A stretch of DNA of 55,590 nt, taken from contig CAIQQJ010000169.1 of NCBI GenBank assembly GCA_903873905.1, forward strand, positions 1 through 55,590, written 5' to 3'. The stretch is from an uncultured Flavobacteriales bacterium (GTDB taxonomy: Bacteria > Bacteroidota > Bacteroidia > Palsa-965). Numbering within the stretch: position 1 is the stretch's first letter; each line of letters starts with the position of its first letter. Below the pieces are notes generated by a model. The model saw nothing but the letters and a program-made list of their open reading frames with translations, was not told the DNA's origin and made no database searches. Position numbers and translations under genes: made by a program. This document shows, one piece after another, positions 1 to 55,590 of this stretch.

Positions 1-1590
1 AATTGTTTTTGCGCCGGCAAAATCTTTCGATGTGAATTTTGCATCCGCAGCTTTTATCAAATCAGCATATTGTTTTTCCAATCCCGCTGCAGAAATTCCT
101 GCATCACATTTTACAATCTGATCTTTCGGATATTGCTCTGCTGATTTTAATGCAGAAGCCTGCTGATAAATTGTTTTTGCGCCTGTAAAATCTTTCGATG
201 TGAATTTTGTGTCGGCAGATTTTATCAAGTCAGCGTATTGCTTATCCAATCCTGCAGCGGCAATCGCAGCATCACATTTTACAATTTGATCTTTTGGATA
301 TTGTTCTGCTGATTTTATTCCTGAAGCTTCTTGATATTTTGATTTAGCTCCTGCAAAATCTTTTGCCGCAAATTTCACATCGGCTGCGGCAATTGCATCT
401 GCATAGGCTTTGTCTTTAGCGGCGGCTCCCATTCCATCATCACAAGCTTTAATTCTGTCTTTAGGATATTGCTCTGCAGGTTTTATTCCTGAAGCTTCAA
501 CATATTTTGCACGAGCGCCTGTGAAATCTTTAGTTGTGAATTTTGCATCTGCAAGTTTAAGGGCATCAGCATAAGCTTTGTCTTTTGCAGCACCTGCCAT
601 GGCGTCATCACAAGCTTTGATTCGATCTTTCGGATATTGTTCAGCCGATTTTATTCCTGAAGCTTCAGCATATTTAGCTCGTGCACCGACAAAATCATTT
701 GCTGTAAATTTTGCATCTGCAGCAGCTATTGCATCGTTATATTGTTTGTCTTTTGCAGCGCCAGCCATTGCATCATCACAGGCTTTAATTCTAATTGGCG
801 GATAAGTTTCTATTGGTTTAATTCCTGCAGCTTCTGTATACTTTGCTTTTGCGCCAGTAAAATCTTTTGCGTCGAACTTCTTGTCTGCATCGGCAATTGC
901 ATCATTATATTGTTTGTCTTTTGCAGCCGCGCCCATCGCATCATCGCAAGCTTTAATTCTGATTGGTGGATAAGCCTCATTCGGTTTAATGGTACCTGCA
1001 ATAACATATTTAGCTCTCGCACCTGTGAAGTCTTTTGCGGCAAATTTTGCGTCTGCATCTGCAATAGCATCATTGTATTGTTTGTCTTTTGCGGCACCTG
1101 CCAACGCATCATCGCATGCCTTAATTCTAATAGGCGGATAAGCTTCCGTAGGTCTTAATAATCCAGCTTCCTGATATTTCGCTTTTGCTCCAACAAAATC
1201 TTTGGCAGTGAATTTTGCATCAGCATCGGCAATTGCATCAGCGTATTGTTTTTCTTTTGCAGCACCTGCTAACGCATCATCACAAGCTTTGATTCGCTGT
1301 GGAGGCATTGGTTCACTTGGACGTAAACTTTGAGCAGTTTGAAAATTTGTTTTTGCTCCTGCATAATTTTTTGCTGTGAACATGGCTTCCCCTGCAGCCA
1401 TTGCATCATCATATTTCTTTTTATCTGCAGCGTTGGCTCCAAGTTTTGCATCACACTTTGCAATTTGGTCTTTTGGATATTGTTCATTCGGAAGAATTCC
1501 CAATGCCTCTTGATATTTCGCTTTTGCATTCGTCCAATCCGAAGCATTAAAAAGTTTATCCGCGGCATCAATTGCAGCTTGATACATTCT
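1..1590 (-). repeat. 168-bp tandem coding repeat array (about 9 copies in view)
   Basis: The same landmark, the codons for K-A/V-C-D next to a proline-rich turn, recurs near 99, 267, 435, 603, 771, 939, 1107, 1275 and 1443, a strict 168-base (56-codon) period. Neighbouring copies are close at the DNA level. Units nearest the N-terminus read YPPIRIKACDDA and units toward the left edge read YPKDQIVKCDA, so there are at least two sub-families. Each unit carries one cysteine. The array continues past base 1. Confidence 0.9.
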
Positions 1591-2166
1591 CAGTTTTTCT
1601 CTGGCAAGACGAGCAAGTTCTTTCAGTTTGTCCAACTGCGCCTGAATCTGAGAGGTATACACCTTGTCATAATCAAAATCATCAACAGCAGGAAGTGGAT
1701 TGTAAATAATTCTTGCAATTGGATTATTCAATACTGAATAATCTAATCCAGGGAATAATTTGAAAAGATCCACATCCACATCATAATCCGCGAAACCTGA
1801 ATTGGTTCGTTCATCCGGAACGTTGAATGTATTAATCGCAATTCTCTTTGTAATATATCCCGGCTTTGTAATTTGAACAACGAAGTCACCGTCATGTGGA
1901 ACGCTCAATTTGAATTTTCCATTACTACCTGTTGAAGAAGTAGAAACTAATGTCGAGCCTTTATAAAGATTTACAGAACAATCTGCGAGAGGAACATCTT
2001 TTTGTTTTTTATCGTCAAATTCAGTTATGTGTCCAACAAAAACCAATTCAAATTCAACTCTTTTTGAAGGAGGACTTTGGGCAAAAGCAGAAATGGCCGG
2101 CACAACGACCAGCAATAGCAAAAGAATAAGGTGTTTCGAGGCGTTCGAAAGGGCGCTTCCCAACAT
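1..2166 (-). CDS. Exported protein with tandem 56-residue repeats (partial, C-terminus off the window)
   Basis: The minus-strand frame is open from the start codon at 2166 to base 1 (722 codons) with no stop. Residues 1-30 form a signal peptide (MLGSALSNASKH, a leucine/valine core, then AISAFAQ). Residues 40-140 look like a carboxypeptidase-regulatory-like beta-sandwich (GHITEFDD..., STGSNGKFKLSVPHDGDFVV). Next come a short coiled stretch (QAQLDKLKELARLAREKL) and about nine TPR-like helical repeats of exactly 56 residues, each with an AKFTAKDFxGAKAKY core and a conserved K-x-C-D. An in-frame ATG at 2217 would add 17 residues ahead of the signal peptide; I prefer 2166 because it gives a normal n-region. 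Exported Bacteroidota proteins that combine such a sandwich with TPR-like repeats often have an OmpA-like C-terminus, which would lie outside the window. Function unknown. Confidence 0.85.
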   Translation of the reverse strand, partial: MLGSALSNASKHLILLLLLVVVPAISAFAQSPPSKRVEFELVFVGHITEFDDKKQKDVPLADCSVNLYKGSTLVSTSSTGSNGKFKLSVPHDGDFVVQITKPGYITKRIAINTFNVPDERTNSGFADYDVDVDLFKLFPGLDYSVLNNPIARIIYNPLPAVDDFDYDKVYTSQIQAQLDKLKELARLAREKLRMYQAAIDAADKLFNASDWTNAKAKYQEALGILPNEQYPKDQIAKCDAKLGANAADKKKYDDAMAAGEAMFTAKNYAGAKTNFQTAQSLRPSEPMPPQRIKACDDALAGAAKEKQYADAIADADAKFTAKDFVGAKAKYQEAGLLRPTEAYPPIRIKACDDALAGAAKDKQYNDAIADADAKFAAKDFTGARAKYVIAGTIKPNEAYPPIRIKACDDAMGAAAKDKQYNDAIADADKKFDAKDFTGAKAKYTEAAGIKPIETYPPIRIKACDDAMAGAAKDKQYNDAIAAADAKFTANDFVGARAKYAEASGIKSAEQYPKDRIKACDDAMAGAAKDKAYADALKLADAKFTTKDFTGARAKYVEASGIKPAEQYPKDRIKACDDGMGAAAKDKAYADAIAAADVKFAAKDFAGAKSKYQEASGIKSAEQYPKDQIVKCDAAIAAAGLDKQYADLIKSADTKFTSKDFTGAKTIYQQASALKSAEQYPKDQIVKCDAGISAAGLEKQYADLIKAADAKFTSKDFAGAKTI

Positions 2167-2278
2167 AAAGAAAAAAAGGTGCTTTTTAGACGGGTAAATA
2201 TCGTTGAAAAATCCCATTCTACACTATTATTAAAGTCATTCGTATATCAAAAGATAAGCATTTTTTGTGCCAAGCGGG

Positions 2279-2300
2279 AATATTGCCAATTCGCAATATT
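2279..2300. promoter_or_regulatory. 8-bp perfect inverted repeat in the 2167-2462 gap
   Basis: AATATTGC, six bases, GCAATATT, about 115 bases upstream of the repeat-protein start codon. No T-run follows on either strand, so an operator is more likely than a terminator. The same gap holds a small TACCTT/AAGGTA hairpin at 2383-2396, 67 bases past the stop of the 115-residue membrane protein; it lacks a convincing U-tract. I see no gene in the gap. Confidence 0.3.
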
Positions 2301-2462
2301 GGAGGCCTTGAAATTAAAGGGATTGAGAGCTAATAGCGATTTTGAACAAATTTTAATAAGGGCTTTGACGGAATGAAAATTATACCTTAAAAGGTAATAA
2401 AATTTCAGTAGAATGGGCGCTGAGTTGAGCCCTAAACATTCAAGTGGGCAAATATTAATTTT

Positions 2463-2810
2463 CTATTTATAGAATTCAGGATCGAAACTGATCAGCGCAA
2501 ACACTGCGCATATCACTGAAACGATTGCCCAAATAATCCACATTATTTTGTGTAATCTGGGTGCATTATTCCATAACTCCTTGTTAATGTCCTTTCCAAC
2601 CATCTTGTTTGATGAAACACCACCAGGGAAAATAAAAAACACCAAAGACAAAATCGACAATGCAATTCCTATTGCCAAAAGCTTAGGGAAATAGTTGTTG
2701 CCTAGATAAAGCATGATTGCATTTACACCAATCATTGCTAAACCAAAAACCAAAAACACCAATCCGTATTGGTATCCTATTTTTTTTGGTTTCAAATTGG
2801 AATCTGCCAT
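2463..2810 (-). CDS. Small membrane protein, three transmembrane segments
   Basis: 115 residues. There are hydrophobic segments at about 13-35 (YGLVFLVFGLAMIGVNAIML), 42-61 and 88-108, with a soluble loop of about 25 residues between the second and third (SSNKMVGKDINKELWNN). It starts 9 bases after the next membrane-protein gene (2820-3245), so the two are probably one transcript. No family recognised; it could be a small inner-membrane accessory protein. No catalytic motif is visible. Confidence 0.7.
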   Translation of the reverse strand: MADSNLKPKKIGYQYGLVFLVFGLAMIGVNAIMLYLGNNYFPKLLAIGIALSILSLVFFIFPGGVSSNKMVGKDINKELWNNAPRLHKIMWIIWAIVSVICAVFALISFDPEFYK

Positions 2811-2819
2811 GGAACTATT

Positions 2820-3245
2820 TTAGTTTGCAGGATTATCTTTTGTTGAAGAATGACTTCCGAAATACAAATACAACATAAGCAATCCGAGAAGCCCTTCGGT
2901 AATTGCTGTTGCAAGCATTAGCCATTTTCCGTGTCCTTGAACAAACAACATCACACAGAAAGCAGCCACAACCAATTTGCTCATAGCGCCAATAAAAAAA
3001 ACAATTTTATTTTTTATAGAGTCTGCTGCGGCCATCAAAAATGCAATTCCCATTACCAATACAACAGCCCAGAAAAGATAATGGTACATCGCCACATATG
3101 GAAATGTTGACCTTGGATCTGGCGCATATTTGAAGAATTGAGAAAAGAAAAATGCGGGTGAAATAAGCGCAGCCAATGCGAACATTAAATTGATGATGGC
3201 GGCAATAACCAAAATGCGGCCTTGATTCTTAAAAAGTATTTTCAC
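2820..3245 (-). CDS. Small membrane protein, four transmembrane segments
   Basis: 141 residues with four predicted helices at about 10-33, 50-70, 78-98 and 104-126, a short basic N-terminus (MKILFKNQGR) and a charged C-terminal tail (SHSSTKDNPAN). It lies 21 bases downstream of the ornithine aminotransferase gene on the same strand and just before the 115-residue membrane protein, so a three-gene transcript is plausible. The fold resembles small DUF-type membrane proteins, but I do not recognise a named family. Function unknown. Confidence 0.7.
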   Translation of the reverse strand: MKILFKNQGRILVIAAIINLMFALAALISPAFFFSQFFKYAPDPRSTFPYVAMYHYLFWAVVLVMGIAFLMAAADSIKNKIVFFIGAMSKLVVAAFCVMLFVQGHGKWLMLATAITEGLLGLLMLYLYFGSHSSTKDNPAN

Positions 3246-3266
3246 GGAAAAATATCGATTAGCGTT

Positions 3267-4505
3267 TTATTTTTCGAAAGATAGAATAGATTCACGAATG
3301 ATTCTTGCGCAATCCATAATTTGAGCTTCTGTAATATTTAAGGGTGGCGCAAAACGAATAATATCATCATGAGTGGGTTTGGCCAACAATCCATTTCCCA
3401 TCATTTTCAAACAAACATCCCAAGCTGTGATTCCATTTTCAGGTTTTATCACTACAGCGTTGAACAAGCCTTTTCCACGAACGAGTGCAATTCTACTGGA
3501 TTCAATTTTTTGCAACTCATCTCGAAGAATTTTTCCTAACCTTTCGGAATTCTCCGATAACTTTTCTTCTTTCAAAACAGTCAGGGCAGCAATCGCAACT
3601 TGATTGGCAAGTGGATTTCCTCCATACGTTGAACCATGTTCCCCTGGATTTATTGTCAGCATAATTTCATCGTCAGCTAAAACAGCCGACACAGGAAGTA
3701 CTCCACCCGACAATGCTTTTCCAAGAATCAAAACATCAGGACGAACATTCTCATGATCACATGCCAACATTTTTCCTGTGCGGCCCAATCCACTTTGTAC
3801 TTCATCGGCCACCATCAATACATTGTTTTTTGTGCACAAGTCACGTACGCCTTGCAGGTAACCTTCATCGGGAACAACAACTCCTGCTTCACCCTGAACT
3901 GGCTCAAAAATAAATGCACAAACATTTGGATCAAGCAATGCATTTGCCAATGACTTCAAATCGTTGTAAGGAATTATTACGTAACCAGGAACAAGCGGAC
4001 CAAATCCGCCATAACTGGAAGGATCTGTAGAAGCGGAAATCGAAGAAATTGTTCTGCCGTGAAAATTATGTTCCACCCAAACAATTTTCGCTTGATTGTC
4101 AGGAATTCCTTTCATTTTATATCCCCAACGACGGGCAAGTTTTACCGCAGTTTCCACCGCTTCAACACCAGTATTCATTGGTAAAACCTTGTCGTAACCA
4201 AAATACTTGGTTATGAATTTTTCGTATTCACCAAGTGAATCGTTATAAAAAGCGCGTGATGTTAAAGTGAGTTTTGTTGATTGCTCTATTAAAGCTCCGA
4301 TGATTTTCGGATGACAATGACCTTGATTTACGGCAGAATAAGCGGCAAGGAAGTCGTAATATTTTTTTCCTTCAACATCCCAAACAAAAACGCCTTCACC
4401 ACGTGCGAGCACAACCGGTAGTGGATGGTAATTGTGCGCGCCATAGCGAGCTTCCATCGAAATTAATGCTTCGGAACGTGTTAATTTTTCGGCCACAGTT
4501 GACAT
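3267..4505 (-). CDS. rocD: Ornithine--oxo-acid transaminase
   Basis: A 412-residue class-III PLP aminotransferase that moves the delta-amino group of ornithine to 2-oxoglutarate, giving glutamate semialdehyde for proline, arginine and glutamate interconversion in the cytosol. The motifs are those of ornithine aminotransferase: [54 protein letters not shown] and the PLP lysine in [10 protein letters not shown] (K263). The frame is open 20 codons further upstream, but [20 protein letters not shown] matches the usual N-terminus, so I start at 4505. The gene is full length. It is divergent from rlmD; the 166-base gap must hold both promoters, though I found no perfect TAnnTTTG element there. Confidence 0.95.
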
Positions 4506-4671
4506 GAAATTTAAGGTATTTATTTGATTCAAGAATATTCCGCGAAGGTACGAAATGCTTGTCAATCCTGAGATTTGACTATTTGAGATTCGAATATTTC
4601 AATTCCACAAAACTTTGCAATTTTTCGAATCATCGAATTTTCAAATTTTCAATACCTACCTTCGCACCGAA

Positions 4672-6075
4672 ATGAAAAAGAAAAATCATCCCGTTTTTGA
4701 AAATGTCGAAATTCTCGCTGCGGCTGCTGAAGGAAAATCTGTTGCACGTGTTGATTCACGCGTCATCTTTATTGCCAATGCTGTTCCTGGTGATGTGGCG
4801 GATATTCAGATTACAAGAAAAGAGCGAAAGTTTTTTGAAGGCAAGGCAATTAATTTTCACAAATATTCCGATAAACGTGTTGAGCCAACGTGTATTCACT
4901 TTGGAGTGTGTGGCGGTTGCAAATGGCAACACATGGATTATCATTGGCAATTGCATTACAAACAACAACAGGTTTTTGATGCCTTGACACGTATCGGCAA
5001 AGTTGAAATTCCTGAATTAATTCCCATTCTTGGCTCAAAAGAAACATTCAATTATAGAAATCGACTTGACTTCAGTTTCTCGAATAAGAAGTGGCTGACG
5101 AATGAAGAAATTGAAGGTGGAGTAGAATTTGCCGATCGTAATGCATTGGGATTTCATATTCCCGGAACATTTGACAAAGTATTGGATATTTCTGAATGTC
5201 ATTTGCAAGGAAAACTTTCTGAAGACATCCGCAAATTTGTTAGAGAGTTTGCAAGAGCTAATAATTATATTTTTTTCGATATAAAAGTTCAAGCAGGATT
5301 TCTTCGAATATTAACCATTCGAACTTCTTCCACTGGAGAAACAATGGTCATTTTTCAATTTTACAAAGACCAACCTGATGCGCGTGAGGAATTGCTGAAT
5401 GCACTTGCGAAAAAATTCCCTGAAATCACATCTCTGATTTATTTCATCAACCCAAAAGGCAACGATACATTTCATGATTTAGAAGTGCATCTTCATGCGG
5501 GCCGCGATCATATTTTTGAAGCGATGGAAGACTTGCAATTCAAGATCGGACCAAAATCTTTTTACCAAACAAATTCTGCACAAGCTTATGAGTTGTATAA
5601 AATCACAAGGGATTTTGCAGGATTAACAGGAACAGAAAATGTTTACGATCTCTACACAGGAACTGGGACGATTGCATTGTTCGTTGCAAAGCTTGCGAAG
5701 AAGGTGATTGGAATTGAAATGATTGCCGCTGCAATTGAGGACGCAAAACAAAATGCAAAATTGAATAACATCAGCAACACGGAGTTTTTCGCTGCCGATA
5801 TGAAGGATATGTTCAACGATGCTTTCATTGCGCAACATGGAAAACCGGATGTGATCATTACCGATCCGCCACGTGCAGGGATGCATGAGGATGTGGTGCG
5901 ATGCATTGCGAGATCAGGTGCCAAAAAAATTGTTTACGTCAGTTGCAATCCCGCATCTCAAGCACGCGATTTGGCAATTCTCGATGAAATGTATCGTATT
6001 GTTAAAGTACAACCTGTCGATATGTTTCCTCAAACGCACCATGTAGAAAATGTGGTTTTGTTAGAAAAGAGGTAG
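4672..6075 (+). CDS. rlmD: 23S rRNA (uracil-5-)-methyltransferase, RlmD/TrmA family
   Basis: 467 residues. A TRAM-like N-terminal domain is followed by the Fe-S cysteines C74, C80 and C83 (CIHFGVCGGCKWQH) with a likely fourth Cys in DISECH. The C-terminal SAM methyltransferase domain has DLYTGTGTIALFVA (SAM loop), ITDPPRAGMHEDV and YVSCNPASQARDL, which holds the catalytic cysteine. This family makes 5-methyluridine in 23S rRNA (U1939 in E. coli). I start at 4672, in front of MKKKNHPVFENVEIL; the extra upstream codons are unlike the family. It converges with the DUF4249 gene. A short palindrome (CAAATT AC AATTTG, 6101-6114) lies in the gap but is not a convincing terminator. Confidence 0.92.
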   Translation: MKKKNHPVFENVEILAAAAEGKSVARVDSRVIFIANAVPGDVADIQITRKERKFFEGKAINFHKYSDKRVEPTCIHFGVCGGCKWQHMDYHWQLHYKQQQVFDALTRIGKVEIPELIPILGSKETFNYRNRLDFSFSNKKWLTNEEIEGGVEFADRNALGFHIPGTFDKVLDISECHLQGKLSEDIRKFVREFARANNYIFFDIKVQAGFLRILTIRTSSTGETMVIFQFYKDQPDAREELLNALAKKFPEITSLIYFINPKGNDTFHDLEVHLHAGRDHIFEAMEDLQFKIGPKSFYQTNSAQAYELYKITRDFAGLTGTENVYDLYTGTGTIALFVAKLAKKVIGIEMIAAAIEDAKQNAKLNNISNTEFFAADMKDMFNDAFIAQHGKPDVIITDPPRAGMHEDVVRCIARSGAKKIVYVSCNPASQARDLAILDEMYRIVKVQPVDMFPQTHHVENVVLLEKR

Positions 6076-6123
6076 TTCGGAATTCGACATTTGAAATTGG
6101 CAAATTACAATTTGGTCCTTGAG

Positions 6124-6984
6124 CTAATGACAAATTATTGTGTCATACACGGGACTGTATCCACAAAAAATTCCTAATCCTCCTGTCACATTTGTTTTGA
6201 TTACGCTTGGCGCTGCAAAAGGATTTCCATTTGACATGACCGCATTTTCGAAGGTGCGAAAGAAATTCACTTCAGCTTGGCCGATGCTGCAGAATTGAAC
6301 AATGATTGTATCGCCTCTGATATAATAGCCTGCTTGCGGACCTGTATCCTCAGGAGCGGTGGAGCCAGGAATGCTTGGGCGTGTGTATCCAAAATCAAAA
6401 GTTGTTCCTTCAATAAATTTGTCATCGAAAGCAGAACCGAATGGCGCCATGAATGCAGCATCTTTTGTAATTCGTTTTGAAAACCAACGGTAACCATTCT
6501 CAGGTCCAACAGGATCGGATAAGCGCGCCCACGCAAATCCAAGACTATCGCTTGGAGGTTCAACTTTAAACCAAGTGCTATCAAGTTGAACAGGATTACG
6601 AATGGTTGAAGTTGCTGTTGCTGTTTTTCCATTCGCCACAACGGATAAGTTGTAAGTATGACCAACTTGTCCAAGAATAACAGATCCCATCCAAACGATT
6701 GGAATAGGTCTGTTCGCATCATAGGCGAGATGAAGCGTATCAATGAGTGTGCCGTCAGTAATAATTGCTGTTGCATTTGTGATGAGCACACTTGCCAATG
6801 CGGCTGAATCAACAGGATCAAAATATCCCGTGCTCCATGTCAAATTTATTTCTGCATATTTTCCGGTAAAAATTCCTCCATCCACAACTATTTTCTTTTC
6901 CGGTGCAGGCAAATCAATGGTGATGGTTTTTGAACACGAAAAAAACAGCAGCATTGTCAAAGGAAAAATCAAATATTTTCTCAT
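6124..6984 (-). CDS. DUF4249 family lipoprotein, partner of the TonB-dependent receptor
   Basis: 286 residues. The signal ends in a lipobox (LLFFSC, Cys17), so the protein should be lipid-anchored. The KTITIDLPAPEKKIVVDGGIF start, the strand-rich middle and the GGLGIFCGYSPV end are typical of DUF4249, a Bacteroidota family that usually follows a TonB-dependent receptor. It begins 4 bases after the receptor stop codon, so the two are co-transcribed. By analogy with SusD-type partners it may sit on the outer membrane and help capture a substrate. The substrate is unknown, and nothing nearby (no glycosidase or transporter) identifies it. Confidence 0.88.
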   Translation of the reverse strand: MRKYLIFPLTMLLFFSCSKTITIDLPAPEKKIVVDGGIFTGKYAEINLTWSTGYFDPVDSAALASVLITNATAIITDGTLIDTLHLAYDANRPIPIVWMGSVILGQVGHTYNLSVVANGKTATATSTIRNPVQLDSTWFKVEPPSDSLGFAWARLSDPVGPENGYRWFSKRITKDAAFMAPFGSAFDDKFIEGTTFDFGYTRPSIPGSTAPEDTGPQAGYYIRGDTIIVQFCSIGQAEVNFFRTFENAVMSNGNPFAAPSVIKTNVTGGLGIFCGYSPVYDTIICH

Positions 6985-6988
6985 GGTC

Positions 6989-9379
6989 TTAAAAATTAAA
7001 ATTCCAAGTGATCGAAGGAAGAATTGGGAAAAGAGAAACCTGTTTTGCTGTGACTTTCAGATTTCCTTCCTGAACACTTCCTTGTGAATCGAAGAAAATG
7101 AAATATGGGTTATGCCGATTGTAAGCATTGTATACTGATAAATTCCAAGAATTCTGATAGGGCAATCGATTGAATAATTTTTTTGATTTACAATTGTAAG
7201 TAACAGAAACATCAAGACGGTGGTAAGCAGGCATTCTGAAACTATTTCTTCTGCCATAATCGGAAACAATGATTCCTTCAACAATGTATCGAGATTCAGG
7301 AAGGGAAATAGCATTACCAGTACCATAAACAAAAATGGAACCGAATGACCATCGTTCGTTCAAGTCATAAACTGCAACAACAGAAATGTCGTGTCGACGA
7401 TCGTATCGTGCATAAAAGAAATGGCCGTTGTCAATATCTGGAAATGTTCTTGTTGTCCAAGAAAGTGTATAACCCACCCAACCATTTAATTTGCCGATTG
7501 CTTTTTTGAAAAAGAATTCTGCTCCGTAAGATTGACCTTTTCCGAAAATGAAATTATTGTCGGTGTTGTTGTTTACGTTGTCAGATGGCAATGAACTTGG
7601 AGCAAATTCCACTTGGTTGCGCATGTTTTTATAATAAACCTCAACGGAAGACTCAAACATGTTATTGTGAAAATTTCGGAAATATCCTGCAGCATATTGT
7701 TCGCCAATTTGTGGTTTCACTTTATCAGAACAAGGAACCCAAATGTCTGTAGGAAGTGAAATTGGAGAAATGGATGCAAGATGAACGTATTGTAGGTTGT
7801 GTGTGAACGAAGCTTTGATGGAAGATTTTTCATCTATAATAAAACGAAGCGACAAACGTGGTTCGAGTCCACCATAATCCGCAACTTTTTTGAATTTGCC
7901 ATAATGCGTAATTCCAATTGTTCTTCCTGTCACATCCTGAATGTATCGGTCGAACGGACCCACTTGCATGAAATAAGAATAACGTAATCCTGCATTTATT
8001 TTCCAACGATTTGTAATATCCCAATCGTCATTGATATAAGCAGCTACTTCATGACCATATTCTTTTTTAAGTCCGCCCAAATCGAAAGTTGTTTCACCCT
8101 GTTTGGCCGAAACATTGTTGGGAGTGAAAGTGTGCCAGATATAATTTGCTCCGAAGCGTATATAATGTTTGTTGTTTGGCAAAAAACTAAAATCCACTTT
8201 TTCATTCCAATCTCTTATGCCAGAAAAAAGTTTGAATTCAAATCCATCTTGCGCCGCGCCAAATGAAAATTTGTAGTCGGTGAAAACGGAAGTTGTATTA
8301 ACAAACAACCTTGGTCCCATCAGGTGATTCCATCTAAGGGAAGTTGTGGCATTTCCCCATGGAATGGAAACTTTGAAATCGGATTGGTTGTCAACATATG
8401 AAAAGACATCCCGACCATAATATCCGCTGAGGAAAATTCTGTTCTTGTCGTTGATTCGCCAATTCAGTTTTGTGTTCAAGTCGTAGAAATAATAACCCGA
8501 ACCTTTGAAAGGAGAACTTGGTTTGATAAAGGGTTGCATCAACACATCGATGTATGTTCTCCTTGCGGAAACGATAAACGAAGCCGTGTCTTTTTTAATG
8601 GGCCCTTGCACAGTCAATCGTGAAGCAATAACACCGATTCCACCTTGCACTTGCAATTTCTGATTGTTTCCTTCCTTCATGGAAATGTCAAGCACGGATG
8701 AAAGTCGACCGCCATGTTGCGCAGGCATTCCACCTTTGATGAGATTGATGTCTTTGATTGCATCACCATTAAAAACGGAAAAAAATCCAAAGAGATGACC
8801 TGCATTGTATACAGTGGCCTCATCCAACAACACAAGATTCTGGTCGGGACCACCACCACGCACGTAAAATCCAGAATTACCTTCAGCACCTCCTTTCACT
8901 CCGGGTAATAGTTGAATGGTTTTCAATACATCAACTTCTCCCATGAAAGATGGAATTTTTGTGACTTGTTTCATCTCGAGTCGATTCACACTCATTTGCC
9001 CATCACTCACATTTTCATCCGCTTTATGATCAGTGATGACCACCACATCATTTTCAATCGGCAACATTTTTATGTCAATAAAAATGTCATGTGTTAAACT
9101 AATATGTTGTTTGTATTTCTGAAGTCCTGTAAATGAAACCATCATTTCATATTGACCGCTGTCGGCAGTAATGGAAAAGAATCCATAATTATTTGTCACT
9201 GTTCCTTTCAATGGTTCCCGAATGGTAACAGCTGCACCGATGATGGCTTCGCCATTTGAAGATTCCTTGACATAACCGGAAATAGTGAATCTTTTCCCCG
9301 CTTGTGCTTGCGCGTGAATTGGGATTCCTGAAATGAAAATGAGGAGCAAACAAATGCGGATGATTGCTTTAAATTTCAT
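6989..9379 (-). CDS. TonB-dependent outer-membrane receptor with carboxypeptidase-regulatory-like N-terminus
   Basis: 796 residues. The signal peptide ends near HAQAQA. Residues 30-115 form the CarboxypepD_reg-like domain (FTISGYVKESSNGEAIIGAA, TNNYGFFSIT). The plug domain follows (about 130-240: EVDVLKTIQLLPGVKGGAEG, FYVRGGGPDQNLVLLDEATV, GGMPAQHGGRLSSVLDISMK), then a long beta-barrel ending in an aromatic C-terminus (ITWNFNF). Energy would come from TonB-ExbBD elsewhere in the genome. It is smaller than SusC proteins and pairs with DUF4249 rather than SusD. It is expressed from the promoter at 9408-9436, with DUF4249 downstream. Substrate unknown. Confidence 0.92.
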   Translation of the reverse strand: MKFKAIIRICLLLIFISGIPIHAQAQAGKRFTISGYVKESSNGEAIIGAAVTIREPLKGTVTNNYGFFSITADSGQYEMMVSFTGLQKYKQHISLTHDIFIDIKMLPIENDVVVITDHKADENVSDGQMSVNRLEMKQVTKIPSFMGEVDVLKTIQLLPGVKGGAEGNSGFYVRGGGPDQNLVLLDEATVYNAGHLFGFFSVFNGDAIKDINLIKGGMPAQHGGRLSSVLDISMKEGNNQKLQVQGGIGVIASRLTVQGPIKKDTASFIVSARRTYIDVLMQPFIKPSSPFKGSGYYFYDLNTKLNWRINDKNRIFLSGYYGRDVFSYVDNQSDFKVSIPWGNATTSLRWNHLMGPRLFVNTTSVFTDYKFSFGAAQDGFEFKLFSGIRDWNEKVDFSFLPNNKHYIRFGANYIWHTFTPNNVSAKQGETTFDLGGLKKEYGHEVAAYINDDWDITNRWKINAGLRYSYFMQVGPFDRYIQDVTGRTIGITHYGKFKKVADYGGLEPRLSLRFIIDEKSSIKASFTHNLQYVHLASISPISLPTDIWVPCSDKVKPQIGEQYAAGYFRNFHNNMFESSVEVYYKNMRNQVEFAPSSLPSDNVNNNTDNNFIFGKGQSYGAEFFFKKAIGKLNGWVGYTLSWTTRTFPDIDNGHFFYARYDRRHDISVVAVYDLNERWSFGSIFVYGTGNAISLPESRYIVEGIIVSDYGRRNSFRMPAYHRLDVSVTYNCKSKKLFNRLPYQNSWNLSVYNAYNRHNPYFIFFDSQGSVQEGNLKVTAKQVSLFPILPSITWNFNF

Positions 9380-9407
9380 AGAAATATTGCCTTTTTATTT
9401 AGCGGCA

Positions 9408-9436
9408 CAAAACTAGGGAACTTTGACAGAGCAAAA
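9408..9436 (-). promoter_or_regulatory. Bacteroidota-type promoter of the TonB receptor operon
   Basis: On the minus strand a TTTTG at 9436-9432 is followed 16 bases later by TAGTTTTG (9415-9408), a full match to the TAnnTTTG -7 element. The predicted start is near 9404, leaving a leader of about 25 bases. The spacing is slightly shorter than the usual 19. Confidence 0.5.
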
Positions 9437-9678
9437 TGTTTCCTGTGATGAATTGCACCGCAATTAGTGTTGTTTTAATGAAAATTGGGAAGTAATAATG
9501 TTGTTTTCACCTATAGACGGATGAATTGCCAATTGGTTACCACAATTCGGTCGGATTTTTGAAAAAAAACAAGACTTTTGCATTTCTGCAAACTCAGATG
9601 CAAATCCAGTCTTTCTTTTCTACCAAATTCTGGACATGCAATTGGCATTTGAAGGTTAATTTTTCTTTCATTTCACCT

Positions 9679-9686
9679 TAATTTTG
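9679..9686 (+). promoter_or_regulatory. Candidate -7 element for the DUF4907/kelch cluster
   Basis: TAATTTTG matches TAnnTTTG and lies 37 bases before the start codon at 9723. A clear TTTG at -33 is missing (the nearest, at 9648-9651, is 27 bases away). The rest of the 9437-9722 gap shows nothing else I can name. Confidence 0.35.
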
Positions 9687-9722
9687 CGTAAAGTTGTATT
9701 AGGCATTACACGTTTACACCTT

Positions 9723-10151
9723 ATGAGCATTTTTAGATCATTTATAGCCTTTGCATTCTTGGTTTCGTTTATAGTTTCCTGTGGAGGAAATGCAGTACCA
9801 ATCGCAAATGATTCACTTGTGAAAGTGGATTCGGCACATACGCAAGGATTGCAAATTCTGAAGCCAGATTCAGGCCAAATTGCTCCTCCTTCACAAAATG
9901 TGGAAGTGAAAACCTTTGAAGCAAAAGATGAAAAGGGTAAATCCACGGGTTGGGGATATGATTTGTTTGTCGATGGAAAGCGTACCATTCATCAACCCAT
10001 TATTCCTGCTGTTCCTGGTAATAGTGCATTCGCAACGGAAGAAGATGCGCGCAAAACAGGACAACTTGCTGCCGATAAAATGAAAATCACAGGATCATTG
10101 CCAACAGTTCTGGTGCATGATCTCGATAGCCTAGGAATAAAACATCAATAG
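9723..10151 (+). CDS. DUF4907-type lipoprotein
   Basis: 142 residues from the ATG at 9723. An upstream in-frame start at 9684 would put 13 extra residues ahead of the signal. The lipobox is SFIVSC (Cys20). After a low-complexity linker the conserved part reads STGWGYDLFVDGKRTIHQPI, then PAVPGN.AFATEEDARKTGQLAADKM, which I recognise as the DUF4907 pattern. In Bacteroidota such small lipoproteins are often found beside kelch-repeat secreted proteins, as here: the first kelch gene starts 6 bases after this stop codon. The role is unknown; a chaperone or surface partner of the kelch proteins is possible but is inference. Confidence 0.75.
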   Translation: MSIFRSFIAFAFLVSFIVSCGGNAVPIANDSLVKVDSAHTQGLQILKPDSGQIAPPSQNVEVKTFEAKDEKGKSTGWGYDLFVDGKRTIHQPIIPAVPGNSAFATEEDARKTGQLAADKMKITGSLPTVLVHDLDSLGIKHQ

Positions 10152-10157
10152 CATTGC

Positions 10158-11381
10158 ATGAAAAAACAGTACACAACAAAAGCTTCAAGAACAATATTCA
10201 CCATTATTTGTGTGATGTTTTTTTCGTGTTGTGTTTTAGCACAATCTCAGTTCGCTTGGGTTCAAAAGTCAGGTTTTCCAGGACCAGCGCGCCATCGTGC
10301 TGCAGCTGCATCAGTTGGAAGTCGGGGTTACATGGGAATGGGGCATATCAATTCCATTGTGGATGTATTGTACGATGATTGGTTTGAATATGATCCAGGT
10401 TCTGATTCATGGACACAGAAAGCAAATTATCCCGGTGGTCCAAGAATGCATCCAGCAACATTTGTATTGAATAATAAAATTTACGTTGGAACAGGTCGTG
10501 ATATTTCCACCACGCTACACCAGGATTTTTGGTGTTTCGATCCAATCACTAATACATGGGCTTCCATTGCACCATTTCCCGGTGCTGCAAGACGAGGTGC
10601 TGTTGCATTTACATTAAATGGTTATGGTTATGTAGGAACAGGATCTTATCACTCGAATTTTTATAAATATGATCCTTCTATTGATACGTGGCTTCCAGTA
10701 ACATCACTTCCGGGTACAGGAAGAATTTCCTCTGTAGCATTTGCAATAAATGGAAAAGGATATTTGACAACAGGTGATGTTGGTGGACCAACAAATGATA
10801 TGTGGGAATATGATCCAACACTTGATACTTGGACGCAAAAATCAAACCTTCCTGGATTGCCACGAATGGAAGCATGTGGTTTTGCTTTGAATGGAAAAGG
10901 ATATGTTGGAACTGGAGATGATTTTTCCAGCGGCACAAATTATCAGGACTTCTGGTGCTTTGATCCGATAGCCAATTCATGGATACAATTGAATGATTTT
11001 GTTGGAGCAGCTAGACGTTACATGTCAACATTTGTCATTGGTAATCGTGCGTTTACAGGACTAGGAACAAGTGGCATCAATTACGCTGATCTTTGGGAAT
11101 TTGGTTCAATTTCTGGTGTTGAGGAAAATGGTTTTGCAAATTCTTCAATGGAAATATTTCCAAATCCAATTTCTGAAAGTGCGACAATAAATTTTTCAGT
11201 TGAAGTGAATAATGCGGAATTGACAATAACAGATTTGAACGGAAAAGTAATTCGGATTATTTCAAATGTCAATGGAAACAGTTATTCCTTCCAAAGAAAT
11301 AATCTTGCTGCAGGAATTTATCTTGTTGCTTTGATAGAAAAGAATAAAATTAAATCAACTTCAAAAATTATTTTAGAATAA
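10158..11381 (+). CDS. Kelch-repeat secreted protein 1, T9SS type A sorting domain
   Basis: 407 residues. A signal peptide ends at VLAQ (about 29). Six kelch blades follow, each with a YDPxxDxWTQKxxFPGxxR and KGYVGTG type core, predicting a six-bladed propeller at 30-310. A C-terminal T9SS type A domain follows (MEIFPNPISESATINF, LTITDLNGKVIR, NLAAGIYLVALIE). The product should cross the outer membrane by the Por system and be cell-attached or released. It is the first of four tandem paralogues (7-base gap to the next), co-transcribed with the DUF4907 lipoprotein. Ligand unknown; galactose-oxidase or sialate-epimerase activity is not supported, because no catalytic residues of those families are evident. 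Confidence 0.9.
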   Translation: MKKQYTTKASRTIFTIICVMFFSCCVLAQSQFAWVQKSGFPGPARHRAAAASVGSRGYMGMGHINSIVDVLYDDWFEYDPGSDSWTQKANYPGGPRMHPATFVLNNKIYVGTGRDISTTLHQDFWCFDPITNTWASIAPFPGAARRGAVAFTLNGYGYVGTGSYHSNFYKYDPSIDTWLPVTSLPGTGRISSVAFAINGKGYLTTGDVGGPTNDMWEYDPTLDTWTQKSNLPGLPRMEACGFALNGKGYVGTGDDFSSGTNYQDFWCFDPIANSWIQLNDFVGAARRYMSTFVIGNRAFTGLGTSGINYADLWEFGSISGVEENGFANSSMEIFPNPISESATINFSVEVNNAELTITDLNGKVIRIISNVNGNSYSFQRNNLAAGIYLVALIEKNKIKSTSKIILE

Positions 11382-11388
11382 AAAATCC

Positions 11389-12573
11389 ATGACCGCCACA
11401 AGGAATTTTTTTATTGTAATCATACTTGCATTTTGTATGAGCAACATGCATGCGCAGGATCAATATGTTTGGTCGCAGCGCACTTCCATTCCTGCTGTGG
11501 GACGTCATCGTGCTTGTGGATGTCCCATAGGTGATCGCGGTTATATTGGGCTTGGACACATCAACAATACCAATGCTTCCATCAATTATCCTGATTGGTG
11601 GGAATACGATCCAGGCACCGATTCATGGATGCAGAAAGCTGATTTTCCTCCTGGGGGTCGTTATCATGCCATCGCATTTTCCATTGGTAATTTTGCATAT
11701 GTAGGAACAGGAAGCGATTGGGGAGGAGATCACGATGATATGTGGCAATACAGTCCTGCAACAAATTCTTGGACGGCAATTGCGCCTTGTCCGGGTGGGC
11801 CGCGTTCTGGAGCAGTTGCCTTTACAATTGGTAGTAAAGGATATGTTGCGCTTGGAGATTATCAAAGTGATTGTTGGGAATATAAACCAGCAAATAATTC
11901 TTGGATAGGAAAAGCCTCAGGACTTGTAGCAGGTTATTCTTCTGTTGTTGCTGTGCAAAATGGAAAAGCATACATCGGAATTGGGCAAGGAACAGCATGG
12001 CAAGAATTTGATCCATTTGCAAATGCCTGGACTATGAAGGCAACTTTTCCTGGAGCTTATCGTTTTGGATCGGGATGTTTTGCTTACAACGGATGGATTT
12101 ATGTTATTTCAGGAAGTGATTGGGTGACGGAATTTTCAGATTCATATGCCTACAATCCCAATACCGATCAATGGGTTCAGATTTCGGATTTTCCAGGTCA
12201 AGGCCGACATTATTTCACTTGTTTTACCATTGGTTCAAAGGCTTATGGCGGAACAGGAACGAGCGGAACAAATTTCAATGATTTCTGGGAATATGGAATT
12301 CTTTCAGGAATGGAAAATCAAATGGAGAAAAATGATGTTACTGTTTTTCCGAATCCTGTTCTGGATAAAGCCGAATTTGATTTTAAAAATGAATTGACAG
12401 AAAAAGGAACTTTTATTTTGACAGATATCGAAGGAAAAAAAGTTAGGGAAGAAACCATCGCCCAAAATAATTTCTGGATTTTTGATCGCAAAGATCTTGC
12501 TGCTGGTACTTATGTTTATTCTATCACCTCATCATCTAAAATTATAGCTAACGGAAAACTCATTTTGCAATGA
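11389..12573 (+). CDS. Kelch-repeat secreted protein 2, T9SS type A sorting domain
   Basis: 394 residues. The signal peptide ends at MHAQD (about 22). Six kelch blades with D.WWEYDPGTDSWMQKADFPPGGR and related cores are followed by the sorting domain (VTVFPNPVLDKAEFDF, FILTDIEGKKVREE, DLAAGTYVYSI). Blade three is slightly divergent (SDCWEYKPANNSWIGKASG). The stop codon overlaps the next start (ATGA at 12570-12573), implying translational coupling. It is closest in sequence to kelch protein 1, including the N-terminal HRA..P.G.RGY.G.GHIN segment. Confidence 0.9.
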   Translation: MTATRNFFIVIILAFCMSNMHAQDQYVWSQRTSIPAVGRHRACGCPIGDRGYIGLGHINNTNASINYPDWWEYDPGTDSWMQKADFPPGGRYHAIAFSIGNFAYVGTGSDWGGDHDDMWQYSPATNSWTAIAPCPGGPRSGAVAFTIGSKGYVALGDYQSDCWEYKPANNSWIGKASGLVAGYSSVVAVQNGKAYIGIGQGTAWQEFDPFANAWTMKATFPGAYRFGSGCFAYNGWIYVISGSDWVTEFSDSYAYNPNTDQWVQISDFPGQGRHYFTCFTIGSKAYGGTGTSGTNFNDFWEYGILSGMENQMEKNDVTVFPNPVLDKAEFDFKNELTEKGTFILTDIEGKKVREETIAQNNFWIFDRKDLAAGTYVYSITSSSKIIANGKLILQ

Positions 12574-13796
12574 AAAAAATAATTACAATTTCCCTAATGG
12601 GATTTTTTCCGCTTCTGCTTTTTGCGCAGAATACATGGGAGAAAAAAACAAGTTTTCCGGGCAGTAAGCGAGGGCGTTCCGCTACTTTTTCCATTGCTAG
12701 CCGCGGCTATTTGGTAGCAGGAGAAGATACACTCGACATCGAAAAAAATGATTGTTGGGAATATGATCCAGGAAGTGATTCGTGGACACAAAAGGCAAAT
12801 CTTCCAGGAGCTGGCCGTCGTGATGCAGTTGGATTTTCTATTGGACAAAAAGGTTATGTTGGAACTGGAATTGATGCACCAGATGCATTCATAGGAAATA
12901 TCTTGAGTGATTTCTGGGAATATTCTCCTGTGACAAATACGTGGATACAAAAATCTTCCTTTCCGGGAGGATTTGGAACTGGAGTTTATTTTGCAACAGG
13001 ATTTGCTGTGAGTGGAAAAGGTTATGTGTGTTGCGGAAAGTTGGGAGCTTCTTATTACAGCCAAGAACTTTGGGAATTTAATCCCTCTACGAATACTTGG
13101 CTTTCACGCGCCACTTTTCCAGGTGGTGTTCGATATGGACAAATGAGTTTTGTTTTGAACAACAAAGTTTATGTTGGTTGTGGTACAGATGAAAATTGGT
13201 TCACAAGTGATTTTTGGGAATACAATCCTGGAAATAATGTGTGGACGCAGAAGTCTACTTTCCCAGGAAGTGCTCGGTCATTTGGTTCTGCATTTGCGCT
13301 TGGTACAAAAGGTTATATGGGAATGGGAACCGATGGAGGTTTTCGCGATGATTGGTTTGAATACGATGCAATTAGTGACAGTTGGATGCCTGCCGCACAA
13401 TTTGGTGGAGCGGGAAGACGATCTGCTCCTTCATTTGTAATTTCCGGTGCAGGTTATGTGATGACAGGAAAAGGTGCAACAGGAAAACATCGTGATCTTT
13501 GGGAATACAAACCTTACGTTACAGGAATGGAAGAATTTAATTCCATGTCGATAAATGTTTATCCAAATCCTGCTACTGAAATTATAAATTTTTATCTGGA
13601 TGAAAATTTTGTTGCGACAACAAATAGTCTTTCAATTCAGTTGATCGATGTTGAAGGAAAAATTATTGAACAACAAAAACTGAATGGCAATTCCCATATT
13701 GAGATGCACAATCAAAACTGGGCGCCTGGAATTTATTTGTATTCACTCACTAACGGAACTAAAATTTACGCTGGAGGACGCATTGTCGTTCGCTAA
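12570..13796 (+). CDS. Kelch-repeat secreted protein 3, T9SS type A sorting domain
   Basis: 408 residues. The signal is MKKIITISLMGFFPLLLFAQ. The first blade starts immediately (NTWEKKTSFPGSKRGRSATF), and six blades end near residue 310. The C-terminal domain is INVYPNPATEIINFYL, IQLIDVEGKIIEQQ, NWAPGIYLYSL. It overlaps the preceding stop by 4 bases. The ISDSWMPAAQFGGAGRRSAP blade is shared with the other paralogues, consistent with duplication in place. Confidence 0.9.
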   Translation: MKKIITISLMGFFPLLLFAQNTWEKKTSFPGSKRGRSATFSIASRGYLVAGEDTLDIEKNDCWEYDPGSDSWTQKANLPGAGRRDAVGFSIGQKGYVGTGIDAPDAFIGNILSDFWEYSPVTNTWIQKSSFPGGFGTGVYFATGFAVSGKGYVCCGKLGASYYSQELWEFNPSTNTWLSRATFPGGVRYGQMSFVLNNKVYVGCGTDENWFTSDFWEYNPGNNVWTQKSTFPGSARSFGSAFALGTKGYMGMGTDGGFRDDWFEYDAISDSWMPAAQFGGAGRRSAPSFVISGAGYVMTGKGATGKHRDLWEYKPYVTGMEEFNSMSINVYPNPATEIINFYLDENFVATTNSLSIQLIDVEGKIIEQQKLNGNSHIEMHNQNWAPGIYLYSLTNGTKIYAGGRIVVR

Positions 13797-13813
13797 CTTA
13801 TAATCCTGATTTT

Positions 13814-15037
13814 ATGAAAAAGAAAATTATTTTTTCCCTGCTCATTGCCTTTACATTTCAGTTAAACGCCCAAATGGGATTCTGGACTTTACGCACAGCA
13901 TTTCCTACCAACGGAAGATCGGCGGCAACTGGTTTTTGTATTGGATCCGCGGCCTATGTTTCCTGTGGAATTGATTCTGCAGGATACAAACGCAGCACGT
14001 ATCTTTTCAATCCTGCATCAAATTCCTGGACGCAAATGCAAAGTGTTGGTGGTGTTCCCGGAAGTGGTTTGGGAAGAGATGTGACCATGTCATTCACAGT
14101 TGGTAATTATGCATACCTCGTCGGTGGACAAGGCAGCATTGCCTATTTCAGCGATACCTGGAAATACGATGCGTTTAATGATGTGTGGACACAAGTGCAA
14201 ACATTTCCAGCAGGCGGTCGCAGATCAGGTGTTGGATTTGCAATTAATTCGAAAGGATATGTTGCATTAGGACAAACAGCAACTGGATTGCAAAATGATT
14301 TGTGGGAATATAATACGGTAGCAAATACTTGGATTCAGAAAGCAAATTTCCCTGGTACAGCGCGTCGCCTCGCAGTTTGTTTTGTAATCAATAGTATCGC
14401 TTATATTGGAACGGGTGATGATGGAATTTGTAAAGGAGATTTCTTTTCCTACGATCAATCAACAAATGCTTGGTTGCCAAAAGCTACACTTGCAGGAACT
14501 CCGCGTTATGGTGCTGTAGGATTTACATTGAACGGAAAAGGTTATGTGGGGTTTGGTTATGACAATACACTTTCCAACAAGAAAGATTTCTGGGAATACG
14601 ATCCAACAGGTGATAGTTGGTTGCCAATGGCGAATTTCCCTGGAAGTGCGCGCTCAAATGCGGTTGCAATTTCTTGTCCGAATAACAAAGCGTATATGGG
14701 AATTGGTTATGATAGTTTGTATCGGAATGATTGGTGGGAATTCGATCCTTTGTCGAATGGAATAAATGAAAATCACTTGGGCGATAACCAAGTGGCTATT
14801 TTTCCGAATCCAATGGTGGAATCCACAACAATAAATTTCGATGCTGCTTTGGTAAATGCGAATGAAAAAATCACAATTTCAATTTTCGATATGCAAGGAA
14901 AAGAAATACAAAAATTTGAAATGAAAAATGAGACGCAAATAAAAGTTGATCGGGAAGGAATGTCGCCTGGGATTTATTTGGTGAATGTTGTTTCATCTCA
15001 TCATGGTTCATTGACGAAACGATTGATGGTGGAGTAG
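13814..15037 (+). CDS. Kelch-repeat secreted protein 4, T9SS type A sorting domain
   Basis: 407 residues. The signal peptide ends at LNAQMG (about 20). Six kelch blades (for example DLWEYNTVANTWIQKANFPG, DFWEYDPTGDSWLPMANFPG) are followed by the sorting domain: VAIFPNPMVESTTINF, ISIFDMQGKEIQKF, GMSPGIYLVNVVS. It is the last gene of the array and ends 31 bases before a strong terminator. The second blade has an inserted GGVPGSGLGRDVTM loop that the other paralogues lack. Confidence 0.9.
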   Translation: MKKKIIFSLLIAFTFQLNAQMGFWTLRTAFPTNGRSAATGFCIGSAAYVSCGIDSAGYKRSTYLFNPASNSWTQMQSVGGVPGSGLGRDVTMSFTVGNYAYLVGGQGSIAYFSDTWKYDAFNDVWTQVQTFPAGGRRSGVGFAINSKGYVALGQTATGLQNDLWEYNTVANTWIQKANFPGTARRLAVCFVINSIAYIGTGDDGICKGDFFSYDQSTNAWLPKATLAGTPRYGAVGFTLNGKGYVGFGYDNTLSNKKDFWEYDPTGDSWLPMANFPGSARSNAVAISCPNNKAYMGIGYDSLYRNDWWEFDPLSNGINENHLGDNQVAIFPNPMVESTTINFDAALVNANEKITISIFDMQGKEIQKFEMKNETQIKVDREGMSPGIYLVNVVSSHHGSLTKRLMVE

Positions 15038-15068
15038 GAACGTGCGAACTGAGAATGATTCTGAATCT

Positions 15069-15117
15069 ACGAATGCGAATGTTCAAAAATGAATTTCGTG
15101 TTCGTGGATTTTTTTTT
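15069..15117 (+). terminator. Rho-independent terminator of the kelch cluster
   Basis: An 11-bp stem (ACGAATGCGAA at 15069-15079 with TTCGTGTTCGT at 15095-15105, two G-U pairs) with a 15-base loop, followed by nine T residues at 15109-15117. It lies 31 bases past the stop of the fourth kelch gene. Confidence 0.85.
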
Positions 15118-15312
15118 GAATAACTTGTCTTGGAATAAATCGTGCATCATCCTTCCAAGGTTTCGATTACAATATTGATCTTGCCTTTCCCATTAAATTA
15201 TTTTTGAAAAAATTGAAATTAGTATTGAAATGTATGTGAAAAGATTGTTTTTTTGGGAATACTTAGAGAGGCAGGAGAAAATAGGCAATTATGAAGTCCT
15301 TTTAGTTTTGTA

Positions 15313-15378
15313 ATGACCAATGTCACTATGATTTAAGTAAATAATCGTTTCCTCCTGATAAAAAGCACGCCATCTTTG
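15313..15378 (+). promoter_or_regulatory. Candidate FNR/CRP-type operator and -7 element of the mla operon
   Basis: ATGACCAATGTCAC (15313-15326) is a TGAC-N4-GTCA palindrome. Its centre lies 58.5 bases before the last base of CATCTTTG (15371-15378), a 5-of-6 match to TAnnTTTG. This is the same distance seen at the class-I-like promoters of the stress island. The half-site has C/G where the island sites have T/A, so assignment to the same regulon is uncertain. The rest of the 15118-15424 gap shows nothing else. Confidence 0.35.
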
Positions 15379-15424
15379 TAATTGTATAGTATATCAGTTT
15401 TCGAGCTCAAATTATTTCTAAAAT

Positions 15425-16192
15425 ATGGCCACCCCTCAGTGGAAAAGTTTTCTAAACGAAACTGCAGATATTTCCCGTTTTACAGGGAGGTTTTTTGTGG
15501 ATGGTTTCCGTCCGCGTTTTGAAATACGTGAATGGTTCCGACAATGTTTTTTTATCGGTTACAAATCACTCGGACTTGTTGCGATAACAGCATTTATCAT
15601 GGGTTTGGTTATTACCATCCAGTCACGTCCCACATTGGTTGAATTCGGTGCCGAGGCTTGGCTTCCAAAAATGGTTTCGGTTTCATTGATACGCGAAATT
15701 GCTCCAGTAATAACAGCATTGATTTGCGCTGGAAAAATCGGTTCAGGAATTGGAGCGGAATTAGGATCCATGCGTGTGACTGAACAAATTGATGCGATGG
15801 AAGTTTCAGGTACAAATCCGTATAAATATCTAGTCGTTACTCGTGTATTTGCAACAACCTTGATGATCCCCATTCTTGCCATTCTTGCCGATGCGGTTTC
15901 ACTTTATGGATCTTATCTCGGAGCAAACATACGTGGTGTGATTACCTGGCAATTATTCTGGTCGCAAGTATGGGATGTTATTCATTACAGTGATCTGATT
16001 CCAGCAGTTGTCAAAACATTTTTCTTTGGATTTGCAATTGGAATAGTGGGTTGTTATAAGGGGTATTTCACAATGGGTGGAACAGAAGGTGTTGGACGCT
16101 CGGCCAATTCGGCCGTTGTAATTGCATCTCTGATGGTTTTTATTCTTGATTTAGTAGCAGTACAAATAACGGATGTTCTTAATTTAAACTGA
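15425..16192 (+). CDS. mlaE: MlaE-family ABC transporter permease (lipid transport)
   Basis: 255 residues, usual length for MlaE/YrbE. About five membrane segments carry the family signatures GLVITIQSRPTLVEFGAEAW, LIREIAPVITALICAGKIGSGIGAELGSMRVTEQIDA and VKTFFFGFAIGIVGCYKGYF. It is the inner-membrane core of an Mce-type phospholipid transporter. It overlaps the ATPase gene by one base (TGATG) and is followed by an MCE substrate-binding gene, a complete E-F-D set. MlaB- and MlaC-like subunits are not present here, as is common in Bacteroidota. Confidence 0.93.
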   Translation: MATPQWKSFLNETADISRFTGRFFVDGFRPRFEIREWFRQCFFIGYKSLGLVAITAFIMGLVITIQSRPTLVEFGAEAWLPKMVSVSLIREIAPVITALICAGKIGSGIGAELGSMRVTEQIDAMEVSGTNPYKYLVVTRVFATTLMIPILAILADAVSLYGSYLGANIRGVITWQLFWSQVWDVIHYSDLIPAVVKTFFFGFAIGIVGCYKGYFTMGGTEGVGRSANSAVVIASLMVFILDLVAVQITDVLNLN

Positions 16193-16968
16193 TGGAAACT
16201 GTACTCAAATCTGAAAATGAAAAAGTGTATGAGATAACGCAAGAGGTGGTTATCGAAGTCAGGAATATTGATAAATCCTTTGGCAAGAATAATGTGTTGA
16301 AGAAATTTTCAATGGATTTGCATCGAGGAGAAAACGTTGTTGTGTTGGGGAAATCAGGATCAGGAAAATCGGTATTAATTAAATGCATTATCGGTTTACT
16401 TAAAACAGATGCTGGTACAATTAAGGTGTTGAACGATGACATTTCAAATTTCGATCGAGATGAATTGGATTTGATGCGTGTGAAAGTTGGTTTTCTTTTT
16501 CAAAGTAATGCCCTGTATGATTCCATGACTGTTCGTGAAAATCTCGAATTTCCATTACGTCGCCATGGCAAAGAGAAAAACCGTGAAGAGGTCAATGCAC
16601 TTGTTCTGGAAGCATTGACTGCTGTGAGACTTGCGCATACCATTGATATGATGCCTTCGGAATTGTCGGGAGGTATGCGGAAAAGAATTGCATTAGCAAG
16701 AACCTTAATTCTGAAGCCTGAAATCATTCTTTACGATGAACCTACAACAGGACTTGATCCTGTTACTGGAAAAGAAATTAGCCAGTTGATGGTGGAGGTT
16801 CAAAAAAAATACAACACTTCCTCCGTTATCATTTCACATGATGTAAATTGTGTGAAAATAGTTGCAAATAGAATTGTTTTATTAATTGATGGAATGTGTT
16901 ACACCAGTGGAACGTATTCCGAATTATCGAATTCAGAAGACCCAAAAGTTAAACAGTTTTTTACCTGA
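16192..16968 (+). CDS. mlaF: MlaF-family ABC transporter ATP-binding protein
   Basis: 258 residues. Walker A is VLGKSGSGKSVLIKCI, with a Q-loop in VGFLFQSNALYDSMTV. The signature is ELSGGMRKRIALARTL, Walker B is EIILYDEPTTGLDPVTG and the switch histidine is in SVIISHDVNC. The LSGGM(R/Q)KR form and the FQ.(N/G)ALYDSMTV Q-loop are those of MlaF. It powers MlaE-dependent lipid movement between the inner membrane and the periplasmic MCE protein. It lies in a tight operon: 1-base overlap upstream and 3-base gap downstream. Confidence 0.93.
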   Translation: METVLKSENEKVYEITQEVVIEVRNIDKSFGKNNVLKKFSMDLHRGENVVVLGKSGSGKSVLIKCIIGLLKTDAGTIKVLNDDISNFDRDELDLMRVKVGFLFQSNALYDSMTVRENLEFPLRRHGKEKNREEVNALVLEALTAVRLAHTIDMMPSELSGGMRKRIALARTLILKPEIILYDEPTTGLDPVTGKEISQLMVEVQKKYNTSSVIISHDVNCVKIVANRIVLLIDGMCYTSGTYSELSNSEDPKVKQFFT

Positions 16969-16971
16969 GCC

Positions 16972-17940
16972 ATGGAAAAAGACACGACAAGAAATATCAG
17001 ATTGGGGATTTTTGTTCTTGCGGGAACAGCATTCCTCATAGCCTCCCTATACATGATAGGAAACAAGCGGAATTTGTTCAGCAATACATTTTCAATTGTT
17101 GGAAATTTCCATACTGTGAATGGATTGATGCCAGGAAATAATGTTCGCTTTTCTGGAATAAATGTGGGAACAGTTCAGAGTGTGAATATTCTGAACGATT
17201 CTTCCATCACTGTCATCATGATTATCGAAGAGAAATACCATCCTTTCATCAAAAAAAATTCTGAAGCCGCAATTGGAACAGATGGATTGATGGGAAATAA
17301 ATTGGTAAATATCAGCATGGTCAAAGGGCAATCTGCTGCTGTTGATGATGGTGATTTGATAAAAACCCTTCAGCCAATTGAAACGGATGACATGATTCGC
17401 ACATTAGCACTTACCAATGATAATATCAAGATCATTACTGAAAATCTGAAAAGAATAACCATGAAGATTGATAACAGTAATTCGCTTTGGGGATTATTGT
17501 CAGACACAATTGTTGCTGAAAATTTGCGTCAAGCTATTGTGAGTATTCGAATGACTGGTGAACGTTCTGCGCTTGTTGTGGGCGATCTTCGCGGCATCGC
17601 TGCGGATATTAAGAGCGGAAAAGGTCCAATTGGTGCTTTGATTACAGATACCGCAATGACTGGGAAAATTAGACAATCAGTTGTTTCTATTCAATTGCTA
17701 AGTGATAAAATGGCAATTGTGACAGGCGATATTGGTACTTTGACGACACAAGTGAAAAGTGGTCAAGGCACGGTTGGAACATTAATGATGGACACAACTT
17801 TTGTAGGTAATCTCAATCAAAGTATTTTGAATTTGAAATCGGGTACGCAAAAATTTGATGAGGATATGGAAGCTTTGAAAGGAAGTTTTTTACTGAAACG
17901 CTATTTCAGAAAACAAGAGAAAAAGAATCAAGGAAAGTAA
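16972..17940 (+). CDS. mlaD: MlaD/MCE-domain lipid-binding protein
   Basis: 322 residues. An N-terminal anchor helix is at about 11-30 (LGIFVLAGTAFLIASLYMIG). One MCE domain spans about 40-120 (VNGLMPGNNVRFSGINVGTV, ..AAIGTDGLMGNKLVNISMV). A long helical C-terminal region of about 170 residues follows, with repeated ALxxTxxxGxIRQSVVSIQLLSDK-type segments. MCE proteins form hexameric rings that shuttle lipids between membranes. The extended C-terminus is longer than in E. coli MlaD and may form a helical tube. It is the last gene of the mla operon and converges with a histidine kinase gene. Confidence 0.88.
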   Translation: MEKDTTRNIRLGIFVLAGTAFLIASLYMIGNKRNLFSNTFSIVGNFHTVNGLMPGNNVRFSGINVGTVQSVNILNDSSITVIMIIEEKYHPFIKKNSEAAIGTDGLMGNKLVNISMVKGQSAAVDDGDLIKTLQPIETDDMIRTLALTNDNIKIITENLKRITMKIDNSNSLWGLLSDTIVAENLRQAIVSIRMTGERSALVVGDLRGIAADIKSGKGPIGALITDTAMTGKIRQSVVSIQLLSDKMAIVTGDIGTLTTQVKSGQGTVGTLMMDTTFVGNLNQSILNLKSGTQKFDEDMEALKGSFLLKRYFRKQEKKNQGK

Positions 17941-17947
17941 TTTGTTC

Positions 17948-17971
17948 TTGTGTCAATATTTTATTGCACAA
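17948..17971. terminator. Possible bidirectional terminator hairpin between mlaD and the histidine kinase
   Basis: TTGTG-T-CAAT, a five-base loop, then ATTG-CACAA: a 9-bp stem with one bulge filling the 32-base convergent gap. No long T-run follows on either strand, so termination strength is uncertain. Confidence 0.35.
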
Positions 17972-17972
17972 A

Positions 17973-19820
17973 TTAGGATAAGGAAAGTAATGGCTTAGAG
18001 TTGTCAATTGAGTTTTCCAAATTTGGTAGGGTAATAATAAATGTAGAACCTTTGTCGAATTCACTTTCAACTACGATGTTGCCATTCAATTTTGAGACAG
18101 CACTTTTGAGAATATATAAGCCAAGCCCTGTTCCGTTGGTATTTGCTGATCCTCTGAAAAATTGAAAAAAAATCTTTTCCTGAATTTCTTTCTGAATACC
18201 AATGCCATTATCGTTCACTTTTATCATAACACCTTTTTCAAAACTGGAAACCTGTAAATACACAAATGATTTTTCTTCTGAATTTTGCTTCCTGTAATTG
18301 ACAGCGTTTGAAACAAGATTATAGATAATCGAATCGAGAAACTTTTGGTCACTGTAAAAATGAATATCAGACTGGATTGAAACCTTGAAGTCCACGATGC
18401 CGGCATCTATTGTATGCTCTATGGATTTAATAATGTTTTTTGTTATTTCAGGGAAATCAATTGGTGAAATTTCCATCTTCTTTTCCTTGGTGTTCATGAC
18501 CTCCACAAAGTCAAGAATCATACTGTTTAATCGCTTTGCGCAAACATCTATTTTGTCTAGGCACTCTTCAATCAATTTAGGATCGGACTCTACCTTTACA
18601 ATGTTTGATAATGCAGATATGGATGACACAGGTCCTTTGAAGTCGTGCGTAGTCCTGTAGAAAAACATATTGAGTTCTTCACTTTTTGATTTAAGTTCTT
18701 CTGCACGTATAGCTAACTGTTGTTGAGTCTGAACCAGTTCTGAAATGTCATGAATCAATAACATCACTTGTTTTTCAATAAATCCAACTTTATAGGCAGT
18801 GGCTGAAATAAGTACAGGAATCTTTTTCCCAGACTCAAGTGTGAGTTGTGCAGAAAAATTGCGGATTTTTTCACCTTCAAGAATCGGGGTATAAAGTTCA
18901 TCTATGAATTTTTCAGGGTCTGTATTTTCTCCTGATAGAAAGTCATCTATTTTTATATGTTCAAGGTTAAGGTTATCTATGCCAAGTGCCTTTTGTCCTT
19001 CATCATTGACGAATAATATTTTTCTGTTTGGAGTTAGGACAATGAGAATATCAGTCATGGCCTTCAAAATTGTTCTCGTCTTTAAGGATTCTGAAATGTT
19101 GAACAACTTGTACTTTTTCATGGCAAAAAGAATTGCAATTGAAATGGTGATCATGAATGTAGAAGCGACAGGCAGTTGAATTGAGTGATAAAAATATGGA
19201 ATAACAACTTCGGTTGAAATTCCCACTAGTACAGGAATTGATAGACCTATTGTAATGATCATCACCTGCTTTCGCAAGGAATGTCCTTTGGGGAGTTTGT
19301 TCCAATAATAAATTAGGAAAGACAACATGAATAAGCCCTGGAATGAAATCCAGTTTTCCATAATGCGCAATAGTGGTGTCCCGTTAGGTACGTAAGCCCA
19401 TCCCCAAAACGAGTCATGAACATATATATAATCATTGACATCGATCAAGCTGAGAAGGAGAAGTAAAATTGCTGGGGCATAAATTATTGCCTGAAAAATC
19501 AAAGACTCTGCTATGTTTTTCTTTCCAACTAGGAAATAGCAAAAATGTATTCCCAATGGCATAATAAATATCCAACTGATGCAGAATAAGCTATTCCAAA
19601 AAAGTGCTGTTTCAGCGGAGCTACTTGACCGTATTAAAATATCTGCCATTTGCCAACCCAGCTGGGCCAATACAAAAAGAATGAAAGCCTTCGATGTTTT
19701 GTTATTCTGAAATTTAATACTCACATAAAAAAGAATATAAATATTCAGAAGTGCAGGTATTGCCCCTAAAAGAAACGATGTCCAGTGTGAAATATCAATA
19801 TTTAATAAATTATTAATCAT
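17973..19820 (-). CDS. Sensor histidine kinase with N-terminal 7TM region and PAS domain
   Basis: 615 residues. Residues 10-240 carry seven or eight membrane helices of the 7TM histidine-kinase N-terminal type (LAQLGWQMADILIR, ISWIFIMPLGIHFCYFLVGK). A PAS domain is at about 250-365 (ILIVLTPNRKILFVNDEGQKAL). The dimerisation domain has the phosphoacceptor H392 in FYRTTHDFKGPVSS. The ATPase domain has SIIYNLVSNAVNYRKQ (N box), NDNGIGIQ (G1) and GTGLGLYILKSAV (G2). No response regulator gene is adjacent, so its partner is unknown. It is transcribed toward the mla operon, and its start faces the 437-base gap before the Tim44-like gene. Confidence 0.88.
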   Translation of the reverse strand: MINNLLNIDISHWTSFLLGAIPALLNIYILFYVSIKFQNNKTSKAFILFVLAQLGWQMADILIRSSSSAETALFWNSLFCISWIFIMPLGIHFCYFLVGKKNIAESLIFQAIIYAPAILLLLLSLIDVNDYIYVHDSFWGWAYVPNGTPLLRIMENWISFQGLFMLSFLIYYWNKLPKGHSLRKQVMIITIGLSIPVLVGISTEVVIPYFYHSIQLPVASTFMITISIAILFAMKKYKLFNISESLKTRTILKAMTDILIVLTPNRKILFVNDEGQKALGIDNLNLEHIKIDDFLSGENTDPEKFIDELYTPILEGEKIRNFSAQLTLESGKKIPVLISATAYKVGFIEKQVMLLIHDISELVQTQQQLAIRAEELKSKSEELNMFFYRTTHDFKGPVSSISALSNIVKVESDPKLIEECLDKIDVCAKRLNSMILDFVEVMNTKEKKMEISPIDFPEITKNIIKSIEHTIDAGIVDFKVSIQSDIHFYSDQKFLDSIIYNLVSNAVNYRKQNSEEKSFVYLQVSSFEKGVMIKVNDNGIGIQKEIQEKIFFQFFRGSANTNGTGLGLYILKSAVSKLNGNIVVESEFDKGSTFIITLPNLENSIDNSKPLLSLS

Positions 19821-20257
19821 GAAATATATTTTGGCAGATGCAAAATTAGATCAGTATCGGAGCTTATTGGAACAAAGGGAAAATTTGCGTCAACTATCAG
19901 AACAAAATCAAATACAATTTACGGACTAATGAAGGATTCATAAAAAAAACAGAATCGGTAACTTACCTATGTAAGATATTTGCATTATTTGTAAAAATAG
20001 CAATGTTGTAAAATGATGAAAATATGCTCGGTGTTAATGAATTGGCAAAATTCATCAAAAAAACCCTCATACGTTTGATAGGCTCCGTTTTGATTGCGGA
20101 TATTTTTCCAATCTACTGAGGCACGGACTGAGATACTTTAAAAAAACACAAAATGAGACGCCCTATTCAACAGTTTTCTTGAAAATTCAGATTTCTGTCT
20201 TTATATTGCAAGTAAATGTCCTAGTTTTAATGGTATTCAAACGAATCTAATTTTCCC
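19821..20257. other. Divergent intergenic region, no gene seen
   Basis: 437 bases between the histidine kinase (minus) and the Tim44-like gene (plus). It must hold both promoters. No open frame with convincing codon content, no TGAT-N4-ATCA palindrome and no strong hairpin was found. Confidence 0.5.
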
Positions 20258-22084
20258 ATGAATTTCATAACCCAATTGCTAAGTGTTTTTTTTGGAAAAA
20301 ATAGAAAATGGATTTTTTCCCTTTTGTTTATTGTCGTAACAATTCAACTCCTTGCAAGTGCAGGTGGCGGCGGTGGTGGTGGATCGAGTAGCCATGATGG
20401 TGGTGGCTTTTTGGCCATTCTTTGGTACATTTTCCTGCTGATTCCATTCCCCTGGAATTTCGTTACGATTGGAGTAATCGTTACGTTGTATTATTTCACA
20501 AGAAAAAAGGTGAAAACATTTTCCGGCTTAAACAAGATCGCTTCATTTGATAGCATGGCGGAACAAACCAGTTCCATTCCTCCTGATTTTTTACAACGAA
20601 ATCCTTCTTTCAATGAAACGGAATTTTATGGAAAGGTAAATACCGCTTTCATGAATATTCAGGATGCGTGGATGAAACAGGATTTGTCTGGCGTTCGTCA
20701 ATGGATTTCTGATGGCGTATGGCAACGTTTCAATACGCAATTTATTACCATGAAAGCGCTCGGTCAAAAAAATACAATGAGCGATATCTCTGTAAAAAAG
20801 ATAATTATTTCCGATGTTCAACGTGATGGAAATTATGACATTATCGATGTGGGTATTCACTTTACGATGATGGATAATTTTGTTACAGAAAAATATGATC
20901 AATTAAGTTCAGGTGGACAATTAGAGAATGTAGAGTATTGGACGTTCATTAGGAAAACGGGTGTTGCTGAAAAGGACATGTTTCATTCACAAAATTGTCC
21001 TTCCTGCGGAGCTCCTCTTCCGAAAAACATGGGTGAAGTTGGTAAATGTGAAAGTTGTGGAGTGATTACAACACTGGGAGATTACGATTGGGTGCTTTCA
21101 GAAATTACACAAGCTGCAGACTACGCGAATGACAATAATAAACTGGATAAGAATGGAAAACTCACTTTGCGAATTCGCGAAGCAATGAAACTTGATCCAG
21201 ATTTTTCAGTTCAGTTTATGGAAGACAAAGCTTCCAACGCCTATATGCAAATTCAATCCGCGCTTGTTACAAAAAAACCGGAACGCATGCGAAGGTTTGT
21301 TGACAATGCAGTTTTTGAAAATATGAGTGAGCAAATAAAAAAGGAGCCTCCTTATGTTTTCAATCGACTTTATTTGAATAGCGTAACGCTCATGGATTAT
21401 TTCCAGGAAAAAGGGAAAGACAACATGGTGCTTGCATTCAAACGCACAGCGCAACGCGTAGATATTTCCACAGGCAAATTGGTTTTGCTTGATTCAGCGA
21501 TGTACACTTCAAATGAAATCATGGTGATGTCTCGTGATATCGGCGCGGGAGTTCCGAAAGGTTCTTTGTATGCGCACTCTTGTCCTACATGTGCGGGTCC
21601 AATTGGTGATACTGTTGATACAAAATGTAGTTATTGCGGTGGAGAATTGAACAGTACAAAGAATGAGTGGATCATCACGCAATTATTACCTGCACAACAA
21701 TATGCTTCTGTTGCAAATGCACAGAATTTCCCTCTTATCACGCACGCAGGTGTGCAGGATCTCGATCCATTATTCAAGGTTCGTGATTATGCATTGAATA
21801 ATGTCATGATGATTGTTGCGGCTGATGGAGTTTTTAATCAAGAGGAAATTGATTTTACAATGAAGCTTGCGAAGAAACTGGGTTACGATAATGACAAGCT
21901 CGCGGGTATGTATGATCTCGCGAAAAATAATCAACTTACAGTTCGTTTGCCGGAAGATCAGAAAAACGCATTGAAGGTTTATGCAATCATGATGAAAGCT
22001 GCTGCGGCTGATGGAAACATTGCACCAGAAGAACAAGCAATTCTTGATGACGTTCAAGCGAGGATTACAAAAATGGCTGCGTAG
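20258..22084 (+). CDS. Membrane protein with two Tim44-like domains, two zinc ribbons and a TerB-like C-terminus
   Basis: 608 residues. There is an N-terminal helix (about 17-35), a glycine/serine run (AGGGGGGGSSSHDGGG) and a second helix (about 50-75). Two Tim44/MRPL45-like segments follow at about 110-240 (FYGKVNTAFMNIQDAWMKQDLSGVRQWIS) and 315-435 (AYMQIQSALVTKKPERMRRFVDNAVF). Each ends in a four-cysteine zinc ribbon (CPSCGAPL...CESCG near 246; CPTCAGPI...CSYCG near 440). Residues 515-605 form a helical TerB-like domain (IVAADGVFNQEEIDFTMKLA, KAAAADGNIAPEEQAIL). Tim44-like folds bind membranes or unfolded chains, and TerB-like domains occur in envelope-stress systems. Function inferred only as envelope-associated; the domain assignments are by eye. 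Confidence 0.75.
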   Translation: MNFITQLLSVFFGKNRKWIFSLLFIVVTIQLLASAGGGGGGGSSSHDGGGFLAILWYIFLLIPFPWNFVTIGVIVTLYYFTRKKVKTFSGLNKIASFDSMAEQTSSIPPDFLQRNPSFNETEFYGKVNTAFMNIQDAWMKQDLSGVRQWISDGVWQRFNTQFITMKALGQKNTMSDISVKKIIISDVQRDGNYDIIDVGIHFTMMDNFVTEKYDQLSSGGQLENVEYWTFIRKTGVAEKDMFHSQNCPSCGAPLPKNMGEVGKCESCGVITTLGDYDWVLSEITQAADYANDNNKLDKNGKLTLRIREAMKLDPDFSVQFMEDKASNAYMQIQSALVTKKPERMRRFVDNAVFENMSEQIKKEPPYVFNRLYLNSVTLMDYFQEKGKDNMVLAFKRTAQRVDISTGKLVLLDSAMYTSNEIMVMSRDIGAGVPKGSLYAHSCPTCAGPIGDTVDTKCSYCGGELNSTKNEWIITQLLPAQQYASVANAQNFPLITHAGVQDLDPLFKVRDYALNNVMMIVAADGVFNQEEIDFTMKLAKKLGYDNDKLAGMYDLAKNNQLTVRLPEDQKNALKVYAIMMKAAAADGNIAPEEQAILDDVQARITKMAA

Positions 22085-22108
22085 AAACAGTTTTTCATAT
22101 TTCGAATT

Positions 22109-22144
22109 ACACAAAACCCCGGCACTCATGTTGGGGTTTTGTGT
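22109..22144. terminator. Rho-independent terminator after the Tim44-like gene
   Basis: A perfect 12-bp stem ACACAAAACCCC / GGGGTTTTGTGT with a 12-base loop, 24 bases past the stop codon. The A and T runs are inside the stem, so it could act on either strand. Confidence 0.7.
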
Positions 22145-22205
22145 ATACTTGTAACACTCGGCTTTAAATCAAATAACCCCTCAAATTATTTTCATAAACC
22201 GCCCA

Positions 22206-23090
22206 ATGAAAATATCTTCCTCTCCATTTTTTGCTGCACTATTTCTTGCAGCATTTCTTTCTTTACCTCTCAAGGCACAGGTTTTTATCGATCTCCTTAA
22301 TTTTAATGCGCAAACATTCCAGAGTACGTATAAGGATTCCATCCAGTCGAAAAATCTTACTACAAATTATAATCTGAATGTTTTTTTGCCAAAAAAATTC
22401 AAGAATGGCAATACATTCATGTTTCGAATTGCTGGAGAAAATTTGCATTCTGTTTATCAATCTTCCTATTCAAATTTGTATTCAATCTCCATACCAATTG
22501 GATTTCAATTTGTAAGCAAGAATAAAAAGTGGAAAACATTGGTGATGGGAATTCCGAAAATCGCTTCTGACTTGAAGGATAATTTGTCGAAGGATGTTCA
22601 ATATGGAGGAACTGTTTTATTTACTTATGTTCAAAATGATTCCTTATTGAAATTGAAATTCGGACTTTATTATAATCGTGAATGTTTTGGGAATTTTTTC
22701 GTGCCGCTTGTCGGCCTTGATTGGAAAGCAACAAATAGAATTTCTGTTTACGGAATACTTCCTAATAATATGCGGGTTGAATTTAAAGTCAATAGCAAAT
22801 TATATTTCGGAATGGGCTATAAAAATTATCAGCGATCTTATCGTTTGTCAAGGCAATTCAACGATGATTTCGTGCGCATTAAAGAAGGTCAGCTAAAACT
22901 CTTTGTGGATTTTTATACAAAAATGAAAGTTGTGTTTTTTACTGATGTGGCTTATGGAATTAAGTACAGTTTAGTTCAATATGATTATGCAGATGCGAAA
23001 CTTGTTCATTTAAATAATCCAGTTTATTCTCCAATGAAAAATGGCTTCATGTTTACCGCAGGTCTGGCTTACAGATTGAGAATGGATTGA
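22206..23090 (+). CDS. Outer-membrane beta-barrel candidate (DUF6268-like)
   Basis: 294 residues. The signal peptide ends at LPLKAQ (about 25). The mature part is a series of alternating strands with aromatic girdles (NYNLNVFLPKKFKNGNTFMF, LYSISIPIGFQFVSKNKKWKT, LKLKFGLYYNRECFGNFFVP, ISVYGILPNNMRVEFKVNSK). It ends in AGLAYRLRMD. The length and pattern resemble the DUF6268 outer-membrane family of Bacteroidota. Function unknown. It follows a terminator and precedes an ABC exporter gene by 105 bases; a shared transcript is possible but not shown. Confidence 0.6.
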   Translation: MKISSSPFFAALFLAAFLSLPLKAQVFIDLLNFNAQTFQSTYKDSIQSKNLTTNYNLNVFLPKKFKNGNTFMFRIAGENLHSVYQSSYSNLYSISIPIGFQFVSKNKKWKTLVMGIPKIASDLKDNLSKDVQYGGTVLFTYVQNDSLLKLKFGLYYNRECFGNFFVPLVGLDWKATNRISVYGILPNNMRVEFKVNSKLYFGMGYKNYQRSYRLSRQFNDDFVRIKEGQLKLFVDFYTKMKVVFFTDVAYGIKYSLVQYDYADAKLVHLNNPVYSPMKNGFMFTAGLAYRLRMD

Positions 23091-23143
23091 AATCTTGATT
23101 GCATTTTAGTTTTCTCTTCCTCCTTCCATTTTGGAAACTCGCA

Positions 23144-23191
23144 TTGACAATTGTCAGTTTTACAGTATGGCAAAAAATGACATTACCTTTG
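23144..23191 (+). promoter_or_regulatory. TGAC-N4-GTCA palindrome and TACCTTTG element before the ABC exporter
   Basis: TTGACAATTGTCAG at 23144-23157 contains a perfect TGACAATTGTCA palindrome. TACCTTTG at 23184-23191 fully matches TAnnTTTG and ends only 4 bases before the ATG at 23196, so the transcript would be nearly leaderless if this start codon is used. The palindrome centre is 40.5 bases from the -7 end. Confidence 0.4.
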
Positions 23192-23195
23192 CAAA

Positions 23196-24965
23196 ATGAA
23201 ATTGCTTTACTCTTATTTGAAACAATACTGGGGACTTATTTTCCTCGCCTTATTCTTGGCAGCAGTCAACCAGATTTTTTCCTTGCTTGATCCTTGGATT
23301 TTCAGAAAAATCATTGATGGATATGTGGTAACGAAAGACAAGAAAATTCTTCCTGGACTTGGTTCTGAAGTTTTTTTCAGAGGAGCCGGAATGTTGATTC
23401 TCGCTGCGATGGGTGTGGCAATGGTTTCTAGAATTGCAAAAGCATTTCAGGATTATTATGTAAACGTTGTAACACAACGATTGGGTGCACAAATTTATTC
23501 TGATGGTTTGCGACATTCATTGGAATTACCTTATTCCGTTTTTGAAGATCAACGAAGTGGTGAGACACTAGGTATTTTACAAAAAGTGAGAACTGATGTA
23601 GAAAAATTGATTGCCGCATTTGTGAATGTGTTGTTCACTTCATTGATTGGAGTAATCTTCGTGATGTTTTATGCCATCAGTGTTTATTGGGTTGTTGCTC
23701 CAATTTATTTTTTGACTATTCCTCTTCTGGGCATTCTGAGTTATGTGCTGAGCAAAAAAATAAAAGTCATTCAGAAAACGATTGTTAAGGAAACAACAGC
23801 ATTGGCAGGCTCAACAACAGAATCACTTAGAAATATAGAATTGGTAAAAAGTTTGGGACTTGCAGAACAAGAAACAAATAGGTTGAATGCAACTACTGGA
23901 AAAATATTGAAACTTGAATTAAAAAAGGTGAAATATTTGAGAAGTTTGAATTTCATTCAAGGAACGTTTGTCAATTTGTTGCGCAACGTTATTCTTTTTC
24001 TGATGCTTTATCTTGTTTTCATTGGTAAAATATCTGTTGGTGAATTTTTCTCTTTGTTTATTTATTCCTTTTTTATTTTTGGACCTCTTCAGGAATTGGG
24101 AAACATCATTAATATTTATCGGGAGGCTGAGGTGTCACTTGAAAATTTCAATGCCATTCTCAAAACACCAATTGATGAGAAACCCGAAAATCCGATTTTG
24201 CTAAATGAAATTCACACACTCGAGTTCAAAAATGTGGATTTCAAACATCGGTCCGCTTCATCCAATGCAATAGAAAAAATATCTTTTCGTGCTGATGTGG
24301 GAGAGACAATTGCTTTTGTAGGACCTTCAGGTTCTGGGAAATCCACATTGGTAAAATTATTGGTTGGATTATACAAACCATTGGCTGGTGAAATCCATTA
24401 CAATGATTTCGAAGGAACAAAAGTGGATCTTGATAAACTCAGAGAACTCATTGGATTGGTAACACAAGACACACAATTGTTTTCTGGAACAATTAGGGAA
24501 AATCTTTTATTCGTTGCACCGAAAGCTACAGATGCCGAGTGTATTGAGGTCATGAAGAAAGCTGCGTGCACAAGTTTGTTATCGCGTGCTGATAAAGGTT
24601 TAGATACGATAATTGGAGAAGGTGGTGTGAAAGTTTCTGGTGGAGAAAAACAAAGATTATCAATCGCAAGGGCATTGCTACGTCGACCATCACTTTTGGT
24701 TTTTGATGAAGCGACCTCTTCACTTGATTCCATTACAGAGGAAGAAATTAGCAAAACAGTTCGCGATGTTTCTCAAAGTAAAAAACACATTACGATTTTA
24801 GTGGCGCATCGCCTGTCTACAATAATGCACGCTGATAAAATATTTGTTCTTGAAAGAGGAAGGATCACCGAATTGGGCCGCCACGAAGAATTGCTTGCTG
24901 AAAAAGGATTGTATTATGCGATGTGGAGACAGCAAATTGGTGAAAGAGAAATGTCAAACGTATGA
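23196..24965 (+). CDS. ABC exporter, fused permease and ATPase (MsbA/multidrug type)
   Basis: 589 residues. Six transmembrane helices span 1-320 (LYSYLKQYWGLIFLALFLAA and onward). The ATPase has Walker A FVGPSGSGKSTLVKLLVG, Q-loop LVTQDTQLFSGTIRENL, signature KVSGGEKQRLSIARALL, Walker B LLVFDEATSSLDS and switch H in ILVAHRLSTI. It is a half-transporter that acts as a homodimer in the inner membrane. It could flip lipids or export a small molecule; no neighbouring gene defines the substrate. The gene is full length. Confidence 0.92.
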   Translation: MKLLYSYLKQYWGLIFLALFLAAVNQIFSLLDPWIFRKIIDGYVVTKDKKILPGLGSEVFFRGAGMLILAAMGVAMVSRIAKAFQDYYVNVVTQRLGAQIYSDGLRHSLELPYSVFEDQRSGETLGILQKVRTDVEKLIAAFVNVLFTSLIGVIFVMFYAISVYWVVAPIYFLTIPLLGILSYVLSKKIKVIQKTIVKETTALAGSTTESLRNIELVKSLGLAEQETNRLNATTGKILKLELKKVKYLRSLNFIQGTFVNLLRNVILFLMLYLVFIGKISVGEFFSLFIYSFFIFGPLQELGNIINIYREAEVSLENFNAILKTPIDEKPENPILLNEIHTLEFKNVDFKHRSASSNAIEKISFRADVGETIAFVGPSGSGKSTLVKLLVGLYKPLAGEIHYNDFEGTKVDLDKLRELIGLVTQDTQLFSGTIRENLLFVAPKATDAECIEVMKKAACTSLLSRADKGLDTIIGEGGVKVSGGEKQRLSIARALLRRPSLLVFDEATSSLDSITEEEISKTVRDVSQSKKHITILVAHRLSTIMHADKIFVLERGRITELGRHEELLAEKGLYYAMWRQQIGEREMSNV

Positions 24966-25004
24966 TTTGCATTTCAAGCATGAGTGTTTGGAATTGCTTT
25001 CTTT

Positions 25005-25409
25005 TCAGTCAGTCTGAGAACTAAAAACAGAATCTCCTTTTATGAATTTTATCTGATAAATAAAATCATCAATTAGCTCGCGTTCTGCTCGTGTAATTGG
25101 CGGAAATGCCGCGGCTACTTTTTTCATCACTCCGATAAAATGATTTTTCAAATTTTCACTTACATATTGACTGTTCAATTTCATTTCCTTTAATGCCCAT
25201 TCATAAGCAGTTTCACTATCCATTCCTTCTTTTTGAAGAATATGGAAAATAATTTCCGTTATGTCAAAACCGGCTTTGTGTGTCCGGAATTCCTCTTCAA
25301 GAATAGCCTGCAATTTATTCTTTTCCTCTTGCTGGATTTTTCCATCCGCCTGAGCAATTGCATAGGCAGCCTCACCTAAAGCATAATAAAGTCGTTCGAT
25401 CGGTGTCAT
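25005..25409 (-). CDS. TerB-like helical protein
   Basis: 134 residues, all-helical, with the acidic helix-loop pattern of TerB/tellurite-resistance domains (AYAIAQADGKIQQEEKNKLQAIL and VAAAFPPITRAERELIDDFI). It starts 10 bases after the universal stress gene upstream, so it is the second gene of that operon and should share its FNR-like promoter. A second TerB-like domain occurs in the 608-residue protein at 20258-22084. Function unknown; TerB-like domains are usually tied to envelope or metal stress. Confidence 0.7.
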   Translation of the reverse strand: MTPIERLYYALGEAAYAIAQADGKIQQEEKNKLQAILEEEFRTHKAGFDITEIIFHILQKEGMDSETAYEWALKEMKLNSQYVSENLKNHFIGVMKKVAAAFPPITRAERELIDDFIYQIKFIKGDSVFSSQTD

Positions 25410-25419
25410 GTTTTTCGTT

Positions 25420-26253
25420 TTAGAGTTCGGTGTGATGTTCAGGTAAAATCAGCAGTGGTATATTCGAGTTGAAGGCAAGTTCTTTTGTAGTGCTCTTATT
25501 GAACAATCTTTGAATCCAATTCATGCGGTGAGGAATCGCTGCAATCCAATCTGCATTTATTGAATCAGAAGTTTTGTAAATGCTGTGTGTAACATCACCA
25601 TCATTTTCATAGTGCCAAGTATGAGGATACTCTTTGAGTAAATTCTCTAGACGATGACTCGTACTATTCATGCCAACTGAAACCTGTTCCAGCTTTTTAG
25701 GCATGGCATTGAGAATATGTATGGCAGCATTAAACTGTGCGGCGAGTTCCTTTAGAATATCCAATTCATGCCAACCGGCTTTTGTTATAAGATCTGTGGC
25801 AAGAAGAATTTTTTTAGGCACTTTGAATTTTGCTTTTTCAGGAATGATCAGGACGGGGAATTTATCTCGTTTGATAAAAGCGGTAACAACACTTCCGAAT
25901 ACTTGTTCAACAGGAGCGGTATGCCGAATTCCCATTACCACAAGGCCAACCTTGTTTTTAATTCCGATCGTTTCGATTTCTTCTGTTGGAAAACCAGTTG
26001 CTTGAAATGCTTTTATTTTTATTCCCCATTTTATTTCTAGACGAGCAGCTTCTTCGTCAATCGCTTTTTGTTCTTCTTTTGCAAGATCATTTACAGGAAA
26101 TGGAATGGCAAATCCTTCACCTCCAATTGCAGGAATCATCCATGCATGAAAAATGTGAAGCGGCGCGTTGCACGCTTTTGCTAATTGTGCTGCATAATCT
26201 GCTGCATGATTTGCAGCTTGGGAAAAATCGGTAGCAATTAAAATCGGTTTCAT
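25420..26253 (-). CDS. Universal stress protein, tandem UspA domains (copy 1)
   Basis: 277 residues with two Usp domains (about 1-143 and 148-277). The first opens MKPILIATDFSQAANHAADYAAQLAK and closes with a GxRH-x9-G-S/T-V element (VVMGIRHTAPVEQVFGSVVTAFI), which suggests nucleotide binding. The second is less regular (PKKILLATDLITKAGWHELDIL). The frame is open 16 codons upstream, but 26253 fits the family start and leaves room for the promoter at 26299-26342. It forms an operon with the TerB-like gene. Tandem Usp proteins are typical of energy-limitation and hypoxia regulons. Confidence 0.9.
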   Translation of the reverse strand: MKPILIATDFSQAANHAADYAAQLAKACNAPLHIFHAWMIPAIGGEGFAIPFPVNDLAKEEQKAIDEEAARLEIKWGIKIKAFQATGFPTEEIETIGIKNKVGLVVMGIRHTAPVEQVFGSVVTAFIKRDKFPVLIIPEKAKFKVPKKILLATDLITKAGWHELDILKELAAQFNAAIHILNAMPKKLEQVSVGMNSTSHRLENLLKEYPHTWHYENDGDVTHSIYKTSDSINADWIAAIPHRMNWIQRLFNKSTTKELAFNSNIPLLILPEHHTEL

Positions 26254-26298
26254 ATGGATACTATTTATGCCCATTAAACGCAATGGTTTATTATGTAA

Positions 26299-26342
26299 CA
26301 AAGTAATAATTTGATCCTTGAATTATGTGTGATTATGATCAC
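26299..26342 (-). promoter_or_regulatory. FNR-like operator and -7 element of usp copy 1
   Basis: GTGATTATGATCAC at 26329-26342 has perfect 5-bp arms around four bases. On the minus strand TTACTTTG (26306-26299) is a 5-of-6 match to TAnnTTTG. The palindrome centre is 36.5 bases from its last G, placing the operator at about -41 of a start near 26295. No TTG at -33 is seen, as expected for an activator-dependent promoter. Confidence 0.7.
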
Positions 26343-26479
26343 TCAATAGCGTGATTGAATTCAGGTTTAATATTTCATTGAGCAATTGGTAATTCAAATT
26401 CGTTTTTTCTGTTTCTATTTACGCAAAAATGAGAAACGTAAATATTGATTCTATTGTATGATGAGCAATATAGAATGAA

Positions 26480-26523
26480 GTGATCTTGATCAAGACTTGT
26501 TTTTGATGGATAGGATAATTTTA
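26480..26523 (+). promoter_or_regulatory. FNR-like operator and -7 element of the DUF2267 operon
   Basis: GTGATCTTGATCAA at 26480-26493 (perfect NTGAT-N4-ATCAN). The TAATTTTA at 26516-26523 ends exactly 36.5 bases from its centre. The start codon is at 26537, giving a very short leader. Confidence 0.65.
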
Positions 26524-26536
26524 TAAAAAAAATACC

Positions 26537-26983
26537 ATGGCACTAAATTTTGAAAACTACGCAATCAAGGGAAACCAGTTTATGCGTGAGCTGTCAGAAA
26601 AATTGGGCTTTGAAGATGAACCCCAAAGAGCAGCTCGAATTCTAAAATCCGTTTTGCATACATTACGGGATCATCTTACAATTGAGGAATCATTACAGAT
26701 GTTGGCACAACTCCCAATGTTTCTCAAGGCAATTTATGTTGAAGGCTGGTCAGCAAAGAAAAAAAAGAAGATTTCACACATCAGTGAATTCTTGGATGAA
26801 GTTTGGGAAAATGACGGAAGGTCAGCCCGCAATGATTTTGGGGATGGAGAAGAAACTCTAGCAGATATAGTTATGGTTTTCCTGATGCTTAGAAATTATG
26901 TTTCAGAGGGAGAAATGAATAATATCACCGCAGTCCTTCCAAAAGAATTGAAGCCGCTAATTAGTCTGTCTTTTGTTGCTTAA
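26537..26983 (+). CDS. DUF2267 family protein
   Basis: 148 residues. It shows the usual DUF2267 features: an N-terminal FMRELSEKLGFEDEPQRAARIL helix, LHTLRDHLTIEESLQMLAQLPMFLKAIYVEGW, and a C-terminal VMVFLMLRNYVSEGEMNNITAVLPKEL, the two-lobed arrangement typical of the family. The biochemical function is unknown, but the family is often found beside Usp, Hsp20 and BON genes. It is the first gene of a likely DUF2267, hibernation factor, PEP synthase transcript, with an FNR-like operator directly upstream. Confidence 0.85.
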   Translation: MALNFENYAIKGNQFMRELSEKLGFEDEPQRAARILKSVLHTLRDHLTIEESLQMLAQLPMFLKAIYVEGWSAKKKKKISHISEFLDEVWENDGRSARNDFGDGEETLADIVMVFLMLRNYVSEGEMNNITAVLPKELKPLISLSFVA

Positions 26984-26993
26984 AAAATGTTTT

Positions 26994-27311
26994 ATGAAAA
27001 CCAAAATTCAATTTATTGATTGTCAACCATCAGTTGATAAGCGTAACCACATAAATGAAAAGATCGTGAAATTGGAAGAACGTTTCGATTTGATCATCGA
27101 CGGTAAAATTATTATTCGTCACGATAAGAATGACAAGATGAAAAATGTGATCACGGAAATCCATTATACAATTCCTCACAATTCAATTTATGCGGAAGGA
27201 GCAGGAGAAAATATTCTTTTATAGTGTGATCGTGCTTTTTTTGCCATTCAACAGCAACTGGAGAAACATAAAAAAATGATGGTACATGGGCATACTACAC
27301 CGTTAACCTAA
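26994..27311 (+). pseudogene. hpf: Ribosome hibernation factor (HPF/RaiA family) interrupted by one in-frame TAG
   Basis: The frame starts at 26994 (MKTKIQFIDCQPSV) and stops at TAG 27222-27224 after 76 residues, inside the last helix (IYAEGAGENILL). The same frame then continues without a shift as CDRAFFAIQQQLEKHKK..., ending at TAA 27309-27311. Aligned by eye to the usual HPF end (EDMYAAID.A.D.LERQLRKHK), the TAG falls exactly on an alanine position and both sides stay in register. So one nonsense codon interrupts an otherwise intact 105-codon gene. HPF binds the small ribosomal subunit and dimerises or silences ribosomes in starvation. The product may be truncated, read through, or the base may be a sequencing error. 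Confidence 0.8.
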
Positions 27312-27318
27312 TGGTGTA
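27296..27318. promoter_or_regulatory. Hairpin just before the PEP synthase start
   Basis: TACACC, 11 bases, GGTGTA, followed by an A-rich stretch, ending 25 bases before the start codon at 27344. It overlaps the end of the hpf frame. It could be a weak operator or an RNA hairpin that sets relative expression; no terminator T-run follows directly. Confidence 0.3.
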
Positions 27319-27343
27319 AAAAAATATTTTTTATAAAAAGAGC

Positions 27344-29758
27344 ATGAGCACTTACATTAAAATCTTTCGTGATATCCGATTGACTGATATTGCAACTGTG
27401 GGAGGGAAAAATGCTTCATTGGGTGAAATGGTAAGTGCTCTTTCTTCGAGAGGAATTCGTGTACCTGATGGATTTGCAGTAACAGCAGAAGCTTACTGGA
27501 AATTTATTGAGACAAATAACTTACGTGCAAAATTAGCAGATCTGCTCTCCAAACTTGATACAAAAACATTTGGCAATCTTTCTGACATTGGAATCAAAGC
27601 AAGAACATTATTCAACGATTCAACTTTTCCAGATGAATTGAAGCTGCAAATTCTTTCCGCTTTTCAATTGTTGTCGAATCAAGATGGAGAGGTTTTTTCA
27701 TTTGCTGTTCGGAGTAGCGCTACAGCGGAAGATCTTCCTGGGGCAAGTTTTGCAGGACAGCAAGAAACGTTTTTGAATGTTGTTGGTGAAGAAAATCTCA
27801 TCAAGGCTTGTCAACGATGTTATGCTTCCTTGTTTACAGATAGAGCGATTAAGTATAGAGCTGATAATGGATTTGAACACATGAAAGTGGCTTTATCCAT
27901 TGGTGTGCAAAAAATGATTCGCTCCGATCTTTCTTGTTCTGGTGTAATGTTTACAATGGAGCCGAATTCCGGTTTTGAAAATGTGGTATTGATTTCTGGT
28001 GCTTGGGGGTTAGGAGAAAATATTGTTCAGGGGAGTGTGAATACAGATGAGTTTCTTGTTTTTAAACCACTACTTGGTAAGGTGAAACAATCGATTATTT
28101 CGCGCAAACTGGGAAGCAAGACAAAAACAATGGTCTATTCTGAGAAAAGCAGGAAGGAAATTCTTCGTCCGGAAGATGCGATTTTGAATCTTGATACGAG
28201 TCCTGAAAAATGTGCGGAATACATTCTGAACGATGGTGAAATAATACAACTTGCAGAATGGGCTTGTATTATACAGGATCATTACAAGAGGCATATGGAT
28301 ATTGAATGGGCGAAAGATGGATTGACAGGAAATTTGTTTATCGTGCAGGCAAGACCTGAAACTGTTTTTAATAATCTCAAACGTGAATTGTTTACACAAT
28401 ATCAACTAAAAGAAAAAGGGAAGATACTTTGTCAGGGAGTTGGCCTTGGTAATCGAATTACAAGTGGCAAGGCGCGTGTGCTTTATTCTCCTTCTGAAAT
28501 TTCCAAGCTTGGTGATGGTGAGATTTTGGTAACTGAAAGAACAGATCCTGATTGGGATCCTGTTATGAAAAAAGCGGCAGCAATTATTACAGATCAAGGA
28601 GGAAGAACCTCGCATGCTGCCATTGTTGCGCGTGAAGTTGGTGTTGTTGCAATTGTGGGCACAGGAAATGGAACTCAACAAATTAAGGACGGTCAATTGA
28701 TAACCGTGGCAGCTGCACAAGGTGATGAAGGAATTGTTTATGATGGATTATTGAAATGGGAAGAAAAAGAAATTGACATATCAAAATTGAAAAAACCAGA
28801 AACAAAAGTGATGTTGATTCTCGCTCATCCTGACCAAGCGTTTAGATATTCATTTCTTCCAAATGATGGAGTGGGTTTGTTGCGAATGGAATTCATTATC
28901 AACAGTGCAATAGGGATTCACCCAATGGCGCTTCGTCATTTTGACAGTATTGTGGATCATGAAGAAAAAGTAAAAATTGAAAAAATCACAATACAATTTC
29001 CTAATAAACAAAATTATTTTATTCAGAAACTTGCCGAATCGATTGCCGTGATTGCCGCAGCATTTTATCCGAAAGAGGTCATCGTACGCATGAGCGATTT
29101 TAAATCGAATGAATATGCAAATCTCTTGGGTGGAAAACAATTTGAACCGTCTGAAGAAAATCCCATGATTGGTTTTCGAGGTGCATCACGGTATTATCAT
29201 CCTCTTTATAAGGAAGGATTCGAAATGGAATGCAAAGCGATGAAAATGGTTCGCGAAGAAATGGGTTTCTCCAATGTGAAATTAATGATTCCATTTTGTA
29301 GGACTGTTGTAGATGGAGAAAAAGTTGTGGCGCTGATGAAGGATTTTGGATTGAAACGTGGAGAAAATAATCTGGAAATTTATGTGATGATAGAAATTCC
29401 ATCCAATGCTTTATTGGCTGAAGAGTTTGCAAAACATTTTGATGGTTTTTCTATAGGATCAAATGACCTCACGCAACTCACACTCGGAGCTGATCGTGAT
29501 TCAAAATTACTGAGTGAAATATTTTCCCCTTTTGATCCAGCGGTTATGCAATTAATCAGTATGACATTGAGTAAAGCAAAAAAAACAGGAACACATACGG
29601 GTTTGTGTGGACAAGCTCCAAGTGATTTCCCGTCCTATGCAGGGTTTCTTGTGAAAAATGGAATTGATAGCATTTCATTCAACCCGGATGCACTCATACG
29701 AGGAATGGAAAATATTCTTGTCGCGGAAAAAACAAAAAACAAACCTGTTGGTGTATAG
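27344..29758 (+). CDS. ppsA: Phosphoenolpyruvate synthase
   Basis: 804 residues, full length for PpsA. It converts pyruvate, ATP and water to PEP, AMP and phosphate, the entry to gluconeogenesis. An N-terminal ATP-grasp domain (VGGKNASLGEMVSAL, FAVRSSATAEDLPGASFAGQ) is followed by the swivelling phosphohistidine domain with H424 in GGRTSHAAIVAREV. The C-terminal PEP-binding barrel ends in FDGFSIGSNDLTQLTLG and THTGLCGQAPSDFPSYAGFL, which holds the catalytic cysteine. It lies 32 bases after the extended hpf frame, probably in the DUF2267 operon. Its presence beside stress genes suggests carbon rerouting under energy limitation. Confidence 0.95.
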   Translation: MSTYIKIFRDIRLTDIATVGGKNASLGEMVSALSSRGIRVPDGFAVTAEAYWKFIETNNLRAKLADLLSKLDTKTFGNLSDIGIKARTLFNDSTFPDELKLQILSAFQLLSNQDGEVFSFAVRSSATAEDLPGASFAGQQETFLNVVGEENLIKACQRCYASLFTDRAIKYRADNGFEHMKVALSIGVQKMIRSDLSCSGVMFTMEPNSGFENVVLISGAWGLGENIVQGSVNTDEFLVFKPLLGKVKQSIISRKLGSKTKTMVYSEKSRKEILRPEDAILNLDTSPEKCAEYILNDGEIIQLAEWACIIQDHYKRHMDIEWAKDGLTGNLFIVQARPETVFNNLKRELFTQYQLKEKGKILCQGVGLGNRITSGKARVLYSPSEISKLGDGEILVTERTDPDWDPVMKKAAAIITDQGGRTSHAAIVAREVGVVAIVGTGNGTQQIKDGQLITVAAAQGDEGIVYDGLLKWEEKEIDISKLKKPETKVMLILAHPDQAFRYSFLPNDGVGLLRMEFIINSAIGIHPMALRHFDSIVDHEEKVKIEKITIQFPNKQNYFIQKLAESIAVIAAAFYPKEVIVRMSDFKSNEYANLLGGKQFEPSEENPMIGFRGASRYYHPLYKEGFEMECKAMKMVREEMGFSNVKLMIPFCRTVVDGEKVVALMKDFGLKRGENNLEIYVMIEIPSNALLAEEFAKHFDGFSIGSNDLTQLTLGADRDSKLLSEIFSPFDPAVMQLISMTLSKAKKTGTHTGLCGQAPSDFPSYAGFLVKNGIDSISFNPDALIRGMENILVAEKTKNKPVGV

Positions 29759-29935
29759 CTGATTTATTTTTGATTGTTTTTCGAAAAAAAATTAAAAAAT
29801 TGATTCTCAATAAATGTATTGTTGATCATAATCTCTTTGGTGTTTGATTTTTGTCATTCATTTCAGCACTAGAATTAGTGTACTTGCGTTGTTGAATTGA
29901 AACAGGTAGTTGATTTTTCAAAACACATTTTTCCT

Positions 29936-30691
29936 ATGGATTCTCTATTCAAATATAAAGTTGCAGTTGTAACTGGCGGCGCTTTTGGAATTGGCCGAGC
30001 TGCCGCAATTGCATTTGCAAAAAAAGGAGCAAAAGTTATTGTTGCTGATTGGGTCGAAGATTATGAAACAGTTGAAACAATAAAATCTTTGGGTGGTGAA
30101 GCTGAATTTGTGAAATGTGATGTTTCAAAATCTGCTGATGTAAAACGGTTAATGGAAACTGCCGTAAGTACCTATGGACGTATCGATTTTGCTTTTAACA
30201 ATGCGGGCGTTGAAGGAATTTCTGCTCCAACACATGAATGCACAGAAGAGAATTGGGATCGAACAATAGATGTGGATTTGAAAGGAGTTTGGCTTTGCTT
30301 GAAATATGAAATTCAACAAATGCTTAAACAGAAAAAAGGTGCAATTGTAAATAATGCTTCTGTAGCAGGGCTTGTTGGCTTCATGAATATACCAGCATAC
30401 GTTGCAAGTAAACATGGAATCATAGGCCTTACAAAAAATGCTGCTTTGGAATATGCAAAGCAAGGAATCCGTGTCAATGCAGTATGTCCAGGTGTGATTA
30501 AAACACCAATGATTGATCGCTTTACTGGAAAAAATAAAGAAGTGGAAAAACAATTTGAAAGTCAGGAACCTATTGGACGATTAGGTGAACCTGAAGAAGT
30601 TGCCGATACTGTTATTTGGCTTTGCTCCGACGAGGCCTCTTTTGTAACTGGAAATTCAATGTCTGTTGATGGAGGATGGATTGCACAATGA
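29936..30691 (+). CDS. Short-chain dehydrogenase/reductase (SDR)
   Basis: 251 residues from the ATG at 29936; an upstream TTG at 29897 adds 13 residues not seen in the family. The cofactor motif is TGGAFGIG (13-20), with an aspartate at the end of strand 2 (VIVADW, D38) favouring NAD(H). NNAG is at 88-91 and the catalytic S142, Y155 and K159 lie in NNASVAG and AYVASKHG. The C-terminus is SVDGGWIAQ. It is a classical cytosolic oxidoreductase related to 3-oxoacyl-ACP or glucose dehydrogenases; the substrate cannot be told from sequence. I found no operator with the regulon spacing upstream. Confidence 0.9.
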   Translation: MDSLFKYKVAVVTGGAFGIGRAAAIAFAKKGAKVIVADWVEDYETVETIKSLGGEAEFVKCDVSKSADVKRLMETAVSTYGRIDFAFNNAGVEGISAPTHECTEENWDRTIDVDLKGVWLCLKYEIQQMLKQKKGAIVNNASVAGLVGFMNIPAYVASKHGIIGLTKNAALEYAKQGIRVNAVCPGVIKTPMIDRFTGKNKEVEKQFESQEPIGRLGEPEEVADTVIWLCSDEASFVTGNSMSVDGGWIAQ

Positions 30692-30719
30692 TTTATTTGT
30701 TCACTGGGTTAGCAGAATC

Positions 30720-30763
30720 GTGATTGGTACAATCCTTTTGAGTCAATTATTTTTGATTATTTG
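30720..30763 (+). promoter_or_regulatory. Weak FNR-like half-site and -7 element of the ATP-cone/nuclease gene
   Basis: GTGATTGGTACAAT at 30720-30733 keeps one perfect half-site (7 of 10 consensus bases). ATTATTTG ends at 30763, exactly 36.5 bases from the centre, but matches only TTTG of the -7 element. Included because the spacing equals that of the stronger sites. Confidence 0.35.
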
Positions 30764-30783
30764 ACTTTTTATTCAATTGAACG

Positions 30784-31647
30784 ATGAGAAATAAGAAGAT
30801 CGTAATCACAAAAGCTTCTGGTGAAATTGTTCCTTTTTCATCTCAAAAATTAATCAATTCACTTGTTCGTGCAGGAGCAACAAAAAAGGCAGCAGCTGAA
30901 ATTGCTCGGCAAGTTGCAGGGAAAATATTTGAGGGAATCAGAACAAGAAAAATATATGAAATGGCGTTCTCACTTTTACGAGGACATGGTCGTCATCTCG
31001 CAGCACGTTATCATTTGAAGGGTGGAATCATGGAGTTGGGTCCTTCGGGTTTTCCATTTGAAAAATATGTTGGGGAAATCCTTCGTCACATGGGTTATGA
31101 TGTGAAGATCGGTCAAACTATTCAGGGACATTGTGTGACACATGAAGTGGATATTGTTGCGGAGAAAGATGAGCAACATTTTTTAGTTGAATGCAAATTC
31201 CATAATAGTCAAGGAATAACTTGCGATGTAAAAATCCCACTATATATTCATGCGCGTTTTATGGATATTGAATTGCAATGGGAACAAATCCCTGGACACG
31301 AAAAAAAATTCCATCAAAGTTGGCTAGTTACAAATACACGATTTTCACCTGATGCACTTCAATATGGAACATGCTCAGGACTTCATTTAATCAGTTGGGA
31401 TTATCCGCGTGCAGGGAGTTTAAAAGAGCTGGTTGATTCTCAAGGACTCTATCCGATCACCTGCCTGACTTCGCTTACAAAAAATGAAAAACGAATTCTT
31501 CTTGATAACAGAATTGTTCTCAGTAAGGAATTGTGTGATAATCCCAATGCACTAGTGAAAGCTGGAATTACCGTTTCAAGAATAAAAACAATTCTAGATG
31601 AAAGCAATTTACTCTGCAGAAAACAAGAAAAAATTAATCTGCGATAA
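30784..31647 (+). CDS. ATP-cone domain fused to a PD-(D/E)XK nuclease-like domain
   Basis: 287 residues. Residues 1-90 form an ATP-cone, the nucleotide-sensing domain of ribonucleotide reductase and NrdR (KKIVITKASGEIVPFSSQKLINSLVRAG, RTRKIYEMAFSLLRGHGR). Residues 95-215 carry a restriction-endonuclease-like core with EVDIVAEKDEQHFLVECKFH, giving the D...ECK catalytic pattern of Mrr-type nucleases. The C-terminal 70 residues look helical and may bind DNA (VKAGITVSRIKTILDES). The fusion suggests a DNA-cleaving or DNA-binding enzyme gated by ATP or dATP level. It lies between SDR and a small unknown gene, with its own candidate promoter. Confidence 0.8.
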   Translation: MRNKKIVITKASGEIVPFSSQKLINSLVRAGATKKAAAEIARQVAGKIFEGIRTRKIYEMAFSLLRGHGRHLAARYHLKGGIMELGPSGFPFEKYVGEILRHMGYDVKIGQTIQGHCVTHEVDIVAEKDEQHFLVECKFHNSQGITCDVKIPLYIHARFMDIELQWEQIPGHEKKFHQSWLVTNTRFSPDALQYGTCSGLHLISWDYPRAGSLKELVDSQGLYPITCLTSLTKNEKRILLDNRIVLSKELCDNPNALVKAGITVSRIKTILDESNLLCRKQEKINLR

Positions 31648-31693
31648 AACCGAAAGTCATTCAGAGGAAAAGGTTTTGAATGAAATCATGACT

Positions 31694-31760
31694 AGTGATA
31701 AATATCACTCCTTCAGAAGACGCATGGCAGTGCATTTTACATTGGGATGTCCCATATTTG
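31694..31760 (+). promoter_or_regulatory. Perfect FNR-like operator and -7 element of the 124-residue unknown gene
   Basis: AGTGATAAATATCACT (31694-31709) is a perfect 6-4-6 palindrome. CATATTTG (31753-31760), 5 of 6 to TAnnTTTG, ends 58.5 bases from its centre, so the operator sits at about -62. The start codon at 31783 follows a leader of about 19 bases. Confidence 0.65.
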
Positions 31761-31782
31761 AAAATCAAATAAATACGAAACT

Positions 31783-32157
31783 ATGAAACTGGCCGTAATT
31801 ACTTTTCCTGAAAACAATTATTTTCATGAAATTGCTGAACAACTCATTGAGGAAAATCTTGTGCGTTATGCTTCTGAAGCTGCTGATGAAATGGAATTTG
31901 AAAAAGAAGAGGAGTTGTTGGATGCGGTTAAACGCTCTATGGAGTTGTGCGTGTCCGCAGGGTTACCTGTGAATGCGAATTTTAAGCGCATTTATAAAAG
32001 TTGGCCAGATGGAATTCATTTTGATTGGAAGCTTTCGGTTCTTGCATTTTATCTTGTAAAGTTAAATGGTGCTCCTGCGAATCATCATGTGGCGGAATTA
32101 CAAATTCATTTATTGAAAGAACAGCAAATGAGATCTTTTCCACAATATGTCGAATGA
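31783..32157 (+). CDS. Acidic helical protein of unknown function
   Basis: 124 residues, cytosolic, no signal or membrane segment. It is rich in Glu near the N-terminus (IAEQLIEENLVRYASEAADE, EFEKEEELLDAVKR) and has an aromatic middle (FKRIYKSWPDGIHFDWKLSVLAFYLVKLNG). No family recognised. The perfect operator 74 bases upstream, at regulon spacing, and the strong terminator downstream argue that it is a real, separately transcribed stress gene. Confidence 0.75.
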   Translation: MKLAVITFPENNYFHEIAEQLIEENLVRYASEAADEMEFEKEEELLDAVKRSMELCVSAGLPVNANFKRIYKSWPDGIHFDWKLSVLAFYLVKLNGAPANHHVAELQIHLLKEQQMRSFPQYVE

Positions 32158-32260
32158 GATTTCATTCGTGGAAAATAGTGATGTTTTGAAAACATAATCT
32201 TTGTTTTAACCAAGGGTTTGCTATTTATTTCGGGAGAAAAAGTTTCATGATAGGGAAACA

Positions 32261-32290
32261 AAAAAAGAGGCTTTAGGGCCTCTTTCTTTT
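32261..32290. terminator. Bidirectional Rho-independent terminator
   Basis: AAAGAGGC / GCCTCTTT stem (32264-32271 and 32278-32285) with a six-base loop, flanked by A-runs on the left and T-runs on the right. It serves the convergent 124-residue gene and Hsp20 gene. Confidence 0.85.
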
Positions 32291-32305
32291 TTGAAAATAG
32301 TTCAC

Positions 32306-32740
32306 TTATGCAATGGCAATTTCCTTTTTCTTGATTGCAGTTGGCACTTTTTTAGCAATGGTTAGCTTCAGAACCCCGTTATCATACTTTGCGTCAATCT
32401 TTTCTTCGCTCGCATTCTCTGGAAGCGTAAAGGAACGTGCAAATGATTCATATTTGAATTCTCGACGTGTGTAGTTCTTGTCTTTCTCTTCTGTTTCTTT
32501 TTTGGTTTCTGCAGTGATGTTCAACAATCCATTTTCAATGTTGACTTTGAAGTCATCTTTTTTCATTCCGGGAGCAGCTAACTCAATTTGGAAATCTTTT
32601 TGGTTGTCGATAATGTTCACAGCAGGAATCAAATCGTCATTGAATAGCGTGTTGCTGAAAAATCTATCCGCATCAAAAAAATCGGTGAGGAGAGTTCGTA
32701 CGGAGGAATCGCTTCCGTTGTTTCGTTTAATTAGTGACAT
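32306..32740 (-). CDS. Hsp20/alpha-crystallin small heat-shock protein
   Basis: 144 residues, normal length. The alpha-crystallin domain spans about 40-130 (PAVNIIDNQKDFQIELAAPGMKKDDFKVNIENGLLNITAE, FKYESFARSFTLPENASEEKIDAKYDNGVLKLTIAKK). A C-terminal tail holds a degenerate IxI/V-type motif (VPTAIKKKEIAIA). It is an ATP-independent holdase that keeps unfolding proteins soluble. It is transcribed from a textbook Bacteroidota promoter with an FNR-like site further upstream. Hsp20 is a hallmark of dormancy-type stress regulons. Confidence 0.93.
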   Translation of the reverse strand: MSLIKRNNGSDSSVRTLLTDFFDADRFFSNTLFNDDLIPAVNIIDNQKDFQIELAAPGMKKDDFKVNIENGLLNITAETKKETEEKDKNYTRREFKYESFARSFTLPENASEEKIDAKYDNGVLKLTIAKKVPTAIKKKEIAIA

Positions 32741-32787
32741 AGTTTTTGAGTTTTTATTGGTTAGTATTAAGTTTTTTTTGACTGGCT

Positions 32788-32853
32788 CAAAACTATTCTC
32801 CTTTCGCTTTTAATCAAAAGGAAATGCGCATAATGAAGAATGATAAAAGTCAA
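32788..32853 (-). promoter_or_regulatory. Consensus promoter of the Hsp20 gene with FNR-like upstream site
   Basis: On the minus strand TTTG (32818-32815), exactly 19 bases, then TAGTTTTG (32795-32788): a full TTTG-N19-TAnnTTTG match. An upstream TTGACTTTTATCAT (32853-32840, 8 of 10 to the operator consensus) is centred 58.5 bases from the last G of the -7 element, about -62. Confidence 0.75.
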
Positions 32854-33054
32854 TTTGTAGAGACAATTCTCAATAGGAATTTTGCAAAAAGAAAACTGAT
32901 GAAAATTTGAAGTAATTGCAAACAATCAATAGTAATTGTGTTTTGGATCACTGACTTTATTCCATTTATGACGCACCTTTGTATCATCTTCTTTGAATGA
33001 GAGCATTAAGAAAACTGATAGAATATCCGAACTAAAAAGCGGTGATCTTCAGCC

Positions 33055-33192
33055 CTCAATCAGGTGAATTCCTGACTCGACTTAATTTCTCCTTTCAAAT
33101 GCTAGAAAGCCTGTACAGAATATTGTCCTCACGGACATGCAACTGTTCCGACGAAAAAAAGGCGCTCTATCAGACGGTAGGACGCCTTTTTT
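33055..33192 (+). ncRNA. Candidate structured small RNA with three hairpins and terminator
   Basis: In a 605-base gap with no gene, three hairpins follow each other on the plus strand: TCAGG/CCTGA (33060-33075), TGTCC/GGACA with a four-base loop (33124-33137), and the terminator at 33154-33192. The next gene begins 154 bases further on. The 5' end is unknown; it may lie as far up as about 32990. I do not recognise a known RNA family (not tRNA, tmRNA or a riboswitch I know). It could also be a leader or an attenuator. Confidence 0.4.
33154..33192. terminator. Strong Rho-independent terminator
   Basis: A run of A, GGCG, two further positions, CTATC, loop AGAC, GGTAG, two positions, CGCC and TTTTTT. 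The stem is nearly continuous with one mismatch and two G-U pairs, and the A/T flanks let it work on both strands. Confidence 0.85.
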
Positions 33193-33283
33193 AGTTAGAT
33201 CTTATTTTTAAAAATGTTGTCCCAATATTTGGTTTGGTTTCTTTGAGCACCTTTATTCTTTCGTCATAAAGTCATTTGCCAAT

Positions 33284-33327
33284 TTGAGTTTTGTCACAGA
33301 TTTTTCAAAGTCTTTTGAATTCCTTTG
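33284..33327 (+). promoter_or_regulatory. FNR-like operator and -7 element of the 87-residue membrane protein gene
   Basis: TTGAGTTTTGTCAC at 33284-33297 matches 8 of 10 consensus bases. TTCCTTTG (33320-33327), 5 of 6 to TAnnTTTG, ends exactly 36.5 bases from its centre. The start codon is at 33346. Confidence 0.5.
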
Positions 33328-33345
33328 AGGATTATGTAAACCGAA

Positions 33346-33609
33346 ATGTCTAAAGATTTTGTTTTTCAAAAAGCGAGTATGAAAAATTCTGAAAAAGGAA
33401 ACTTCAAAAGACTTGTTGATGGATTTATTCGCTTTATGATTAATGGAATTCTTATCATAGTAGCATTGACCTTGCTATTGGTTACCAGCGTAAAATATTT
33501 CCTTGCCTATAGAACGGAATTATTGGGGAGATTCCAAAATTATGTCAAGGTGAAATTATTCCTTCGACCATCTCAAAACATATTGAATAGGCTGCGGACA
33601 TTTTTCTGA
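33346..33609 (+). CDS. Small single-pass membrane protein
   Basis: 87 residues with one strong helix at about 28-53 (FIRFMINGILIIVALTLLLVTSVKYFL), a basic N-terminal segment and a basic C-terminal tail (KVKLFLRPSQNILNRLRTFF). A second in-frame ATG at residue 12 (MKNSEKGN) is also possible; I keep 33346 because the predicted transcript starts close in front of it. No family recognised. The upstream operator suggests stress induction. Confidence 0.6.
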   Translation: MSKDFVFQKASMKNSEKGNFKRLVDGFIRFMINGILIIVALTLLLVTSVKYFLAYRTELLGRFQNYVKVKLFLRPSQNILNRLRTFF

Positions 33610-33720
33610 TCATTTTGTTTTTTTTAATGAAAATGCTTGCCTTGTTTTTTATGTTGAGGAAATTTTGAATGCAATCTTCTATATAGACAATGAGTTGGAA
33701 TAAAAGAATCATTTCGGAGT

Positions 33721-33764
33721 GTGATTATTGCCACCCTTTCATTGTTGTGGTAAAACTATTTTTG
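33721..33764 (+). promoter_or_regulatory. FNR-like operator and -7 element of the nitroreductase gene
   Basis: GTGATTATTGCCAC at 33721-33734 matches 8 of 10 consensus bases. TATTTTTG at 33757-33764 is a full TAnnTTTG match ending exactly 36.5 bases from the operator centre. The leader would be about 75 bases. Confidence 0.6.
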
Positions 33765-33842
33765 AAAATTAATTCTCACACGTGAATTCATACTCATTTG
33801 CTTTTTGTTATTTGATATTGAATTTAAATGCAAAAAAAAATT

Positions 33843-34472
33843 ATGGAAACATTGACAAAAAAGAAAGCAAATATTTCCGGCACGCTTGAAACCATTTATG
33901 AAAGGAGAGCTGTTCGAAAATATAAACATCAGACTGTAGATCGAAAAATTATCGAACAGATCATTGATGCGGGACGAATGGCTCCTTCAGCAATCAACAA
34001 ACAACCTTGGAAGTTTTATATTCTCACGGATAAAGATTTGATTCACTCATTTTCGAAGGAAATTGGTAAAGTGGCGGCAAAAGGAGTTCTGAAAACGGGG
34101 GTGAAAGGAATTATTAATTCCTTAAGAGGACCTTTCCATTTGTTGCAAGGAATAAAATTTGTGATGACGTCTGATCCTGTTTTTCATGGTGCACCTGTTG
34201 TTATTTTCATTACGGCTCCTAAAGAAAATGAATGGGCGAGTTTGGATGTTGGTATGTGCGCACAGAATATGATGCTCGCTGCAAAAACATTGGGTTTGGA
34301 AACTTGCCCAATTGGTTTTGCAAAATTTGTTGAACAAACAAATTTGTATTCCAAATTAAATATTCCAGATTCGGAACATGTGCTGTTGGCTATTATATTG
34401 GGTTATGGCGATGAAAAGCCGGAAGTTCACCAAAGGAAAAAGGACAATGTAATTTATATTGATCCTCTTTAA
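33843..34472 (+). CDS. Nitroreductase-family flavoprotein
   Basis: 209 residues from METLTKKK at 33843; a start 5 codons upstream at 33828 is also open. FMN-binding features of the family are IYERRAVRKYKHQTVDRKII (arginine-rich start), IIDAGRMAPSAINKQPWKFYILTD, VGMCAQNMMLAAKTLGLETCPIGF and LLAIILGYGDEKPEV. A 30-residue insertion around 80-110 (KEIGKVAAKGVLKTGVKGII) is longer than in the smallest members. It is a cytosolic NAD(P)H-dependent reductase, substrate unknown. The zinc-ribbon gene follows after 63 bases, probably on the same transcript. Nitroreductases are also members of hypoxia regulons elsewhere. Confidence 0.88.
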   Translation: METLTKKKANISGTLETIYERRAVRKYKHQTVDRKIIEQIIDAGRMAPSAINKQPWKFYILTDKDLIHSFSKEIGKVAAKGVLKTGVKGIINSLRGPFHLLQGIKFVMTSDPVFHGAPVVIFITAPKENEWASLDVGMCAQNMMLAAKTLGLETCPIGFAKFVEQTNLYSKLNIPDSEHVLLAIILGYGDEKPEVHQRKKDNVIYIDPL

Positions 34473-34535
34473 TTCAATTACAATACAGCTTGAATTCAAA
34501 TAAATAAAAAAATAAAACAGATTTGAAAAACCGAT

Positions 34536-34745
34536 ATGAACACTGTAAAGATTTGCCGCAACTGTAACATGCCACTTTCCAATTCACAACTATTGGGTAC
34601 AGAAAAAGATGGCTCAAAAAATTATGATTATTGCAAATATTGTTATGCAAAGGGAGAAAAGATAACGCAGAAAAATGCATTTGTTCGAATAAAACCAAAT
34701 TCGAATCTCAATTGCAGAAGAGGTAGGGTTATTGAGCGGCAGTAG
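34536..34745 (+). CDS. Small zinc-ribbon protein
   Basis: 69 residues with CRNCNMPL near the N-terminus and DYCKYCYAKGE 20 residues later, the CxxCxMPL...LGTExDGSxxxxYCxYCY pattern of the putative zinc-ribbon family. The C-terminal third is basic (VRIKPNSNLNCRRGRVIERQ). It could bind nucleic acid or a protein partner; no function is known. It probably shares the nitroreductase promoter. Confidence 0.8.
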   Translation: MNTVKICRNCNMPLSNSQLLGTEKDGSKNYDYCKYCYAKGEKITQKNAFVRIKPNSNLNCRRGRVIERQ

Positions 34746-34835
34746 AAGGAAGGCTAAATTGTACTTACTGGCTCATTCTTTGCTGAAAAGGATAGTAAAG
34801 CCAATTCCTGACGGATGACATTTAATATTTAGAAG

Positions 34836-34851
34836 TGTGATGAATATCACT
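34836..34851 (+). promoter_or_regulatory. Perfect FNR-like operator before the 47-residue membrane protein
   Basis: GTGATGAATATCAC at 34837-34850 with perfect 5-bp arms. Unlike the other sites it has no good -7 element at 36.5 or 58.5 bases. The nearest candidate, TATTTTG ending at 34873, is 29.5 bases away. The site could act differently here, as a repressor or with a shifted promoter. Confidence 0.5.
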
Positions 34852-34893
34852 ACAAATCGATAGAAATATTTTGTCCTTTACATTAAAATTGCA

Positions 34894-35037
34894 ATGAAAA
34901 ATGGAGGGTATAAGTTGGTCATTGTATTTCTTTTGTTGATTATTGGAATACTCTGTGTGCTTCTGTTTATCGGTGATAGCGGTAAATATTGTACGCCAAT
35001 TGTGAAGGAACCAAGCCAAATGGGAAAAAACAGATAA
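34894..35037 (+). CDS. 47-residue single-pass membrane peptide
   Basis: Start ATG 34894, stop TAA 35035-35037. The sequence begins MKNGGYKLVIVFLLLIIGIL, continues with CVLLFIGDSGKY and ends in a polar tail (CTPIVKEPSQMGKNR). A single helix spans about 8-29. The lysine-flanked N-terminus and clean hydrophobic stretch make it a good small-membrane-protein candidate. The perfect operator 43 bases upstream supports transcription. No family recognised. Confidence 0.6.
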   Translation: MKNGGYKLVIVFLLLIIGILCVLLFIGDSGKYCTPIVKEPSQMGKNR

Positions 35038-35202
35038 ACAGTGACAAATATTTTTTATATCGGGGGTTTTGCTTTAGGCAAACAGTTTTTAACAATGGGC
35101 ATGGCAACTATCAGTTTTCAAAGAAATCGTTAATTTTAGTAACTTTCAATTGTATGGTAATTGAATAAAATCAAGTGATAGAAATATTTTAAAAATCATT
35201 TT

Positions 35203-38200
35203 GTGAAAAACCCCATTTCGAAAAAAGTTGTGAAGAAAAAAGTTGTGAAGAAAAAATCAAATGTGGTTTTGAAAAAAAATTCTCCGCTTTTAATAAACAA
35301 AAAAAAATCTCTGACTCTGAAACGCTCCGATTCTGATGCGTCTTCGAAGAAGTTGTTTATTGTGGGTATTGGTGCCTCTGCAGGCGGACTAGAAGCGATG
35401 CAAGAATTATTTGATAATATGCCTTTTGATTCTGGACTTGCCTTTGTTGTTATTCAACACCTCGATCCAACACACAAAAGTTTGTTGTCGGAATTGTTGG
35501 GTCGACATACGGCAATGAAAGTTACAGAAGCAAAAGATGGTGAAAAAATTAAACCCAATTGTGTTTATGTCATTCCTCCAAATAAGGAATTGGGAGTTTT
35601 TCACGGAACATTACAATTGATCAAACCACTTGAATTGCGTTCCTTGAGACGGCCAATAGATTACTTTTTTCATTCATTGGCGGGAGATCAAAAAGACAAG
35701 GCAATTGGCATTATACTTTCAGGGACCGGAACTGAAGGGGCATTGGGATTGAAAGAAATAAAAGCTGAAGGTGGAATGACAATTGTTCAAGAACCTAGTT
35801 CAGCAAAATTCGATGGCATGCCACTTGCAGCCATCATTTCGAAAACAGCTGATAATATTTTGACTCCAAAAATAATGCCCGCAGTTTTATTGAAATATGT
35901 TCAAAAGAGGGCAAAAGGAATTATGGGAACAGAACCGGAATTGACTGCTTCTTTTTTGAGTCAGTTGAAGAAAGTTTTCCTACTTATTCGCAATAAAACC
36001 GGGTATGATTTTTCGAATTATAAAATGAACACTATTGCACGCAGGATTATGAAAAGAACTGCGTTAAATCAAATTGATTCCATAGATGATTATATTGTGT
36101 TCCTGCAGAGTAATCCGAATGAAATTGAATTGCTCTATAAGGAATTTCTGATAGGAGTTACTTCATTTTTCCGTGATAAAAATGTTTTTGATAGTCTTGA
36201 GAAAAATGTAATTCCTCATTTGCTCGAAAAATGTGCAGAGAAACAAGAACTTCGCGTTTGGGTTTGTGGATGTTCTACAGGTGAGGAGGCATATTCCATT
36301 GCAATATTATGCAAGGAGGCCTTGGAAAAAAACAAGCAGTATATCAAAGTGGTGATATTTGCTTCTGACATTGATAAGGAAGCGGTTGAATTTGCACGTA
36401 GAGGAATTTATTCTGAAAGTATTGTTGGAGATGTTTCTCCGGAACGATTAGCCCGCTATTTTATTCGAAAGGAAAATAGCTATGTGCTCAAAAAAGAAAT
36501 TCGAGAAATGGTGGTGCTTGCACATCATAATGTGATTAAAGATCCTCCCTTTTCCAAAATGGATTTGATAACCTGTAGAAATCTCTTGATTTATTTGAAT
36601 AGCGATTTGCAGAAGAAGGTAATTCCTGTTTTTCACTATAGTTTAAATAAAGAGGGTGTTTTATTATTGGGAACTTCGGAAAGCATTGGAGATTTTAATA
36701 ATTTATTTTCCGATTTTGATCAGAAAAATAAAATCTTTTTAAGGAAACAGAATTCAATTGGACGAAAGCCAAATTCAGATTATGAATTGCCTTTGGTTCA
36801 AAATAAAGCAGCTTTCTCATCTAACAAGCCGAGTTCTGAGATTTCAAAAAAAATAAATATTTCCGGCCTTACTGAAAAAATACTGCTTGATAATTATGCT
36901 CCTCCATCTGTTATTATAGATAAAAATAATGACGCTTTGTTTTTTTCTGGAAACACTGGACAATTTCTTGAGCCCCCAATGGGTGAAGCGAGATTGAATA
37001 TTATTGATATGGCAAAAAAAGGATTGAGACATGAACTTTCCACTGCCATTAACAAATCGAGAAGCATTAAAGCGGAAGTACAGATTAATGCGGTTGAAAT
37101 TAAAGTGAACAGTCATTTTGAAAACATTAATCTTATTGTGAAACCTGTTATAACCAAAGAGAGTGATTTGGGGGTGATGATGGTTGTTTTTGAACCAACA
37201 AAAAGTAGGGCTAAGAATTCCAAGACACAATCAGGCGTTCGCAATTTGAAAGTTGGGGATCTTGAAAAAGAGTTGAAAATTACACGGGAACACCTTCAGA
37301 CTGCCATCAATGAATTGGAATCTTCGAATGAAGACCTTCAAAGTACCAATGAAGAATACCAATCTTCAAACGAGGAATTGCAAAGCACCAATGAAGAATT
37401 GGAAACTTCAAGGGAAGAATTACAGTCTGTTAATGAAGAGATGATAACTGTAAATTCGGAACTTCAGGATAAAATAACTCAGTTATCCGATGCCAATGAT
37501 GATTTGAATAATTTGCTGCGCAGTATTGAAGTGGCAACAGTTTTCCTCGATAGAAATCTGAAGATAAAACGGTTTACGCCTGCTGCAACAAAAATATTCA
37601 ACATTATTGCAAGTGATATTGACAGACCTGTTACGCATTTGTCGAGCAATTTGGTCTACAAAACATTTGATGAGGATGTGAAAAGTGTGTTGAAGACACT
37701 TGCCGTAAAATCTGCAGATGTTCAAGCGAGTGATGGTTCTTGGTATCACATGCGCATTATGCCTTACCGTTCAGCCGAGAATATTATTGAAGGAGTGTTG
37801 GTGACATTTGTTGATATATCAGATCAGAAATTTGTGGAGGAACGATTGAAAAAGACGAATGAGCATTTGAATCTCATTATGGAAAATCTCCCTGCTATTC
37901 CCTTTACATGCGTTGCGGAAAATAAAATATTAATTACGTTTGTTGGGAAAAGTTGTGAAAAGGTTACAGGGTTTTTGCCTGAACAATTTACAAGCAAACC
38001 TACATTCTGGAGTAATAGAATTCATCCGGATGACAAGAAAAAAGTTCTTTTGACATTTTCTGCCGTTATAAAAAAGGGCAGCCTTGACCAGCCTTTCAGA
38101 TGGAAATGTTCAGATGGTAAATACAAACATTTTGTAAATTATGTACGATTTGCAAAATCGGAAGGAGGAAGGCCTTCTTACATTGTTGGTGTTTGGCAAG

Positions 38201-38223
38201 AAGTGATTAACAAACGGAAATAA
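35203..38223 (+). CDS. CheB-CheR-PAS multidomain signalling protein
   Basis: 1006 residues, GTG start. Lysine-rich N-terminus (1-40). The CheB methylesterase domain is about 50-235, with S59 (GIGASAGG), H86 (VIQHLDP) and SGTGTEGALG, where the usual catalytic Asp is Glu178. The CheR methyltransferase domain is about 245-510 (VWVCGCSTGEEAYSIAI, ITCRNLLIYLN). After a PAS-like linker comes a long coiled coil at about 685-780 made of repeated SSNEELQSTNEELETS-type heptads, then a PAS domain (ATVFLDRNLKIKRFTPAATKIF) and a final PAS (about 885-1003). No chemoreceptor gene is near, so a signalling role outside chemotaxis is likely. It is followed after 17 bases by a PAS kinase. Confidence 0.92.
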   Translation: MKNPISKKVVKKKVVKKKSNVVLKKNSPLLINKKKSLTLKRSDSDASSKKLFIVGIGASAGGLEAMQELFDNMPFDSGLAFVVIQHLDPTHKSLLSELLGRHTAMKVTEAKDGEKIKPNCVYVIPPNKELGVFHGTLQLIKPLELRSLRRPIDYFFHSLAGDQKDKAIGIILSGTGTEGALGLKEIKAEGGMTIVQEPSSAKFDGMPLAAIISKTADNILTPKIMPAVLLKYVQKRAKGIMGTEPELTASFLSQLKKVFLLIRNKTGYDFSNYKMNTIARRIMKRTALNQIDSIDDYIVFLQSNPNEIELLYKEFLIGVTSFFRDKNVFDSLEKNVIPHLLEKCAEKQELRVWVCGCSTGEEAYSIAILCKEALEKNKQYIKVVIFASDIDKEAVEFARRGIYSESIVGDVSPERLARYFIRKENSYVLKKEIREMVVLAHHNVIKDPPFSKMDLITCRNLLIYLNSDLQKKVIPVFHYSLNKEGVLLLGTSESIGDFNNLFSDFDQKNKIFLRKQNSIGRKPNSDYELPLVQNKAAFSSNKPSSEISKKINISGLTEKILLDNYAPPSVIIDKNNDALFFSGNTGQFLEPPMGEARLNIIDMAKKGLRHELSTAINKSRSIKAEVQINAVEIKVNSHFENINLIVKPVITKESDLGVMMVVFEPTKSRAKNSKTQSGVRNLKVGDLEKELKITREHLQTAINELESSNEDLQSTNEEYQSSNEELQSTNEELETSREELQSVNEEMITVNSELQDKITQLSDANDDLNNLLRSIEVATVFLDRNLKIKRFTPAATKIFNIIASDIDRPVTHLSSNLVYKTFDEDVKSVLKTLAVKSADVQASDGSWYHMRIMPYRSAENIIEGVLVTFVDISDQKFVEERLKKTNEHLNLIMENLPAIPFTCVAENKILITFVGKSCEKVTGFLPEQFTSKPTFWSNRIHPDDKKKVLLTFSAVIKKGSLDQPFRWKCSDGKYKHFVNYVRFAKSEGGRPSYIVGVWQEVINKRK

Positions 38224-38240
38224 TTATAAAAAGCAGTACA

Positions 38241-39515
38241 ATGGAAAGCAATAGTTCCAGTGGAGGTGATTCCTCAAAACTCCGTAAAAAGGCAGAAGAA
38301 AAAAAGGTGTCAAAAGACAAACTCCTTCCAAAGGATATGGAAAGTGAGCTTGGTCATGAATTGGATGTACATAAAATTGAATTGGAAATGCAAAATGAGG
38401 AGCTTCATTTTACGCAGGTGAAGTTGTGGAAATTGAATGAGGTGTATGCTGAATTATTTGACAGGGCTCCTGCAGGATATTTTATTTTGAATCGGGAAGG
38501 TGTTATTCTCAACGTAAATATCAAGGCCTGTGAAAATTTTAAAATGGATAAGTTTAGTTTGTTAAAAAAAACATTTCTAAAATTTATCGATTCAGAAACC
38601 GGCCAAGACAATTATTATTTGCATAATAATCTAGTCGCAGAAACAGAACAAACACAACAGCTGGAATGCGATATGGTGAGAAATGACGGATCCGTTTTTT
38701 CAGCTCTAATTGAAACAACACTGGTAAAAGATGGGAAAGGAGATTTTAAGTATTTTCTTTCATTGGTAAGCGATATTTCCCTTCGGAAGGACCAGGAACG
38801 AAAAATGGAGTTGGCCTTGATTCGGGAAACTGAATTGAACGAAATGAAATCCCAATTTATTGCAATCGCATCACATGAATTCCGGACACCATTGGCTGCA
38901 ATTTTGTTGTCAGCAGATCTAATTGAACGGTATACCGATCCGAAAGACGAAGAAAAAAAAATAAAGCATTTTGCAAGAATCAAATCTTCCGTTGCACGCG
39001 TGAAGGATATATTGAGTGATTTTCTTTCTATGAGTCATATCGAAAGAGGTTTGAAGACCAACAATCCAAGTCTTTTTAATTTGCAAGAATTTGCAGTAGA
39101 ATTTATCGATGAAATCAGAATGTTGAACGCAGCTCATACTATAAAATATGAGCCTCTTGGCGAAGGTTATGATGTTTATTTGGATAAGCAATTGTTGCGT
39201 GTTTGTTTGACAAATTTGATTAGCAACGCAGTCAAATATTCTCCTATCGGAGGAACAATAGAATTTTCTGTATCTACAGGAATGCAAGGAAATTTGGAAA
39301 TTGTGATTAAGGATTATGGATTTGGAATTCCTGAAATAGAACAAGTCCATGTTTTTGAGCAATTCTTCAGAGCCAAAAATGTCATGACAATTCAAGGACT
39401 TGGAATAGGATTAAGTATCACGCACAAAATAGTTTCATTAATGGGAGGTACCATCACTTTTGAAAGTACAGAAAACATGGGTACAACTTTTATACTTTCT
39501 TTTCCAAAAAAATAG
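38241..39515 (+). CDS. PAS-domain sensor histidine kinase
   Basis: 424 residues, soluble. The N-terminus is charged (KKAEEKKVSKDKLLPKDMES). The PAS domain is at about 65-185 (ELFDRAPAGYFILNREGVIL, FSALIETTLV). The dimerisation domain has phosphoacceptor H212 in FIAIASHEFRTPLAAIL. The ATPase domain has LTNLISNAVKYSPIGG, IKDYGFGIPE and IQGLGIGLSITHKIV. It is co-transcribed with the CheB-CheR-PAS gene. The next gene is the receiver-FNR regulator, 266 bases on, so it is the most likely kinase for that regulator (inference). Confidence 0.92.
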   Translation: MESNSSSGGDSSKLRKKAEEKKVSKDKLLPKDMESELGHELDVHKIELEMQNEELHFTQVKLWKLNEVYAELFDRAPAGYFILNREGVILNVNIKACENFKMDKFSLLKKTFLKFIDSETGQDNYYLHNNLVAETEQTQQLECDMVRNDGSVFSALIETTLVKDGKGDFKYFLSLVSDISLRKDQERKMELALIRETELNEMKSQFIAIASHEFRTPLAAILLSADLIERYTDPKDEEKKIKHFARIKSSVARVKDILSDFLSMSHIERGLKTNNPSLFNLQEFAVEFIDEIRMLNAAHTIKYEPLGEGYDVYLDKQLLRVCLTNLISNAVKYSPIGGTIEFSVSTGMQGNLEIVIKDYGFGIPEIEQVHVFEQFFRAKNVMTIQGLGIGLSITHKIVSLMGGTITFESTENMGTTFILSFPKK

Positions 39516-39681
39516 GTATCGTTTTTTTTCAGGGAGAACTTGAATAAAAAAAGTTTTGGTTTTTTTTAATATTTTTGTTGTATGCGTATATGATGTAAAT
39601 CCAATATTGTTTTTTAGTACAACAATGAATTATATGTTATTCCATGATCTCCCTTAGTGTTTTCATTGAGAAAATGGATTT

Positions 39682-39726
39682 CTGACAAGTGTCATGCTGT
39701 TTACCTTGCAAAAATTTTGATATTTG
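39682..39726 (+). promoter_or_regulatory. TGAC-N4-GTCA palindrome and -7 candidate before the receiver-FNR gene
   Basis: TGACAAGTGTCA at 39683-39694 is a perfect palindrome. GATATTTG ends at 39726, 37.5 bases from its centre, one base off the regulon spacing. It could be an autoregulatory site for the gene starting at 39782. Confidence 0.4.
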
Positions 39727-39781
39727 TATCGATTGATTTTAATTTGTTATCCGCCCATTTAATTTAGTAAATGCTATTCCA

Positions 39782-40837
39782 ATGGGACAAAAGATTCTTA
39801 TTATCGAAGACAGCTCTGAAATGAGTGAAAATATTTCAGAATTATTGACGCTAGCAGGGTATGATGTTATTAGGGCAGACAATGGTAGGCACGGCCTTGA
39901 ATTAGCCAAAAGCAAGCATCCAGATCTTATTTTATGTGATATCATGATGCCCGACTTGGATGGTTATGGTGTATTGCGTGCAATAGAAAATTTGCCTGAA
40001 CTTGCCGGAGTTCCTTTTATTTTCGTGACAGCAAAATCGGAAAAAAACGATTTCAGGAAAGGAATGAACCTTGGTGCGGATGATTATTTGACGAAGCCAT
40101 TCGAAGGCGATGATTTGTTGAATATTGTAGCTGTGCGTTTGAAAAAAGGCCGGCAGATCAGAAAAATGTTTGAAAATTCGCTTGAAGGTTTAAATGAATT
40201 TATTGAGAAAGCCAATACTGTTTTAGGTACTGATATTTTTTCTGAAAATAGAATTGAAAAGAAATTAAGAAAAAAAGACGTGGTCTTCATGGAAGGCGAC
40301 TCATCAGTTTATTTATATTTTGTTTCAAGTGGAAAAATCAAAACCTATCGGACAAATGAGAATGGAAAGGAATACATAACTGGTATTTATAAAAAGGGAG
40401 ATTTTTTCGGATACCTGACATTGATTGACAACCACGCCAGAAGAGATTCTGCTATGGCAATGGAAAATTCTGAAATCGTTTTGATTTCGCGTCAGGATTT
40501 TCAGAAATTAATTTTCTCGAATAACGATGTGGCACTACATTTCATTCGTTTCATGTCGAATAATTTGGAAGAAGCTGAAGAACGTTTATTGAAATTGGCT
40601 TATAATTCAGCTCGGAAACGAGTGGCTGAAGCCTTATTGTTTATTCATAAAAAGTATGAAGCGAAGGAAGGCGAATCTATCTTGGTGAGCCGAGAAAATA
40701 TTTCCATGCTTGCTGGTATTTCTCCGGAATCTGCAAGTCGTAGTCTTACTGATTTCCGCGAGGAAGGTTTAATAGAAACAGAAAATGGATCTATTAAAAT
40801 TGTTGATGTTGTTGGACTTGAAAATCTGAAATGGTAG
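39782..40837 (+). CDS. Response regulator fused to a CRP/FNR-type transcription factor
   Basis: 351 residues. The receiver domain is 1-120, with acidic pair E9/D10, phosphoacceptor D53 (LILCDIMMPDLDG), T83 and K105 (DDYLTKPF). The cyclic-nucleotide-binding fold is about 150-255 (VVFMEGDSSVYLYFVSSGKIK, KKGDFFGYLTL). The winged helix is about 270-345, with recognition helix ISPESASRSLTDFREEGLI. By alignment to FNR (E209, S212, R213) the contacts would be E316, S319 and R320, predicting NTGAT half-sites. There is no FNR-type N-terminal cysteine cluster, so input should come by phosphotransfer. I propose it activates the stress-island promoters; the gene itself is preceded by a related palindrome. 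Confidence 0.92.
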   Translation: MGQKILIIEDSSEMSENISELLTLAGYDVIRADNGRHGLELAKSKHPDLILCDIMMPDLDGYGVLRAIENLPELAGVPFIFVTAKSEKNDFRKGMNLGADDYLTKPFEGDDLLNIVAVRLKKGRQIRKMFENSLEGLNEFIEKANTVLGTDIFSENRIEKKLRKKDVVFMEGDSSVYLYFVSSGKIKTYRTNENGKEYITGIYKKGDFFGYLTLIDNHARRDSAMAMENSEIVLISRQDFQKLIFSNNDVALHFIRFMSNNLEEAEERLLKLAYNSARKRVAEALLFIHKKYEAKEGESILVSRENISMLAGISPESASRSLTDFREEGLIETENGSIKIVDVVGLENLKW

Positions 40838-40892
40838 ATTAACCATTGATTTTTGTTTCTAATCTCTTTAATTGAAAGATGTATTCCTGATG

Positions 40893-41717
40893 TCAAGGAA
40901 TTTCATGTAAAACCAGAATGGGATATTCTGCAATCTGACTTATTTTCTTGATTAACTTGTTTCTTGAAAGTAATTTATTTTGTTGGTCATGAAATATGAG
41001 AACCAATAAATTTGTTTGAGATTCTGTTACATATTCATCTACGCCTTGAATAATATCATCGGTGTAGATTCTGCTGAATCTTATTTTTGCTTTTGAATCT
41101 TGTAGCAATTCTTCCATATTTTCTTTAACCGCATCATAAAGATCCCGACTGATCAGCGTATTGTGGCGGCTGACATGTAGAAAAGTTATTTCTGGATTGA
41201 ACAGATCAAGAAAATCATGTAGTTGAGGATAGAAGTTTTTACTTGCAATGCTATAATCCCATGCCAATACAACTTTACTGATGCTTGCGTATGAAACAGA
41301 TTCCGGAATAATAAGAACAGGGCAGTTGGTTTGTTTCAATGTATTGAATGTATTGGTTCCAAATATTTCTTGATATAAATCGTCAATGCCATTAGTTCCC
41401 ATCACCAATAATCTATTGTCGATTTCCTCCGAAGCGCTTGTTGTTTCAAAAAAATGTTCTGGTGTTTCCACATGAGCATAACATTGTATGTGAAAAGCCC
41501 TGTTTACTTCTCTGCAAACAACATCCAAAGCTTGGGAAATAGATTTGGTATTTTCTATGGCATTTGTTCCTGAGAATACAGATTCAAGAAGTCGTTCAGG
41601 TTGTAAATGGAAAATTTCCAATTTTGCATTGGTAAGTTGCGCCAATTTTGCAGCATATTCAACTGCGTTGTCAGCTGTTACAGAAAAATCCGTCGGACAA
41701 ATTATTTTATTTATCAT
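40893..41717 (-). CDS. Universal stress protein, tandem UspA domains (copy 2)
   Basis: 274 residues. Domain 1 (1-145) starts MINKIICPTDFSVTADNAVEYAAKLAQLT and has VMGTNGIDDLYQEIFGTNTFNTL, a variant of the ATP-loop. Domain 2 (about 150-274) is SISKVVLAWDYSIASKNFYP...LVLIFHDQQNKLLSRNKLIKKI. Sequence divergence from copy 1 is large, so the two are not recent duplicates. It has its own FNR-like promoter with a full-consensus -7 element and converges with the receiver-FNR gene. Confidence 0.9.
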   Translation of the reverse strand: MINKIICPTDFSVTADNAVEYAAKLAQLTNAKLEIFHLQPERLLESVFSGTNAIENTKSISQALDVVCREVNRAFHIQCYAHVETPEHFFETTSASEEIDNRLLVMGTNGIDDLYQEIFGTNTFNTLKQTNCPVLIIPESVSYASISKVVLAWDYSIASKNFYPQLHDFLDLFNPEITFLHVSRHNTLISRDLYDAVKENMEELLQDSKAKIRFSRIYTDDIIQGVDEYVTESQTNLLVLIFHDQQNKLLSRNKLIKKISQIAEYPILVLHEIP

Positions 41718-41753
41718 AAAAAAGTTTAAAATAAGATTTTAAAATTGTGTGCT

Positions 41754-41797
41754 CAAAATTATTGCTGATTTACGGTTCATTAGGTGATTCCGATCAA
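41754..41797 (-). promoter_or_regulatory. FNR-like operator and -7 element of usp copy 2
   Basis: GTGATTCCGATCAA at 41784-41797 (perfect NTGAT-N4-ATCAN). On the minus strand TAATTTTG (41761-41754) fully matches TAnnTTTG and its last G is 36.5 bases from the operator centre. No TTG is seen at -33, consistent with activator dependence. Confidence 0.75.
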
Positions 41798-41850
41798 AAT
41801 CGAATGTGATAAAATGCATCTATTGAAAAATAGGATGGAACAGGCTCAAT

Positions 41851-41880
41851 AAAAAAACGTCCCTGTTCAAAGAGACGTTT
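41851..41880 (-). terminator. Rho-independent terminator of the BON gene
   Basis: On the minus strand a GC-containing stem AAACGTC / GACGTTT with a 12-base loop runs into seven T residues, 37 bases past the BON-protein stop codon. Confidence 0.8.
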
Positions 41881-41916
41881 CTGAAATCTGAAATTTGTCG
41901 TTGAACTTTTCAGATC

Positions 41917-42585
41917 TTATAACGCGTAAATTTCAGATGCAATTTCCAAGTTATTTTCAATCACTTTAACTCCGGGAGCCATCCATGCAGCCTTAGCCGC
42001 ATCTTTTTTCTCAGCCAATGATCGAACTTTTCCAGTCAAGATTACTTTGTTCCCTATGGTTTCAATTTTGATTCTTTCAGCATCGAGGTTGGCGCTGCGC
42101 TGAAGTGCAAGAATTATTTTGGCTTTTATATCAGTAGCTGTTACTCGTGGAGTAATGATGATATTATCCGTCACACCGATCACACTAGAAAGATTTTCAA
42201 TTGCATCACGAGCGGCAGCTTTCTGGAATTCCCATTCAGCTTCTCCTTGCAATGAAACCCAACCTTTTTCCACTTTTATTTTTATTTTTTCTTCCTGAAC
42301 GGCGCTGTGCCATTTGAGTGCATTTAGAACAGCTTCTGCAATTTCTGCATCTGTTTTTCTGAGGCTGCCTGGAAGTTTAACTTCAATATCCTCAGCAACT
42401 GCTTTTACTCCTGCAATTTTCTTTGCGGCCAGTTCAGCTGCAAGTTTTTTTGCGTAGGTGTCAACAGTTCCTGTTAGCGTAACGATTCCGTTTTTAACGG
42501 CAACGCCAATTTCACTTGCATGAATAAATGGTTGCCATTTTAATTCCTCAATGACATCCTGTTGGATTTGTGCATCTGTTTTCAT
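41917..42585 (-). CDS. Protein with three BON domains
   Basis: 222 residues from MKTDAQIQQDVIEELKW at 42585; the 12 upstream codons are not family-like. Three BON repeats (about 1-70, 75-148, 150-220) share the pattern DAxIxxxVxxALKW...I.V.V..GxVTLxGxVxxxxxKxAAExAA. There is no signal peptide, so it should be cytosolic, unlike OsmY. BON domains bind phospholipid or other ligands, and the multi-BON form is common in stress clusters with Usp and Hsp20. It has its own operator-bearing promoter and terminator. Confidence 0.9.
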   Translation of the reverse strand: MKTDAQIQQDVIEELKWQPFIHASEIGVAVKNGIVTLTGTVDTYAKKLAAELAAKKIAGVKAVAEDIEVKLPGSLRKTDAEIAEAVLNALKWHSAVQEEKIKIKVEKGWVSLQGEAEWEFQKAAARDAIENLSSVIGVTDNIIITPRVTATDIKAKIILALQRSANLDAERIKIETIGNKVILTGKVRSLAEKKDAAKAAWMAPGVKVIENNLEIASEIYAL

Positions 42586-42618
42586 ATTGGTTTGTTTTAT
42601 TTGGATTGATTTGAAATG

Positions 42619-42684
42619 CAAAATAACTGGGAGAGAAACTCAATTCCCATTTAACTTGTCACAATTGAATGTGATTCATTTCAC
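42619..42684 (-). promoter_or_regulatory. FNR-like operator and -7 element of the BON gene
   Basis: GTGATTCATTTCAC at 42671-42684 (9 of 10 consensus bases). On the minus strand TTATTTTG (42626-42619), 5 of 6 to TAnnTTTG, ends 58.5 bases from the centre, about -62. Confidence 0.65.
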
Positions 42685-42718
42685 GAAAAAAACATTTTTT
42701 TGATTTCAAGAAACGAGC

Positions 42719-42850
42719 TCAAACTCCGAATGGATAGGTTTCTGGGATTTGATTTCCGTCTGGGGTCTTTAACGGGAGTGCATTTTTCTTGATGGCTTTT
42801 AGAATTTCTTCAAGATTTGCGGGCGTATAGTCAGTTACAATGCGTCTCAT
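42719..42850 (-). CDS. 43-residue conserved-looking small protein
   Basis: Start ATG 42850, stop TGA 42721-42719. It opens MRRIVTDYTPANLEEILKAI, continues KKNALPLKTPDGNQIPETYP and ends FGV. The amphipathic helix followed by a proline-rich tail looks like a real peptide rather than random translation. It is preceded by a -7-like TTTATTTG lying exactly 58.5 bases from the shared operator at 42917-42930. No family recognised. Confidence 0.55.
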   Translation of the reverse strand: MRRIVTDYTPANLEEILKAIKKNALPLKTPDGNQIPETYPFGV

Positions 42851-42864
42851 GAACTACTTTTTTA

Positions 42865-42960
42865 CAAATAAAATGAATGAGGTAATTATAAGTCGTGATA
42901 TAAATAATCGGTAGTCGTGATTATCGTCAACGCTGCCTTCAGATTATGCAAATAGATTTA
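42865..42960. promoter_or_regulatory. Divergent promoter pair sharing one FNR-like operator
   Basis: GTGATTATCGTCAA at 42917-42930 (9 of 10). To the right TAGATTTA (42953-42960) ends 36.5 bases from its centre and faces the alpha/beta hydrolase gene. To the left the minus-strand TTTATTTG (42872-42865) ends 58.5 bases away and faces the 43-residue gene. A second partial copy, GTGATATAAATAAT, lies at 42895-42908, 36.5 bases from the left -7 element. Confidence 0.65.
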
Positions 42961-42977
42961 CAGAAATATTTAACCCC

Positions 42978-43637
42978 ATGGATGATATCAAAAAATTTCC
43001 ACTTCAATTGCCGGTGAATGGTGGTTTCCTGTCTGGTGAAATTGTATTGCCGAATGATGCAAAGGCATTAATTATTTTTTCGCATGGCAGCGGTAGCAGC
43101 AGATTCAGTCAGAGAAATAATTTTGTATCTCAACTTCTGAATGATCGAGGAATTGGAACCTTGCTGTTCGATTTACTCACAGAAGAAGAGGATAAATTAT
43201 ACTCCAATCGATTTAATATTGATTTGCTTTCTGATCGGTTAATTGCAGTGACAAAATATTTGAAAGGCCGTCATCCTGTTTCCGATATTCCCTTTGGATA
43301 TTTCGGTGCAAGTACTGGTGCGGCTTCAGCACTTCAAGCGGCAGTTGCTCTTCCTAACCTTATCAATGCGGTGGTTTCTAGAGGAGGTCGTCCTGATTTG
43401 GCAATGGAAATAATTCCCATGGTAACGGCACCTACATTATTAATTGTTGGTGAGAAAGATGCTGATGTATTGCAACTGAATCGAAATGTTTTTAATAATC
43501 TGAAATGTGTAAAAAAACTTGAAATCGTCAAAGGTGCAACGCATCTATTCACTGAAAAAGGAACATTGGGTACGGCGGCTGAACTTGCGGCTGATTGGTT
43601 TGAAAAGTATTTGGTTAGAAAAAAAAGTTTGGTGTAA
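42978..43637 (+). CDS. Alpha/beta hydrolase (dienelactone-hydrolase-like)
   Basis: 219 residues, cytosolic. The oxyanion segment is FSHGSGSSRFSQRN. The nucleophile S112 lies in YFGASTGAASAL (G-x-S-x-G), the acid is D161 or D163 (GEKDADV) and H189 in GATHLF completes the triad. This compact form is usually found next to or fused with a phosphoribosyltransferase, as here (next gene after 10 bases). Substrate unknown. It is the first gene of an operon with the phosphoribosyltransferase and M50 protease, under an FNR-like operator. Confidence 0.9.
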   Translation: MDDIKKFPLQLPVNGGFLSGEIVLPNDAKALIIFSHGSGSSRFSQRNNFVSQLLNDRGIGTLLFDLLTEEEDKLYSNRFNIDLLSDRLIAVTKYLKGRHPVSDIPFGYFGASTGAASALQAAVALPNLINAVVSRGGRPDLAMEIIPMVTAPTLLIVGEKDADVLQLNRNVFNNLKCVKKLEIVKGATHLFTEKGTLGTAAELAADWFEKYLVRKKSLV

Positions 43638-43647
43638 ATGATTAATC

Positions 43648-44289
43648 ATGTTTACGGATAGAATTCAGGCGGCAAATCTCCTAGCGAAACCTTTGGCAAA
43701 ATATAAAAATACCAATGGTGTGATTCTCGCTGTTCCTCGTGGTGGTGTTCCCTTGGGGTATGTGCTTTCGGAAAAATTGAATCTTCCAATGGATTTAATC
43801 ATGACAAAAAAAATCGGACATCCTGCACATCCAGAGTATGCGATTGGATCAGTTTCGCTTCATGGAATTATTTTGGATGACCAAGCGAGTGGAGTTTCTC
43901 AAGAATATATTGATGAACAAGTAAAAAAATTGAGAAAGGAGATGTTGGAAAGATTGGAGAAGTATGATGGTAAACGAAAACAATATAGCCTAGAGAATAA
44001 AATCGTAATTATTGTGGATGATGGTGTAGCAACTGGTAATACAATTATTTCTGCTGTTGAAATGGTCCGGACACATGATCCGGAAAAAATCATTGTGGCT
44101 GTTCCTGTTTCGCCGCCCGACACTGCAAAATCACTTTCGAGACTTGTGGATGAATTTATTTGTCTTTCAGTACCACAACATTTTTATGGAGTGGGACAGT
44201 TCTACGATGATTTTTCGCAAATCAGTGATGAGGAGGTCATTCGGTATTTGCATCAGTCGGAAAAACAGTCGGCAAATAAATCCTACTGA
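43648..44289 (+). CDS. Phosphoribosyltransferase
   Basis: 213 residues. The PRPP loop VIIVDDGVATGNTIIS is near 119-134. Other features are VILAVPRGGVPLGYVLSEKL and MTKKIGHPAHPEYAIGSVS near the N-terminus and FYDDFSQISDEEV near the end, typical of the phosphoribosyltransferases that accompany dienelactone hydrolases. The base used is not known; members of this group in mycobacteria belong to the dormancy regulon. It is co-transcribed with its neighbours (10 and 30 bases). Confidence 0.9.
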   Translation: MFTDRIQAANLLAKPLAKYKNTNGVILAVPRGGVPLGYVLSEKLNLPMDLIMTKKIGHPAHPEYAIGSVSLHGIILDDQASGVSQEYIDEQVKKLRKEMLERLEKYDGKRKQYSLENKIVIIVDDGVATGNTIISAVEMVRTHDPEKIIVAVPVSPPDTAKSLSRLVDEFICLSVPQHFYGVGQFYDDFSQISDEEVIRYLHQSEKQSANKSY

Positions 44290-44319
44290 TTATTTATTGA
44301 AAATATAAAACAACTGAAA

Positions 44320-45462
44320 ATGAAATGGTCTTTATATCTTGGGAAAATACAGGGAATTGGCATCAAAGTTCATTGGACTTTTCTCCTCCTGATGGTATGG
44401 ATTTTCATTTCAGAAATAAGAAGTGGATTAGGTTGGGAACAAGGACTGTTAAGTGTAGCATTTATCGTTTCGGTTTTTATTTGTGTGGTGTTGCATGAAT
44501 TGGGTCATGCATTGACCGCACTTCGTTTCGGTTGCAAAACAAAAGGGATTACGCTATTACCAATTGGTGGTGTTGCACAGATGGAAAAAATCCCTGAAAA
44601 ACCATTGCAGGAATTGGTGATGGCAATAGCTGGGCCACTGGTGAATATTATCATTGCAACAATACTCGGAATTTTTATTTCCTTGTCAATGCATAGCTTT
44701 CATGTACAAGATTTCCTTGCAATTGAACACATCACACTTGAAGAATTTATTCCAATGTTGATGCTTGTAAATTTTTCTCTTGCCATTTTCAATTTTACGC
44801 CAGCTTTTCCAATGGATGGAGGAAGAGTTTTGCGTTCACTACTTTCAATAAAGATGGGACGCGTAAAGGCGACGCGTTGGGCAGCAAGAATAGGGCAGGT
44901 ACTCGCTGTTGGATTTGTGGTATTGGGACTGTTTTATAATATTTGGTTAGTCATTATAGGTATTTTTATTTTTCTCGGTGCAGGCGCAGAATCGGAATAT
45001 GAAGAGGAGAAATCTATTCTGGAAATGCATCAGGTAAAAGATGTGATTATGCATCACTTCACCGTTTTGAAAAAAAGAGATACAATTCCACAAGCCGTTA
45101 AATTACTTCTCGACGGCCAGGAAAAAGAATTCATTGTTTTGGAGGATGACGTTTATTGCGGAATTATGACAGAGCGAGAAATAATAAAAGGACTAAATGA
45201 GTTTGGAAAAAATGGTTTGGTTGGCGAATACATGTTGCGAAAAAACTTTATCCTGCATCCCTCAATGAATCTCAAGGATGCCTATATCAAAATGTCAGCT
45301 GAAGGAATTCCGATTTGCCCTGTTCAAGAAAATGGTAAAATAATTGGCGTGCTGAATCTTGAAAATATTATGGAACTTTTGATGGTGGAAAAAGTTGTAA
45401 AAGTGGAAAAAGAAATCCCGCGGCATCACGCAACTCTTTCAAAAAAATTAGTGGAGACTTAA
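44320..45462 (+). CDS. M50 site-2-protease-like membrane metalloprotease with CBS domains
   Basis: 380 residues. About six membrane segments span 1-225. Zinc ligands are in VLHELGHALTA (H59, E60, H63) and in PAFPMDGGRVLRSLL (the aspartate of the second motif, near 167). Residues 240-365 carry a CBS pair (VKDVIMHHFTVLKKRDTIPQ, GEYMLRKNFILHPSMNLKDA). CBS domains bind adenine nucleotides, so cleavage of a membrane substrate such as an anti-sigma factor could be tuned by energy charge; that is inference. It is the last gene of the hydrolase operon. Confidence 0.92.
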   Translation: MKWSLYLGKIQGIGIKVHWTFLLLMVWIFISEIRSGLGWEQGLLSVAFIVSVFICVVLHELGHALTALRFGCKTKGITLLPIGGVAQMEKIPEKPLQELVMAIAGPLVNIIIATILGIFISLSMHSFHVQDFLAIEHITLEEFIPMLMLVNFSLAIFNFTPAFPMDGGRVLRSLLSIKMGRVKATRWAARIGQVLAVGFVVLGLFYNIWLVIIGIFIFLGAGAESEYEEEKSILEMHQVKDVIMHHFTVLKKRDTIPQAVKLLLDGQEKEFIVLEDDVYCGIMTEREIIKGLNEFGKNGLVGEYMLRKNFILHPSMNLKDAYIKMSAEGIPICPVQENGKIIGVLNLENIMELLMVEKVVKVEKEIPRHHATLSKKLVET

Positions 45463-45476
45463 GATTCTTGACTCCA

Positions 45477-45875
45477 TTATAATTTATCCAATAGATGTTT
45501 TAGTTTATCTGCTGTAACGGGTTTGATCAAGTAATCGGTAATAGAAGAAAGATGTTTTGCCCTTTCCATGTCATGTGGCGCCATGGAGGAACTCAAAATA
45601 TAAATCGTGATTGTTTTTGAAATTAGATTTTTGATCAAATCAAACTCTTCTAAAAACTGCCATCCGTCCAATATGGGCATGGTCAGATCAAGAAGAATCA
45701 CGTCAGGCAACAATTCTGGATTGTTTTTGTTTTTCAAAATTGAATCCAAAGCCAATTGACCATTTGTAAAAACTGTTGTTTGTTCAACTTGGCCTGTGCG
45801 CTCTATTGTTGTTTTTGTAAGAAAAACAAAAATGTCATCGTCATCAACGAGGAAAAGATTTTTTACATTTTTCAT
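45477..45875 (-). CDS. Single-domain response regulator
   Basis: 132 residues, receiver only: acidic cluster FLVDDDDIF, phosphoacceptor D63 (VILLDLTMPILDG), YILSSS and K in DYLIKPVTA. There is no output domain, so it works as a phosphate shuttle or protein-binding switch. It overlaps the large kinase gene by 4 bases and ends the four-gene phosphorelay operon. Confidence 0.93.
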   Translation of the reverse strand: MKNVKNLFLVDDDDIFVFLTKTTIERTGQVEQTTVFTNGQLALDSILKNKNNPELLPDVILLDLTMPILDGWQFLEEFDLIKNLISKTITIYILSSSMAPHDMERAKHLSSITDYLIKPVTADKLKHLLDKL

Positions 45876-48800
45876 AAGCTTTGATTTTTAAATTCAATAA
45901 AAAAAGTTGATCCTTCATTGGGAATGCTTTCCACCCAAATTTCACCACCGATGGCTTCCACTTGAGTTTTTGTCATGTATAAGCCAAAGCCTTTGGCATC
46001 TGGATGTTCGTGAAATACTCTTCTAATTTTAAATAGATTGTGTTTATGTTTGCTTAAATCTATTCCCAATCCATTGTCTGTTACTGATAGTACAATGTTG
46101 TTGTTCACCACCTTCGTTTTTATTTTGATCAATGGCTTTCTTGAGATTGATCTGTATTTTAAAGAGTTGCTGATCAAATTGTAAATGATGCTTTTTAAAT
46201 ATAATGTTGGACCATAAATTACCGGTGCCTCTTCAATGTCAATTTCTATTCTTGCACCAGCTCTTTTGATTTCTACTTCCATTCCATCAGTTGTGGTTTT
46301 CACCAGGTCCTTGATAGGGATGTACTCTGATGTTATTTCTTTGTCGTTTCTTACTTGGAGTGATTCAAGCAACTCATCGAATGTTTCATTTAAATTATTG
46401 ATGACGGGTTTGAATTTTTCGAGTAACATTTTTATATCCTCCTCCTTTTGGCTTGTTTCAAGAAATTCAACCAGCATGGACAGATTTACCAATGGCCCTC
46501 GGATATTATGGGAAATTACATTGATGAAATCGGTTAGCTGTTGGTTGGCAGACGTCAATGTTTTTGTTTTTAATAATAAATCCAATTCGGCTAAATCCTT
46601 TTTCTTTTCCTCTAATTTGCGATCGGTAATGTCAGTTTTTATGGCTATGAAATTTGTGATTTCGCCTTTATCATTTGTTATGGCTGAAATCAGTACGTCC
46701 TCCCAAAAGTATTCACCATTTTTTTTCTTATTGTAAAATTCCCCTAACCAGTTTTTCCCTTCTCTGATTGTACTCCACATTTCTTGGTAGGTCTCTTTTG
46801 GTGTGTATTCCGTTTTTAAGATTCGTGGATTTTGTCCTAAAACTTCTTCTGCTGAATAGCCAGAACTCTTTGAGAACATCGGATTGGTATAAACGATATT
46901 GCCAAGTTTATCAGTTATGACGATTGAAGTGGGACTTTGTTCAACCGCTTGCGAAAGTTGGCGAATCTTGTTTTCTGAAATTTTGTGATCCGTGATGTTT
47001 CGAATGGTGCTCTGGTTGTATTGTAGTTTTCCATCTAAAAAAACTTGTTTTGCCGAATGTGAAATCCAACGAATGGTTCCATCCTCATTTATAATTCGAT
47101 ATTCCAGATGCAAAATATCTTCTCCCATTTCCTTTAGCGTCTCCCATTTTTCTCGGATCATTTCTTTGTCTTCGGGATGAACAATTAGAGGTAATACTTT
47201 GCCGAGGTATTTTTCGGCAGGAATTCCAATAACAGCTTGGCATTGTGCACTGGCAAAAACAAGTAGATCATCTTTATCTGAAAGTGTGGTCAGGTTCATG
47301 CTACTTTGAACAACAGTCTTGAATAGCGCCTCACTTTTTCTCAATTCAGCTTCTACTTTTTTGTATTTTGAAATATCTTGAACAATACCGAATATGTTTG
47401 TCCCTTCAATATTGGCTTCGGCTTTAGATTGTATGTCAATTATTTCGCCATCATTTTGCCTTTTGATTTTGTACTCTACATCATAAGGCTTGCGTTCCAT
47501 TTTCAATGCTCGGATAGCTTCATCCATCATTGCGTCATATTCTGGCAAACGCATATGCTGTATTTCTGCGAGGGAAGGTGTATTATTACCAAGCCCGAAA
47601 ATGTTGCGAGCTCCGTCGGATATTTCAAAATAATTGGTCTCTGTATTCAGTTTCCAATTTCCGAATTTCGAAATAAGTTCCCCGTGTTTTAAATTTTCTT
47701 CGCTCTTGATCAAAGCCGCTTCCGTATTCTTCCGCTCTGTAATGTCTTGATGCGTGCCAAGCATGAGTAAGGGTTCTCCATGCTCATTCCATTGCATAAT
47801 TTTACCACGATCAAGAACCCAAATCCAAGAACCGTCCTTGTGTTTCATCCTTGATTCAAATTCATAATAATCGAGTTCCCCTTTAATATGTTTCTCAATA
47901 AGGATATTACTTGCAATGAGATCTTCAGCCTGTGAAAGTTTTTCCCATGTGGCAACCGACATTGGAGAAATTTCCTCTAGCGTGTAACCAAGGATTTCTG
48001 CCCAACGCTCATTAAAAACTGTTTCTCCTGTTTGAATATTCCATTCCCACGTTCCGGCATGTGTACCTTCAAGAATTCCTTCCAAACGCTGGCGTTCATT
48101 TGATAATTTCAATTCTACATGCTTCAGTTCTGTGATATCCTGAACGGTGCCAACCATTTCAATAAGTTGATTATTTAGATCAAATCTTAATTTTCCGATT
48201 CCATGAACCCAGCGTTCTTCTCGATCATTTATCCGCATTATTTTATAAACCTTGTCGAAATCATTTTTTTTGCCAATTACCTCCTGTGCAAAATATTCAA
48301 TCATTGTTTTTTGGAGATCAGGATGAAGGATGGAAGTCCAGCCTTCAAGGGTTTTGTCAAAAGTTGTATCAATTCCAAAAATAGCATCCATGATTTCAGA
48401 ACTAGTCCATATGTTTTTAATAAAATCAAAGGAATAGGATCCAAGGTTAGCGATGCGTTGTGTTTCCGCCAAAAATGCTTCGCTCCTTTGTAAGTCTTGA
48501 AAGGATTTTATTCGTTCCGTAATATCTCTTGTTACGCCGTGCAATCCACTCAATTTATTTTGCTCATCAAAGAATGGAGTGATTAATATTTCTCCGATTT
48601 TAATTGCTCCATCCTTACAGCGATATTCCAACTCCATTATTTTCCTGTAATCTTTTTGAGGAGTTTTTAAACTCAATTGATAATTCACCTCTTGCTTCAA
48701 AGAATCAGCAGCTAACTTTGCTGAGGCAGGAGTAAAACGCTCTTGAATGGTTTGTGATAAATATTCTTCAATGGTATAACCCGTAAAATTTTCGATGGAT

Positions 48801-49417
48801 GGAGATACAAAAAGACTTTTCCCTGTCAAATCCATCAACCAAACTACATCACTTATTTTTTCATTAATAATTCTATACCGCTCTTCACTTTTCTTTCTTG
48901 CTTCATTTTCTTTTTTTAATTTCTCCAACAATTCCCATGTTACTTCGTTGGCCGCACGCAACTCCTTTGTTTTTTCTTCCACCAATGTTTGTAATCGCAA
49001 TTCCCTGTTTAGCTTTTCAAAATTGGCTTGCCTGATTTTAATCATTGCCTTGATTTGCGCTTTCAATTCTATTTCTTCAATTGGTTTTGAAAGAAAGGCT
49101 TCCGCTCCATATTCTAAAGCTTTGACACGATTCAATTTGTCTTCTTTTAATGCGGTAACAAATATGACAGGGATATTACATAAGTTGTCGTGTGCTTTTA
49201 ATCTTCTGCAAACTTCAAATCCATCCATCTCTGGCATAATAATATCAAGCAGAATAACATGCGGATCTTCCTTTGCTGCCAATTCCAAACCTCTCAAACC
49301 ATTTGTTGCAGCAAAAGTCATTGCTTCTGGAAATGCTTCCTTTAGCAATGCATTAATGCTAATCAGGTTGTCCAGATTATCATCAATGGATAGGATTTTG
49401 ATTTTTCTATTTTCCAT
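45872..49417 (-). CDS. Receiver - six PAS - histidine kinase
   Basis: 1181 residues from MENRKIKILSIDDN at 49417, overlapping the previous gene by 11 bases. An N-terminal receiver (DPHVILLDIIMPEMDGFEV; K in AFLSKPIEEIE) is followed by a coiled coil and six PAS domains of about 120-130 residues each, ending in PTSIVITDKLGNIVYTNPMFSKSSGYSAEEV. The kinase core has H in FINVISHNIRGPLVNLS (a divergent H box with N-I-R-G-P), N box YNLISNSLKYRS, G1 VTDNGLGIDL and G2 AKGFGLYMTKTQV. It is cytosolic and integrates several unidentified signals through its PAS domains. Confidence 0.92.
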   Translation of the reverse strand: MENRKIKILSIDDNLDNLISINALLKEAFPEAMTFAATNGLRGLELAAKEDPHVILLDIIMPEMDGFEVCRRLKAHDNLCNIPVIFVTALKEDKLNRVKALEYGAEAFLSKPIEEIELKAQIKAMIKIRQANFEKLNRELRLQTLVEEKTKELRAANEVTWELLEKLKKENEARKKSEERYRIINEKISDVVWLMDLTGKSLFVSPSIENFTGYTIEEYLSQTIQERFTPASAKLAADSLKQEVNYQLSLKTPQKDYRKIMELEYRCKDGAIKIGEILITPFFDEQNKLSGLHGVTRDITERIKSFQDLQRSEAFLAETQRIANLGSYSFDFIKNIWTSSEIMDAIFGIDTTFDKTLEGWTSILHPDLQKTMIEYFAQEVIGKKNDFDKVYKIMRINDREERWVHGIGKLRFDLNNQLIEMVGTVQDITELKHVELKLSNERQRLEGILEGTHAGTWEWNIQTGETVFNERWAEILGYTLEEISPMSVATWEKLSQAEDLIASNILIEKHIKGELDYYEFESRMKHKDGSWIWVLDRGKIMQWNEHGEPLLMLGTHQDITERKNTEAALIKSEENLKHGELISKFGNWKLNTETNYFEISDGARNIFGLGNNTPSLAEIQHMRLPEYDAMMDEAIRALKMERKPYDVEYKIKRQNDGEIIDIQSKAEANIEGTNIFGIVQDISKYKKVEAELRKSEALFKTVVQSSMNLTTLSDKDDLLVFASAQCQAVIGIPAEKYLGKVLPLIVHPEDKEMIREKWETLKEMGEDILHLEYRIINEDGTIRWISHSAKQVFLDGKLQYNQSTIRNITDHKISENKIRQLSQAVEQSPTSIVITDKLGNIVYTNPMFSKSSGYSAEEVLGQNPRILKTEYTPKETYQEMWSTIREGKNWLGEFYNKKKNGEYFWEDVLISAITNDKGEITNFIAIKTDITDRKLEEKKKDLAELDLLLKTKTLTSANQQLTDFINVISHNIRGPLVNLSMLVEFLETSQKEEDIKMLLEKFKPVINNLNETFDELLESLQVRNDKEITSEYIPIKDLVKTTTDGMEVEIKRAGARIEIDIEEAPVIYGPTLYLKSIIYNLISNSLKYRSISRKPLIKIKTKVVNNNIVLSVTDNGLGIDLSKHKHNLFKIRRVFHEHPDAKGFGLYMTKTQVEAIGGEIWVESIPNEGSTFFIEFKNQSL

Positions 49418-52400
49418 AAAGCACTTCATTAATGGTTTTGAAAAATATTTTTTCATCGATTGGTTTTGGAATGTAGATGTCAAAACCATGAGATAGAATT
49501 GTTTCTCGATCGTGTATCATCGCACTTGCTGTAAGTGCAATAATCGGAATGTGCATTAATCTCGGATCATTACGAATGACCTTGAAAGTTTCAACACCAT
49601 CTATTCCAGGAAGCGCAATGTCCATCAAGATCAAATTGGGAATATGTTTTTTGGCCAATTCAATTCCTTCATAACCATTTACCGCTTCAATAAGAATAAA
49701 TTTTTCGGAAAGCAGTGCTCTTACAGTTATCATATTGTCGGCATTATCCTCCACTACCAATACCACCGGCTTGCCTTCAATTTTTTGGGATTCCCTTTTT
49801 GCTGCATTCGTTTCTGTTTGATTCGGATAAATCATTTTGTGAATCGCTTCCAATAATTGCAATCGATTCACATCGCCTTTTTGAATCAATTGATGTATGT
49901 TATTTCGTTTCAAGAAATGCAGCTCTTCTTTCGTGATGTGTTTTGCGGTTAAAATCAAAACAGGAATATGAGCAGTTTGATCGGCTGCTCGCAACTGCTC
50001 CAAAACTTCAAAGCCATCTACACCAGGCATCATCAAATCCAACACCATCGCATCAGGTATCGTGTGCGAAATAGTTTCCAAGGCTTCAGCACCATTGCGA
50101 GCAACAATTATTTTATAACCGCTGCTTCCTAAGATATCCTTCATCTGAATGATCACAGGTTCACTGTCCTCTACAATCAAAACAGTTTTCACCAATGAAT
50201 CATTATTGGATTTTTGTGGCGAAGGTTTATTTTCCAAATTGAAACTTGCGATTTCCTTTTCTTCGCTGATGCTGTTTTCTTCAGCATAAATTATGGGAAG
50301 CGTGAAAGTAAATTCCGATCCTTTTCCCAATTCACTTTTTACGGTAACATTTCCTCCAAGTAAATTGGCGTATTTTTTTGCAATGGAAAGCCCCAATCCT
50401 GTTCCACCAAATTTTCTAGAAGTGCCTCCGTCGGCTTGTCGGAATTCATCAAATATCCTTACCAAATGTTCTTCCGCTATTCCTATTCCTGAATCTTTTA
50501 CATTGACAAAAATGTTGTTTTCATCTTTCCAGGCTTTGATTTCCACTTTCCCTTTTTCAGTAAACTTTACGGCATTGCCAATTAAATTTTGTACAACATG
50601 TCGGAATTTATTGGCATCGTTGAAAGTTTCCAAATCATTGTCACTTTCCAGATGTACTAATGTAATACTTCGCTGTTTTGCCTGTGGTAGAATCATATTG
50701 ATCACATCGTCTAAAAGTGCATTTACATTGAACTTTGTAATTTCAACTTCTTCGCGACCTGATTCTATTCTGGAAATGTCAAGTATGTCGTTGATCAAAT
50801 GCAATAAATGTTTCCCATTGCGCTCAATGACTTCGAGGTAGCCATATTCCTCCGCTGGAATTTGTTTGATCAAACGTCTATTCAAAACGCCTGAAAGGGC
50901 AATGACAGAATTGAGTGGTGTGCGCAATTCATGACTCATGTTGGAAAGAAAATTTGTTTTCAATCGACTCGCTTCGTGCAATTGTTTTTTCTGCATTTCC
51001 AATTCCGTATTCTGTTCAATCAACTCTAACGATTGGGAATGCAATTCTGTTTTCTGCGCCTCCAATTCCTTGTTGGAGGATGAAAGATTTTCCTGTTGTT
51101 TGTCCAATTTCATGTATTGCAATTGCAATTGTATGGCATTTTCCTTGTTTTTCTGGTGGGTTAAAATGCCGTTGATTCGCGCACTCATGGTAGGCAGAAT
51201 AGCATCAATAAGTTTTAGGGTTTGTTCTGAATAGGAATTGATGCTCGCTAGCGAAATAATCGCAATCAAATTTTTTGTATCATGAATTGGAATGGTGATG
51301 ATTTCATTCGGTATAAATTTTCCGCTTACCGTATTAAAAATAAATTGTGTGTTCTTCGGAATGTTTTTGATGTGTTGCGTTTTTTCGGATGAAATGACGG
51401 CGCCAAATTCCCCTTCCAAACGGCTTGCAGAAAAAGACTGCTTTGCATTTTCATCCAAACCAAGGGATGCACAATGTTCGAATTTGTTTTTGTCTTCGCT
51501 GAGCAGATAAATAGCTGCAATAGTGGAGGAAGTGTTTTGAGCAAGTGATGCAAGTGTGTTTTGAAAAAAATCTTTTGCATTGTCTTCCTTTGTCATCACA
51601 TTTGAAATGGACAGTGTCTTTTTAGTTGTTTCTGTTGTTGATTGAATTGTTTCTGCCAGCGCATTGAAGGAGAGCGATAAAATGCCAAATTCATTTTTTG
51701 ATTCATAGGAACTTCGTGCATTTGCATCTCCTGCATGAAATCGTTTTGTCGCAGAATCCAATTCTGCCAAAGGCTTTCTTATGTTTCTAATCAAAATGGA
51801 GATGATTAGAAAGGAAAGGACAAAAATCGCACTGACTAAAATTGTCATTTCTATAAGAATGGACCTATCTATCGACTCTGAAGTGTTGTTGATTTCAATT
51901 GCTTTGTTCAATGCAAAATCATCTAATACTTTTATTTTGGCTAATAAATTTATTCTGTAAGTTTCAACAGAACCGAGGGAAAGAACTTTGCTTGTCGCTT
52001 CTGGCAATTTTCCGGATTGCGCAAGCTTAATATTTTCTTCTCGTGCAATTTGCCATTTGTCAAAGGCATCTTTCGCTTCATCAACACTTGTCTGCGATCC
52101 TAAATACCGTTCTTTCAAAATTCCAAATTGTACAGGTACATCTTGGGTTGCGCTATTTAGCAATTGAATCGCTTCCTGTTTTTCAGCCTCATTGGTTGCC
52201 AACAATAGATCTCGGTCACTAACACGTATTTGCAGAATAACTATATGCAAATTGTCAAGAGCCTTTCTCACAGTATAGGGGTGATTATAAATAAGGTTTA
52301 CTTGTTGATGCATTTTATTTGTTTGCAAATAGGAAACAATGCTCATCACCAACACGAATACGAGTAGCGTTGAAAAACCAATTATTAATTGAGATCCTAT

Positions 52401-52421
52401 TCTTAAATTTTTAAATTTCAT
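49407..52421 (-). CDS. Membrane hybrid histidine kinase with HAMP, GAF and two receivers
   Basis: 1004 residues from MKFKNLRIGSQLIIGF at 52421; a start 10 codons upstream is less likely. Helix 1 is about 11-32. A four-helix-bundle periplasmic sensor of the chemoreceptor type spans about 33-180, and helix 2 is about 185-210. A HAMP domain (IRKPLAELDSATKRFHAG) and a GAF domain (about 290-430) follow. A coiled coil and the kinase come next (H in FLSNMSHELRTPLNSVIAL; NLIGNAVKFTEKG, DSGIGIAEEH, GGTGLGLSIAKKY). Two receivers end the protein (MVLDLMMPGVDG and LILMDIALPGIDG). It is likely the membrane input of the phosphorelay operon. Confidence 0.93.
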   Translation of the reverse strand: MKFKNLRIGSQLIIGFSTLLVFVLVMSIVSYLQTNKMHQQVNLIYNHPYTVRKALDNLHIVILQIRVSDRDLLLATNEAEKQEAIQLLNSATQDVPVQFGILKERYLGSQTSVDEAKDAFDKWQIAREENIKLAQSGKLPEATSKVLSLGSVETYRINLLAKIKVLDDFALNKAIEINNTSESIDRSILIEMTILVSAIFVLSFLIISILIRNIRKPLAELDSATKRFHAGDANARSSYESKNEFGILSLSFNALAETIQSTTETTKKTLSISNVMTKEDNAKDFFQNTLASLAQNTSSTIAAIYLLSEDKNKFEHCASLGLDENAKQSFSASRLEGEFGAVISSEKTQHIKNIPKNTQFIFNTVSGKFIPNEIITIPIHDTKNLIAIISLASINSYSEQTLKLIDAILPTMSARINGILTHQKNKENAIQLQLQYMKLDKQQENLSSSNKELEAQKTELHSQSLELIEQNTELEMQKKQLHEASRLKTNFLSNMSHELRTPLNSVIALSGVLNRRLIKQIPAEEYGYLEVIERNGKHLLHLINDILDISRIESGREEVEITKFNVNALLDDVINMILPQAKQRSITLVHLESDNDLETFNDANKFRHVVQNLIGNAVKFTEKGKVEIKAWKDENNIFVNVKDSGIGIAEEHLVRIFDEFRQADGGTSRKFGGTGLGLSIAKKYANLLGGNVTVKSELGKGSEFTFTLPIIYAEENSISEEKEIASFNLENKPSPQKSNNDSLVKTVLIVEDSEPVIIQMKDILGSSGYKIIVARNGAEALETISHTIPDAMVLDLMMPGVDGFEVLEQLRAADQTAHIPVLILTAKHITKEELHFLKRNNIHQLIQKGDVNRLQLLEAIHKMIYPNQTETNAAKRESQKIEGKPVVLVVEDNADNMITVRALLSEKFILIEAVNGYEGIELAKKHIPNLILMDIALPGIDGVETFKVIRNDPRLMHIPIIALTASAMIHDRETILSHGFDIYIPKPIDEKIFFKTINEVLYGK

Positions 52422-52460
52422 ATTGTAAAGTTTTGATGGTGCGATTCCCAAAATGTCATT

Positions 52461-53285
52461 TTATTTATTTCGAAAGATGGCTGACTGTGGAAACACTTCC
52501 AGAAAACCATGCTGCAATAGGATTTCCCGTTCTGTTTCACCCGTAACCAAATAGCCTCCAGCGGAAAGGTTTTGTTTTATTTTTTTTAAGATAATTTTCC
52601 GGAAGGGAGGTTTGTAATAAAAAAGTAAATTGGCACAAACCACCAAATCAAAATCTCCGAAAACGCTTGAGGGTGGACTGCTTAATTGTTCATCAAACAA
52701 ATTGAATGCAGAGAAATCAATATTGTTTTTCAAAACTTTTCTTACCGAATAAATATTTTCCTTTTTGGTAAAAAATGTTTTTGCGCTTTTCAAACTCACA
52801 TGGCCCAACGCTGAAAAATCGTATTGTCCCTTGCGTGCTTTTTGCAACTGTATTTCAGATTGGTCGGTGGCAAAAATTCGGTAATTGATTTTTTCGCTGT
52901 GCGTAGCATTGTATTCTTCCAGTAGGATGGCCAAGCTGTAGGCTTCCTGCCCAGCAGCACATGCCGCTGACCATATGCGAAGCTCTTTTCTATTTTGCTC
53001 CTTGTTCCTTTGAATGAGGGTAGGCAAAATATGAGTCTCCAAAACTGAAAACGTAAATGAATTTCTAAAAAATAAGCTGTAGCTGATTTGAAGCGAATCC
53101 AATAAATTTATTTCTTCCTGCTTGCATTTCTCAACTAAATCAAAATATTCTCCAATGGAATGGCAATGCTCTTCCTCCATCCTTTGTCGAATGGATTTGG
53201 CGACGAATGTTTCATCATATTTTGACACGTCGAGTGCGTGTAATTGTGATGAACTGTTTTTAAAATTTAAAAATGCGGTAGGCAT
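52461..53285 (-). CDS. CheR-type methyltransferase
   Basis: 274 residues. The N-terminal helical domain is followed by the SAM fold (LRIWSAACAAGQEAYSLAILLEEY) and IFATDQSEIQLQKARKGQYD. The usual C-R-N motif reads CANLLFYY here (R to A). No C-terminal TPR is present. It should methylate glutamates of a receptor-like partner; the best local candidate is the four-helix-bundle hybrid kinase encoded 39 bases downstream. It is the first gene of the phosphorelay operon. Confidence 0.88.
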   Translation of the reverse strand: MPTAFLNFKNSSSQLHALDVSKYDETFVAKSIRQRMEEEHCHSIGEYFDLVEKCKQEEINLLDSLQISYSLFFRNSFTFSVLETHILPTLIQRNKEQNRKELRIWSAACAAGQEAYSLAILLEEYNATHSEKINYRIFATDQSEIQLQKARKGQYDFSALGHVSLKSAKTFFTKKENIYSVRKVLKNNIDFSAFNLFDEQLSSPPSSVFGDFDLVVCANLLFYYKPPFRKIILKKIKQNLSAGGYLVTGETEREILLQHGFLEVFPQSAIFRNK

Positions 53286-54095
53286 GTAGGGTTATGCTTT
53301 TTTAATTTCATTCAATGCAAAAAGATCAAATTGCCAATAGACTTTCCTAAGGCAGATGTTGTTGCTAATTTTATAAAAGGGACTACTGACTGAATGGGTA
53401 AAAACTGGAGGAGAATAGTCTTCTATGGTGTGAAAGGTAGTGCTGTTTGAAGGTCAATAGGATGATAACACTCATGAAATGAGGTGGATGTAAGAAAAAT
53501 GCGAATTATGTTTTTTTTAGAATGGAGCGAAAAGGATCACATTGGTGGGTTCCTAGCGTAAAAGCTTGATTAAACATTATTATTATGCAACTTCAAGCGC
53601 GACTTTTATTGATAATTGAAAGGGTTGTGGTAATTCAAAAATGAAGGGCATTGATTTTATTTAATGCCATAACTAATTCAAAATTTAGTGCATGAGGCTA
53701 TTTAAAAATCACGGCAAGTCAAGAATTAGAAAAGTTTTCTGAAGCCGAAACGTTGAAATTAATTTCTCTGTTTGATTAATAACATATTCTCATTTTTAGA
53801 ATATTTTTATTCGTTCGGAAGGCTTTGCAATTTTTTGCTTTTGTTTTTGCCACTCTTGAAATTTATATTTGCTCTAATATTCCTCACGTGAATATTCGGT
53901 TAACAAAAAGCAAACATTTCATTCATTATTTGTTTTTCGAGGACTATTTTTTCTATTTTAGCCTAGCAAACACTAACCCCGCATTTTGTCAAACATTTGT
54001 TACCAAGCTACTATTTAGGTTTCCTATATAGTTGGTTTACTTGTATTAGATTATTTTATTGGTTTTACTAATCATTAATCAAACAAATCGTGGTC
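53286..54095. other. 810-base intergenic region with two regulatory candidates, no gene
   Basis: Upstream of the CheR operon the minus strand has TACCTTTC (53439-53432), a 5-of-6 -7 match. A weak palindrome ATGATAACACTCAT (53462-53475, 7 of 10) is centred 36.5 bases from it, again at the regulon spacing. A hairpin GGCATT/AATGCC lies at 53647-53668 without a T-run. AATATTC, seven bases, GAATATT (53876-53896) is a perfect dyad about 200 bases before the glycine-rich gene. A 68-codon frame at 53825-54031 is phenylalanine-rich and probably spurious. Confidence 0.4.
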
Positions 54096-55590
54096 ATGAA
54101 AAAACTCTACAAAAACATTTTTGCGTTTACGCTCGCAAGTGCAAGCATCTCGCTTTGTGCACAACCAATCACATTTAATTACACAGGTGGTGTTCAAACG
54201 TACACCGTCCCTGTTTGTGTAGCGACTTTAATCATTGAAACCTATGGCGCGCAAGGCCAAGGAGGAAATGGTGGAAATGGTGGCTATGCAAAAGGTGAAA
54301 TGAGTGTAACCTCAGGACAAGTATTCAACATTTATGCTGGAGGACAAAATGGTTATAACGGAGGCGGCATTGGATGGGCGAATTCACCAAGAAATGGTGG
54401 AGGAGCTTCAGATGTTCGTTTGACTGGAAATGCATTGGCAGATCGAGTAATTGTTGCTGGTGGTGGAGGAAGCAGTTCTGGAGATGCTAATTATGCAGGA
54501 GGAACGGGTGGTGGAGGAACAGTTGGCGTTAATTATTGCGGTGGTGGTGGTGGAATTGGTTATGGTGGCAATGGTGGGCCAGGAGGTGCAAGCGGTGGTG
54601 CTGGAAATACCAGTTGTCACTCAGGTGGAGGCGGTGGTGGTGGATTCACAAGTGGTGGTGGTGGTGCGTGCAATACCTGCTATACAAGTTCATGTGGTAC
54701 AAATGGTTCACTCGGGCTTGGTGGAAATGGAGATACTTGGGAAAATGGAATTTGTTATAATAGCTATGGTGGAACATCTGGTGGTGGTGGTGGATATTAT
54801 GGTGGCGGTGGAACTTCCACAGGAAATTGCGGAAGTGGTGGCGGTGGTGGCGGTTCCTCTTGGGTAGGAACAATGACCAATATAATCATGACAGCAGGAG
54901 TTCGTGCAGGTGATGGTTATGTCGTTATTACAGCTGTAGGAGGCGTTCCAAATCCAGGAGTTATCACAGGTAGTTCAACAATTTGTGCCACTGCTTCTGG
55001 TAATTACTCCATTGCAAGCATGGTTGGTGCAACGTCCTATACATGGACCGTTCCAGCAGGTACAACAATTAATTCAGGACAAGGAACAACAGCAATCAAT
55101 ATCACAGCAGGAAGTACTTCTGGAAATATTTCTGTTACTGCAACATTCCCATGTGGCACAAGTTTGCCAACAACATTTTCACTTACCATTAATCCAGCTC
55201 CGACAGTTGTAGCCAATTCAACAGCAGCTGCAGTGTGTGCAGGAACCAGTGTTACATTATCTGGAAGTGGCGCAACAACTTATTCTTGGTCTGGTGGTGT
55301 TACCAATGCAGTTCCATTTGTTCCAGTTTCAACATTGACCTACACGGTGACAGGAACAACAGGAGGTTGTACCAATACAGCAACAACAACAGTAACAGTG
55401 AATCCAATTCCAACAGTAGTAGCCAATAGTACAGCTGCTGCAGTTTGTGCAGGAACAAGCGTAACACTTACAGGTGGTGGTGCTTCAACTTATGCTTGGT
55501 CAGGTGGTGTAACAAATGCAGTTTCTTTTGTCCCTGTTTCAACATTGACATACACGGTGACAGGAACAAGTTCTGCAGGTTGCACCAACA
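54096..55590 (+). CDS. Glycine-rich, Ig-like-repeat secreted surface protein (partial, 3' end off the window)
   Basis: The frame opens at ATG 54096 and stays open to the right edge (498 codons). The signal peptide ends at SISLCAQ (about 22). Residues 25-285 form a glycine-rich domain starting ITFNYTGGVQTYTVPVC with many GGGGG runs and paired cysteines. From about 290 there are PKD/Ig-like domains (VITGSSTICATASGNYSIAS; then two copies opening PxTVVANSTAAAVCAGTSVT). This build is typical of large T9SS-exported adhesin-like proteins of Bacteroidota, so a sorting domain is expected beyond the window. It is probably a surface or matrix protein. Confidence 0.85.
   Translation, partial: MKKLYKNIFAFTLASASISLCAQPITFNYTGGVQTYTVPVCVATLIIETYGAQGQGGNGGNGGYAKGEMSVTSGQVFNIYAGGQNGYNGGGIGWANSPRNGGGASDVRLTGNALADRVIVAGGGGSSSGDANYAGGTGGGGTVGVNYCGGGGGIGYGGNGGPGGASGGAGNTSCHSGGGGGGGFTSGGGGACNTCYTSSCGTNGSLGLGGNGDTWENGICYNSYGGTSGGGGGYYGGGGTSTGNCGSGGGGGGSSWVGTMTNIIMTAGVRAGDGYVVITAVGGVPNPGVITGSSTICATASGNYSIASMVGATSYTWTVPAGTTINSGQGTTAINITAGSTSGNISVTATFPCGTSLPTTFSLTINPAPTVVANSTAAAVCAGTSVTLSGSGATTYSWSGGVTNAVPFVPVSTLTYTVTGTTGGCTNTATTTVTVNPIPTVVANSTAAAVCAGTSVTLTGGGASTYAWSGGVTNAVSFVPVSTLTYTVTGTSSAGCTN
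55203..55590 (+). repeat. Tandem Ig-like repeat of about 213 bp (71 codons)
   Basis: The segment beginning near 55203 recurs from about 55416 with high DNA identity; both copies encode a TVVANSTAAAVCAGTSVTL start and a FVPVSTLTYTVTGT end. The second copy runs off the window. Confidence 0.8.

Follow-up and report, generated by a model that had tools for sequence, protein, structure and literature searches.

The closest described counterparts of the regulator analyzed here are the activators FNR, FixK, and ANR, which read TGAT half-sites across an N4 spacer through glutamate, serine, and arginine recognition residues, act from a site near −41, and control targets such as cbb3 oxidase, HemN, and Usp. 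In the FixL-FixJ-FixK cascade of rhizobia, a PAS kinase and a response regulator are coupled to a FixK-like output over cbb3 and haem genes, and OmpR/PhoB-type regulators combine an N-terminal receiver with a DNA-binding output. The E. coli CRP consensus has GTGAT-N4-ATCAC (or GTGA-N6-TCAC) as its core, and the mycobacterial DosR dormancy regulon includes Usp, Hsp20, nitroreductase, CBS/M50, and phosphoribosyltransferase genes under a two-component system. The window (the whole stretch of DNA analyzed, 55,590 nucleotides) carries a stress island that includes a PAS kinase followed by a receiver fused to a Crp/Fnr-type protein (REC-CRP):

25005..45462, stress island, delimited from Pfam-identified genes
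38241..39515 (+), PAS histidine kinase, likely cognate, without FixL haem motif (Pfam, motif check)
39683..39694 (+), TGACAAGTGTCA, single candidate site upstream of the regulator's own gene
39782..40837 (+), REC-CRP response regulator with an S-type recognition helix (PESASR) (Pfam, sequence, model)

Island genes identified through Pfam encode TerB-like, Usp, and DUF2267 proteins, a PPDK-type/PEP-synthase-like enzyme, SDR, ATP-cone/Mrr, Hsp20, nitroreductase, CheB-CheR-PAS, the PAS kinase, the regulator, a second Usp, BON, a DLH-type hydrolase, a phosphoribosyltransferase, and M50-CBS. Next to the island, a second signalling block (45477-53285) encodes a receiver, a receiver-PAS kinase (1205 aa), an MCP-type hybrid kinase, and CheR, and contains two large overlapping kinase ORFs. 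A first-pass annotation had proposed the receiver-FNR fusion as the likely master regulator of the island. We consider it likely that this protein is a phospho-switched activator acting on operators paired at 22 bp, with the island genes as its local targets and low oxygen or respiratory stress as its cue.

Domain architecture and the adjacent kinase

The ORF at 39782-40837 (+) encodes a 351-aa protein composed of a receiver, a cNMP fold, and a Crp-type winged helix:

residues 5-116, Response_reg (Pfam E 1e-28)
residues 160-246, cNMP_binding (Pfam E 6e-23)
residues 279-349, HTH_Crp_2 (Pfam E 3e-13)

All residues associated with receiver phosphorylation are present, i.e., the acidic pair E9/D10, the phospho-acceptor D53, T83, and K105. 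In an AlphaFold2 model built from 39 relatives (mean pLDDT 84), the receiver is followed by a linker helix, a beta-roll, a long dimerisation helix (263-291), and a recognition helix (315-327), although the moderate pTM of 0.60 makes the relative domain placement unreliable. The best PDB matches to this model were CRP and FNR structures, and the cNMP fold, dimerisation helix, and Crp-type winged helix, as identified by Pfam and the model, are those of the Crp/Fnr superfamily. The three-part architecture with D53 had been described correctly by the first-pass annotation, as had the position of E316, S319, and R320, which fall on the modeled recognition helix (P315 E316 S317 A318 S319 R320); these FNR-type residues are also common to two paralogues in the same genome. 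The 4Fe-4S cysteines of an oxygen-sensing FNR proper were sought in this sequence and are absent, again as annotated, the sole cysteine being C52 inside the receiver. CRP contacts cAMP in part through a phosphate-binding-cassette Glu and carries an Arg-Glu recognition helix. Neither the conserved cAMP contacts nor this helix were found in the window protein, in which the cassette Glu is a Tyr and a Pro precedes E316 where CRP has Arg. Judging from these residues, we propose that the output module is a Crp/Fnr-type activator that would operate without an Fe-S cluster and without a conserved cAMP site.

The PAS kinase lies upstream of the regulator on the same strand, as previously noted, and the 266-bp gap between the two genes holds the lone candidate site at 39683..39694, which displays C/A-type bases at position 1 and no good partner at 22/23 bp. 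Across the family, a PAS kinase is located directly upstream on the same strand for 89/107 REC-CRP genes (median gap 22 bp), adjacency being less regular within the clade that shares S319. This conserved linkage makes phosphorylation a plausible switch for the window protein, in which modification of the receiver, most simply by the kinase at 38241-39515, would turn the activator on. The FixL haem motif was sought in the sequence of this kinase and is absent, and its interpretation as a FixL-type haem sensor was rejected; this interpretation holds for a minority of the family. Specifically, the FixL haem signature HD.Y..IIGxGR was detected in kinases at 11 family loci, one of which scores best against FixL. 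These kinases occur near REC-CRP genes, mostly with isoleucine at the S319 position (I-type), in Pontibacter, Adhaeribacter, Rufibacter, Rhodocytophaga, and others:

L098, L099, L101, L103, L104, L105, L109, L118, L129, L140, L168, loci with FixL-motif PAS kinases

Paired operators in the island and across the family

Across the whole window, TGAT-N4-ATCA occurs 6 times against 3.6 expected, a count reached in 19/100 shuffles; since this is not above chance, the search for operators was confined to intergenic DNA and performed de novo. Five of these six sites fall in the intergenic DNA of the island. An unbiased scan of these 3.3 kb with 256 half-sites and 13 spacers (3,328 combinations) ranked GTGA-N6-TCAC first (4 vs 0.03 expected, p 3e-8) and TGAT-N4-ATCA second (5 vs 0.2 expected, p 2e-6), so that the palindrome first annotated at the island promoters is real and above chance. 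Genome-wide, GTGATN4ATCAC is found at only 8 sites in 3.93 Mb, including 3 within the 55.6-kb window and one on contig C81 at a distance of 4 kb from the nearest paralogue. As the E. coli CRP consensus has the same GTGAT-N4-ATCAC core, the site is not specifically FNR-like.

REC-CRP proteins were identified in 193 of 395 sampled Bacteroidia genomes (E 1e-60), and we surveyed operators around 116 REC-CRP loci. Scanning the GTDB species genomes yielded 80 loci, taken with flanks of up to 10 kb, and further loci came from the whole-genome set. The de novo scan covered 186 kb of intergenic DNA, the borders of which are approximate because genes were called by a simple ORF rule. TGAY-N4-RTCA was the top intergenic palindrome around these loci, with TGAT-N4-ATCA ranked first (114 seen vs 4.0 expected) and TGAC-N4-GTCA second (66 vs 1.2). 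The density of sites reached 1.5-2.5 per kb near REC-CRP genes, compared to 0.13 per kb in 19 control stretches chosen regardless of REC-CRP genes, and dropped with distance from the REC-CRP gene.

The sites are strongly paired: of the partners that match at ≥7/8 positions around 423 exact sites, 226 lie at offset 22 and 28 at offset 23, as opposed to 0-6 at each of the remaining offsets between 12 and 45. In addition, the motif TAnnTTTG, which serves the primary sigma factor of Bacteroidota as −7 element (PMC7366714), starts 29 bp after the center of the gene-proximal site and 51 bp after that of the distal site. The full geometry (pair plus −7 box) was observed 223 times at REC-CRP loci, once in controls, and 0-8 times for shifted spacings; these wrong-geometry controls led us to reject chance palindromes as an explanation. 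By analogy with the E. coli −10 element, the operator centers would lie near −41 (proximal) and −63 (distal), and the spacing of pair and −7 box would be that of class II/III CRP/FNR activators. On phosphorylation of the receiver, two dimers would bind a TGAY-N4-RTCA pair cooperatively, with centers 22 bp (about two helical turns) apart and a single footprint, and would recruit RNA polymerase to TAnnTTTG promoters as CRP/FNR do at class II/III sites.

The same paired geometry is found in the window upstream of both Usp genes and of the DUF2267, SDR, ORF 31783, nitroreductase, and BON/DLH genes, some members being weak (strand is given where assigned):

26330..26363 (−), paired operator of the Usp gene 25420-26301, −7 box at +29 (5/6)
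26459..26492 (+), paired operator of the DUF2267 gene 26537-26983, −7 box TAATTTTA at +29 (5/6)
29823..29856 (+), operator pair ahead of the SDR gene 29897-30691, −7 box weak
31696..31729 (+), operator pair (GTGATAAATATCAC and a weak proximal site) of ORF 31783-32157, −7 box at +29 (5/6)
32917..32950, weak operator pair (6/8, 7/8) between the Hsp20 gene and ORF 33346
33700..33733 (+), weak operator pair preceding the nitroreductase gene 33828-34472, −7 box perfect at +29
34816..34849, operator pair including GTGATGAATATCAC, ~350 bp upstream of the CheB-CheR-PAS gene 35203-38223, a candidate target
41785..41818 (−), paired operator of the Usp gene 40893-41717, perfect −7 box TAATTTTG at +29
42896..42929, paired operator between the divergent BON (41917-42621) and DLH/PRTase/M50 (42978-45462) genes, −7 boxes (5/6) on both sides

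The local targets would thus comprise Usp, DUF2267, SDR, nitroreductase, BON, DLH/PRTase/M50, and perhaps Hsp20. As a marker for similar islands, DUF2267 was of no use, being too rare in relatives. This genome contains eight pairs with no more than one mismatch, three of them in the island and two on C81. The first-pass annotation had regarded the match of predicted specificity, location, and operator as the strongest clue to the regulator; the paired operator and fixed −7 spacing, which it had missed, constitute stronger evidence, and because this promoter grammar is shared across the phylum, the overall case is now much stronger than the one originally made.

The gene and its operator also tend to co-occur in related genomes, as had been suggested for verification. 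Exact paired sites were found in 123/193 genomes with a REC-CRP and 58/201 without (odds ratio 4.3, p 4e-12, which is not a strict probability because the genomes are related); the 109 pairs of genome G320, in which the control pattern counts 61, were excluded as a repeat artefact. We rejected an operator exclusive to REC-CRP proteins, because paired sites also occur in 29% of the genomes in which no REC-CRP was detected. In three such genomes, stand-alone CRPs with GTATExxIR helices are encoded beside exact pairs, and the operator is thus a property of a wider Crp/Fnr clade that includes the receiver fusions.

Half-site specificity and possible alternative readers of the island

Isoleucine occupies the S319 position in 89/101 family members first classified, while the fifteen S-type entries, from nine families, form a single clade (support 100). 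Base 1 of the half-site differs accordingly between complete promoters of I-type loci (C204 A267 G43 T82) and S-type loci (C8 T56 G53 A56), and is mostly G in the window (G12 T4 A1). Per locus, the share of G/T is 0.62 for S-type (12 loci) and 0.22 for I-type (57 loci; p 3e-6), and a single-site comparison excluding the genome under study yielded p 4e-8 for G. A role of residue 319 in recognition predicts such a shift, and its observation supports a link between helix and operator; however, since S319 arose once on the tree, this is a clade correlation and not proof for S319 alone, and other changes in the clade could cause it. More generally, the TGAT half-site predicted from the FNR-like helix is supported by the association of REC-CRP genes with such sites in many families. 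We suggest that the window protein recognizes the island sites by the G/T-type half-site that marks the S319 clade.

The helix alone does not designate a reader. Contrary to the first-pass annotation, the E..SR residues do not single out the window protein, as every family member has E316 and R320, and stand-alone Crp/Fnr paralogues have them too. The genome encodes four REC-CRPs, i.e., the window gene and the following:

C81:16749-17795, paralogue with 59% identity to the window protein
C52:33523-34413 plus C164:12458-12757, split paralogue with 51% identity
C7, paralogue with 46% identity and helix A-P-E-T-V-I-R

The C7 gene follows genes resembling HemN and cbb3 assembly parts by sequence. 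The split gene runs across the ends of C52 and C164, which overlap by 141 identical bases; these two contigs are probably adjacent in the chromosome. The window, C81, and C52/C164 proteins all carry the P-E-S-x-S-R helix, and one of the two paralogues could be chiefly responsible for regulating the island, either by itself or in redundancy, especially as the C81 gene has an exact pair in its own promoter region and another 4 kb away. Neither is encoded in the island, however, each being located in its own neighborhood with a kinase-like gene nearby, and we regard this scenario as improbable.

A comparably small chance is given to a stand-alone Crp/Fnr protein (C131:61733, C131:60469, or C164:6042) as the island reader, which would make the REC-CRP a bystander or a source of cross-talk. 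The helices of these proteins (TTTETSIR, TTYETAIR, and TATETTIR, respectively) are of the related E..IR type, and CRPs with the same kind of helix adjoin exact pairs in genomes without a detected REC-CRP. Yet all three have isoleucine at the S319 position, and I-type REC-CRP loci display A/C at base 1 where the island has G/T; furthermore, the pairs at C131:45488/45747 are of the A/C type, as if used by a different reader. These two pairs (C131:45488-45780) lie between genes for a NarK-like transporter and a ferredoxin-type Fe-S subunit, which suggests that nitrate or another anaerobic respiration uses the same operator grammar with a different reader. The genome also encodes two nearly identical, adjacent Crp-like proteins with an unusual helix, ISVDRLVK (C57:43160-44954). 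Finally, it is very improbable that a cAMP-CRP-like protein uses the palindromes as CRP-type sites: GTGA-N6-TCAC is the top island palindrome, but the only CRP-kind Arg-Glu helix found in the genome is that of C157 (H-R-E-A-I-S-R), base 1 across the family is mostly A/C and not G, and the conserved core, TGAY, differs from that of CRP sites.

A phospho-switched FNR-like activator thus probably reads the TGAT sites of the island, and the first-pass annotation was right in kind. From the sequence evidence, a role of the 39782-40837 protein as an activator of the island is well supported; it may also be the master regulator, though not necessarily the sole one, as paralogues share its helix. A paralogue with a better fit to the site had been named as the finding that would overturn the proposal, and the genome goes part of the way, since the P-E-S-x-S-R helix recurs in the C81 and C52/C164 proteins, and a related E..IR helix in three stand-alone CRPs.

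Putative family targets and relation to known systems

Putative targets across the family were evaluated as clusters of homologues downstream of operators, each named from one representative. They include the kinase (42 loci), Usp (34 genes), cbb3 oxidase CcoNO (22), the REC-CRP itself (15), Hsp20 (8), CcoI-like ATPase (7), HemN (6), HemA (5), RIC (5), and BON (5), and the putative regulon would accordingly comprise kinase, Usp, Hsp20, cbb3 oxidase, CcoI, HemN, HemA, and RIC genes. FNR-like boxes that would control cbb3 and haem genes are thus found in the family, while the window island holds stress genes without cbb3; elsewhere, the same module would govern cbb3 oxidase and its assembly, HemN, HemA, and Usp/Hsp20. 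From these family targets, the signal of the window kinase may be oxygen, redox, or respiratory stress, with low oxygen or respiratory stress as the likeliest cue.

Several additional loci stood out in this survey. A family of 126-aa proteins (L134:11453-11833), for which no Pfam or NCBIfam model matched at the thresholds used, is a recurrent target of paired operators (12 loci). The Hymenobacter swuensis plasmid pHsw1 (L301, typed mobilizable) encodes a PAS kinase, a REC-CRP, two group III truncated haemoglobins, a heavy-metal P-type ATPase, CcoS, and CcoN in a cluster whose exact operator pairs have a spacing of 23 bp. The REC-CRP on a contig titled Azovibrio restrictus (Pseudomonadota; L154) falls among Bacteroidota in the tree, and this contig is probably misbinned or mislabelled.

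No description of this family's operator was found in the full-text literature searched, mostly outside subscription journals, and public records, e.g., for pHsw1, name REC-CRP genes only “response regulator” or “transcriptional regulator”. The present data point to a widespread low-oxygen and stress control system in Bacteroidota. A bolder reading, which we hold tentatively and at somewhat less than even chances, is that roughly half of sampled Bacteroidia use a kinase-controlled FNR substitute for respiratory and stress activation, an obligate dimer of dimers at 22-bp pitch whose receiver would switch side-by-side assembly, and that one residue changed the half-site of the window's clade. 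A two-component FNR analogue would explain, in a concrete and testable way, how cbb3 oxidase, haem synthesis, and dormancy-type stress genes could be controlled in many Bacteroidota without the Fe-S cluster of FNR. The promoter grammar (a TGAYN4RTCA pair at 22 bp, followed after 29 bp by TAnnTTTG) has enough specificity for regulons to be called straight from genome sequence, and the S/I split at residue 319 represents a natural experiment on operator recognition.

Among known systems, the DosR regulon of Mycobacterium resembles the island in cargo, although its regulator and operator are unrelated and no common regulation is claimed. The 39782-40837 protein shares with FNR, FixK, and ANR the recognition residues, and its family the TGAT half-site, N4 spacer, predicted site near −41, and target types. 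It differs through the N-terminal receiver and the missing Fe-S cysteines, and the sites of the family are usually paired 22 bp apart, accept TGAC besides TGAT, and in most of the family do not have T at base 1. The resemblance to FixL-FixJ-FixK lies in the combination of PAS kinase, response regulator, and FixK-like output over cbb3 and haem genes; here, however, the functions of FixJ and FixK are merged in a single protein, and the window's own kinase lacks the haem motif (proximal His, distal Arg). Like OmpR/PhoB-type regulators, the 39782-40837 protein has an N-terminal receiver with intact Asp, Thr, and Lys, a DNA-binding output, and an adjacent kinase; unlike them, its output is predicted to be already a Crp-type dimer, so that palindrome binding would not in itself require receiver dimerisation.
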